Assembly: GCA_902569115.1 (NCBI GenBank) | Contig: CACFTI010000022.1 | Coordinates: 1 to 40,216 of the forward strand | Length of the DNA: 40,216 bases | Source of the DNA: an uncultured Verrucomicrobiota bacterium | GTDB taxonomy: Bacteria; Verrucomicrobiota; Verrucomicrobiia; Opitutales; Seribacteraceae | Reading direction: 5' to 3' | Part shown: positions 1 through 40,216 of the stretch, in pieces | How positions within the stretch are numbered: the stretch's first letter is position 1 | How the letters are laid out: each line of letters opens with the position of its first letter | Position numbers and translations under genes: made by a program | The notes under the pieces: generated by a model | The model's database searches: none | What the model was told of the DNA's origin: nothing | The model's input: only the letters and a program-made list of their open reading frames with translations

Positions 1-2
1 AC

Positions 3-113
3 GACTTTCATTCTCCTGAAATCCTGGACAACCCACAAGCCTTAGCCCGATTAGGAGGGGAGATTGCCTCAGTTGATCGAATTATCAAATCATTCACCAA
101 TGAAACGGACTGA
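3..113 (+). CDS. C-terminal end of an upstream phage gene, probably portal (partial)
   Basis: An open frame entering from the left edge ends at TGA 111-113 and gives 36 residues (DFHSPEILDNPQALARLGGE at its start). The next gene starts inside it at 100. The portal assignment is purely positional: in this type of podovirus the portal gene usually sits just before scaffold and capsid. Nothing in 36 residues identifies the family. Confidence 0.5.
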   Translation, partial: DFHSPEILDNPQALARLGGEIASVDRIIKSFTNETD

Positions 114-267
114 GGCACATAAACAATTTGAGGCTGTTATTAAAGCAGACCTAAACCGATGGTTTGAGGAATCTGACCTTGAGGTCGAAGAACTTTCCGA
201 GTCAGTAATTCAGGCTTTAGAAGATTGGCTGGACGAAGAAGTAGTTGGGTTTGAGCCTGACGAGTAA
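100..267 (+). CDS. Small acidic protein of unknown function (55 aa)
   Basis: The ATG at 100 overlaps the end of the upstream gene by 14 bases. A longer frame from a TTG at 64 exists, but ATG 100 is the more likely start. The protein is short and charged, with a very acidic C-terminal half rich in Glu and Asp and no membrane segment. It lies between the putative portal end and the scaffold gene, a place where phages often carry small head-assembly accessory proteins. No family is recognised. The 96-base gap that follows holds a perfect 6-bp inverted repeat (GTGAAC, 5-base loop, GTTCAC). Confidence 0.55.
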   Translation: MKRTEAHKQFEAVIKADLNRWFEESDLEVEELSESVIQALEDWLDEEVVGFEPDE

Positions 268-363
268 GATTTTCATCCGAGTAGTTTCCATTTCGGCAGA
301 ACAGGTAGTGGTGAACATTCCGTTCACAGCGAGAGTGCGAACTCCGAATAAACGCAGTAACAC

Positions 364-1344
364 ATGGAAACACAGGATACTACCAGCGAGGCTTCCGCTG
401 AAACTGAAGCAGACAACACCAATGCTGACACCAATCTTTCGATGGAAGATTTGGCTTCTTCATTTATGGAGAAAGTCGAAAACGAGTCGAATGAGTCTTC
501 TACCGAAGCAACTGAAAGCACAACCGAGACTGAAGTTGTAGATGCGGAAGAAGAGGAATCAGAAGTTCTTTCCCAGTCTAACACCGAAACCGAGGACGAA
601 TCCGAAGAGGAAGAGGAAACGGATGAAGCTCAACCAAAGGGACTATCCAAAGCTCTCAAGCAAATCAACCGATTGACTGCTAGAGCAAAAGGAGCAGAAG
701 AAGAAGTCCAGGCACTTAAAGAGCAAATCCAATCTCTTAAAACCAATCCATCTCAGGAAACAGAAACCCAAGCCAAGCCAGCTCTAGATAAGATTAACAC
801 TCTTGAAGACTTGGAGGCTTTGAGGCAAGAAGCACTTTCTGCCAAGAAGTGGGCATTTGACCACATTGGCAAAGATTATGTTGAGATCGATGGTAAAGAG
901 TATGAAGACAGCCAAATCCGTTCGATTCTAAAGGAAAGCGAAGAATATCTCACCGAAAAGATACCCGAACGAGCAAGGTATTTGCAGGAAAAACAAGCTT
1001 GGCAAAAAGACACCGCTAAATTGTTCCCTTACATCGCTGAAGGCGATGGGGCAGACTACGAGCAATATGTCCAAATAAGACAAGCCCCTGCATATAAGTC
1101 CATGCTCGATGTGCTACCTAACGGAGATTTTATCGCAGGAGTAATTACAAAAGGGATGAAGGCAATCGAGCTTGAACAAGCTAAGAAGCCAGCACCAAAA
1201 GTGAAAACTCCTCCACCAAGTGATACAGGAGATGCAGTAGCACCTCCTGTCGAATCCAAGGAAGTTAGACAGAAGAAAGCCAAAGAGAAGATTCTAGGGT
1301 CAGGCAATGTGTCGGTAAACCAATTCGCACAATTCTTAACCTAA
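364..1344 (+). CDS. Putative capsid scaffolding protein
   Basis: This 326-aa protein directly precedes the major capsid gene, the usual position of a podovirus scaffold. Residues 1 to about 95 are extremely acidic and low in complexity (Glu/Thr/Ser/Asp), and residues about 100-130 form a Lys/Glu-rich coiled coil. The C-terminal third is mixed and ends in a Lys-rich stretch followed by NQFAQFLT. An acidic disordered N-terminus, helical centre and basic C-terminus capable of binding capsid subunits is typical of scaffolds, which direct procapsid assembly and then leave or are cleaved. There is no clear Shine-Dalgarno sequence before ATG 364, as for several genes here. Assignment rests on composition and position, not on a diagnostic motif. 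Confidence 0.7.
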   Translation: METQDTTSEASAETEADNTNADTNLSMEDLASSFMEKVENESNESSTEATESTTETEVVDAEEEESEVLSQSNTETEDESEEEEETDEAQPKGLSKALKQINRLTARAKGAEEEVQALKEQIQSLKTNPSQETETQAKPALDKINTLEDLEALRQEALSAKKWAFDHIGKDYVEIDGKEYEDSQIRSILKESEEYLTEKIPERARYLQEKQAWQKDTAKLFPYIAEGDGADYEQYVQIRQAPAYKSMLDVLPNGDFIAGVITKGMKAIELEQAKKPAPKVKTPPPSDTGDAVAPPVESKEVRQKKAKEKILGSGNVSVNQFAQFLT

Positions 1345-1357
1345 CTTTTATACAATC

Positions 1358-2389
1358 ATGGCACAGGCAAATATTACAAATATCACCAGTACAGTCGGGG
1401 CAAGGGAAGACCTTTCCAACCAGCTTCGTCGGGTGAATCCAGAGGAAACACCTCTATATTCATTACTTCCACAATCATCCGCTCCAAAGGCGACAAAAAC
1501 AGAATGGTTAGTCGATACGCTCGATAATCCTACATTTGCTCCATTAGCGGATGGAAAAGACCTAACATTCAATTCTGACTACACCAATGAATTGGCAAAT
1601 CGCCAACGACTTGGAAATAAGATTCAGCAGTTTCAAAGACAAGGTGCGGTATCACCGATCTCAGAAATGATCGATGTTGCAGGGCCACAAACTTCGCTTC
1701 TTGCTGCCTCAAAAGCCCGGATTTTAACCACGTTAAAAACTGACATCGAGGCTTGTATCGCAAGTAATCAAGCTCCTGCTGATGACAATGGAACAGTCGG
1801 TTCAAAGATGGCTGGTCTTTTCCACATATCTGATCCAACAGCAAGTGGTGCTAGTTCGTTTTTTGAAACAAATGCTAAACAAGCTTTTCGTTCAGTAGCT
1901 GGTTCAAGACATAGTACTGGCGCGCTTACAGAATCTGCGTTCAGAGCTGTAGTTCAATCAATCTACGAAGCCGGAGGAACTTCACAGACTTACCGCTTGT
2001 TTGCAGGGCCAACCCTCATGAACGCTCTTACAGATTTCTCAAGAGCAATCAATGTGGTTGGTGGATCAAACTCTAAATTCGATGCAAATATTCAAGGTAC
2101 TAAACTTACTTTGAGTGTTGTCGAGATAGTCTCAGATTACGGAATTATCCAAGTGATACCTGACCTATTTTTGAACAGAAGTTCAGGGTCAGCTCTTGGA
2201 GCTTTGGGTAAGAAATCAGGAATCCTTATTCCTACCGATGACAATGTCAGCTTGAAGATGCTTCAGCCGATTACTGTCCAAGACCTACCTGACGTAGGCG
2301 GTGGAGGTGAGAGATTTCTCACAAGAGCGGTTCTTACTCTCTGTGTTCTTAATCCAAGAGCATTGGGATCAATTACCACAACTTCCTAA
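1358..2389 (+). CDS. Major capsid protein, SU10/DUF5309 type
   Basis: This 343-aa protein forms the icosahedral shell. The N-terminal pattern (REDLSNQLRRVNPEETPLYS, then a Trp and DTL segment) is characteristic of the SU10-like/DUF5309 capsid family, an HK97-fold group. Length is normal for the family. The centre is rich in Ala, Gly and Ser; the C-terminal part carries a hydrophobic IIQVIPDLFLNR strand and a Gly-rich QDLPDVGGGGERF turn before the last strand. It starts 13 bases after the scaffold stop and is followed by a 9-bp hairpin, which fits separate control of this most abundant product. The family call is from memory of sequence patterns. Confidence 0.85.
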   Translation: MAQANITNITSTVGAREDLSNQLRRVNPEETPLYSLLPQSSAPKATKTEWLVDTLDNPTFAPLADGKDLTFNSDYTNELANRQRLGNKIQQFQRQGAVSPISEMIDVAGPQTSLLAASKARILTTLKTDIEACIASNQAPADDNGTVGSKMAGLFHISDPTASGASSFFETNAKQAFRSVAGSRHSTGALTESAFRAVVQSIYEAGGTSQTYRLFAGPTLMNALTDFSRAINVVGGSNSKFDANIQGTKLTLSVVEIVSDYGIIQVIPDLFLNRSSGSALGALGKKSGILIPTDDNVSLKMLQPITVQDLPDVGGGGERFLTRAVLTLCVLNPRALGSITTTS

Positions 2390-2411
2390 ACTTTAACCAA
2401 CCAATGGCGAG

Positions 2412-2438
2412 GGCTGACCCTGATTATCGGGGTCAGCC
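2412..2438 (+). terminator. Hairpin after the capsid gene (attenuator or processing site)
   Basis: A perfect 9-bp stem (GGCTGACCC / GGGTCAGCC) with a 9-base loop lies 22 bases after the capsid stop. No T-run follows (TTAGTCGC), so it is probably not a full intrinsic terminator. It could stabilise the capsid mRNA 3' end, act as an RNase processing site or partly attenuate transcription into later genes. Confidence 0.6.
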
Positions 2439-2457
2439 TTAGTCGCACCTAAAAATC

Positions 2458-2757
2458 ATGCCTTTAAACATCATAGTAAAATCAGGTGGACGAAAGAAGA
2501 TGAGCGATGAAGAACTTGCTCATTACATGGCAAAGAGAAATGACGAGTCTGCTATCCGCGATAGCTCCACTTACAGAGACAGATCACGCCAAATCCGCAA
2601 AGAAGCGGAAAACTTAAAATTACCTGACGGAATGAAAGTCAGGGCAGTCTATGATGCCAAGATGTTTCAGGCTCATGAGGAGCGAAATCCCGGCTGTATG
2701 AGTGATGAAGGTTATCTTCGCGAACTACGCAGAGATAACGATGAAATCAAAATGTGA
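2458..2757 (+). CDS. Small charged phage protein of unknown function (99 aa)
   Basis: The gene sits between capsid and adaptor genes. It is hydrophilic, rich in Arg, Lys, Glu and Asp, and looks mostly helical (residues about 15-75), with no membrane segment or Cys pair. The start at ATG 2458 is the first in frame after the capsid hairpin and has no obvious ribosome binding site. Its stop overlaps the next gene's GTG start, so the two are probably translationally coupled. Position suggests a head or neck accessory protein, but no family is recognised. Confidence 0.65.
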   Translation: MPLNIIVKSGGRKKMSDEELAHYMAKRNDESAIRDSSTYRDRSRQIRKEAENLKLPDGMKVRAVYDAKMFQAHEERNPGCMSDEGYLRELRRDNDEIKM

Positions 2758-3413
2758 GAACAATTGGATACCAGGATCTTTTGGCAAAATATACCTCACT
2801 CCGAGGTGTAGATGAATTGCTTGATGCTGAAAAAGCAGACTTCTCAAATTCACTCAATCATCGGATCAAACAAATTTGGACTAAGGCAAAGTGGCCCGAT
2901 CTTATTGTGGTCGTAGAAAAGACCATACAAGCTGTAGACACAGCTACTCTAAAAGCAGAAAATGCGGTCAGAATAGACAACGCTACTGATCTGCTCGATG
3001 TGTTTGGTGTCTTTAACAAGAATCCGTATGAGGATAACCATGCAATTCGTATCGATCATACATTGATCGATGGATACTTGGTTCTTCCTCGATCTAGTAC
3101 AGCTTTAACAGTTTTCGTTGTAGGATCGAAAGTTCCGCATGACGATTATGGAGAAGGGTATTTTAGCTCAAGCGGTTCATATCGAGAAGATATTCCAGCT
3201 TTTATGGAACACATGATTTTAAGCTTTGCGATGCACGATTACTATTTGGCTGATGGTCAAGGTGACAAGGCTCTAGCTGAATTACAAAAAGCTCAGGAAT
3301 ATATGAGCGATGCATTAGAAAGATTTGAACGAGTTGGCTCTCAAAGCAGGGTAACTGTTAACACATACCCTCCATCTAGGTTTAGCACTTACATCTCCCA
3401 GCGTAACATATGA
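2754..3413 (+). CDS. Putative head-to-tail adaptor protein
   Basis: This 219-aa protein begins with a GTG that overlaps the previous stop. Helices in residues about 5-45 (including a DELLDAEKADF segment) and about 155-200 frame a beta-rich middle. That arrangement resembles podovirus connector/adaptor (gp4- or T7 gp11-like) proteins, which build the ring between portal and tail nozzle. Size and location after the capsid gene agree. It overlaps the following glycosyltransferase by four bases (ATGA), so that cassette is embedded in the virion operon. No catalytic motif is visible. The call is made from layout and size. Confidence 0.6.
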   Translation: MRTIGYQDLLAKYTSLRGVDELLDAEKADFSNSLNHRIKQIWTKAKWPDLIVVVEKTIQAVDTATLKAENAVRIDNATDLLDVFGVFNKNPYEDNHAIRIDHTLIDGYLVLPRSSTALTVFVVGSKVPHDDYGEGYFSSSGSYREDIPAFMEHMILSFAMHDYYLADGQGDKALAELQKAQEYMSDALERFERVGSQSRVTVNTYPPSRFSTYISQRNI

Positions 3414-4213
3414 TCGGATCATTCTCAGTTTGTGCAAATGACAGAGCAAAGCGTGAGGTCGCTTTACTCATCAAGAGTATCCGGCAGTTTCACGATTGCC
3501 CAATCTTTGTTTTCTGCGATCTAGGTGCTAAGACTTTCTTGGAAAGTCTTAGCTTCAGCGATGTTAACTACAAACTTGAGTTAGAGCCTAATAAACTGGA
3601 ACGCAGGGAACGACTCGTTCGTCATGTAACTGACCAAAATGGATTTCACTCCAAAGCAATCATTCTATCAAAAATGGATTGCATCGAATGGGCTTTATGG
3701 GAAGCAAAAGATACATTCTTTGTAGACGCAGATATTGTATTCTTAAAGCCTGTTGATGATGAGATAGACCATTCAATGGATTTGATGCTTTCTCCTCATT
3801 TTCATGTGGAGGATAAGGTAAATCAGAACCGCACATACGGATCATTCAATGCGGGATATTTGTGGACAAAATCAATGGATTTCCCACAGGCATGGAGAGA
3901 TGTCTACACAACACTCTCCAAATTCTATGAGCAGGAAGGAATGGTTCATTTCTTTGAGCAGTTTGATACGAAGACATTTGGAAAGGATCACAATCTAGGT
4001 TTTTGGAGATATCCTAAAATATGGAACAGAGGGCGTTTATCATTAAAAGAGCCTGTGATCAACTGGGAGGATGTAAAGAGTGTTCACTTTCATTCGTTCC
4101 CTGAAACTTACGCTCATGCAGATAAAGGTCTGATCAAAGGTTACAACCTACTAAAGGACAGCTTAATGCCTAAGCTCTCTGAAGAACTAAGGAGTTTTGC
4201 CAATGCTTTATAG
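3410..4213 (+). CDS. GT-A-fold glycosyltransferase (first of two)
   Basis: This 267-aa protein should transfer a sugar from a nucleotide-sugar donor. The N-terminus (GSFSVCANDRAKREVALLIK) resembles the first Rossmann-like strand and helix of GT-A enzymes. FFVDADIVFLKP at residues about 103-114 carries the DxD metal/nucleotide-binding motif, followed by a SFNAGYLW acceptor-side motif typical of GT8-like enzymes. There is no signal peptide or membrane segment, so it should be soluble and cytoplasmic. Start ATG 3410 overlaps the adaptor stop, and its 3' end overlaps the sulfotransferase gene by 11 bases. It is probably co-translated with virion genes, which points to modification of a virion component or host glycan late in infection. 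The exact sugar and acceptor cannot be read. Confidence 0.82.
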   Translation: MIGSFSVCANDRAKREVALLIKSIRQFHDCPIFVFCDLGAKTFLESLSFSDVNYKLELEPNKLERRERLVRHVTDQNGFHSKAIILSKMDCIEWALWEAKDTFFVDADIVFLKPVDDEIDHSMDLMLSPHFHVEDKVNQNRTYGSFNAGYLWTKSMDFPQAWRDVYTTLSKFYEQEGMVHFFEQFDTKTFGKDHNLGFWRYPKIWNRGRLSLKEPVINWEDVKSVHFHSFPETYAHADKGLIKGYNLLKDSLMPKLSEELRSFANAL

Positions 4214-4874
4214 TCCCAAAAAAAGGTGGTTATTTATTCATGTTCCAAAAAACGCTGGAACAAGCTTACAAGCTAATTACTCGAAGATGAAATACGATCA
4301 TCGCGATTTGCCCAAAGATCGTAAACTCGAAAACCGCAAATTAGCAGAGGTAGAATACTTCGCTCCCAAAGGTGATGTTAACCACAACAAGTGGAGTTAC
4401 TTCAGAAAAGAAGACAACCTCAAAAACTTGAAACCTTTAGGAATCCTCAGAAATCCTTGGGATCGCTGTTTATCAATTTATGCATTTAGTCTTCAAAAAG
4501 CTCAGGAGCAACTGGGGCAAGAGTGGGCTAATTACGATCATCCATTACTTATTAAACAAGGATTCAAGAATGCATGGATGCCTGGTGGCTATTTTGTAGA
4601 TGGTCATGCAGATCATGTTAATTTTAACAAAGAAACAGGCAGATCATGGTCGTACGGAGACGATCAATATTCATGGCTTGATGGCGAAGGTGAATGGTAT
4701 CGGATCGAAGATCAATTAGATGAATTTTGCAAGTATACGGGTTTAGATAATCCACCAAGATTAAACACATCTAAGCGATTGGACTACCGACCTTATTACG
4801 ATGATGAATTAGCGGAGCAAATATCAATTCTCTTCGCGAGAGACATAAAAATTGGAGGCTATAAATTCGAGTGA
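4203..4874 (+). CDS. PAPS-dependent sulfotransferase
   Basis: This 223-aa protein likely moves sulfate from PAPS to a hydroxyl, most plausibly on a sugar given its neighbours. HVPKNAGTS near residues 13-21 is the 5'-phosphosulfate-binding loop (family form H-[IV]-P-K-x-[AG]-G-T-[ST]). LRNPWDRCLSIYAFS around residues 81-95 is the 3'-phosphate-binding motif (RNPxxRxxSxY). Both key motifs are intact and correctly spaced for the carbohydrate-type Sulfotransfer_2 group. I chose ATG 4203 because AAGGAG lies 8 bases upstream; a TTG six bases earlier is also in frame. It has no membrane anchor, unlike Golgi homologues. The stop overlaps the GTG of the second glycosyltransferase. Confidence 0.85.
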   Translation: MLYSPKKRWLFIHVPKNAGTSLQANYSKMKYDHRDLPKDRKLENRKLAEVEYFAPKGDVNHNKWSYFRKEDNLKNLKPLGILRNPWDRCLSIYAFSLQKAQEQLGQEWANYDHPLLIKQGFKNAWMPGGYFVDGHADHVNFNKETGRSWSYGDDQYSWLDGEGEWYRIEDQLDEFCKYTGLDNPPRLNTSKRLDYRPYYDDELAEQISILFARDIKIGGYKFE

Positions 4875-5677
4875 AGGTTTTAATTTACCAAGTTTATGTT
4901 CCTACGAATCATCAGGGTAATGTCGTAGATACTCCTAATCCTAAGCTAGTAGAGGCATCAGTTGCTTCTTTTAGAAAGTACGTAAAGAGGTACGGAATGG
5001 ACTATCTATTTGAGAACAGCCCTACTTTTAAGAAGAGCCAAATTCCTAAAGAAAAGGATAGTCGAATGCGCTTCTATTGGTCGATGGCTTTATGTCGGGA
5101 TGAACTACTCAAATACGATTATGTCATTCATGTAGATACAGACATAATAGCTCAGGAACACGCTAGAGATATAAGACCTCATCTTAAAGGGGACTTTTGT
5201 GCAGTACGCGAATTAATGGACTATCTAGGTCAATGGCATAAACCTGTCATGGCATTAAGAAGGGCATGGGGATATCACGGCAAAGCCCACTATTATGGGT
5301 ATGACCAATACCAATATTTCAATTCAGGTGTTTGGGCTAGTTCGCCCAAAGCTAGAAAATTAATCCGTGACAACTGGCGAAAATGGGCTTTTCAAAAGTG
5401 GGAGCAACCAACTCCTGAGCGGTTTCCATTCAAAGAGAAAAATCCTTTCACAGGTGATCAGGATATTTTGAACGCAATTGTTCATACATCTGATCTAGAT
5501 TTTCACCCATTGACTTGGAACTGGAATGGTCTGTCAAACGGACTGAAAAATATCAAGAAAGCAGATTTTATTCATTACTGTGCAAAAGTTGGAAAGTTCC
5601 TCTTTGAGCATCCTGAGTATCTCACAAAAACACCTATTAGCCCCTCAGAGCTTAAAAATCTAAAGGCTAAAATTTAA
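4871..5677 (+). CDS. GT-A-fold glycosyltransferase (second of two)
   Basis: This 268-aa protein is a second nucleotide-sugar-dependent transferase. KYDYVIHVDTDIIAQEH around residues 75-91 holds the DxD motif (DTD). YFNSGVW follows at about 148-154, and GDQDILNAIV at about 197-206 is the downstream acidic motif typical of GT8- and galactosyltransferase-like enzymes. It differs clearly from the first enzyme of the cassette, so it is not a recent duplicate and probably adds a different sugar or uses a different acceptor. The GTG start overlaps the sulfotransferase stop. The fibre gene begins 7 bases after its end, which makes the fibre a plausible substrate. Confidence 0.82.
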   Translation: MKVLIYQVYVPTNHQGNVVDTPNPKLVEASVASFRKYVKRYGMDYLFENSPTFKKSQIPKEKDSRMRFYWSMALCRDELLKYDYVIHVDTDIIAQEHARDIRPHLKGDFCAVRELMDYLGQWHKPVMALRRAWGYHGKAHYYGYDQYQYFNSGVWASSPKARKLIRDNWRKWAFQKWEQPTPERFPFKEKNPFTGDQDILNAIVHTSDLDFHPLTWNWNGLSNGLKNIKKADFIHYCAKVGKFLFEHPEYLTKTPISPSELKNLKAKI

Positions 5678-5684
5678 AGTTACT

Positions 5685-6539
5685 ATGGCTAATCGTAAAA
5701 TCACCCAATTACCTGTTCTCTCTTCAGCAAACGATGAGGATATTATTCCTATCGTTGATGACTCTGAGTTGACTACCAAACAAATCCAAGTCGGTGACTT
5801 ACTTGCTGACCAAATCACCGAAGCGGAAAGAACTAAACTTACCGGGATCGCTGAAGGAGCTACTGCAAATCAGACAGATGCATACTTGCTTAACAGGGCT
5901 AATCAAACAGGCACACAGCCAGCATCCTCAATCTCTGACTTTAATACCCAAGTAACTCAGGTCATTTCTGATGGAGGAGGTGGAGCAACTGACGCACAAT
6001 TGCGAGATCGCAGTACACATACTGGAACACAGGCTCTCTCCACAATATCAGACGCAGGAACATCAGCATCGCTGGATGTTCCTGCCACAGGTAATGCTAG
6101 TGCTTCCGAGGTAGTAAAAGGAAATGACACCAGGTTAACTAATGCGAGAACACCCACTTCTCACACTCATACCGCTTCTCAAATATCTGATTTCAGTTCT
6201 GCGGTAAGTACAGAGATTACCAATAATGCAGGGGCAGGGCATGGAACAGGGACAGTTACTGAGCATAACGATGTAAGTAATGCCGGAAGCGGACAAATTA
6301 TCACAACCTCTGAGCGAAATAAACTCTCAGGTATCGCAAGCGGAGCAACTGCCAATGCTTCAGACGCTACTTTAAAGAATAGAGCGAATCACACAGGTAC
6401 GCAGACTCTTTCCACAATCTCAGATGCAGGAACTTCAGCATCCCTAAATGTAGCTAGCTCAGGTGATGCTTCTAATTCACAAGTTGTTAAAGGAAACGAC
6501 TCAAGACTTACGGATGCAAGGCATCCTATCCTCCCATGA
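5685..6539 (+). CDS. Repeat-built tail fibre protein, possibly lacking a tip domain
   Basis: The 284-aa protein begins MANRKITQLPVLSSANDEDI, the classic N-terminal module of phage tail fibres and collars. The rest consists of Thr/Ser/Ala/Asn-rich fibre repeats. Module A (ERxKLxGIAxGATAN ... NRANxTGTQ) is at residues 49-78 and 210-240. Module B (HTGTQxLSTISDAGTSAS ... KGNDxRLTxAR) is at 112-155 and 237-279. Another SHTHTASQISDF segment lies at 159-170. The chain ends five residues into what would be a further repeat (DARHPILP), with no distal receptor-binding or chaperone domain. Its TGA overlaps the ATG of the next gene. It may be a truncated fibre or a shaft that works with the second fibre at 9081. 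Confidence 0.8.
   Translation: MANRKITQLPVLSSANDEDIIPIVDDSELTTKQIQVGDLLADQITEAERTKLTGIAEGATANQTDAYLLNRANQTGTQPASSISDFNTQVTQVISDGGGGATDAQLRDRSTHTGTQALSTISDAGTSASLDVPATGNASASEVVKGNDTRLTNARTPTSHTHTASQISDFSSAVSTEITNNAGAGHGTGTVTEHNDVSNAGSGQIITTSERNKLSGIASGATANASDATLKNRANHTGTQTLSTISDAGTSASLNVASSGDASNSQVVKGNDSRLTDARHPILP
5829..6521 (+). repeat. Interspersed coding repeats in the tail fibre gene
   Basis: Module A is at 5829-5918 and 6312-6404. Module B is at 6018-6149 and 6393-6521. The copies are clearly alike in protein, and also in DNA across the STISDAGTSAS segment, but have diverged elsewhere. Such repeats can recombine to lengthen, shorten or swap fibre shafts. Confidence 0.75.
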
Positions 6540-6967
6540 TATACCTTCTTCCATTATTACTACTCACTAGTTGCTCGATGAAGCAATGGTATCCAACTAT
6601 GGGAGCTGTTGTAGGCGGTGGAGTTGGGTCATTAGGTGGCCCAACTGGATCAGCTCTTGGAGCAGGAAGCGGTGCTTTGATTGGAGAGGTAGCAAAAGGT
6701 AACGCTGAGATCGAAGAAGCAAGGGAGACCATATCGGCACTTACTCACGGAGATGTAGAAACTCTCATTGAGAAAGGTATGGAACAACACGCGAGTGGCT
6801 TTGAATCATTTACTACCACGATTAAACGAATCCTAATCTTTGCATTTATCGGACTACTTTGCTACCTCGCGATTCCAATCTTTGTCGCCCGGAGATGTAG
6901 TAAGTCAGAAGTCCAAAAAGGACTTACCAATCCACCATTCCCTGTTCGCCCAAGTCAGAAGCCATGA
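6536..6967 (+). CDS. Unimolecular spanin-like lipoprotein with C-terminal membrane segment
   Basis: This 143-aa protein starts with a short lipoprotein signal ending in LLLTSC (predicted lipidated Cys13). A glycine-zipper region follows at about 23-50, then an amphipathic helix at about 57-95, a single membrane segment at about 97-118 (ILIFAFIGLLCYLAIPIFVA) and a basic cytoplasmic-type tail. An outer-membrane lipid anchor plus a C-terminal inner-membrane segment is the architecture of unimolecular spanins such as T1 gp11, which fuse the two membranes in the last lysis step. It opens a run of four genes joined by ATGA or TAATG overlaps, including a holin-like protein. A glycine-zipper membrane protein unrelated to lysis is the alternative. 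Confidence 0.6.
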   Translation: MIYLLPLLLLTSCSMKQWYPTMGAVVGGGVGSLGGPTGSALGAGSGALIGEVAKGNAEIEEARETISALTHGDVETLIEKGMEQHASGFESFTTTIKRILIFAFIGLLCYLAIPIFVARRCSKSEVQKGLTNPPFPVRPSQKP

Positions 6968-7080
6968 AGAATTTGAAACTACTCAAAGACAAATACAAAT
7001 CCCTAACAAAACAAGGAAAGATGATAACTTGCCTGGTTATTCTAATACTTCTCATCTTTATCGTAGATTGTTGCTGGTAA
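6964..7080 (+). CDS. 38-aa single-pass membrane protein in the lysis cluster
   Basis: A short frame translates to a basic N-terminus (MKNLKLLKDKYKSLTKQGK), a single membrane segment (about 20-34, ITCLVILILLIFIVD) and a C-terminal CCW. Its ATG overlaps the previous stop (ATGA) and its TAA shares a base with the next ATG, so it fits the coupled layout exactly. Orientation should be N-in by the positive-inside rule. It may be a small holin, antiholin or lysis regulator. No family is recognised. Confidence 0.62.
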   Translation: MKNLKLLKDKYKSLTKQGKMITCLVILILLIFIVDCCW

Positions 7081-7223
7081 TGGACAGAACATTTCTAGCA
7101 GGATTCACAGGCACTTGTGCAAGCATTGGACTTGGACAAGTTCATGCGATTGTCGGCATCATCGCTGGTCTAGCGACTATCGTCTACATGAGCATCAAAA
7201 TTTACGAGCTACTCAAGAAATGA
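7080..7223 (+). CDS. Small holin-like membrane protein (47 aa)
   Basis: ATG 7080 overlaps the previous TAA. A longer in-frame upstream extension exists but would run through the two preceding genes. The protein has a weakly hydrophobic first segment (about 4-19), then a strong membrane segment (about 22-38, VHAIVGIIAGLATIVYMSI), and ends in a charged YELLKK tail. This size and pattern resemble small holin-type proteins found beside tail genes in marine podoviruses. A holin would form inner-membrane holes to time lysis. Its stop overlaps the next ATG. Confidence 0.6.
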   Translation: MDRTFLAGFTGTCASIGLGQVHAIVGIIAGLATIVYMSIKIYELLKK

Positions 7224-7405
7224 ACGAAGTTCAAAAGTTGGAAGCAGTAATCCGTAAGAAGGATAATCAAATTGATGAGTTACTTGTCGTCATTGATACA
7301 GCTCAGGCTGCTCTAAGAAGAGCGGAGTCAACTATCAAGGAAGAGAAGGATAAAGCCCATGTTTTTAATCAATCAGCAAAGTGGGTTTTAAACTTTAAGC
7401 TATGA
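7220..7405 (+). CDS. Small coiled-coil protein (61 aa)
   Basis: The start ATG 7220 overlaps the holin-like stop, and its TGA overlaps the nozzle gene's ATG. Almost the whole chain is a predicted charged helix (KLEAVIRKKDNQIDELLVVI and onward) with heptad-like hydrophobic spacing, ending in WVLNFKL. It lacks a signal peptide and a membrane segment. It could be a lysis accessory or a small virion factor. Confidence 0.6.
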   Translation: MNEVQKLEAVIRKKDNQIDELLVVIDTAQAALRRAESTIKEEKDKAHVFNQSAKWVLNFKL

Positions 7406-9078
7406 CTCGTTATCGTGGATATGGAAAACTTGATGATCCGATGCGAGAAGTCGGTGACACAGGTTTTGCTGCCTTGGCTTCTAGGGACGAACCAACCCAG
7501 CTACAGGCTGGGGTGGTTAGTGAAGCAAAGAACATTCGCTTAGATGACGGCAAGGCTACCACAAGACTTGGATACACTACTCAAATTGATTTTGAGAGTA
7601 TGTTTCTTTCTGATGAACAGGGAAGAACACTTACAGCAGAGGATGAAGGTTTTCTTATCATTGATGGAAATACTTCACCACATTTCTTCGGAGCATCTTA
7701 CTTTGGTGGAATTGGAGTAGAGGACAGAAATCAGATTGTAATCATACAAAACGACAAGCTTCTGTTCTTCAATGGTACAAACTACTCTGAGAAGGAGTTT
7801 GAGACGAACTATGTCTTTGATCCTATCCTACCAATTAGACTTACATTTGTTCTAGGCAGAAACGAATCTACCGAACCTTTTATTACTGGTGAACAAGTAG
7901 AGATCGTACAATTTAATAACCAAGTCATTCTGCTATCAGGAGCAGGAGCAAACCTCCCGGTAAACCTTGATTTTCCACTTGGACAGAAAGTACAAAAGTG
8001 GGACGGAGAGGCTACATCTGACTTTGTCGAAGACCCTAATATTCCTAATGGCGAATTTGGCATAGTCACAGGCAACCGATTGGCAATCAAGACGAGTAAT
8101 GATGAAATCAGTTTTAGCGATATTTCCAATGAATCAAACTTCGATGTCCTTGCTAAATTTAACTTTGGATCAGGTGACGGAGATAACATTGTTGGTATGT
8201 CACCAATTCCTGAATCTTCTGCATTGGTTTTCAAGCGTCGATCAATTTGGGCAATCAGCGGTCTTAATCTCATTGATTTTGGTACAGCCTCAATAACACA
8301 GGTTAGCAAACAAACAGGATGTGTCTCCAGGCATTCTATTCAAAATGTAGGATCAGCAGTCTTCTTTTTAGCAGACTCAGGAGTATACGCCTTGGATATC
8401 GGATTAGATGCTTCTAATGCAAGAGGAACGCTTACCCGATTTGATCTTCAAGACCAGCCAATATCAAAGCCAATAAACGACCAAATTTTAGCCGAGGATT
8501 TCACGGAAGCAGAAAATTCATGCCGAAGCATATTTTTTAATAATCGCTACTACTTGTCTTTTGTAGAAGGTGAGCGGTCACGCGTATACATCTTCAACAC
8601 CTTAATGGGAGCATGGGAATCGCGAGATGAATATGAATTTCCTATTCGCGATTTTGTTAAGGCTAAAACTAAGGCTGATACAAACGAGAGACTTTATGCA
8701 TTATCCAAGACAGGGAAACTATTCCGCATGGATGATGGTAATCTTGATGAAAGCGAACTGATAGACTGGTCTTTAAATACAAGGGCTTATGATAATCAGA
8801 ATCTGGAAATCAAGAATTTCCGTAGAGGATATGTGAAGGTCGAGTCATTAGACGAGACTGGAACTACCGATTTGAGTGTAGATATTACTGATCCTGATTC
8901 TACCTCTTCTATCCAACTTAACCGACCCAATAACGAAGGTTACATCGAGCGATTCACAATCGGCAAAAGAGGTAACAGCCTCATGTACAAATTTTCAGGA
9001 ACTGGACGAAATGCAATTAAGCATCTTCGTGCAGAGTTAATCGAATCCCAAAATAACTTAATCTCAACCAATCAATAG
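7402..9078 (+). CDS. Tail nozzle protein with beta-propeller-like body
   Basis: This 558-aa protein resembles podovirus nozzle/stabilisation proteins (T7 gp12, P22 gp10 type). Early residues carry the expected GEAKNIRLDDGKATTRLGY-like pattern near 40-60 (here EAKNIRLDDGKATTRLGY). The middle holds repeated beta blades with landmarks NGEFGIVTGNRLAIKTSNDE, a FNFGSGDGDNIVGM turn, VFKRRSIWAI, and then GCVSRHSIQNVG with FFLADSGVYAL. These are the blade signatures seen in phage nozzle propellers. It would extend the tail tube below the adaptor and control genome exit. Size and position before fibre and internal virion genes agree. Confidence 0.78.
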   Translation: MTRYRGYGKLDDPMREVGDTGFAALASRDEPTQLQAGVVSEAKNIRLDDGKATTRLGYTTQIDFESMFLSDEQGRTLTAEDEGFLIIDGNTSPHFFGASYFGGIGVEDRNQIVIIQNDKLLFFNGTNYSEKEFETNYVFDPILPIRLTFVLGRNESTEPFITGEQVEIVQFNNQVILLSGAGANLPVNLDFPLGQKVQKWDGEATSDFVEDPNIPNGEFGIVTGNRLAIKTSNDEISFSDISNESNFDVLAKFNFGSGDGDNIVGMSPIPESSALVFKRRSIWAISGLNLIDFGTASITQVSKQTGCVSRHSIQNVGSAVFFLADSGVYALDIGLDASNARGTLTRFDLQDQPISKPINDQILAEDFTEAENSCRSIFFNNRYYLSFVEGERSRVYIFNTLMGAWESRDEYEFPIRDFVKAKTKADTNERLYALSKTGKLFRMDDGNLDESELIDWSLNTRAYDNQNLEIKNFRRGYVKVESLDETGTTDLSVDITDPDSTSSIQLNRPNNEGYIERFTIGKRGNSLMYKFSGTGRNAIKHLRAELIESQNNLISTNQ

Positions 9079-9080
9079 CT

Positions 9081-10637
9081 ATGGCTCTATCACAATCTAA
9101 TACTCATAAATTTGCATCAGGAGAGTTGGTAACAGCGACCAAGCTCAATAATGTCAAAGTAGTCCAAACGGATACGAATACTAATAACAACAACTTCACA
9201 GGTGCGCAGGGACAACTTACTTACGACACTACCAATAATAAGTTGCGACTTCATGATGGTTCAACTGCCGGAGGTACGGAGGTTGCTTTCGGTGGATCGG
9301 GTGGAGTCACTACTACCAACATTAGCAACAATGCGATTACCACGGCTAAGATTTCAGATGGCAATGTTACTACTGTCAAGATCGCAGACGGTGCAATTAC
9401 GGCAGATAAGATTGATGCAGGAGCAGTAACCGACCATCAGATCGCAAACGATGCAGTCACACTTGATAAATTGAATGATGACATTTTAGACCCAAGTGGT
9501 GGTTTAGAGCTTGGAGCTAATGGAATAAAAATAGCAACTTCAAGCACCGCCTTGAGCGTTGTATTGCGTATAAACGCAACTACAGGGATTGCTTTTGTTT
9601 CAGGCACTACTCATGTGGCAAGGAACGCAGACCAAATAACAATTACCGATAAGTTTGTTGGAATTAGGGATGCGTATTCATGGTTAAATAACAACATAAG
9701 TTCAACAGGTATCACGATAGACATAGTCATTGAGACTAACATTACCGAAACGGCTTCTACTGCTTATTTTGTTCGTACCACAGATGATCGATTAGGGACT
9801 GTCAGGTTTTGGTCTCAGGGTTTGTACGATAATCTTGGCACACCTTCCGCGACAAAAATTACTCCACCTGTTGTGACCATCAATGTTGATCAAAACTCTA
9901 GCTTTGCTGCTAGGTTCATATTTTGGTTTGGGAATACTACCGTTTTTCGGGGTATTCACTTTGTTGCAAACTACGGAGCAAAGGGTGGAGAATACCATGC
10001 TTTTGCCCGTGCGTTAGGATGCAGGGTCTCCTTCATTTATTGTAAGATCACACTTACTTCTTCTGTAGTTACAAACAGGGTATTAGAGAGTGTAAACAAT
10101 GCTTTAATGCGTGTGACCTCTGATATGTATGCATCTACTATTAATGGTCACGAAGACCCATTTACAAATGGAGGACGTGCGCATGGCTTAGAGATCGATA
10201 TCACAGGATGTACGGCTGGAATAGGTTTTTGTATTGGAGTATCAAATCAATCCGCATTTGAAGCGATTGAGTTTAGAGCAGGGGCTGATCGAGATTTGTC
10301 GGGAATACATTTTACGGGGAGTGGAGTTTCAGCGATGAATTACTTCATGGATTTACGAGCCTCTAGTAGAGCAAATATAAATGTAAAGCTTAGTCGAAAC
10401 CCTGCTACTACACTTGCTTCAAACTCTGTTTTTGATGGGCAAGGATATAACACCTTAACTCTTGATACCTACACCGAACAAGGCACGACTAAGTATTCAA
10501 AATTACCAGGACAAATTGCTTATGCTTCAGGGTTTACTACACCCGAAGATTTTTCCGCTAACTCTACTTTTGGTACTGACCAAGCGAATGGCCCTGTTGC
10601 TAGTGTAGCACTTGATATCGAAGCGGATTATTTCTGA
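9081..10637 (+). CDS. Second tail fibre/spike with beta-helix-like C-terminal region
   Basis: The N-terminal ~130 residues of this 518-aa protein are fibre-like. They include a SQSNTHKFASGELVTATKLN start and repeats of the type AITTAKISDGNVTTVKIADG and AITADKIDAGAVTDHQIAND, common in phage fibres. After a linker (DPSGGLELGANGIKI) the rest is rich in short beta strands and Asn/Gly turns, as expected for a right-handed beta-helix or similar trimeric spike. No polysaccharide lyase or sialidase active-site motif could be identified. It probably recognises the host surface. It starts 2 bases after the nozzle stop and its TGA shares a base with the next ATG. Confidence 0.72.
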   Translation: MALSQSNTHKFASGELVTATKLNNVKVVQTDTNTNNNNFTGAQGQLTYDTTNNKLRLHDGSTAGGTEVAFGGSGGVTTTNISNNAITTAKISDGNVTTVKIADGAITADKIDAGAVTDHQIANDAVTLDKLNDDILDPSGGLELGANGIKIATSSTALSVVLRINATTGIAFVSGTTHVARNADQITITDKFVGIRDAYSWLNNNISSTGITIDIVIETNITETASTAYFVRTTDDRLGTVRFWSQGLYDNLGTPSATKITPPVVTINVDQNSSFAARFIFWFGNTTVFRGIHFVANYGAKGGEYHAFARALGCRVSFIYCKITLTSSVVTNRVLESVNNALMRVTSDMYASTINGHEDPFTNGGRAHGLEIDITGCTAGIGFCIGVSNQSAFEAIEFRAGADRDLSGIHFTGSGVSAMNYFMDLRASSRANINVKLSRNPATTLASNSVFDGQGYNTLTLDTYTEQGTTKYSKLPGQIAYASGFTTPEDFSANSTFGTDQANGPVASVALDIEADYF

Positions 10638-11005
10638 TGCTAAAAATTACCGCAGATTTAGTTAAGGAAGGTCACCCTCCGTTGGTTGATGTGATGAGCC
10701 ATTACGAAAATAAAGGAGAGTTTATCCAAGACTTGGAGAGCTACTTCCAAGCCGGTGTGGTTATTTCCACACCCACTTTTTTCGTCATGGGTAAACCTGT
10801 TGACTCTAGCATTGACCCAAGGGGTCAATGGTATGCCAAGAATCCAGACGCATGGTTTGTGAAACTTGCTTCAGGCAAAGGAGCAATGAGGTTCATGACA
10901 TCGCTTGTGAAGCCATTGAGTAAGGTAATCTTCAGTCGGTTCAAAAATGGTCAGTTCTCTGATTTTAAAACTTATGATTGGAAAAAACTCACACGGAGGA
11001 TTTAA
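10637..11005 (+). CDS. Unknown protein in the T7 gene 13 position (122 aa)
   Basis: A small mixed protein with a hydrophobic mid-section (AGVVISTPTFFVMGKPV), a conserved-looking DPRGQWYAKNPDAWFVKLASG stretch and a basic C-terminus (KTYDWKKLTRRI). It overlaps the spike stop by one base and precedes three internal-virion-type genes, so it is in the place of T7 gene 13. No GNAT, lysozyme or amidase motif can be claimed. Morphogenesis helper is a positional guess. Confidence 0.6.
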   Translation: MLKITADLVKEGHPPLVDVMSHYENKGEFIQDLESYFQAGVVISTPTFFVMGKPVDSSIDPRGQWYAKNPDAWFVKLASGKGAMRFMTSLVKPLSKVIFSRFKNGQFSDFKTYDWKKLTRRI

Positions 11006-11007
11006 TT

Positions 11008-12027
11008 ATGTCAACTACTGTAGAAGCACCACCGCCAAGAGATTATGCAAAAGAGACTGGGGATACCTTACAAACTCAGATCGATTTAGCTCCTCAGCTT
11101 TACGAGAGTGAAGCAAAGTTCCGCCCACAATATGCTGACCTTGAAAGAGGGATCATGCTTGAGCAATTGGGGATTGATCCGAATCTTGGTCTACTAGAGG
11201 CATACGAAAATTATATTGCTCCATCACAGGTTCGTCAGCGAAGAGAAGCTGTAGAAGGTGACATAGCAATGGTCAAAGACTTAGGTAAGGATTTGATCGA
11301 AGCTCAACGAGAAGCTGACCCATTAGCAGAATCATTACGGCAGAAAGTCATGACTGGCACAGGAGAAATGGCTGACCGCATGGAGGGCGAACTTGATGGA
11401 GAATTTATCCAAGGGCTAGAGGATGATATGGAAGGAGGTCTAGTTGGACAACTTCGTGAAGAATACGAAGCTGGGGGTGGACTTACTCAGCAAGAAAGAA
11501 GAGATTTAGACCAACAGGTTTTAGGTATAGCTCAAGAGCGTGGGGCAGTCGGTCAGAATATGACCGACTTTGAGCGTATGCGAAAGCGACTAACAGGGGA
11601 TCGCGGTGTTCGCCAACAAAGACTTCAGAATTATATGGGAGCAAAGCAAACTGCCTTGGGTAATTACATGGGGGCAAGGCAACAAGGTTTATCCAACTAT
11701 GCATCTGCTTTACAAAACACAGCAGGGGCTTACCAACTAGGCGCGCAAGACCCATTGATGGCATTAACAGGTCGTGCGAGTCGCGTACCAGGCGATGTCG
11801 CAGGACAATTTAATACCGCTGGTTTTGCACTAGATTCATCTCCAGCATTATTTAACCCTGAAAGTGCATACGCAGGGTCTTTAGCTGCCTCTAATCAACA
11901 AAACATTATGGATGCTAGAACAGCAACTGCCTCTAATCGTGCAGGGCTTCTTAGTGGTGCATTAGGATTTGGAGGTAGTTTATTCGGAGGCATGGCTCAA
12001 GGAGGCACAGGCTTTTTCAAAGGATAG
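11008..12027 (+). CDS. Internal virion protein candidate (gp14-like position)
   Basis: The start is ATG 11008: CGGAGGA lies 7 bases upstream, and an in-frame ATG 30 bases earlier would overlap the previous gene. The 339-aa protein has helical N-terminal parts (QLYESEAKFRPQYADLERGI), then Gln/Arg-rich repeats around residues 185-235 (two YMGAKQTALGN/YMGARQQGLSN units), and a Gly/Ala-rich C-terminus (LLSGALGFGGSLFGGMAQGG) resembling a membrane-active or pore segment. T7-like internal virion proteins are ejected to make a channel through the envelope, and the glycine-rich tail would suit that. No enzyme motif is seen. Confidence 0.65.
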   Translation: MSTTVEAPPPRDYAKETGDTLQTQIDLAPQLYESEAKFRPQYADLERGIMLEQLGIDPNLGLLEAYENYIAPSQVRQRREAVEGDIAMVKDLGKDLIEAQREADPLAESLRQKVMTGTGEMADRMEGELDGEFIQGLEDDMEGGLVGQLREEYEAGGGLTQQERRDLDQQVLGIAQERGAVGQNMTDFERMRKRLTGDRGVRQQRLQNYMGAKQTALGNYMGARQQGLSNYASALQNTAGAYQLGAQDPLMALTGRASRVPGDVAGQFNTAGFALDSSPALFNPESAYAGSLAASNQQNIMDARTATASNRAGLLSGALGFGGSLFGGMAQGGTGFFKG

Positions 12028-12039
12028 GAGGATAACGTC

Positions 12040-13248
12040 ATGGCAAGAAGACCATTTTTTGGAAGTTCAGGAGCATCGCCCATCGCAAAGATGGATATGT
12101 ACGCGGCAACAGCTCCGGGTCGTTTCTATAATCAGGCTCTTTCACAGCTTGGGGAAGCAGTTGGTGGAGCAATCGCTAAGTATGGTGAAAATAAGAAGAA
12201 GAAAGAAGATCAGCAAATTAATGAAAACGCCTTTATCGCTTTAGGTCTCAGCCCTGAAGAAGCAAAGGCAGCATCTCGCGACCCACAGGTCGCTTCGCAA
12301 ATTGCTCAGTTCAAACAAATGGGATATCGAGGGGGCAGGGGTGGTAGTCCTCCTTCCACTTTTGCGGAAAGAAAGTACGATGCAGAACAGCAAAAGGAAG
12401 CAGACTTTGAACAAGAATTAGAGGCTGGAAATAGATTTCTATTAGAGCGTGGCGAAGAGAGAATGCCAACATCTGAGGAAGGTAGATATTCAGTCTTGAG
12501 AAATCTTAGAGAGGGCAAGGGGATGACACCTCCTGCACGAATGGTAAGGGAAGATTCACAAGTTGTTTCTCAACTTCCTGATCATTACAAGGCATTTGGT
12601 CGTGATGTAGAGAAGGCAGTTGAAAGTGGCGAGATTACTCCAAGAGTTGGAATGAGTTTAATTCAGGAGAAGCAAGCTATAGCCCAAGCAGAAGCTACTC
12701 GCGAAGCTGAGTTTAATGAAAAGATAGCTATCGAAACCTTCAAGCATAACCTGAAGAACCAGCCCGGTGAGCGAGATATGAGCGGATCAATTGTGGTTAA
12801 TGACTCTATTTCTAGAGCAAACGATTTGATTGGCCCATTCACTACTGGATTTGGTTCTTACTTAAAATCTATTCCTGAAACAGATGCCAAAGCTCTTGAT
12901 TCTGTATTCACCACAATCAAGGCGAACATTGGATTTGATAAGCTTCAGGCAATGAGAGAGGCTTCTCCAACAGGTGGAGCTTTGGGTCAGGTTTCCAATC
13001 AGGAGCTTAGTTCATTACAAGCTGTATTCGGTAATCTTGACCAATCACAGTCTGAGGAAGATTTAAAGTACAACCTTAAAATGCTCCAACACGTTTACAA
13101 TAACATCGTTCATGGAGTTGGTAACCATCCTTTTAAGCATCCAATGGATAAAAGCCCGGTAGTTGCTCCAACTGCACCAGCAAGCGATGCTACAAAACAA
13201 AGGCTTCAGGAATTACAGCAAATGAAGCAACAAAGATCGCAAAGGTAA
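12040..13248 (+). CDS. Internal virion protein candidate (gp15-like position)
   Basis: This 402-aa protein is hydrophilic and mostly helical, rich in Gln, Glu, Lys and Ala, and ends in a Gln/Arg-rich tail (MKQQRSQR). A good AGGAGG Shine-Dalgarno sequence lies upstream of ATG 12040. The N-terminus (FFGSSGASPIAKMDMYAATA) and the AVGGAIAKYGENKKKKED region look like helical core-protein sequence. It overlaps the giant downstream gene (TAATG), which matches the gp15-gp16 pairing of T7-like phages. Function is inferred from order. Confidence 0.62.
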   Translation: MARRPFFGSSGASPIAKMDMYAATAPGRFYNQALSQLGEAVGGAIAKYGENKKKKEDQQINENAFIALGLSPEEAKAASRDPQVASQIAQFKQMGYRGGRGGSPPSTFAERKYDAEQQKEADFEQELEAGNRFLLERGEERMPTSEEGRYSVLRNLREGKGMTPPARMVREDSQVVSQLPDHYKAFGRDVEKAVESGEITPRVGMSLIQEKQAIAQAEATREAEFNEKIAIETFKHNLKNQPGERDMSGSIVVNDSISRANDLIGPFTTGFGSYLKSIPETDAKALDSVFTTIKANIGFDKLQAMREASPTGGALGQVSNQELSSLQAVFGNLDQSQSEEDLKYNLKMLQHVYNNIVHGVGNHPFKHPMDKSPVVAPTAPASDATKQRLQELQQMKQQRSQR

Positions 13249-16200
13249 TGCTCACAGAACAAGAAGCTCAGAATCAAATAAAGGAGCTGGAAAAGGAGTT
13301 GGGTGTTAGCCCAACGACTTTGACAGAAGCTGATGCTCAGTCAGAAATAGAAGCTCTCCAAAAGGAAATGGCATCTCTACCAATGACCATTCAAGAGTTT
13401 GCAACTAAAAGAAAAGAAGATGGAGAAAAGGCATTTTCTGATAAAGCTATGGCATTTGGGTCAACTATCGCAGAAGGATTCAAAGAACTTGGTAGGCAGG
13501 GCATGGAGGCAACTGAAGAAGCAGAAGGCTTGTTAGACTTTGATGCCTATGGTGACATCATTAATATTGGTAGCCGTGACTTTTGGAGATTTGCCAAGAC
13601 AATTGGTGGATCAATTATGGATGAGCTTGGTCATACTGATCAAGAAGAGCTGGTTCGCGAATATATGCGATACCGCCAAAACTTTGACTACTATCAAAAA
13701 GTTCGTCCAGCAATGCTTGAAAGTGATGAGGTCGAATATAAGAAACTCACAGACTTTGGGGCTAATTTCATTGATCCTTTTATGGCTTTCCCTGTCGCAA
13801 AGGTAGGTGCATTTGCGACAAAGACTACTCTAAAAGGCGCGCAGAAAGGATTAACTGCTGGAGCTACATTATCTCGTTCTCAAGGGATGGTGAATGTTGC
13901 TAAAGGGTTACGGGGAACTGGTCAGGCAATTGAAAAGCTGGAGCGAGGCGTAGATATAGCCGGAAAGATTGGAGCATATCCAACTGAGATGGCTTCTCGC
14001 ATGACTGCTAAAGCTTTGCGTAAAGGAGCTAAAGGAACGGCACTAGTAGCTGGTTATGGATTAAAAGGGGTTGGAGTTTTAGGTTCAGGTACAGCTAAAG
14101 TTGCATCAGCTCCTCGTAAGTTGATCGAAGCTGGAGTAAGCAAGGTAACTAAAGGAGCAAAAGATTTTGGAGGTGTAACTCTAGGTGGACAGGTTGTTGG
14201 TGGACTAACACAAACTGTTCCATTGGCATTTGAGCTTGGCATTACTGAAGGTATAGGATTGATAGCCAAGAAAATTGGCAAAGGGGCAGGAGAGGTTTTA
14301 ACTACACTTGCTCAACCAGCATCGAATAAGAGATTTCTCTATCGATTGGCGACTAATTCAAAAGTTAGTCCGCAAACACGAAAGTTAGCGATGCACGCAT
14401 ACAACCTTCGCGGAACAGCCATGGGTGACGCTGTTTTCAATATGATGGCTAACGGACTAAGCATCGGAGCAATTAATGCCGGATTAGCAGGAGTTGCTGG
14501 AGAAGATGCTGAAAACATGGGTCGAGCATTTGGTGCAGGACTTTTGGCTGGTGGAGTAATTCCAAGCGGTCAGCAAGGCATGAGAGCCGGGAAGACTGAT
14601 ACCGCGAGGGATATGAAATCCATTGATAATCACATGAGGTACAAGCTGACTGAAGAACAGCGGAAGGCTTTCAAGCAAATGCCGAAACCAGCTCAGGTGA
14701 TGTTAGCCACTTTAAATGAATCAGGCATTGGTTCGCCAAAGTTCATGATCATGGAATCCAAGACATACTTGGAGATGCTTAATGCTGATCTTAGATCAAA
14801 AGGTAAACCTGAGCTTACTAAAGCACCTAGAGGGCATTACGATCCTGTTAGTAGGACTTTTTATGCTAATAAATCAAAGCTTCCTGAAAGCTCTGCTGTT
14901 GCAATGGAAACAATAGCCCATGAGACCGGGCATGATTTTCTTCATCAGATGTTAGGCAATGATCCTATGATGCTGGACTTGCTTTTGGAAAACTACAAAA
15001 CCAGCAAAGAAGAAGGAACAGCTTTTTATTATGAATACGATAAAGACGGCAATCCGCTTGGAGAACCGATTTATCTAAATCAAATGGCAGTCGCGATTCG
15101 CGATGATTACGACATGAAGCAAAGAGGGCGACCAGCTACTGCTGAAGATGTAGCTAAAGGTCTTGCCCAGCGTGAGGGCAAGATGATTGGTGGAATCAAA
15201 CTTGGAAACAATGCTAGCAAACTAGCTCAGGAAATTGGTGCAGATCAGTTCGCCATGATGTTCAGTAAAGACCCAAATGCCTTCAATCATTTCCATCCTA
15301 CGATGAGGAATCTTTTACTCAATGCCAGTAGGAAACTTTTATCAGTTTTGGGTATGGCAGAACCTGTGACAGGTAACCCACTCAAGAATCCTATCTCCAG
15401 GATCCAGCTCAATAATCCAGCCCTCCGTAGGCTCTATGAGAACTACGGAAGGGCTAGGGCAATTGAGTTAAATGAGAAAGGTAAGCTTGCTAAAGATGGA
15501 ATGCTGATAAGACCAAAAGACGGACAAACTGGTGAAGATCGGTTTATGGAGATGATGGGTGGAAATAAGGAATTTCAATCCAATGGTCTGTCTCTGACTG
15601 AAGCTAAGAATCTTAGGGTTACGAATAAGAGCCTCCAGCGTGAGATCAATAACATCAAAAAGATGTACAAGGAAGAACCGCAAGATGGATGGTCTGTGAA
15701 AAGAGGTAGACTATTTGGCAAGCGGTTAACTCCTGATTTACGAACAATCTTCACACGCAATGATCCATTTGGAAATGTTGCCACAATCTTGGATGCTCTA
15801 CAGCAAGCAATCGATCAGGGAATTGGTGTTGTCTTTGGTTACCGATCAGGAACGAAAGGTAAATATCAGAATCCTTTCCGCATGAGAGATGTTGCACTTT
15901 ACACATACGAAGTGTCCGGCAATTCACTAAAAGTGAATGGCTACGACCAGGCGGTAGTAAGAAATAATATCCAAGTACTAGTCGAGAATGGTTATATTGC
16001 TAAGGATGGTATCAAGGACTTTGAGCGACAACTAGCAGAGCAAGGGCAGAAAGCCCTTGCTGACCCTGAAGGCAGGATAAATCCTGATGGCGGTGCTGAG
16101 AATACTCTTATGACTGCTGTATTTGGATTAAAGGAATCAGCGGAGAATATACGTAGCCAAGGAATCAAAGACCTACTGGAAAGCGGAAAACTAGAGAAAG

Positions 16201-19200
16201 CATACCGCTCCTACGATGTTGAGGCTTTGGCTGGTATTGGTATGGGTCGCAGGAAAGCATTCACTTTTAATTACGATAATATCCGTAATAACTACAATCC
16301 GTTCAGGCAAAGTGATGAACCAATGTTTATGCCACGTGAAAGCAAGGGTTTTGATAAGAGTGTATCCCTTAGATCAAACAAAGATTTAATCGAAAGAATT
16401 GATGATTTTGCAAACCTCAGAGGTATATCACGAAATGATGCAATTAATGAAATTTTGAAGGATCAATTTCCTGAAGAAGTAGATAACATTAATCAAGGTG
16501 CGGATGTAAGTGAAATCCAAAGTGATATCACTTTAACCCCTGAAGAACAAAGGCTTTTAAAGCTTTCTCGCGTTGGTGCTGAAGATGCTGAAGCATATAA
16601 AAAAGCTTTCTCTAAAAAGGTACAAATTGCAGAAGCTAAAATACTGCAAAAACGCAAGAGTGATGAACCGATGTATATGCCGGACAGCGATGCTCCTGCC
16701 AATCTTCCTCCAACTCCTTATGAAGTTAGTAGGATGTCTCATCGTAACCGCTTCACTTTGGGCTTCAACGACAACATCATTGATGAGGTTATTCCCTCTA
16801 TCAAACAGGACAAGTTTAGTGGTCAGCAGATGATTGCTGCCATGTCAAAGGTGGCTGGAGCAAAGGTTTATGCTGACGAAATTGGACTAACAGAATTTCT
16901 CAACAGCAAGAAGAGCTTCGAGAAAAGTGATATCCTGAAATACATGAACGAGAATGCCCCGAAGCTAGATATTAAGCGACTGAAAGGGGAAGGAGAACCA
17001 TTTGATCATGAATCTTACAGAGAAATGCTTCGTGAATCTGAGTTAGATAATCTTTATGCTAATCATAGTATTGATGGAAATCAGTTTGATGATGATGGAA
17101 ATGAATATTTCACAATAGAATATTTTGGTGAAGAAATACTGGATGGTGATGAACCAATGAGGTTTGAAGATGAGTATGATGCAGAAAATTACTTGGAAGA
17201 CCTTGTAAATGAAGATGTAGATAACTACAGCGAAGGAGAAATTGAAGATATATTTTATGACGCCTATGAAAGAAGTCAGGGCGATCCTGATGCAGAGGGA
17301 GCAACTCAATATCACGAATGGGCTGGCGACGGAGGAGAGGATTATCAGGAAATCCTGATTAAACTTCAAAATGAAGGATTTGATTACAACGATCCACACT
17401 TTTCAGGCGAAGAGAATGTGATACTGCATTTACGAACAACGACCCGATACGATAGCAAAGATAAAAAAGTCTTCTTTATCGAAGAGGTTCAATCTGATTT
17501 GCACCAAGCTGGTAGATCAGAAGGTTATGATAATGCACCTCTCAAAGGTGAAGTTGTTGAACGGACTTATACACCTTCTCCTAAGCTTACTAAAACTTTA
17601 AACCTTACTGGTGGTGGTGAAGTGAAAGCTCCTGAAGTAAAATCACTTGATATCCATTGGGAAGATGGTCGCGTAACAAGTACTGGTTTCACTCAAAGAA
17701 GTTTAGCTGAAGAACATCTTAAAAGTCTTGCACAACGAATGGCTGGTGGTGTTCCTGATGCTCCATTCAAGAAGAATTGGCCCGCACTTGGATTGAAGCT
17801 CGCGATACAAGAAGCGATGGATAATGGAGCAACCAAGGTCGCGTGGCTTGGAGGGCAAGGTCATGTGGATCGCTATCCTACGATGACCAAGCATATCCGT
17901 GATATTTATGTCAATTACGCTCATGAAAACAGGAAGCTTTATAATTTAGATGTCACTCTCCATAATGGTCAGACTATCAAGAAAGTTGATTTGCTTGAGC
18001 GTGATATGGTCAGGTTGGTCGGTAAGAAGTTTACGCAAAAGGCAAAAGAAGACCTTGCAAGGAAGGAAGACTATAAGATCGCTGAAGTTGGTTATGTAGG
18101 GCTAGACATTGAAGTCGGTAAAGGGGGTATGCTTAACTTTTACGACAGGGAGATGGTGAGTCTTGCAAACAAGATCGGAAAGAAGATCGGTGCTAAGAAA
18201 GTTGAGCAATACAAGAATGTCGAAAATATCGAGGGGTGGGAAATGGAATTACCTCCTCGCCCGGTCAGAGTGAAAAGCAGTAATAACTACAATGAGTTTT
18301 CTCTGTTCATGCCGGATACTGACAAAGTCTCTAACAACAGCCTTCCTGAAGTTGTGAACGAAGTCGCAAGAAAGACTAAGAATGTTCCTGTTGTCGAGAA
18401 TGAACCAATGTTCATGCCAGCCTTGGAGGATGCTAAATCCATTGTGGCAGAAAAGGGCAGGGTAGCAGAGAACGCTGAAGATGTATTCTTCGGAGCTATG
18501 CTACCGAAGCTTCTACGCAAAACTGGTGGACAGCTAAAACCAAGTGTTCGCAATATCCGCGAGGCTACTAGAAGAGCAATCGAGGATGTGACTCCATTTC
18601 TGCGAGATAATCCGCAGTTTGCGGATTATTATAACAAGGACATGGAAGCTACTCGTAACGAGCTGGATCAAGGCTATGGCAATGTAAGCGATGATGATTT
18701 CCTCTTCTATCGAACAATGCTTGGACTGACATCTCCAGGCACTAAGCTTCCATCGAATGTTGGAGATGGAGTTAATATCTTCAATCTCTACAAGGAGAAG
18801 GGTAATCTTGATGACATTAAAATGGGAACAAGTGAGAAAGGTAATCCTGTCATCGCTTCATCACCATTTAAGATTTCAGGAACAACCGCTCCAACAAAAG
18901 CCCGGTCACTTCTTATCGTAGACAGCCTCCGCAAAGAGCTTGGTAGCGTAAGAGATGCTATCGACTTCCTTGAGGAAGGTGTTCCAATCAAAGAGCTTCA
19001 TCAGTTCAACAAGCAAATGGGCTATGCTGGCAATGTTGCTAAGACTGGTGATATAAGAAGAATCGTTAAACAAGCTACCGGGCAGGATGAGCTAATTCCA
19101 AGGATGTTTATCTTCGGGCCAAAAGTTGGAGCTTACACTTTAAACGCGGTAGGTAATCACAATTACAATACCATTGATGTTTGGGAGGCTAGGTTTATCA

Positions 19201-19694
19201 GGAGCTACTTCAAGGGTATGTTTAAGACAAACACAGGTCTTCCAGCTAATGTCGATGAACACGCATTATTTACACGTTTCACCGAAATCTTTCAGGAGGA
19301 GTTTGAAAAGAAGACAGGTGACAAAATGCCAACTAGCGCGTTGCAAGCGATCCGTTGGTTTTATATGATAGATACAGCAAAAAAATTAGGATACTCAGGA
19401 GCATCAACAAATGAAACAATCTCAGGATACACCAAAAGATACGTCACCAAACTTAGAGCTAATTCAGGAGGTCGGAGACAAGGCGATGGAACGCTTGATG
19501 AAGGAGTTCGATCTGAAGCTGAAAGAGCCAAAGGGCAAGGCGAAGGACAAGCCCAAGGCGAAATAGATCAGTTCTTACCTGCTGGAGGTGGCATTAATAG
19601 GATGCCACCGACTATGCCATCTAGTCGATTTATAAGACCAGCCATGACTAGGACAATGGCGACCACAGAACAGCTTGATCGGTTTGTTCGTTAG
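13248..19694 (+). CDS. Giant multidomain virion protein with HExxH peptidase motif
   Basis: This 2148-aa protein sits last in the virion block, where T7 has gp16. Residues 1-110 are helical, and 170-440 are Ala/Gly/Lys-rich with several hydrophobic stretches. HETGH at 558-562, with EIGAD at 662-666, looks like a gluzincin-type zinc peptidase. S1038 to about 1073 resembles a ribbon-helix-helix segment. Residues about 1155-1540 match the large polyvalent phage protein type: an acidic stretch, FFIEEVQSD at 1409-1417, W1511, and AWLGGQG from 1532. The C-terminal region (about 1885-2085) is a helical domain often found in such proteins (DUF7178-like, hedged). MFMP, MYMP, LFMP and MFMP occur at 1026-1029, 1142-1145, 1686-1689 and 1721-1724, between these parts. 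It is probably packaged and ejected with DNA. Confidence 0.78.
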   Translation: MLTEQEAQNQIKELEKELGVSPTTLTEADAQSEIEALQKEMASLPMTIQEFATKRKEDGEKAFSDKAMAFGSTIAEGFKELGRQGMEATEEAEGLLDFDAYGDIINIGSRDFWRFAKTIGGSIMDELGHTDQEELVREYMRYRQNFDYYQKVRPAMLESDEVEYKKLTDFGANFIDPFMAFPVAKVGAFATKTTLKGAQKGLTAGATLSRSQGMVNVAKGLRGTGQAIEKLERGVDIAGKIGAYPTEMASRMTAKALRKGAKGTALVAGYGLKGVGVLGSGTAKVASAPRKLIEAGVSKVTKGAKDFGGVTLGGQVVGGLTQTVPLAFELGITEGIGLIAKKIGKGAGEVLTTLAQPASNKRFLYRLATNSKVSPQTRKLAMHAYNLRGTAMGDAVFNMMANGLSIGAINAGLAGVAGEDAENMGRAFGAGLLAGGVIPSGQQGMRAGKTDTARDMKSIDNHMRYKLTEEQRKAFKQMPKPAQVMLATLNESGIGSPKFMIMESKTYLEMLNADLRSKGKPELTKAPRGHYDPVSRTFYANKSKLPESSAVAMETIAHETGHDFLHQMLGNDPMMLDLLLENYKTSKEEGTAFYYEYDKDGNPLGEPIYLNQMAVAIRDDYDMKQRGRPATAEDVAKGLAQREGKMIGGIKLGNNASKLAQEIGADQFAMMFSKDPNAFNHFHPTMRNLLLNASRKLLSVLGMAEPVTGNPLKNPISRIQLNNPALRRLYENYGRARAIELNEKGKLAKDGMLIRPKDGQTGEDRFMEMMGGNKEFQSNGLSLTEAKNLRVTNKSLQREINNIKKMYKEEPQDGWSVKRGRLFGKRLTPDLRTIFTRNDPFGNVATILDALQQAIDQGIGVVFGYRSGTKGKYQNPFRMRDVALYTYEVSGNSLKVNGYDQAVVRNNIQVLVENGYIAKDGIKDFERQLAEQGQKALADPEGRINPDGGAENTLMTAVFGLKESAENIRSQGIKDLLESGKLEKAYRSYDVEALAGIGMGRRKAFTFNYDNIRNNYNPFRQSDEPMFMPRESKGFDKSVSLRSNKDLIERIDDFANLRGISRNDAINEILKDQFPEEVDNINQGADVSEIQSDITLTPEEQRLLKLSRVGAEDAEAYKKAFSKKVQIAEAKILQKRKSDEPMYMPDSDAPANLPPTPYEVSRMSHRNRFTLGFNDNIIDEVIPSIKQDKFSGQQMIAAMSKVAGAKVYADEIGLTEFLNSKKSFEKSDILKYMNENAPKLDIKRLKGEGEPFDHESYREMLRESELDNLYANHSIDGNQFDDDGNEYFTIEYFGEEILDGDEPMRFEDEYDAENYLEDLVNEDVDNYSEGEIEDIFYDAYERSQGDPDAEGATQYHEWAGDGGEDYQEILIKLQNEGFDYNDPHFSGEENVILHLRTTTRYDSKDKKVFFIEEVQSDLHQAGRSEGYDNAPLKGEVVERTYTPSPKLTKTLNLTGGGEVKAPEVKSLDIHWEDGRVTSTGFTQRSLAEEHLKSLAQRMAGGVPDAPFKKNWPALGLKLAIQEAMDNGATKVAWLGGQGHVDRYPTMTKHIRDIYVNYAHENRKLYNLDVTLHNGQTIKKVDLLERDMVRLVGKKFTQKAKEDLARKEDYKIAEVGYVGLDIEVGKGGMLNFYDREMVSLANKIGKKIGAKKVEQYKNVENIEGWEMELPPRPVRVKSSNNYNEFSLFMPDTDKVSNNSLPEVVNEVARKTKNVPVVENEPMFMPALEDAKSIVAEKGRVAENAEDVFFGAMLPKLLRKTGGQLKPSVRNIREATRRAIEDVTPFLRDNPQFADYYNKDMEATRNELDQGYGNVSDDDFLFYRTMLGLTSPGTKLPSNVGDGVNIFNLYKEKGNLDDIKMGTSEKGNPVIASSPFKISGTTAPTKARSLLIVDSLRKELGSVRDAIDFLEEGVPIKELHQFNKQMGYAGNVAKTGDIRRIVKQATGQDELIPRMFIFGPKVGAYTLNAVGNHNYNTIDVWEARFIRSYFKGMFKTNTGLPANVDEHALFTRFTEIFQEEFEKKTGDKMPTSALQAIRWFYMIDTAKKLGYSGASTNETISGYTKRYVTKLRANSGGRRQGDGTLDEGVRSEAERAKGQGEGQAQGEIDQFLPAGGGINRMPPTMPSSRFIRPAMTRTMATTEQLDRFVR

Positions 19695-20716
19695 TTTTTG
19701 GAAAGATAACCAATACCCATTCTTTTCAACAAAGAGGGGAATGGTTTCCAAGAATACTTAACTCTTTGTGCAAAGAATCCTTTCAAGGTTTCTAGCAAAC
19801 CATCGTCAGTGATATCATCAAGAATTTCATCTTCAATTTCACGGATTCGTTTTTGTATGGCTGGATGATTCTTGGCAATCTCGTCGATACAAATTACATA
19901 AAGTTCACTTCTTCCATGAATGAGCGTGTTAACCCCACGCTCCATTTCAGTACAATGCTTCTTTTGGATTTCACCGATTTGCTCAAACTTTGCTTTAGTG
20001 ATTTCAGATTCGTAGTCAGGGCTGTCAGGAGAGTAATGTCCATGCAAGTCAGTTATTAAGTAATCCTCGTTTTCGCTATTAGTTCTAATGAGAGGATCAA
20101 AACCATAACGAAGACTCATCAAGGATTTAACATGAGCCTTTGAGATATTCAATTTCTCGCAGACTTCCTCAATGCTGACATATCGTTTTTGCTTGTAGCT
20201 TTCTTGCTTTCTAATGTTTGAAAGCTTTTGCAAACATTCCAATCCCCAGCAGAGAGATCCTGGTTGTGAGGTTTTCATTCCGTCTTCACCAATAAGCTCT
20301 TTTAGGTGCTTAAACACTACGCTCCACGCTATGTTTGAGAAATTTGTGTGCTTTTTAGGATCATACTTTTCTTTCACAAATTTTCCGAAAGCATACCATG
20401 CTTCGCTACGAAAATCATCTGCTGGAATATTTGGTGGAGGAAGCTTGCGACCACTTTCGGAAACATAACCCCAATAAGTACAAGCCTTTTTAATAGCTCC
20501 TCCAATTGTGCTTCCATGAAGATTATAAAGCTCTTCGTTTAAGCGACTAACTTCCATCTTCATTTTGCGAATTTGCTTACAATGCTCATCGCTAAAATTG
20601 AGGTTTTGTTGGCAGTCATGGCAATCTTCAAGCTCTGCAACTTGAGATTCAAGATCGCGCATACGCTCAATGATTCTAACTGATAATTCGTCTAATTCTG
20701 ATTCTGATTTTTCCAT
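19691..20716 (-). CDS. Divergent sigma-factor-like protein (region 2/3-like)
   Basis: In this 341-aa protein, residues 1-70 are coiled coil with C32, C35 and C46. Residues 99-143 (ADDFRSEAWYAFGKFVKEKY followed by DPKKHTNFSNIAWSVVFKHL) closely follow the sigma-70 region 2 pattern: D-L-xx-E-[GA]-W/Y-x-A-hydrophobic ... [FY]DP-x-[KR]-x-xx-F-S-x-[YI]-A. Residues 178-200 (RYVSIEEVCEKLNISKAHVKSL) look like a region 3 helix pair. No good region 4 is visible at the C-terminus. It could redirect host RNA polymerase to late promoters. It is last in the - strand operon and its stop overlaps the giant virion gene's stop. The similarity is judged by eye, so an unrelated helical DNA-binding protein remains possible. 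Confidence 0.5.
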   Translation of the reverse strand: MEKSESELDELSVRIIERMRDLESQVAELEDCHDCQQNLNFSDEHCKQIRKMKMEVSRLNEELYNLHGSTIGGAIKKACTYWGYVSESGRKLPPPNIPADDFRSEAWYAFGKFVKEKYDPKKHTNFSNIAWSVVFKHLKELIGEDGMKTSQPGSLCWGLECLQKLSNIRKQESYKQKRYVSIEEVCEKLNISKAHVKSLMSLRYGFDPLIRTNSENEDYLITDLHGHYSPDSPDYESEITKAKFEQIGEIQKKHCTEMERGVNTLIHGRSELYVICIDEIAKNHPAIQKRIREIEDEILDDITDDGLLETLKGFFAQRVKYSWKPFPSLLKRMGIGYLSKN

Positions 20717-20717
20717 G

Positions 20718-20924
20718 TTAATTTAAGGATGGGTTTACAAATATTTCTCTGCCCTCGATGTAGGACTGAATGGTAGAGGGGCGGTATCTCACACCAACGC
20801 CAGTGATTTGAACGCGAGGAATCTTTCCTCGTTGCTCTAATCGCTTAACAGTGTCCGGGTGACAATTGAGCATTTCTGCTACTTGTGACCTTGTTAGTAG
20901 TGATTCGTATTTAGGCTTACTCAT
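20718..20924 (-). CDS. MerR/excisionase-like helix-turn-helix protein
   Basis: ATG 20924 is chosen because GGAGG lies 5 bases before it; the frame itself extends to 20966. The 68-aa protein carries LLTRSQVAEMLNCHPDTVKRLEQRGKI-type sequence, the standard winged-helix HTH_17 module seen in phage excisionases and small regulators, followed by a basic VRYRPSTIQSYIEG wing. It overlaps the ATPase gene by 8 bases and lies two bases before the sigma-like gene. It may direct excision or regulate transcription; the sequence alone does not decide. Confidence 0.78.
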   Translation of the reverse strand: MSKPKYESLLTRSQVAEMLNCHPDTVKRLEQRGKIPRVQITGVGVRYRPSTIQSYIEGREIFVNPSLN

Positions 20925-22056
20925 GATGACCTCCATTAACTTTGGTGTATCCAACCTCATTCTCATGAACTAGTTCCTTGGAAACTAGTTCATCGATTGC
21001 TTGTAGAAATTCTTGCTCAGAAACGCCTTTTGATCTGCATCGAGCAAACCACTCTTGCTTGTCGATTGCATGGTTAGGAAGGCTATTTAAAGCGGTTTCT
21101 TTAGCATTGGTCTCCTCAAGACCAACTCGTCCGTAAACTCTGAATTTAGTGGGATCGAGATCAGGTCGTTCTTTTACCAAAGGTGCATCCAACTGATAGC
21201 AAAAAGGCTTGGGAGTCTTGAAATTACGAGTGGTAAACTCAATGATCGCACAGTCTTCGACTTCATGTGGGCTGAGATTCATGATCACAGATGGGTAGCG
21301 ACTAAATGCACTTGAGCCGGAACTGCGATCCATGCTTTCAGCATTATTCAAGTTACCTTTACGAGTGTGGTGAACAAGCATCAAAGCACTGTCTTGTTCA
21401 ACTGTTAGTTGCTCTAAAGCTGTAAGCAATCGAGTTACAGAGTGGGCTGAATTTTCATCGAACGACTCACCTCTATCCAAAACGAAAATAGGATCGACGC
21501 AGACGAAATCCATAGCTGGAAGCTCTGACAATTTTGAGCGAAGAACTTCAACAATTGTATCCAAGTCGTAAGTGTGTCTCGCTAAACTCCATAAGTGTAA
21601 ATTGTCAGGCACTTTCTCGAAGCCCTTTGCATTTGCTACATGAATCAAACGCTCCATCGCAACATCACGTCGTAATTCAAGGTCGATCATTAAGACATTC
21701 GATAAGCTGGTTTGCCTACCTAGAAAGGGTGTTCCTGAAGCCAAGCTTACCCCGATGTTTGCTAACATGAATGACTTACCAAGCTTTGGGCGACTGGTGA
21801 TTAAACAAGTGTCACCACGCTGAAGAATATTCTCGATAAGAAAAGGACGTACTTCTAGCTCCCATAGGGGAGGGAAGTCACCGCCTTTTACGATAGGAGG
21901 TAATTCTGATGAGGGAGGTGTCGCAGAGGAGGTTTGGGCCTCCTCTGCGACGATGTCAGCATTATCATCATCAGAACCGATGCGACGAATAACAGAAGCA
22001 TCAGTGAAATATTCGGTAAAGTTAGATGAATCGTCGGTCATAGTGTTATCTTGCAT
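20917..22056 (-). CDS. RecA-fold replicative ATPase/helicase (RepA/DnaB-like)
   Basis: This 379-aa protein has a disordered acidic N-terminus (1-60), a Walker A loop SRPKLGKS at 88-95, a second acidic strand VLMIDLELRR at 121-130, Walker B FVCVDP at 184-189, and an LVHHTRKG sensor at 227-234. This order is that of AAA_25/RepA-type hexameric ATPases that unwind DNA or load onto it at replication forks. It directly follows a primase-like gene, with an 11-base overlap, so the two probably form a primase-helicase pair. The start could also be the ATG at 22041. There is no DnaB N-terminal primase-interaction domain. Confidence 0.82.
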   Translation of the reverse strand: MQDNTMTDDSSNFTEYFTDASVIRRIGSDDDNADIVAEEAQTSSATPPSSELPPIVKGGDFPPLWELEVRPFLIENILQRGDTCLITSRPKLGKSFMLANIGVSLASGTPFLGRQTSLSNVLMIDLELRRDVAMERLIHVANAKGFEKVPDNLHLWSLARHTYDLDTIVEVLRSKLSELPAMDFVCVDPIFVLDRGESFDENSAHSVTRLLTALEQLTVEQDSALMLVHHTRKGNLNNAESMDRSSGSSAFSRYPSVIMNLSPHEVEDCAIIEFTTRNFKTPKPFCYQLDAPLVKERPDLDPTKFRVYGRVGLEETNAKETALNSLPNHAIDKQEWFARCRSKGVSEQEFLQAIDELVSKELVHENEVGYTKVNGGHHE

Positions 22057-22912
22057 AGTAAAGTACTTCTTGGACTTGGTTAGTCTTGGAGTTGATGCCC
22101 CAAGGGAATCTGACCATTTGTGCTGGTCGTAAAACTGCTAAGTCACCACCTAATGTGATCACTAAATCTGTAAATTTTTGGATGCGATCTTTGCAGGGTG
22201 TGCTGGTGTCGAATAATGCATGAAGGCTTTTGTTGCCGGATGCTGTGACCATTACCAAGTCTAGCTCTTTTGATAAGCGATCTATTAATCCGCATTGTCC
22301 ATCCCAGTCTTGTGGTCTTTCATCGGTCTCAAACACCACATATTTTCTGCGATCTACATTTTCAGCAAGTCTACCTTTTTCTGTGCCTTTGAAGACGCAA
22401 GGGCAGAAATATTGCATTCCACTCAAACCTTCATCTATCCATTGGGAAGTAGGTTTAATGGTGTCATGGTAGATATCAGGGCTGATATGAAGCAATTCAT
22501 CTTCTTGATACAAATCTTTGAGTATCCACTCAGGTTTTACAGGTATTCTATTAGAGCGTTGCTTGAGTGATTTTAAGCTTCCTTTGGATGCCCACTCATC
22601 AATAACAGCCTGATTTCTTCTAGCACTAATGCCAGGCTTCTCATATTTTTTCATTCCATCCATAACTGTTTTGGTTCGATATACCCATGCAACAATTCGT
22701 TCAATTTCCCCTATGGCTGGCTTACGTCTTGAAACCTTTTCACTAGCCTCATGCATAAATTCTACAGCTTTTTTAGGATGAACTTTGTGGTCTCTCAAAA
22801 TTGATGCAGACCTAATCATCTTTTGGTGGTAAGTCATTTCACCTCCACGAATGATAGATTCATGGAGACGCAAAAACTTCTCAGCCATAGTTCTTGTTCT
22901 TAGTTTAGCCAT
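22046..22912 (-). CDS. Archaeo-eukaryotic-type primase-like protein
   Basis: This 288-aa protein has a helical N-terminal part (about 1-130), then a catalytic-type region. YVVFETDE at 191-198 fits motif I (hydrophobic-Asp/Glu pair), GNKSLHALFD at 226-235 fits motif II (S-x-H), and LRPAQMVRFPWGIN at 261-274 resembles the conserved segment after motif III in AEP-type phage primases. It should lay down RNA or DNA primers for the neighbouring helicase. C170 and C172 lie before motif I, but no full zinc-binding set is visible. ATG 22912 overlaps the upstream HTH gene. Whether it is active or a degenerate fold is not known. Confidence 0.68.
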   Translation of the reverse strand: MAKLRTRTMAEKFLRLHESIIRGGEMTYHQKMIRSASILRDHKVHPKKAVEFMHEASEKVSRRKPAIGEIERIVAWVYRTKTVMDGMKKYEKPGISARRNQAVIDEWASKGSLKSLKQRSNRIPVKPEWILKDLYQEDELLHISPDIYHDTIKPTSQWIDEGLSGMQYFCPCVFKGTEKGRLAENVDRRKYVVFETDERPQDWDGQCGLIDRLSKELDLVMVTASGNKSLHALFDTSTPCKDRIQKFTDLVITLGGDLAVLRPAQMVRFPWGINSKTNQVQEVLYYAR

Positions 22913-23343
22913 ATGTCGTTGCTGTAATTATTATCGTCAAACAATCCCATCTCATCTTTGAAGATGATGAAAGTTGGGTCATGTTTTGAATTGGCTGCCC
23001 CTTCTTGAATCTTTCTTTCAGCTCGTTGTTTAGCCTTACGAATAGCTGAATCACTGCTCCCGGTAATTTTAGCGATTTCAACAGCAGACATTGGCTTGTT
23101 AATTGATCCCGATCCCATCATTTGGGTAAGGATTTCAATTTGTAAGGAGTTGTTGCTATCGCGAGGAATCTCCTTAATCAATTGCTTGATCTTAGGGTCA
23201 GTCATGATGCGATGCTCACGCAAACTGGTTTTCTCAATCACTTCTGAAGAGTGTTTGCAATAGCCCTCCATTAGTTTGTCATCAGGCTCAAACAGACTGA
23301 TAACGACTTCAGTTATTTTGTTACAAATTATGTTTAGTCTCAT
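22900..23343 (-). CDS. Sigma-region-4-like helix-turn-helix protein
   Basis: This 147-aa protein ends its folded part with MSAVEIAKITGSSDSAIRKA then KQRAERKIQE at 85-114. That matches the sigma-70 region 4 pattern (xxEIAxxxGxSxxxIRxxxxRAxxKhx), the helix-turn-helix that reads the -35 element. The first 80 residues are mixed helical and the C-terminus is acidic. There is no region 2 in the same chain. It could be a stand-alone region 4 factor, a transcription activator, or a small terminase-like HTH protein. It lies just upstream of the primase-like gene (13-base overlap). Confidence 0.58.
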   Translation of the reverse strand: MRLNIICNKITEVVISLFEPDDKLMEGYCKHSSEVIEKTSLREHRIMTDPKIKQLIKEIPRDSNNSLQIEILTQMMGSGSINKPMSAVEIAKITGSSDSAIRKAKQRAERKIQEGAANSKHDPTFIIFKDEMGLFDDNNYSNDIWLN

Positions 23344-23345
23344 TT

Positions 23346-23576
23346 TTATTTTTCTAGGTTAAAATCAAAGTCTTCATTCGGATCATCCCACATCTTTGCA
23401 AGGGTCATGATCCAGTCGTATTCAAGCTCAACTTCGCCCACGCAATCGCATTCTCTAAGGTTTCGAATTTGATGTCGTTTATTATCCAATGAGGATTGGG
23501 TGTTTGCTGATTTGCTTGAAGGGTGATCACAATTTTTCTCTCTTTCGAAATCACTGTTATTGTCTCTTTTGCACAT
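23346..23576 (-). CDS. Small acidic protein of unknown function (76 aa)
   Basis: It begins at ATG 23576 just downstream of the hairpin region and ends two bases before the next gene's ATG. It is hydrophilic, with three Cys and an acidic C-terminus (WDDPNEDFDFNLEK). A second frame on the same strand overlaps it (23405-23620). I prefer this one because its end fits tightly to the next gene, but evidence for either is modest. Confidence 0.42.
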   Translation of the reverse strand: MCKRDNNSDFEREKNCDHPSSKSANTQSSLDNKRHQIRNLRECDCVGEVELEYDWIMTLAKMWDDPNEDFDFNLEK

Positions 23577-23591
23577 TTATAGATAAGGTCA

Positions 23592-23710
23592 CTCACGGCT
23601 CTTTTGTGAGCCGTGAGCAACCTGACTCTTCCAACTAGGATGTTTCAATAAGGGTGATCGTCCTCGTCTTGGCATCTCGCCAAGCACCATGTCCTTAATA
23701 TAGGAAGAGT
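23592..23710 (-). ncRNA. Structured intergenic leader with nested hairpins
   Basis: In the 140-base gap between two - strand genes, an 8-bp outer pairing (23625-23632 with 23703-23710, ACTCTTCC/GGAAGAGT) encloses a hairpin CTTGGC/GCCAAG (23668-23673, 23679-23684). A perfect 10-bp hairpin CTCACGGCTC/GAGCCGTGAG with a 6-base loop lies at 23592-23617, just before the gene at 23576. No T-run follows the last stem. It may be a leader, processing site or small RNA; no known RNA family is recognised. Confidence 0.4.
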
Positions 23711-23716
23711 TGATCA

Positions 23717-24010
23717 TTATTTACTAAAGTTTGGGTGAAGCTCAGGGTAGGGGAGGCAAATCACAGGTTCGTGATTTTTGCGGTTACAACCTCTTTGCCA
23801 TACAAAATCAAATGCATCGTCGTATTCCACACCTTGCTTTTGAAGATTTTCGACACATTTATCGAAGTCGAGAATAGCAACTGTTGGATTAGATGTGTGC
23901 ATTACGATTCCCATAAAGGAATCGCTTTGTCCTTCAGGAATGAACAAGTAGTCTGACTTGCCGGAAACTCCTTTAACGAACCAATTTCTGATGTCTTCGC
24001 GTTTGCTCAT
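23717..24010 (-). CDS. Phage protein of unknown function (97 aa)
   Basis: A soluble small protein with mixed structure: a charged helix at the start (SKREDIRNWFVKG), a strand-rich centre (FMGIVMHTSNPTVAILDFD) and a helix (KCVENLQKQGVEYDDAFDFV) before a Cys/Arg/Asn/Lys tail. Its ATG overlaps the stop of the upstream gene by four bases, so it is part of the same operon. No family is recognised and no catalytic motif is visible. Confidence 0.6.
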   Translation of the reverse strand: MSKREDIRNWFVKGVSGKSDYLFIPEGQSDSFMGIVMHTSNPTVAILDFDKCVENLQKQGVEYDDAFDFVWQRGCNRKNHEPVICLPYPELHPNFSK

Positions 24011-24375
24011 GCTACTTCCTCCTCTTGTTCAGCATCATCAGATTTATTGGTTTTCCAGCGGTTTTGCTCGTAGGTTGAACGATGATCTTCAACCGCTTTT
24101 TTGATGACTTTATCGACGTAATCAGTCTCCTCTAAGAAATACTCGTAGTAAACATCTTCGATAGGGTAGATAACATCTTGAGGTGTAATTCCTTTAAGCC
24201 CTAACTCATTCATTGTCTTACGATGCTTATTAGCGGTGTATTCCCACTTCACATAGCAGTTATGATGAGACGAATGTAGGTAGTGCTTTGAGTGTTTAAG
24301 GAAGTCCTCAAGCTCATCCCATGCATCTGAATCGATCTTTTCAGATTGGATTTTATATGAAGGCTTATCGTTCAT
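24007..24375 (-). CDS. Phage protein of unknown function (122 aa)
   Basis: I place the start at ATG 24375 because GGAGG lies 9 bases upstream; the frame extends to 24414. The protein is helical, rich in His, Tyr and Lys in its first half (FLKHSKHYLHSSHHNCYVKW), and ends in an acidic tail. The His cluster might bind a metal, but this is not a known motif. It overlaps the next gene by four bases and opens the promoter-proximal end of this gene group after a 300-base gap. Confidence 0.6.
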   Translation of the reverse strand: MNDKPSYKIQSEKIDSDAWDELEDFLKHSKHYLHSSHHNCYVKWEYTANKHRKTMNELGLKGITPQDVIYPIEDVYYEYFLEETDYVDKVIKKAVEDHRSTYEQNRWKTNKSDDAEQEEEVA

Positions 24376-24466
24376 TTTGGACAGCCTCCTGACGTTGTTT
24401 TGATACACTTTCATTCATGATATTTATTATGCACCTCTCTATTAGTTAGGTGTGGCAATTGTTGAC

Positions 24467-24577
24467 TTATCCTCTTGCCAAGGGATGATAAGTTTGGTAT
24501 AGCTTTTTAAATGTTTCGCGAGGCGAGTGATTGCTTTCAATGACCTCTTGATTTTTGTTTTCCTGATCAATTTGCAT
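24467..24577 (-). CDS. Possible 36-aa peptide in the intergenic gap
   Basis: A short frame from ATG 24577 encodes 36 charged residues (MQIDQENKNQEVIESNHSPR, then ETFKKLYQTYHPLARG). Composition is protein-like rather than random, with no stop for 36 codons, but no ribosome binding site is seen. It is the only frame of note in the 24376-24682 gap. Confidence 0.28.
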   Translation of the reverse strand: MQIDQENKNQEVIESNHSPRETFKKLYQTYHPLARG

Positions 24578-24640
24578 GATTGAATATTACGCCGGAAAAC
24601 ACTTTTAAACAATGATCTATGCCTGTGTTTATGCAGTTAT

Positions 24641-24669
24641 GGAGCGATTGGGAGCGATTGGGAGCGATC
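24641..24669. repeat. Tandem 10-bp repeat (iteron-like)
   Basis: GGAGCGATTG occurs twice in tandem (24641-24650, 24651-24660), followed by GGAGCGATC (24661-24669). A GATCGATC palindrome lies a few bases further. The array is in a 300-base non-coding gap of the replication region, in the stretch upstream (in transcription direction) of the 24375 gene. It could be a replication-initiator or repressor binding array. Confidence 0.7.
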
Positions 24670-24682
24670 AGAGGATCGATCA

Positions 24683-24949
24683 TTATCGCTTACCTTTTCT
24701 ACGACCATGATTTGGTTGTGCATCAAGCCATGATTGCCATCGATTTTGTATATCTAGCGCACTTTGAAAAGTAGCAGTTTTGGTAGGAAGATTAGGCAAT
24801 CCATCCTTACGACTTAATCTTGCTCCGATAGGTGCATCACCGAGGTATCTATTCCACACTCGAAACTCGAATCCGTCTCCATCTTTCACGATAATAATCG
24901 TGCGGTCAGGAGAGGCAGGAGGTGCTGACTTTAATTTCGCGGACTTCAT
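24683..24949 (-). CDS. Small basic protein of unknown function (88 aa)
   Basis: ATG 24949 shares a base with the upstream stop (TAATG), so translation is coupled. The protein has a Lys/Pro-rich start, a beta-like part (TIIIVKDGDGFEFRVWNRYL) and a very basic end (HGRRKGKR), which could bind nucleic acid. No family is recognised. The tandem repeat lies just beyond its stop. Confidence 0.58.
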   Translation of the reverse strand: MKSAKLKSAPPASPDRTIIIVKDGDGFEFRVWNRYLGDAPIGARLSRKDGLPNLPTKTATFQSALDIQNRWQSWLDAQPNHGRRKGKR

Positions 24950-25140
24950 TAATCTAGATTGTATTGCTTGTTAAGCATCGCTCTATGTGCCTTACGCATG
25001 GATTCATATTTTTCCGGCTTTCCATACCAGTCATGCATTTCAGCTCTACCTAGCTTAAAACCTAAGTCTCTGAGCCTTGATTGAAGACTGAGTTGTGGCT
25101 TCTCTTTAGACTTCCATTTGTTTGTACTTGGTCGTGTCAT
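24949..25140 (-). CDS. Small basic protein of unknown function (63 aa)
   Basis: ATG 25140 is chosen because AAAGGAG lies 8 bases before it and it overlaps the nuclease stop (ATGA). The frame extends further to 25185 inside the nuclease gene. The protein is rich in Lys and Arg (TRPSTNKWKSKEKPQ; MRKAHRAMLNKQYNL) and probably helical. It may be a DNA-binding accessory of the adjacent nuclease, which is a positional guess. Confidence 0.58.
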   Translation of the reverse strand: MTRPSTNKWKSKEKPQLSLQSRLRDLGFKLGRAEMHDWYGKPEKYESMRKAHRAMLNKQYNLD

Positions 25141-25913
25141 TCTGCACACTCCTTTCGCGGATCGTAGTTCTCTGATCTTCTCCATAATTCGCAGACATGG
25201 CAGAAGGTTTCGTAGTTATGTGCCATTTCCTTTGGGTTGTAGCTGGTAACAGCTATTTTTGATTCACCGCTTTCTGTGAATTGATCCGTGCTAATGAATA
25301 CATTTATTCCCCAAATCTCATGGTTCTTGATCGCTTCTTCTCCGTAGTAACCAGCTCCGTAGGCACTGACTTGTTCAGGTTGACCCGAATAGGGGGCAAC
25401 TTTTCGCTTACCAAATTTGCGAGATTTCCAGTCTAGAATGAATGGTTTACCGCAAGAGGTTTTGCCAACTGCATCACAAGTTCCTGCATACCCTTGGTTT
25501 TTGTTGATTACGACTTTTTCGACATCAACAATCTGAAACTTCTTCGTCTCAAAATAACGAATGGCTGGAGCGACATATCGCCTTAGATCAGAATCCAAAT
25601 CATCAATTGTCTTTTCCTTGAGAAGAATCGATTCGATGCCGGAGTGAATCTTTGTTCCTAAGTCGGCAGCACCACCGCTATTTTTCCATGTGATGCCTTT
25701 GACTCGCTTAACGAAGGACTGCATATCCTCCCCTTGTCGGGGAGGATATTCGAATGCAGTTTTAAGATGCTCACCGAGCTTCCACATTTCCAACGGAGGC
25801 TTGGCGATGACCTTTTGATGTTCCGTTACGCTGAAGAATAACCCTTCCTTTTTGGCTTGAGCTGGGGTCAAACCAAAGTGGGGATTACAATCTTCATCAT
25901 ATGCATGAACCAT
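25137..25913 (-). CDS. PD-(D/E)XK exonuclease, RecB/Cas4-like
   Basis: This 258-aa protein should digest DNA ends with a metal cofactor. LGTKIHSGIE around 85-94 is the conserved His helix. GYAGTCDAVG at 141-150 supplies D147 and FILDWKSRK at 158-166 supplies D161 and K163, the catalytic core. QPEQVSAYGAGYY at 178-190 is the typical motif IV (Q-x-x-AY). There is no iron-sulfur Cys cluster as in Cas4. With the adjacent ssDNA-binding-like protein and RuvC-like resolvase it forms a recombination/repair module for phage DNA replication. It starts one base after the upstream gene. Confidence 0.85.
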   Translation of the reverse strand: MVHAYDEDCNPHFGLTPAQAKKEGLFFSVTEHQKVIAKPPLEMWKLGEHLKTAFEYPPRQGEDMQSFVKRVKGITWKNSGGAADLGTKIHSGIESILLKEKTIDDLDSDLRRYVAPAIRYFETKKFQIVDVEKVVINKNQGYAGTCDAVGKTSCGKPFILDWKSRKFGKRKVAPYSGQPEQVSAYGAGYYGEEAIKNHEIWGINVFISTDQFTESGESKIAVTSYNPKEMAHNYETFCHVCELWRRSENYDPRKECAE

Positions 25914-25914
25914 C

Positions 25915-26451
25915 TTAGGCTTCCTCTACTTTGAAGACATCTTCTTCGGCAGTAGGTAATTCGACTCTTCTACCACCAGGCACTTCGACACTTTCAAGTT
26001 TTGGAGCTTTATCCATCAACTCTGAAAGCAAAGGTGAAATAGAGGCGATGTAGTTGTAACTACGCCCCTTTTTCGACGTTTTCGAAGCAACAGTAATCTG
26101 ACAGGTTTGCCCAATTTCATCGCAGTAATCATACGATCCATTGAAGACTGGAGCTTCACCCTTCATATTACTTAGGAGTTTGAATAAGGCTGATCTTTCG
26201 CCACCCGATTGAGTCATTTCCCAGCTCTTGACGAGATGAGTAACTCCATCAGCGTTGTAGGCGAAAAGAAATTCAGTCACATTCTTCTTCTCCATTTCCC
26301 CAATAGCTCCACCATATTTCTGCACATCCACATCGAAGTTATCTTCGACATCGATGAGACGAGCTGGATAAGAGCCAGTAGGGCCTTGCGTTTCTATATC
26401 AAAGCCACGAGCATCCCCGTAGCTACCACTATTATTCACTATTTTTGCCAT
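25915..26451 (-). CDS. Single-stranded DNA-binding-like protein (DUF669-like)
   Basis: This 178-aa protein has the layout of phage DUF669-type proteins: a YPARLIDVEDNFD opening strand, VTEFLFAYNADGVTHLVKSWEMTQS, a short helix with SALFKLLSNMKGE, GQTCQITVASKT and KGRSYNYIASISPL. Family members lie beside recombination nucleases and probably bind ssDNA through an OB-like fold. The acidic tail (PTAEEDVFKVEEA) resembles the protein-interaction tails of SSBs. It sits between the resolvase and the exonuclease. Confidence 0.68.
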   Translation of the reverse strand: MAKIVNNSGSYGDARGFDIETQGPTGSYPARLIDVEDNFDVDVQKYGGAIGEMEKKNVTEFLFAYNADGVTHLVKSWEMTQSGGERSALFKLLSNMKGEAPVFNGSYDYCDEIGQTCQITVASKTSKKGRSYNYIASISPLLSELMDKAPKLESVEVPGGRRVELPTAEEDVFKVEEA

Positions 26452-26470
26452 AATGTTATTTGGTTATTGG

Positions 26471-26935
26471 TTATTGGTTATTGTTAAATTTGTACCATGC
26501 CATGAGCAGAGCATCGCAGGTTGCTAAAGTTGGTTTAAGGGTAGGGAAGAGCCTGTTTGCATGATCGCGTAATGCTTTCTTGCGACTCGAACCTGTTAGC
26601 CCTTTCAATCCAGTTAATGGCTTTTGCCATTTCTTAGGTGAGAGAAATTCAACAGGTATTTGTCTCGCTCTAAGCACACCTTCTATAAAGCCACAATTGT
26701 GACCTAGCTTGAATGAAGTGTAGCTGGGTATGTTTTTTCCAGCATAAGGAGGGACAGCTTCTATAACTGCGCGAACAAACCCCTTATGGGTTTGTTCAAG
26801 CTCAAGGATATGTTCTAATAGATCAGCAGAGCTATCTAGCTTATGAAGGATGATATCATTTAAGCCATTGTGGCATTCTGCATATCCTCCATTTTTGCCG
26901 GGATCGAATATTAAATATGTTTGATCAACTGTCAT
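26471..26935 (-). CDS. RuvC-like Holliday junction resolvase
   Basis: With start ATG 26935 (154 aa) the chain opens with TVDQTYLIFDPGKNGGYAEC, placing D11 in the first RNase H-fold strand. AVIEAVPPY gives E59, and TLATCDALLMAWYK gives D141 near the C-terminus, with a basic region (KKWQKPLTGLKGLTGSSRKK) before it. This is the phage RuvC pattern; the enzyme would resolve branched DNA before packaging. Upstream in-frame ATGs (to 26992) lack a ribosome binding site. It is the first gene of the - strand block and faces the + strand orphan across a short divergent region (26936-27042). Confidence 0.8.
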   Translation of the reverse strand: MTVDQTYLIFDPGKNGGYAECHNGLNDIILHKLDSSADLLEHILELEQTHKGFVRAVIEAVPPYAGKNIPSYTSFKLGHNCGFIEGVLRARQIPVEFLSPKKWQKPLTGLKGLTGSSRKKALRDHANRLFPTLKPTLATCDALLMAWYKFNNNQ

Positions 26936-27042
26936 GATGGATATTATGGGGAAGCAAATTTCCATCGTGAACTGGTCGCCAAAAAAATTCACAAAAGTAA
27001 AAATTCTTGGACAAACACAGAGCTAAACTGCACAATGCATAT

Positions 27043-28995
27043 ATGCCACAAGAGGGAGAAGTATACTTAAAACCAGCTAAGAGGTTTAAATGGGAAGATG
27101 ACCTTCCTATTCGTGGCGTTGAAAACTTTACCTACAACGATCTAAAAAATTGGTGGCTATGGCTGGACGCTAGTTTAAGGCTTGGCGAGTTTTATAAACT
27201 TCGAGTTGTTGATGAATGGATTGAGCAAACCAAAGTCTTTGAAAATAGCTTTTCAAGTCATCCTTACCACGATCAAGTTAAGACAATTTTTGAATCTGCA
27301 ATGCAGGAAGCATACAATCTTGGATTGATATCGCTGAGAACATTAAATGAATCTAAGGATTACAAAAGTAGTGCAGGGACAGGTGTACCTTGGATCGACA
27401 AACAAAAATTTTCTAAAGTAGAGGAGCAAAAAGAAGATGCTTTGCCTGATAAGGTTACTAAAGAGCATCACAACGAATTTTGGTACATCAGGCACATTAC
27501 TAAATATATGAATTTAGCCGGGTATGCTGCCTTATATCATGTGTGGGAGCATTCACGGGGTAATGGGCATGAATTACAGTCAAACCAATTAAGAAATCGG
27601 CATCGGAGAGCTATGCCTTCAGGTTCTAAGAAAAGACTCAAACAACTTAAAATTCATGCAACCACACCAGGAGAAGCTTTTACTTGGTTTGAATATATTT
27701 GGCACTTTTTCAAAGTTAATCATAACTACCTACCACTGCTAGTTGCTGGAGTAAATGTGATGTCAGGAACAATAGCTGACTCTTGTAAAATCAAGAGAGG
27801 CGAGCTTGTTAAAAAAGTAAACAGGTCTAAAGCTCCCGAAAAGCTTGAGCCTAATGTAATTTCACTTTGGTCAAGATATAAGTATTTAAATGAGCCTTAC
27901 GACATAGCTGTAAGCGAAGATTTCAAACAAGCTGAAAGAATAGGTAGTATCTTTAATCGAAATCGAGTTAGATCAAGAATAGCTTTTGGTGATGTAACTA
28001 TTGATTCTATTATAACACCTGTTGGTAAAGCCCAGTATTATGTTGGCAAAACAGAAGAGTGGAGAAATATGTTTGAAACTTTCAAACATCATCTCTCAAA
28101 ACCGGAAGCCACTTTATGGGAGCGAAGGTTCAAAGAATTGAAGGTTCTCGAATATGCTTGGAAGTATTGGAATACGAGACTTCATGCAATATGTCTTCCT
28201 AATAAAAAGGTGGATAAGGAAGACGAAGCTGAAAAGGTTGATGATCTTATTAACGGAGTAGATAAATTCGATACTTACAACAAAGCAGGGATTCTTGATG
28301 CACTTAGATTTTTGTACAAGGAATTGAAGGATAATGAGGTTCAAGACGGACAAGCACTAGGGACATATGAGGACTTCCTTGCAGGTTTAGAGTCAGGGTT
28401 AGGTCAGGAAGTTGCTCGTCCTTCAAAAAATGAACCAACCGAGGATGAGAGATTAATTGTTAAAAAATTAGAGAGCTTCGCTAAAATCAAGAATGACAAG
28501 GATATCGGATTGAGGCATTTAGCTTTCTTCTATAATTGCACAAAGCTGAAGCCCAAATCAAAGAAAGACAAAGCAACTCAGGCTGATGTTGATAATCCTT
28601 TCCTTACTATGGTCACTAAAGTGGGAGCTGTATTCCTAAGAAAGTGGGACGAGGAAATTCCAAAGGATACAGACAAGGTAATAGAGGAAGTATTTTATTT
28701 AGACCACAGAGACAAAGCTACTGAACCAATTTATGCTCACCCAATATTTCAAGATTTTCTTGATCAATATCCTAAGAACAAAAAGCAGTGGGAGTTAGTT
28801 CCGAATGTTGAAGTTACATGGGAAGAGGATGGCGTAAAAAAATCAGAAGAGAAAACCTTGAAAAGAAAAGTTGGAGCAAGAAATCTTGTAGGCGAAAGCT
28901 CGCTGAAAATAGCGAGATGGATGCTAAAGAATTTACCGACCGCTACGGAGCAAATGCTTGAGAAATATCGAGATCAGGAAGCTCTCGAATCATAA
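27043..28995 (+). CDS. Large orphan protein beside the attachment site (about 650 aa)
   Basis: It is not recognised. From ATG 27043 it encodes 650 aa; a TTG at 27007 would add 12. The chain is charged and mainly helical, with Trp/Tyr-rich parts early (NWWLWLDASLRLGEFY; FTWFEYIWHFFKV), one hydrophobic stretch (YLPLLVAGVNVMSGTIA) too short and polar to be a sure membrane span, and a Lys/Glu-rich C-terminal half. I looked for the integrase R...HxxR...Y set, Walker motifs, nuclease and HTH motifs and saw none convincing. It is the only + strand gene in the right third of the prophage and has its own terminator. This is the layout of a moron (lysogenic conversion, defence or exclusion) gene. Confidence 0.75.
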   Translation: MPQEGEVYLKPAKRFKWEDDLPIRGVENFTYNDLKNWWLWLDASLRLGEFYKLRVVDEWIEQTKVFENSFSSHPYHDQVKTIFESAMQEAYNLGLISLRTLNESKDYKSSAGTGVPWIDKQKFSKVEEQKEDALPDKVTKEHHNEFWYIRHITKYMNLAGYAALYHVWEHSRGNGHELQSNQLRNRHRRAMPSGSKKRLKQLKIHATTPGEAFTWFEYIWHFFKVNHNYLPLLVAGVNVMSGTIADSCKIKRGELVKKVNRSKAPEKLEPNVISLWSRYKYLNEPYDIAVSEDFKQAERIGSIFNRNRVRSRIAFGDVTIDSIITPVGKAQYYVGKTEEWRNMFETFKHHLSKPEATLWERRFKELKVLEYAWKYWNTRLHAICLPNKKVDKEDEAEKVDDLINGVDKFDTYNKAGILDALRFLYKELKDNEVQDGQALGTYEDFLAGLESGLGQEVARPSKNEPTEDERLIVKKLESFAKIKNDKDIGLRHLAFFYNCTKLKPKSKKDKATQADVDNPFLTMVTKVGAVFLRKWDEEIPKDTDKVIEEVFYLDHRDKATEPIYAHPIFQDFLDQYPKNKKQWELVPNVEVTWEEDGVKKSEEKTLKRKVGARNLVGESSLKIARWMLKNLPTATEQMLEKYRDQEALES

Positions 28996-28999
28996 ACAA

Positions 29000-29023
29000 A
29001 AAACGCCCTCGAAAGGGCGTTTT
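29000..29023 (+). terminator. Rho-independent terminator after the orphan gene
   Basis: The stem ACGCCCT/AGGGCGT with a CGAA loop is extended by AAA/TTT pairing, 4 bases after the stop at 28995. It has A-runs and T-runs on both sides, so it may work in both directions. Confidence 0.9.
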
Positions 29024-29040
29024 GGTGGTAAATTATTTTA

Positions 29041-29278
<238 letters not shown>

Positions 29279-29358
29279 GAATCACCAAAAGAGGTTTAAT
29301 ATGCAAATTTATTTCTGAGGGTCAATTGATAAAGAGCCCGCAAGCGACTTGAATTGGT

Positions 29359-29964
29359 TTAGTATGAGTTCAGATGTCTTTCGAGCGGAGTAAGATTTCG
29401 CGATGGCACTTTTTGTTCAGAATAACCATAGAAAATAATTGCAACCACCCGTTCAGTGCTTGGGTTTTGAATTTCGAGCTTTTCGGCGAAATCAGGATGC
29501 TTCCAAACAGCACCGGTGCTCCATTTACTAGCTATATTTTCTGACTCCAGGAGTAGAAGTAAATTTTGGCAGATGCACGAACAGGTTGCGTAATCTTCCT
29601 CTATTACGGCTGGGTTTTTAGATACCAAATCCGAAGATGTATCTGTATGACAGGTAACTAAAATAATTCCCGGTGCTTCGCCCCATTCTTTTGCTTTTCT
29701 CTTTCCTTTTTCAACCCGAACGGAGTCATCTCCATTCCCCTCCAGCGTTTCCCCGAACATTTTTCCTAACTGTTCAATCTTTTCTTGGTTTAGAAGGTAA
29801 AAGCGGGCAGGCTCGGTTCTGTGATGATTTGGCGAATGCCTGGCAATATCAATTAAACTTGTGATAATCTCAATAGAAGGTGGATCTTTGGAGAACTGAA
29901 CTGGTTTGCGAGTTCTTCTTTTCTTAATGATCTCCGCGAGAATACGGGTAGATTCGTTTTCCAT
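29359..29964 (-). CDS. Nitroreductase-family flavoprotein
   Basis: This 201-aa protein is likely an FMN-dependent NAD(P)H oxidoreductase. KKRRTRKPVQFSKDPPSIEI near the N-terminus is the phosphate-binding RRSxRxF-like start; ARHSPNHHRTEPARFYLL is the second FMN-contact segment. WSTGAVWKHPDFAEKL, and VVAIIFYGYSEQ late in the chain, match the end of the nitroreductase fold (YdjA-like subgroup by feel). I use ATG 29964; a TTG lies one codon earlier. The start is 6 bases downstream of the ketoacyl synthase stop, so they share a transcript. Substrate is unknown. Confidence 0.82.
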   Translation of the reverse strand: MENESTRILAEIIKKRRTRKPVQFSKDPPSIEIITSLIDIARHSPNHHRTEPARFYLLNQEKIEQLGKMFGETLEGNGDDSVRVEKGKRKAKEWGEAPGIILVTCHTDTSSDLVSKNPAVIEEDYATCSCICQNLLLLLESENIASKWSTGAVWKHPDFAEKLEIQNPSTERVVAIIFYGYSEQKVPSRNLTPLERHLNSY

Positions 29965-29970
29965 CAAAAG

Positions 29971-31227
29971 TTAAACTTTTTCCAAAACTACGCTAACATT
30001 GGCACCGCCAAAACCACTGCTGTTACTCATAATTCGATTTGCTTGAATATCAGTACTTGTTCGTAGCAAATCCAAGTGTTCAAGTTCAGGATCCGGCTCC
30101 TTGACATTGGCAGATCCAGGAAGAAATCCTTCTTTGAGGGCAAGGCAGCAAAAGGCAGCTTCCATTATACTCGATAACGAAAGTCCATGACCCGTCAGGG
30201 CTTTGGTGCTTGAAACCTTGACGGCTTGTGGAGGAGGAAAAACCGATTTCAACGCCTTCATTTCAGAAGCATCACCAATAGATGTGGAAGGAGCATGGGC
30301 ATTTACATAATCGATTTCATCCGATCCAACTTTTGCATCATTGAGGGCATTGGTCATTGCATCCCTGAGTCCTCTTCCTTCCGGGTGAGAAATCGCTACA
30401 TTGTGCCCGTCCGAGGCTTGACCCCACCCGAGAAAGCGAGCGTAAGGGACGGCGCCCCGCTTTTCCGCTTCAGACTGAGTTTCCAAGACTAAGCAGACGG
30501 AACCACCGGTTCCTACGAAGCCATTTCTTTTTACATCGAAAGGGCGCGATGCCTGATTCGGGTCAGATTCAAGAGACAGAGCCCGCATCCCGCAAAAGGG
30601 AACTATGCTTTCGAAATTACAATCTTCAGCACCTACAACAAGCATTCGCTTCTGGCGTCCGAGTCTTATTTCATCCAGTGCCGTTCCGAGTGCATGTCCT
30701 GATGAAGCACACGCGGATACTAGACCTGTCGATGATCCACGCACTCCGAGTGCAGCAACCAAATTAAAAGTAATTGTGCCAGCTATCGATGCCACGATGG
30801 CAAGAGGGTTGCAGGCCATAACTCCTCGACGATCCATCTTCTCAAAATGCTTGTGAATTGAACTCATTGAACCTCCCGAAGAAGTGTACAGTCCGGACCC
30901 CGGATCCTGAATTTCCTCTTCGGATAGATTCGCGTCTTCTATTGCTTGCTGTAGAGCACACCACGCGTAGAGTACATGAGGTGAAAAACTTCGTAGTGTC
31001 GCTCGTGGTACACGATATTTTGATGGATAAATCCAATCTTCAGGGTCCGATGAATCCACATCAAACTCTTTGACGGTGCCAGCGACTTTTACGGGCGATT
31101 CTTCAACTTGCAGCATGGTTGGACTTTCGATGCCATGTTTCATGTCACGAAGACTCTCCAATACGCTCGAGCGATCGTTACCAATGCTCGTGATGAGCCC
31201 CATTCCGGTTATCCAAACTGGTTCCAT
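29971..31227 (-). CDS. Beta-ketoacyl-ACP synthase (FabF-like)
   Basis: This 418-aa enzyme should condense acyl groups with malonyl-ACP. It has the full KAS II set: VSACASSGHALGTA with C173, YVNAHAPSTSIGD with H311, and SSTKALTGHGLS with K342 and H347, plus a GFGGANVSVVLEKV end. Length is normal. The usual NAHGTST is NAHAPST here (Ala and Pro replace Gly and Thr), seen in specialised synthases more than in housekeeping FabF. No acyl carrier protein or malonyl transferase lies next to it in the window; its partner is the nitroreductase downstream. It may serve a secondary or membrane-lipid pathway. Confidence 0.85.
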   Translation of the reverse strand: MEPVWITGMGLITSIGNDRSSVLESLRDMKHGIESPTMLQVEESPVKVAGTVKEFDVDSSDPEDWIYPSKYRVPRATLRSFSPHVLYAWCALQQAIEDANLSEEEIQDPGSGLYTSSGGSMSSIHKHFEKMDRRGVMACNPLAIVASIAGTITFNLVAALGVRGSSTGLVSACASSGHALGTALDEIRLGRQKRMLVVGAEDCNFESIVPFCGMRALSLESDPNQASRPFDVKRNGFVGTGGSVCLVLETQSEAEKRGAVPYARFLGWGQASDGHNVAISHPEGRGLRDAMTNALNDAKVGSDEIDYVNAHAPSTSIGDASEMKALKSVFPPPQAVKVSSTKALTGHGLSLSSIMEAAFCCLALKEGFLPGSANVKEPDPELEHLDLLRTSTDIQANRIMSNSSGFGGANVSVVLEKV

Positions 31228-31278
31228 AATTTAAATTCTTTGTGTAGTCTGCATCGAGATGATCTGGGTACAAGCAGA

Positions 31279-31860
31279 TTAATTTGGAATCCCTAAGCTA
31301 ACATTTTGATCAGCATTTTGCTTATGAAATATTTGTGAGATTAAATTACCTTCTGGGTCCCAAGTTTTCCAAGTTCCTGCAGGTTTGCCCGCAACATATA
31401 ATTTATGTTGCCATTTTGCACCATTCGGGTGCCAGGAGGTGGAAAATCCCTGTTTTTTCCCATTTTCATAAGTTCCTTCCATTCTTTTACGACCATTATC
31501 GTACCATAAAGTGTAGCGGCCATGATTTATCCCTTCTTTTTTATATCCTTGCCAGCGTGGTTTTCCATCTGGAAAAAAAGTAGTCCAAAGACCGTGTGGT
31601 TTATCGTTTTTAAATTCACCTTTGTAGGAAAGATGCCCTTTTTGGGAGAACCCGACGCTTGCTTCCACATCCGAATCGATAATGTTTTGAGTGAATTGGA
31701 GTCCGTCAGCCGATTTTACAATTGGAAGTCTCTCTTCATTTTCATCTTCAGATAATATAACCTTGGCTTTCTTGTTTATATCGGAGTCCGTGCATGCCCA
31801 AAAGCCAAGCAAAGACATCACCCATAAAACTGATATAACCGATGATTCGGTACTTACCAT
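31279..31860 (-). CDS. YwqK/MORN-like repeat lipoprotein candidate
   Basis: I start at ATG 31860 (193 aa), because the longer frame would run through the tRNA-Ala. A signal peptide ending at WAC suggests a lipoprotein or secreted protein, though the lipobox is imperfect. After a linker, MORN-type repeats follow: GHLSYKGEFKNDKPHGLWTTFFPDGKPRWQG, GRYTLWYDNGRKRMEGTYEN, and GFSTSWHPNGAKWQHKLYVA, each a G-x-W/Y-x-x-[WY]-x-x-[NDG]-G unit. MORN-like proteins are common in environmental bacteria and usually of unknown role, probably cell-surface scaffolds. It precedes the ketoacyl synthase on the same strand. Confidence 0.75.
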   Translation of the reverse strand: MVSTESSVISVLWVMSLLGFWACTDSDINKKAKVILSEDENEERLPIVKSADGLQFTQNIIDSDVEASVGFSQKGHLSYKGEFKNDKPHGLWTTFFPDGKPRWQGYKKEGINHGRYTLWYDNGRKRMEGTYENGKKQGFSTSWHPNGAKWQHKLYVAGKPAGTWKTWDPEGNLISQIFHKQNADQNVSLGIPN

Positions 31861-31880
31861 AATTTTAAGCCTCTTTAAAG

Positions 31881-31956
31881 TGGTGGAGCCGATCGGGATC
31901 GAACCGACGACCTCCACAATGCCATTGTGGCGCTCTTCCAACTGAGCTACGGCCCC
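31881..31956 (-). tRNA. tRNA-Ala(GGC)
   Basis: A full cloverleaf can be read: acceptor GGGGCCG/CGGCTCC (one G-T pair), D stem GCTC/GAGC, anticodon stem CCACA/TGTGG with loop ATGGCAT (anticodon GGC), T arm with GGTTCGATC, and encoded CCA. It lies upstream of the YwqK-like gene on the same strand. Confidence 0.95.
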
Positions 31957-32018
31957 AAGAAATAAAATTTAGTAAAGAAAGTTTTACCTTCCGTCGAGTT
32001 CAAAGGAACCAACAATGA

Positions 32019-33311
32019 TTAATTTGAAGGTGGTAATTTTTTCTTAAGAGGAGGACGAGTAAGTTTTAGTCCTTTAGTTTTAGATTTACCTTTTTTTAGG
32101 GAAAGAGACGGTTTACCTGATAAACTTGGTTTAGGTGGACTTGCAGGCAAAGGCGGTGCGGAGGGTGCTGGTGCATCCATGATTGGAGGTGTGGGTGCAT
32201 CGCTTGGCGGAGCAGGTGGAACTTCATCCGCAATTGGTGCCGGTGCATCCTCTACATTTGTAAGATCTGGAGAAGGTGGTGCAGGTGGAGCCTCTTCTTG
32301 GATTTCATCAAGAGGAGAAGGGGCAGGAGGAGGAGGTGCTAGAACTTCCGCAGATGGCTCACCGACTTCTCCAAATGAAGTCGGGGGAGGAAGTTCGGAG
32401 TTGGGAAGCGGTGGTTCCTCTACTGGTGTAGCCTCGGGAAGAGGTGGAAGGTTGTCATCCTCAACTGGTGCAAATTCTTCGCTGGGAGGAGGTGGAAGGG
32501 TAGTTATTTCCTCCTCCGTTGATGAAGTATCTTCACCGAAAGATGGAGGGGGAGGAAGCTCAGAAAGAGGTTCTGATACTTCATCTACCGAACTAGGAAG
32601 TGGTGGAAATGGAGTAGGCTCATGAGTATCTTCACCGAAAGACGGTGGGGGAGGAAGATCGAGAGATGGAGCCTCGAGGCTTTCTGCTTCAGGAAGTGTG
32701 TCAGTAGATTCGGGAATAGGAGGTAAAGCCGGAGATTCTTCGGTTTCATTCTCAATGGGAGGAAGAGATGACAGGGTTGGTTCATCTGCTGGTGCTGAAT
32801 CCTCATTTATGGGAGGAAGTGAAGGTGGTGGTAGATCTTCCACTACTGGCTCAGGAGCAGGGGCAGGAGATGGATTTACATCTGAAGTCTCCCCTCCGAA
32901 CTTTTTATCATAACCACCATCAGCAACTTTTCTGACTTGAACTACGCTGACACCAGTTTCGCGTGCAATGGCTGCTTTATTTGGGTTAGGAGCTGAAAGA
33001 GATGATTTAATCTGGTCATAAATATCCTTATCCATTGATACCGTTTTACGGCGGCCTGAAGGGGATGTGCTGACAATTTTATCCCTGACGGAAGGAGATG
33101 CGTATTTTGTGAGTGCCCGGATCAGGGCATTTATATTTTTGAAATCTGATCCGATTTCTTTATTAACCAACTCATGGAGCTTAGACAGGAAGTTGGCTTC
33201 TTTGTCTTTAGCTTCTCGTTTAGCTACTTCAGCTTCAGCTCTTTTTTGTATTTCCTGAAGAATTTTTTCAGGGTCTTGGCTAAAATCTACATCAAAAGAT
33301 ATTTTGGTCAT
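32019..33311 (-). CDS. Proline-rich protein with N-terminal helix-turn-helix
   Basis: In this 430-aa protein, residues 1-60 are a charged helix (EKILQEIQKRAEAEVAKREA), and 61-100 include RKTVSMDKDIYDQIKSSL. Residues 109-130 (NPNKAAIARETGVSVVQVRKV) form a clear HTH-type motif that could bind DNA. From about 148 to 395 it is a Pro/Glu/Ser/Ala disordered region with repeated units such as LPPPPSFGED (three close copies), and the C-terminus is very basic (KKGKSKTKGLKLTRPPLKKK). There is no membrane segment. The acidic proline-rich body with basic tail suggests a chromatin-like or polymer-forming role, but no family is recognised. Internal repeats can drive length variation. Confidence 0.8.
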   Translation of the reverse strand: MTKISFDVDFSQDPEKILQEIQKRAEAEVAKREAKDKEANFLSKLHELVNKEIGSDFKNINALIRALTKYASPSVRDKIVSTSPSGRRKTVSMDKDIYDQIKSSLSAPNPNKAAIARETGVSVVQVRKVADGGYDKKFGGETSDVNPSPAPAPEPVVEDLPPPSLPPINEDSAPADEPTLSSLPPIENETEESPALPPIPESTDTLPEAESLEAPSLDLPPPPSFGEDTHEPTPFPPLPSSVDEVSEPLSELPPPPSFGEDTSSTEEEITTLPPPPSEEFAPVEDDNLPPLPEATPVEEPPLPNSELPPPTSFGEVGEPSAEVLAPPPPAPSPLDEIQEEAPPAPPSPDLTNVEDAPAPIADEVPPAPPSDAPTPPIMDAPAPSAPPLPASPPKPSLSGKPSLSLKKGKSKTKGLKLTRPPLKKKLPPSN

Positions 33312-33420
33312 AGTAAGTGGGTATTTTAGGGATTACAATTTCGAGACAAAAGTGAGCTAAATCTTTTGGCAAGATTTTTTTATATATTTAGGTGTGATAT
33401 GATTATTTTTTGGTTTAAAA

Positions 33421-34143
33421 CTAAATGATGGATGATAGATCGATCGTTTTTTCATACAGGGCTTTTCCCACAATTACGCCCTCGATGTTTGGACATTCCA
33501 CACTCAACTCTCTTAATTTAATGATATCTTCACTACATGAGACTCCTCCTGATGCGATGATATTACAGGATGGAACGGCTTGTGCGATTTCCTGCTGTGC
33601 TTCAAGATTAGGTCCTTTCATCGCACCGTCAGTGGATACATCCGTGTGAACAATCCAGCGAAGACCACGATTGACAAGGGATTGAGCTAAATCGATTGCA
33701 CTGGTGCCTGAAGTTTCAACCCAACCCTGAGTGGCAACCATGCCATCTTTTGCATCAAGGCCAACCACGATTCTATCTGCTCCAAAATGATTGATCATTG
33801 CTATTACCCATTCAGGTTCGACACAGGCTCTTGTACCGATAATCACTCTTGAAAGTCCCATCTCGAGAGCACTAGCTATTACCTTTTCGTCTCGCATGCC
33901 TCCGCCCAATTGAACGGAAAGTCCATCAACTTCTAGGATTTTTTTCACTGCTTCGAGGTTTTGTGAATTTCCGGAGAAAGCTCCGTCTAAATCCACCACA
34001 TGAAGGTTGGATGCACCAGCTTGTCGCCACTTAATCGCGGGCTCCACAGGATTCTCAAAATAAACGGTTTCCTGATCTGCTTTTCCCTGGAAAAGACGAA
34101 CGCAACGCCCTCCCCGTAAATCAATTGCTGGATATATGGTCAT
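33421..34143 (-). CDS. hisA: Phosphoribosylformimino-5-aminoimidazole carboxamide ribotide isomerase
   Basis: This 240-aa TIM-barrel enzyme makes the fourth step of histidine synthesis (ProFAR to PRFAR). YPAIDLRGGRCVRLFQG holds catalytic D8, VVGLDAKDG holds D130, and HTDVSTDGAMKGPN carries T167. Phosphate-binding GGG (80-82) and the IIASGGVS / VIVGKALYE segments are present. Length is normal. It stands alone here without other his genes. The 110-base gap to the proline-rich gene contains AT-rich sequence only. Confidence 0.93.
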   Translation of the reverse strand: MTIYPAIDLRGGRCVRLFQGKADQETVYFENPVEPAIKWRQAGASNLHVVDLDGAFSGNSQNLEAVKKILEVDGLSVQLGGGMRDEKVIASALEMGLSRVIIGTRACVEPEWVIAMINHFGADRIVVGLDAKDGMVATQGWVETSGTSAIDLAQSLVNRGLRWIVHTDVSTDGAMKGPNLEAQQEIAQAVPSCNIIASGGVSCSEDIIKLRELSVECPNIEGVIVGKALYEKTIDLSSII

Positions 34144-34239
34144 ACTATCTGATTTACTGAGCAGGGGAATAAAGTGCGATGCAAAAGATTCCTATTTTTC
34201 GAATTGTCGATAGGTTATCTTTAAAGTGTACTTAGAATA

Positions 34240-35331
34240 ATGGCTAAAAGAACTAAAACAAAAACTCCCATTAAACGACCAAGCGTACCTCCTTTTCTCA
34301 AAGAGTTACTCGATGCCCGATCCCCATCTGGTTTTGAGGAGGAAGCCCGTGAAGTTGTAAGGAAAAGGGTTGAAAAAGTTGCGGATACTTTTTCGATTGA
34401 TGCCTTGGGTAGTTGCCATGCAACATTGGGGAGCAAAGGAGCACCAACTCTTATGCTTGCTGGACACATCGACGAACTTGGTCTGATCATCAAGCATGTT
34501 AGTGATAAAGGTTTTTTATACTTCGATGCCATAGGTGGTCATGACCGGTCGATAATATCGGGCCGAAGAGTTGATATTCTTACGAAAAATGGAGTTATTC
34601 GCGGAGTCACAGGTAAACGGGCAATTCATTTGATGTCACCTGAAGACCGTCGACGAGTACCCGAGATGCATCAAATGTGGATCGATATTGGAGCTACGGA
34701 TCGTGATGAAGCACTAGAACGCGTTCAAATCGGAGATGCAGCAGTTTATGATCACGGTTTCGAGCAACTTAATGGATCTTTGGCCGTTTCGCGTGCTTTT
34801 GACGATAAAACCGGGGCTTATACCGTAAATGAAGCCTTATTACGTCTAGCAAAAGGCAGAAAACCAAGTTGTAAAGTGGTGGCAGTTTCCACAGCACAAG
34901 AGGAAATCGGTACCCGGGGTGCTATCACATCAGCATATTTAGCTAATCCAGATGTGGCTCTCGCAGTCGATGTTAGCCATGCCACCGATCATCCGGATGC
35001 GGATCATCGTAAATACGGAAGATTCAAACTTGGAGGTGGTCCAATTCTTACCCGTGGTCCAAATATTCATCCAGCCGTTTTTGAACGACTGGTTAGTTGT
35101 GCGGAAAAAAACAATATTCCCGTTCAGATCGAGGCAGATCCCCGTCCTACTGGCACGGACGCCCGCTCCATTCAGGTTGCTCGCGAGGGGGTGCCCACCG
35201 GGTTGGTTGGAATCCCTTTAAGATATATGCATACTCCCAGTGAGGTAATCGACTTGGAAGATTTAGAAGCTGTGGTACAACTTTTAGTTGCTTTTGCACG
35301 CTCTCTTACGAAAACAACAAAATTTGTTTAA
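34240..35331 (+). CDS. M42-family metallo-aminopeptidase
   Basis: This 363-aa enzyme should remove N-terminal residues from peptides in the cytoplasm using two metal ions. AGHIDELG gives H76 and D78, FDDKTGAY gives D188, STAQEEIGTRGA gives E221-E222, and AVDVSHATD gives D244; RYMHTPSEV late in the chain is the last metal-ligand motif. This is the M42 order, and length is typical of the TET/glutamyl-aminopeptidase group. It is transcribed away from hisA, with a 96-base divergent spacer that should hold both promoters. Confidence 0.92.
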   Translation: MAKRTKTKTPIKRPSVPPFLKELLDARSPSGFEEEAREVVRKRVEKVADTFSIDALGSCHATLGSKGAPTLMLAGHIDELGLIIKHVSDKGFLYFDAIGGHDRSIISGRRVDILTKNGVIRGVTGKRAIHLMSPEDRRRVPEMHQMWIDIGATDRDEALERVQIGDAAVYDHGFEQLNGSLAVSRAFDDKTGAYTVNEALLRLAKGRKPSCKVVAVSTAQEEIGTRGAITSAYLANPDVALAVDVSHATDHPDADHRKYGRFKLGGGPILTRGPNIHPAVFERLVSCAEKNNIPVQIEADPRPTGTDARSIQVAREGVPTGLVGIPLRYMHTPSEVIDLEDLEAVVQLLVAFARSLTKTTKFV

Positions 35332-35413
35332 TTTCCTTTTAATAAGGGCTTAGAGATGTGAAAATTTAACCTCATGCTAAGGAGAAATATAGATGATGGG
35401 TAAGAAGGTGAAA

Positions 35414-36646
35414 CTATCCTGCCAATCCACCTTCATTTTTTAGCTGTTCAAATTTTGCAGCCATTGTGGGGTTTTTTCTGGTTAGTTTTTTAATGGTGAC
35501 ACCATGAGCCTTGTCATTTGCCAAACGGAGGTTTCTCTCGGTTCCCAGCAACGCGTCCTTTGTCTTTTGGAGCTGATCTATTGACTTATCGATACTCCCT
35601 ATTGCCGATTCAAATTTTTTGGATGCCAAGTTATAGTTTTTCCCAAACGCTTCCTTAAACTGTTCCAAGTCATCCTCGAAATTAGTGATATCGATATTTT
35701 GCTCTCTTACTCTAGCTAATTCATTCTTAAACTCCAAAGACTTCATTGAAGCGTTTCTAAGGAGGGTAATGATTGGAATGAAAAACTGGGGACGAATAAC
35801 ATACATTTTGGGATATTGGTAGGACACATCCACAATTCCTGAATTGTATAATTCACTGTCTGACTCCAGTAGAGATACAAGCACCGCATATTCACATTTT
35901 TTTTCCTCTCGGTCTTTGTTTAGTTCTTTGAAGAAATCTTCGTTCTTTTTTTTCGTGGCAGTGGTATCACTTTCGTTCTTCATTTCAAACATGATCGAGA
36001 CGATCTCGGTTCCCTCAATATCCTCATCTTTGAAAATGTAGTCACCCTTGCTTCCGCTTCTTGCATCGTTGTCTTTTTCAAAATATGCATTTGGAAAAGC
36101 TGTTGATCGGATTCTGTTAAATTCGGTTTCGCAGTGGATCTCAAGGGTTTCTCCGATCATTTTTGTGGATAGACGAGCCTTCATATCTTTGAGCCGTTCG
36201 ATCGCATCGTCCCGATCCTTGATTTGAGTCTCGTATTTGTCCTTCAATGAATTCTCGGCGAGTTCACTCTTTAGCTGCACCTCCTTTAGGTTGTTTTTCA
36301 ATTCGTCCCGTTCTTTTTCGATGTTGTTGACTGCTTCATTAATAGCCAACTTCTCCTTCACTTCGTTTGAGTCAATTTGTGCCTTCAATTGAGCAATCAT
36401 TTTATCTCTTTCGGCTAGAGATTCACTCGCTTCCTTAATTTTTTTTGACGCATCATCTCGCATTTGATTGATGATCTTTTCCTTGGTTAACTCTATCGCG
36501 TTTTGTTTTTCCTTGCTAGCCAGTTCCAACCTCTCTTGAAGCTGCTTTTCAAATTCACTATCCCTTACCTGTTTTAGAATATTTGCATATCCAGTTTCAT
36601 CGACTTTGAAGGCTTTATTACAGTGTGGACAGGAGATTTCGTTCAT
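35414..36646 (-). CDS. DUF2130 family protein with N-terminal zinc finger
   Basis: This 410-aa protein begins [20 protein letters not shown] (CPHC, a partial zinc ribbon). A long coiled coil follows from about 30 to 170, then the conserved DUF2130 domain: [40 protein letters not shown] and [20 protein letters not shown], then [17 protein letters not shown]. The EMKNE segment resembles a PD-(D/E)XK-type core, and the family has been suspected of nuclease activity, but the role is unproven. It is converging with the peptidase gene and has an 82-base spacer. Confidence 0.85.
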
Positions 36647-37080
36647 GAGTTCAGGATTTTAAAAATTAGATCATAGCTTGATGCATGTTATTGGTGAGCA
36701 CCTTGTTATTTATCAGCCTTGGATTATGTTTCGACAATCTTAATATATTTTTTACAAAAATGATTTGCTCTGAATAAAGAAGGCACAAAACAGGTACTTA
36801 TTGCCATTGCGAGTTACCACTTATGAAAAGTCTTAGAACTGTTGGTTTGCAAACCCTACAAGGTATGCTCCCGTTTAACGGACAAACAATCTAAAATAAT
36901 CAGGTTATGCGTTCGATAGACGGGTTCGGAGAGTGGACACAGATATGGACACAGATTTCCGGCGAAACCTGTCATTTGGGGTCGCGGGTTGGCGAAACGG
37001 GTGAGGAGGGTGAAATCGCAGGAACCCCTTTAATAGTGGGCTCTGGACGCTTATTGACGCAATCTGACGAGATATGCGAA
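36647..37080. other. 434-base intergenic stretch with short repeats
   Basis: No gene is convincing here. It contains a 12-bp perfect palindrome GGTTTGCAAACC (36844-36855) and two TGGACACAGAT copies separated by one base (36934-36944, 36946-36956). The part nearest tRNA-Asp is richer in G and C and could be a remnant of an integration event, but no integrase fragment can be shown. Confidence 0.45.
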
Positions 37081-37157
<77 letters not shown>

Positions 37158-37294
37158 AAGTCGCGAATGGCAGATAAAAACAATCTGCGGGATGGAAGTC
37201 AAGATACAAGATTCCCTGAAATTTTGTCAGCAATCACCATCGTTTCATCTGAAATTGACTTGGAGAACCTCGAATTTCATGCAGTCTGTGTTTT

Positions 37295-37939
37295 ATGAAA
37301 AATTTGTGTGTGGAAAAGATGGAACTTGGGCCGATTGCCACGAATGCCTTTTTATTATGGGAAGAAAATGGAAATGGAGAGGCTGTGCTGATTGATGCTC
37401 CTCCTTTTGCCAGGGAAACTGTGCAGCAGGTTTTGGATCGGGAAAAACTTAAGCTCAAGGCAATCTGGCTGACCCATGGCCATTGGGATCATATGGGTGG
37501 AGTGGCCGACTTTGAAATTGAAGATTTAGAAATTATTGGGCACAAGGATGATCAGGTCATGTTTGAGCAGCCCGGGATTATGTCGACTTTTGCGATCCCG
37601 GGATTGGAATTAAAACCGGTAAAAATTACCCGATGGGTGGAACATGGTGATAAGTTAGATCTATGGGGCAGGGATATTGAAATTCGCCATTGCCCGGGCC
37701 ATTGTCCTGGGAATGTTGTTTTCTGGTTCAAGGAGGAGCAGAGGTGCTTTGTGGGCGATGTGATTTTTGCGGGTAGTGTGGGTAGAAGTGATTTGCCGGG
37801 TGGGGATTTTGCGGTATTGGAAAAATCGATCCGGGAAAGTATTTATACATTGCCCGAAGATACTCTTTTGCATCCTGGTCATGGCGAGGATACCGGGGTG
37901 GATCTGGAAAAAAGCTCCAATCCATTTGTTCAGGCTTAA
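37295..37939 (+). CDS. MBL-fold hydrolase (glyoxalase II-like)
   Basis: This 214-aa metallo-beta-lactamase-fold protein has LTHGHWDHMGG (the HxHxDH motif) at about 60-70, HCPGHCPGNVVFW at about 132-144, GDVIFAGSVGRSDLPGGD at about 154-171 and LHPGHGEDT near 192-200, which together supply the dinuclear metal ligands. It is of the glyoxalase II/YcbL type and hydrolyses thioesters or similar. ATG 37295 is used; ATG 37319 is an alternative start. The DinG-like helicase begins 27 bases after its end, probably on the same transcript. Confidence 0.85.
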   Translation: MKNLCVEKMELGPIATNAFLLWEENGNGEAVLIDAPPFARETVQQVLDREKLKLKAIWLTHGHWDHMGGVADFEIEDLEIIGHKDDQVMFEQPGIMSTFAIPGLELKPVKITRWVEHGDKLDLWGRDIEIRHCPGHCPGNVVFWFKEEQRCFVGDVIFAGSVGRSDLPGGDFAVLEKSIRESIYTLPEDTLLHPGHGEDTGVDLEKSSNPFVQA

Positions 37940-37966
37940 AAGTTCCAATAGCCTGCCAGTAATTTT

Positions 37967-40015
37967 ATGATCAGGGTACTGGACAGTGAGGAACCGGTTG
38001 GAGTGGATGAAGCCGACTTGGTGGAAAGTATTTTCAAAGATGGCGGGAGTTTGATGAAGGTGCTTGATTTCGAGCATCGGGCGGAGCAAACGGAAATGGC
38101 GATGTCGGTGGTCGATGCCCTTCAAAATGGTACCCATTTGTTATTTGAAGCAGGTACGGGGGTGGGCAAGAGTCTGGCTTATTTAATCCCTTCCCTTATC
38201 CACGCGGTCCATAATAAACGGCCTTGTGTAGTGGCGACCAATACCATCAATCTGCAGGAGCAGTTGCTGGAAAAAGATATTCCGGCGGTGAGGCAGGTTT
38301 TTGAATCGGATGAGAGGTATCAACCGTTTTCTGATTTCAAATGTGCACTTTTGGTGGGGCGGGCCAATTATCTTTGCACCACCCGTTTGCATCGAGCCCT
38401 CAGCGGGCAGGCCGATTTTCTAGACGTTAGTCAAAGGAAAGAACTGGAGAGGATCGCAGAATGGGCAAAAGACGGTGCGATTGAGGGAATCAGGCAGGAA
38501 ATATCACCACCTCCTTTGTCAGTGGTGTGGGATCAGGTGAATGCAGATTCGTCACTTTGTTCAAACAAGAGATGTCATCCCGATCATTGTTGTTACCGGA
38601 GTGCCCGGGCCCGGGTGGAGGGAGCAAACCTGGTCATCGTAAATCATAGCCTGCTTTTCTCTTTGCTGGGAGCCGGGTTTGGACCTGGAGATGAAGAGGG
38701 TGGGGTATTATTTGCGGACGATTTTATTGTTTTTGATGAGGCTCATGAGATGCCGGATGTGGCCAGTGATCATCTCGGTCTGTCCATCAGTTCCTGGGCT
38801 TTGGAGACTTTTTTGCGGAGACTGTATAACCCGAGGCGTGGTAAAGGGTTACTGAAGATGGCGGGCAGGCTGTCGGATTTTGAGGCGGTTGAGAATGCGA
38901 TTCAGGCGGTGGATGATTTCTTTCAGTTTTTGCATGTGGAAAGTCTGGGGCAAAAGGACCGTTCCCGGTTAATAGAAAAGGGGAGGCTGCCGATGGAGGT
39001 TTTTCCGCCTCTTAGTTTGGTCTTACGAAAACTTGTTGAATTGGGAGAGCTTTGTGAGGATGAAACGGCCAAACTTGAAATTAAGGATCAGGCGAAGAGA
39101 ATGCAGGGATATTTGAATGGTTTGTCCGAGGTTTTTGATCTGAAAAATCCCGATGCAGTGTACTGGATGGAAAGGACCGGAAAAAAGAATCAAATCATTC
39201 ATCTCCGGAGTGCTCCTCTAAAGGTTGCCGAGATCTTGCGGGAGGAACTTTTTGCCAAACAATCATCCATTGTAATGACTAGTGCAACCCTAACCCGAAA
39301 GGGGAAGGCAGATTCCTTCCGAAAAGAGGTTGGGGTGGATGAGGTGGAGGAGAGGGTGGTGAAATCTCCCTTTGATTATGAGAATAACATGCAGATCCGA
39401 ATCATGTCTGATTTTCCTGAACCTCAGGGCAAAAATCGGGCATTATATTTAAAATGTCTGGTACACTCTATTGATTCAGCTGCACGCTCGATGGAGGGAG
39501 GGACCCTTGCATTGTTCACGAACTATGCAGACCTGGAGTATTGTTACCATAATCTCCGGGCTCCGTGGTCTAAGCTCGGACGGTCAGTCTATGCACAGGG
39601 GCAAGGATTTTCTCGATCTGAGCTGCGGAGTAAAATGGTGGAAGAGGAGGATGTTTTACTCCTTGGTGCCGAAAGTTTTTGGAAGGGGTTTGATGCAAAG
39701 GGTCCCTGCTTATCCCAGGTGATTTTGACTCGATTACCTTTTGAGAACCCTGGCCATCCGATCATGGAGGCAAAAACAGAAAGATTGGAGGCAGAAGGAA
39801 AAAGTTCCTTCATGGAGATAACTATTCCCAAAGCGGTAATTCGTTTCCGTCAGGGGATTGGTCGCTTGATTCGCTCTCATACGGATATTGGGGATTTATT
39901 GATTCTTGATTCCCGCATCCTGAATAAGAGGTATGGAGTCCATTTTTTATCTGAATTGCCGAATGCAAACTTTGATACTGAACAATTGGAAGAATTCGAT
40001 GAATTATTTGAATAA
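37967..40015 (+). CDS. dinG: DinG-like superfamily 2 DNA helicase
   Basis: This 682-aa XPD-type helicase has Walker A EAGTGVGKS at 61-69. Four cysteines (C137, C198, C203, C208) are in the place of the iron-sulfur cluster. FDEAH at 256-260 is the Walker B/DEAH box. ESFWKGFDAKGPCLSQVILTRLPF and RFRQGIGRLIRSHTD near the C-terminus are motifs V and VI. It would unwind forked DNA, R-loops or damaged duplexes 5' to 3'. There is no exonuclease domain at the N-terminus, as in the shorter DinG/YoaA form. It is more GC-rich than the phage genes. Confidence 0.85.
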   Translation: MIRVLDSEEPVGVDEADLVESIFKDGGSLMKVLDFEHRAEQTEMAMSVVDALQNGTHLLFEAGTGVGKSLAYLIPSLIHAVHNKRPCVVATNTINLQEQLLEKDIPAVRQVFESDERYQPFSDFKCALLVGRANYLCTTRLHRALSGQADFLDVSQRKELERIAEWAKDGAIEGIRQEISPPPLSVVWDQVNADSSLCSNKRCHPDHCCYRSARARVEGANLVIVNHSLLFSLLGAGFGPGDEEGGVLFADDFIVFDEAHEMPDVASDHLGLSISSWALETFLRRLYNPRRGKGLLKMAGRLSDFEAVENAIQAVDDFFQFLHVESLGQKDRSRLIEKGRLPMEVFPPLSLVLRKLVELGELCEDETAKLEIKDQAKRMQGYLNGLSEVFDLKNPDAVYWMERTGKKNQIIHLRSAPLKVAEILREELFAKQSSIVMTSATLTRKGKADSFRKEVGVDEVEERVVKSPFDYENNMQIRIMSDFPEPQGKNRALYLKCLVHSIDSAARSMEGGTLALFTNYADLEYCYHNLRAPWSKLGRSVYAQGQGFSRSELRSKMVEEEDVLLLGAESFWKGFDAKGPCLSQVILTRLPFENPGHPIMEAKTERLEAEGKSSFMEITIPKAVIRFRQGIGRLIRSHTDIGDLLILDSRILNKRYGVHFLSELPNANFDTEQLEEFDELFE

Positions 40016-40087
40016 CTAAATGAATTTTGCTGATTTTTTGCAAATTGACTTAACGCATAAGTTTGTATGCTTTAGAAATTTCTGATC

Positions 40088-40216
40088 ATGCAATTCACTT
40101 CATACGGACATTCTGATGTAGGCTTCGTTCGCGAAAAGAATGAAGACTCTCTTTTATTAGACGATGAAAAGGGAATCTTCTGCGTTGCTGATGGTGTAGG
40201 TGGGCTGCCATTTGGA
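40088..40216 (+). CDS. PP2C-type Ser/Thr protein phosphatase (start only)
   Basis: The first 43 residues are present; the window edge cuts the rest. YGHSDVGFVREKNEDSLLLD holds the RxxNEDS motif and IFCVADGVGG the DGVGG metal-binding motif of bacterial PP2C (Stp/PrpC-like) phosphatases, which dephosphorylate Ser/Thr residues. It starts 72 bases after the helicase stop. Confidence 0.88.
   Translation, partial: MQFTSYGHSDVGFVREKNEDSLLLDDEKGIFCVADGVGGLPFG

Follow-up and report, generated by a model that had tools for sequence, protein, structure and literature searches.

The virion operon of a prophage carries a three-gene cassette in which two glycosyltransferase-like enzymes flank a sulfotransferase, and comparison with related sequences supports its reading as a modular glycan-sulfation module kept as a unit. 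Its enzymes may well work in the cytoplasm as an assembly line that builds a short sulfated glycan, the acceptor of which would most likely be a surface-exposed virion protein. It occupies positions 3410-5677 of the window, i.e. the whole 40,216-nt stretch of DNA analysed, to which all coordinates refer; it lies on the + strand in the order GT1-ST-GT2. The relevant features are as follows:

1358..2389, + strand: major capsid protein (MCP; SU10_MCP family, 142 bits), anchor of the virion operon
2754..3413, + strand: upstream gene, probable head-tail adaptor by its position after the MCP and synteny in viral relatives; no confirming family
3410..4213, + strand: GT1, 267 aa, GT-A-like glycosyltransferase of a virus family, DxD at residues 106-108, NAG motif invariant
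4203..4874, + strand: ST, 223 aa from ATG 4203, PAPS-dependent-type carbohydrate sulfotransferase (Sulfotransfer_2 22.4 bits, phrog_3347 58 bits, both PAPS motifs)
4871..5677, + strand: GT2, 268 aa, second GT-A-like enzyme, swappable third slot
5685..6539, + strand: downstream gene, fibre- or head-decoration-like, Ser/Thr-rich (26%), phrog_2647 head decoration 6e-15
9081..10637, + strand: Mtd_N-type fibre (Mtd_N 29.9 bits, cut-off 26.3)
29240..29278, no strand assigned: attR core (39 bp), which lies in the 5′ half of tRNA-Phe and marks the right prophage end

The carrier is a genuine prophage, with an att site in tRNA-Phe and a closely related free phage, G431. Both attL (G000 contig C10) and the attP of G431 contain an identical 39-mer, and homology to the empty sites in sister genomes begins at the attR core. 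Divergence from G431 is not specific to the cassette, since the scaffold (82% identity), the adaptor (80%), g7402 (80%), g10978 (77%) and g12040 (78%) resemble the cassette genes in this respect and only ST is lower. The least identical gene is the Mtd_N-type fibre, with 46% identity over 226 of 518 residues.

The three genes overlap one another, and GT1 overlaps the preceding gene, just as the preliminary description had it: the upstream stop and the GT1 start share ATGA (3410-3413), GT1 and ST overlap by 11 nt, and the GT2 start codon, GTG 4871, shares GTGA with the stop of ST. The gene that follows begins at 5685, 7 nt after the end of GT2. For ST, ATG 4203 is preferred over TTG 4197, with AAGGAG upstream of the ATG. 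None of the enzymes has a hydrophobic segment (the highest 19-residue hydropathy values are 1.12, 0.50 and 0.37), and by this measure the cassette holds no membrane-bound Gtr-type glycosyltransferase. The arrangement is not due to chance, because viral contigs show the triplet again, whole or in part, with similar overlaps.

ST passes the Pfam Sulfotransfer_2 cut-off of 22 bits marginally, and the PHROG family that it matches, 3347, is annotated 'galactose-3-O-sulfotransferase'. The motifs HVPKNAG.S and RNPW.R.LS.Y, which we take to be the 5′-phosphosulfate and 3′-phosphate binding motifs, are invariant in seven of seven sequences, and family score and motifs together point to a PAPS-dependent-type sulfotransferase. 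ST has no sequence match in the PDB and a single match (26.5%) among 50,697 phage records. A single-sequence scan of viral contigs found nothing, and relatives were recovered there by an alignment-based scan. In L031 and L039 these relatives adjoin genes that resemble head/tail genes as judged by eye only; the L031 neighbour scored below the Pfam methyltransferase cut-offs, and the L039 neighbour matched nothing.

GT1 has no match in Pfam (including GT8) or PHROGs, and GT2 scores 16.2 bits against Pfam GT8, below the cut-off of 24.3; the 'GT-A' label of both enzymes thus rests on motifs and predicted folds. The DxD motif is D106-A-D108 in GT1, with a DxD present in all 27 GT1 sequences compared, and D89-T-D91 in GT2, where both aspartates are invariant in seven of seven. 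Structure predictions of middling confidence give both proteins GT-A-like folds with the DxD, a combination common to other GT-A families. The GT1 model resembles glycogenin and, in predicted fold and DxD, other GT8 enzymes such as LgtC and LARGE1, although identity to these proteins is only about 12-18%. The best solved-structure match to the predicted GT2 fold is the capsid glycosyltransferase of PBCV-1 (PDB 2p6w, 2p72, 2p73) at 13-14% identity; PBCV-1 infects a eukaryotic alga, and the likeness is no proof of function. Sequence matches in the PDB were not credited for GT1 (best E 0.14) or GT2 (best E 0.0073), and interferon gamma rows in these searches were discounted for lack of a passing stretch.

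GT1 is under purifying selection, and no other gene of the cassette is as conserved. Neither GT1 nor GT2 was found in the 50,697 phage records. A bacterial source of GT1 was not found: a first scan of bacterial genome contigs confirmed none of 42 candidates, a second yielded a single hit, in Aquimarina, that was weak and partial (29%, residues 107-179), and among whole genomes GT1 occurs only in its own genome, in one of 57 relatives and in one of 384 sampled class members.

The distribution of the genes among relatives argues for a co-kept unit of glycosyl transfer and sulfation genes. GT1-ST stands at the adaptor/fibre position, where the preliminary description had proposed to look for the triplet, in L002-L006 and L008, but GT2 is the third gene only in L006 and L008. 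In L024-L028 the whole triplet adjoins the terminase gene, a second position. Homologues always occurring as isolated cargo in unrelated positions would have spoken against the initial reading; this is seen in part only, as the cassette moves but its three genes stay together in L024-L028. Both ST and the third-slot gene are swapped among relatives, and elsewhere GT1 heads other glycosyltransferases and another sulfotransferase family. A recognisable sulfotransferase accompanies GT1 in 8 of 14 GT1 clusters; four have none among the neighbours scanned, which were only part of the total, and two have a sub-threshold match or none. L006 (identical to L019) was excluded from the clusters, GT1 and ST being split by frameshifts, which we tentatively read as assembly errors rather than decay since the MCP and scaffold of L008 are split too. 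A methyltransferase-GT2 fusion in L006 may likewise be an assembly error.

The neighbouring genes had been named adaptor and fibre. The first name remains probable from position and synteny, but the only family match, to a PHROG of unknown function, is weak (E 0.0055); for the product of 5685-6539, tail-protein PHROG matches rank below 'head decoration', and neither name is established by families. A specific tie of the cassette to the adjacent fibre gene finds no support. L004 and L005 keep GT1-ST with no fibre gene or GT2 found (for L005, the search for the fibre gene covered about 32 of the record's 41 kb), the triplet of L024-L028 lies elsewhere, and three same-genus contigs with related phage genes (L075-L077) have fibre-like genes, judged by eye from their N-terminal sequence, and no cassette. 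The window's fibre gene had no tblastn match at 1e-3 in L075 and L076, and GT1 had none in the three genomes, which are incomplete. The fibre gene was accordingly rejected as a required acceptor; its product is a possible one, and so is the Mtd_N-type fibre.

In the mechanism that we propose, the three enzymes would be made together with the late virion proteins, in the cytoplasm. GT1, glycogenin-like by predicted fold, would most likely add the first sugar, GT2 a further one, and ST would move sulfate from host-made PAPS onto one of them. Host genes for PAPS are present, and the host is probably able to supply it. The acceptor would most likely come from the same operon (the decoration/fibre protein, the Mtd-type fibre or the capsid), and each exchange of ST or of the third-slot enzyme among phages would alter the chemistry of the glycan. 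If the acceptor is a virion protein, the particle would bear a negatively charged glycan, which might serve shielding, retention or adsorption. The putative glycosyltransferases, identified by motif and predicted fold, stand among virion genes; this nearness is weak evidence, since virion genes occupy much of a phage genome.

A virion protein is the more likely acceptor, but the host surface is a serious, if less probable, candidate: late in infection the cassette could act on an ABC-transporter-dependent chain while it is still being built in the cytoplasm, and the receptor so altered would lower superinfection or the loss of progeny onto debris. Host contig C43 encodes a Wzt-type ABC ATPase, multi-domain glycosyltransferases and six sulfotransferases over Pfam cut-offs; this gene content makes a sulfated, cytoplasm-assembled surface glycan likely, on which the cassette's cytoplasmic enzymes could act. 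The survival of the cassette without the fibre gene agrees with this, and host O-chain modification has been proposed for pelagimyophage glycosyltransferases (PMC7029224). Against it stand the virion-operon position, the best fold match of GT2 to a virus capsid enzyme (at middling model confidence) and the distance between the phage ST and host sulfotransferases, as a single ORF of the host locus matched (31% over 93 aa, E 0.002). Two further points against it are that the one host genome, an assembly 70% complete from which part of the prophage is missing, has no GtrA (PF04138) match, and that the cassette enzymes have no hydrophobic segment, though an ABC-exported chain would need neither. 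Temperate phages with Gtr clusters for O-antigen conversion carry glycosyltransferases, as does this prophage. The cassette, however, lies in a virion operon, and Gtr conversion is disfavoured by the lack of a membrane-bound glycosyltransferase and of a GtrA match in that assembly.

That the enzymes are auxiliary cargo, acting separately on host metabolites or exopolysaccharide with no shared product, is improbable. The PHROGs category of the ST family is moron/auxiliary, the cassette is optional and some GT1 clusters have no sulfotransferase seen, but gene order and similar overlaps are kept through relocation, and the other sulfotransferase family joins other glycosyltransferases at the same locus. 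We know of no precedent for sulfated DNA sugars. Glycosylation of hypermodified phage DNA by the glycosyltransferases, with ST sulfating the DNA sugar or something else, is very improbable: some phage glycosyltransferases do modify DNA (works cited by PMC12619734), but the cassette lies among virion rather than replication genes, and a gene of the thymidylate-synthase family, which serves base hypermodification, was found in none of six related viral records, possibly fragments, the one match being in the host.

Glycosylated phage virions have been described, and so have sulfotransferases in phages; our searches of open-licence papers pointed to no account of the two combined or of a sulfated-virion system. 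In Che8 and related mycobacteriophages (Freeman et al. 2023, cited by PMC12619734 and PMC11256854), phage-encoded glycosyltransferases are held to put glycans on the capsid or tail-tube protein; unlike in the cassette, no sulfotransferase is mentioned in the passages of those two papers, and the Maravista glycosyltransferase genes lie near the genome end, whereas the cassette overlaps the gene after the MCP. PMC10580990 reports two viral genomes from metagenomes that carry Sulfotransfer_3 genes and calls the function of phage sulfotransferases unclear. ST is phage-encoded like these and the members of PHROG 3347, but lies between two glycosyltransferases with overlapping frames in a virion operon, and its Pfam family is not that of PMC10580990. 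A podovirus sulfotransferase placed in the replication-gene region (PMC13299392) counts against the virion reading.

The cassette offers a concrete model for sulfated glycoproteins on tailed-phage particles, or for host-coat sulfation, by modular enzymes swapped between phages, and would widen the range of known phage surface changes by charge and by variability. With 81 sulfatase-family matches in the host, it would link sulfated polysaccharides with how the phage adsorbs or persists. A more speculative and on balance doubtful reading makes GT1 the first of a family of priming glycosyltransferases, specific to viruses and similar to glycogenin, which would begin the glycan directly on a virion protein (collagen-like fibre, decoration, fibre); swappable glycosyltransferases, methyltransferases and sulfotransferases of at least three Pfam families would then build a variable sulfated coat on tailed phages. 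Such a coat could mimic the host glycan or bait receptors of sulfated polysaccharides, given the sulfatases and the sulfotransferase-rich surface locus of the host. GT1 would also serve as a marker gene for locating such cassettes.

The preliminary description of a glycosyltransferase-sulfotransferase-glycosyltransferase cassette inside the virion operon is borne out by the reading of ORFs and sequence, which resolves three overlapping genes:

3410-4213, + strand: GT1, GT-A-like glycosyltransferase
4203-4874 (start ATG 4203), + strand: ST, PAPS-type sulfotransferase
4871-5677, + strand: GT2, second GT-A-like enzyme

GT1 and ST share 11 nt and ST and GT2 share 4 nt; GT1 also overlaps the preceding gene, the probable adaptor, by 4 nt, and a gap of 7 nt separates GT2 from the next gene, a putative fibre gene. 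Both PAPS-binding motifs of ST, described as intact, show no variation among the 7 sequences compared. ST barely exceeds the Pfam cut-off for Sulfotransfer_2 (22.4 versus 22 bits) and clearly matches PHROG 3347 (58 bits). GT2 matches GT8 below the Pfam threshold, and for GT1 neither Pfam nor PHROG gives a match.

The adaptor is followed by GT1 and ST in the related loci L002, L003, L004/L005, L006 (where both enzymes are frameshifted) and L008. The third slot is more variable: it holds GT2 in L006, L008 and L007, whose contig starts inside ST, another glycosyltransferase at about 28% in L002/L003, and nothing in L004/L005, which also yielded no fibre gene. In L006 (9464-10834) a methyltransferase is fused in frame ahead of GT2, possibly an assembly error; frameshifts occur elsewhere in this contig. 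L042 and L041 share the locus (adaptor 64%, GT1 59-60%), which in both encodes, in terms of Pfam families (run on L042), DUF6625 (108 bits), Sulfotransfer_4 (95.8 bits) and Gly_transf_sug (31.5 bits) proteins; in L042, g6536 and the fibre gene come next. The matching stretch of three same-genus contigs (L075-L077; MCP 35-48%) contains no GT1, ST or GT2 match, nor did their incomplete genomes yield a GT1 match; two of them encode LamG lectin-like domains between adaptor and g6536 (L075 5356-6639, L076 10945-11706).

The free viral contig G431 is closely related, with 96% identity in MCP and 92-99% in replication genes, but its cassette is less similar, at 81% for GT1, 67% for ST and 80% for GT2. 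Since other virion genes are also lower in identity (adaptor 80%, scaffold 82%, g6536 70%, g7402 80%, g10637 62%, g10978 77%, g12040 78%), the divergence of the cassette is one part of that seen broadly across the virion stretch. ST falls below most ordinary virion genes nearby, and the fibres lie lower still (57% for the fibre gene; 46% for the Mtd fibre, over 226 of its 518 residues). GT1 of L002 is 96% identical to that of the window but ST only 52%: the cassette enzymes undergo separate exchange. By a simple Nei-Gojobori count excluding saturated-dS pairs, GT1 of the window has a dN/dS of 0.09 against L002 and 0.07 against L003; the ratio is 0.10 for ST (L002 versus L003) and 0.07 for GT2 (window versus L008; dS 1.6, near saturation).

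Within what was searched, GT1 is almost restricted to uncultivated virus contigs: it occurs once among 57 relatives and once among 384 sampled class members, each time in the genome itself, and in none of 50,697 phage records, one of which has an ST match, and genome contigs gave a single weak and partial match. The 27 GT1 sequences (the window and 26 loci, excluding L019, the frameshifted L006) form 14 clusters at 70% identity and conserve DxD and NAG throughout and HxH in 25, the remaining two being gapped. The whole triplet recurs with similar overlaps in L024/L025 (L025 starting inside GT1) and L026-L028, at 44-54% identity, flanked by the large terminase gene and a gene for a small protein. 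A sulfotransferase accompanies GT1 in 8 of the 14 clusters (the window's, L041/L042, L024-L028, L046, L047, L049, L050 and L051); L044 and L048 have just a candidate, its Pfam match absent or sub-threshold, and none was seen among the partly scanned neighbours in L052, L053, L054/L055 and L056-L058, where some contigs end close by. These partners come from Sulfotransfer_2, _4 and _3/_1, which means that the family changes while the function is retained. Collagen-like repeat genes directly precede GT1 in L053 and L056-L058, and in L052 with an 86-aa ORF between; such repeats lie within nearby tail-fibre genes in L047 and L049, and are absent at the other 14 of 21 loci scanned, including the window. 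L047 also encodes tandem GT1 domains in one 549-aa ORF (9146-10795), after which come two sulfotransferases on either side of a 922-aa multi-domain glycosyltransferase/methyltransferase. In the unrelated phage L030, a cluster at 5625-12133, with a P22-type coat gene upstream and tail genes downstream, comprises GT9, sub-threshold GT8, Sulfotransfer_2, FkbM and other methyltransferases, and SIS-domain genes.

Glycosylation of virions is already known in phages (Freeman 2023, cited in passages of PMC12619734 and PMC11256854), as are phage sulfotransferases, whose function is called unclear in a passage of PMC10580990; an excerpt of PMC13299392 places one among the replication genes of another podovirus. 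The open-licence literature searched yielded no account of the two combined.

GT1, ST and GT2 very probably constitute one glycan-sulfation module of some kind. All three lack a hydrophobic segment and should act in the cytoplasm, where GT1 would prime, GT2 extend and ST sulfate the glycan. The host likely supplies PAPS, judging from its APS kinase and two PAPS_reduct-family genes, one adjoining the APS kinase on contig C11. A virion protein is our favoured acceptor, at about even odds: operon coupling, the LamG domains that relatives encode in the corresponding stretch, a predicted capsid-glycosyltransferase fold match, the collagen-like neighbours of some GT1 genes and the glycosyltransferase/sulfotransferase/methyltransferase cluster after the L030 coat gene all point this way. 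The host coat, a surface polysaccharide, is a less probable acceptor and still a strong rival, because the host probably sulfates such a polysaccharide itself, assembled in the cytoplasm, as suggested by a locus (L090, contig C43, 1-16209) with a Wzt-type ATPase, glycosyltransferases and six sulfotransferases. The 81 sulfatase-family matches in the host assembly G000 (2.38 Mb, 70% complete), one below cut-off and some being two pieces of one frame, suggest a sulfated-polysaccharide niche.

The window represents the right-hand portion of a genuine prophage integrated in tRNA-Phe, with both ends located (window 29240-29278 and L083, on contig C10 of G000, 7373-8859). Homology to sister genomes starts at 29240, within tRNA-Phe, and the left end on C10 shows an intact tRNA-Phe and then an integrase gene (Pfam, 30.6 bits versus a cut-off of 27.1); a 39-bp core is identical across attL, attR and the attP of G431. 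The phage supplies the 5′ half of tRNA-Phe, leaving the tRNA intact on the integrase side. A 662-aa ORF (27007-28995) without Pfam or PHROG match adjoins attR and is 71% identical in G431. A 2148-aa ORF (13248-19694) without Pfam match, in which a metallopeptidase-like motif (AHETGHDFLH) was recognized by eye, is possibly an injected internal virion protein.
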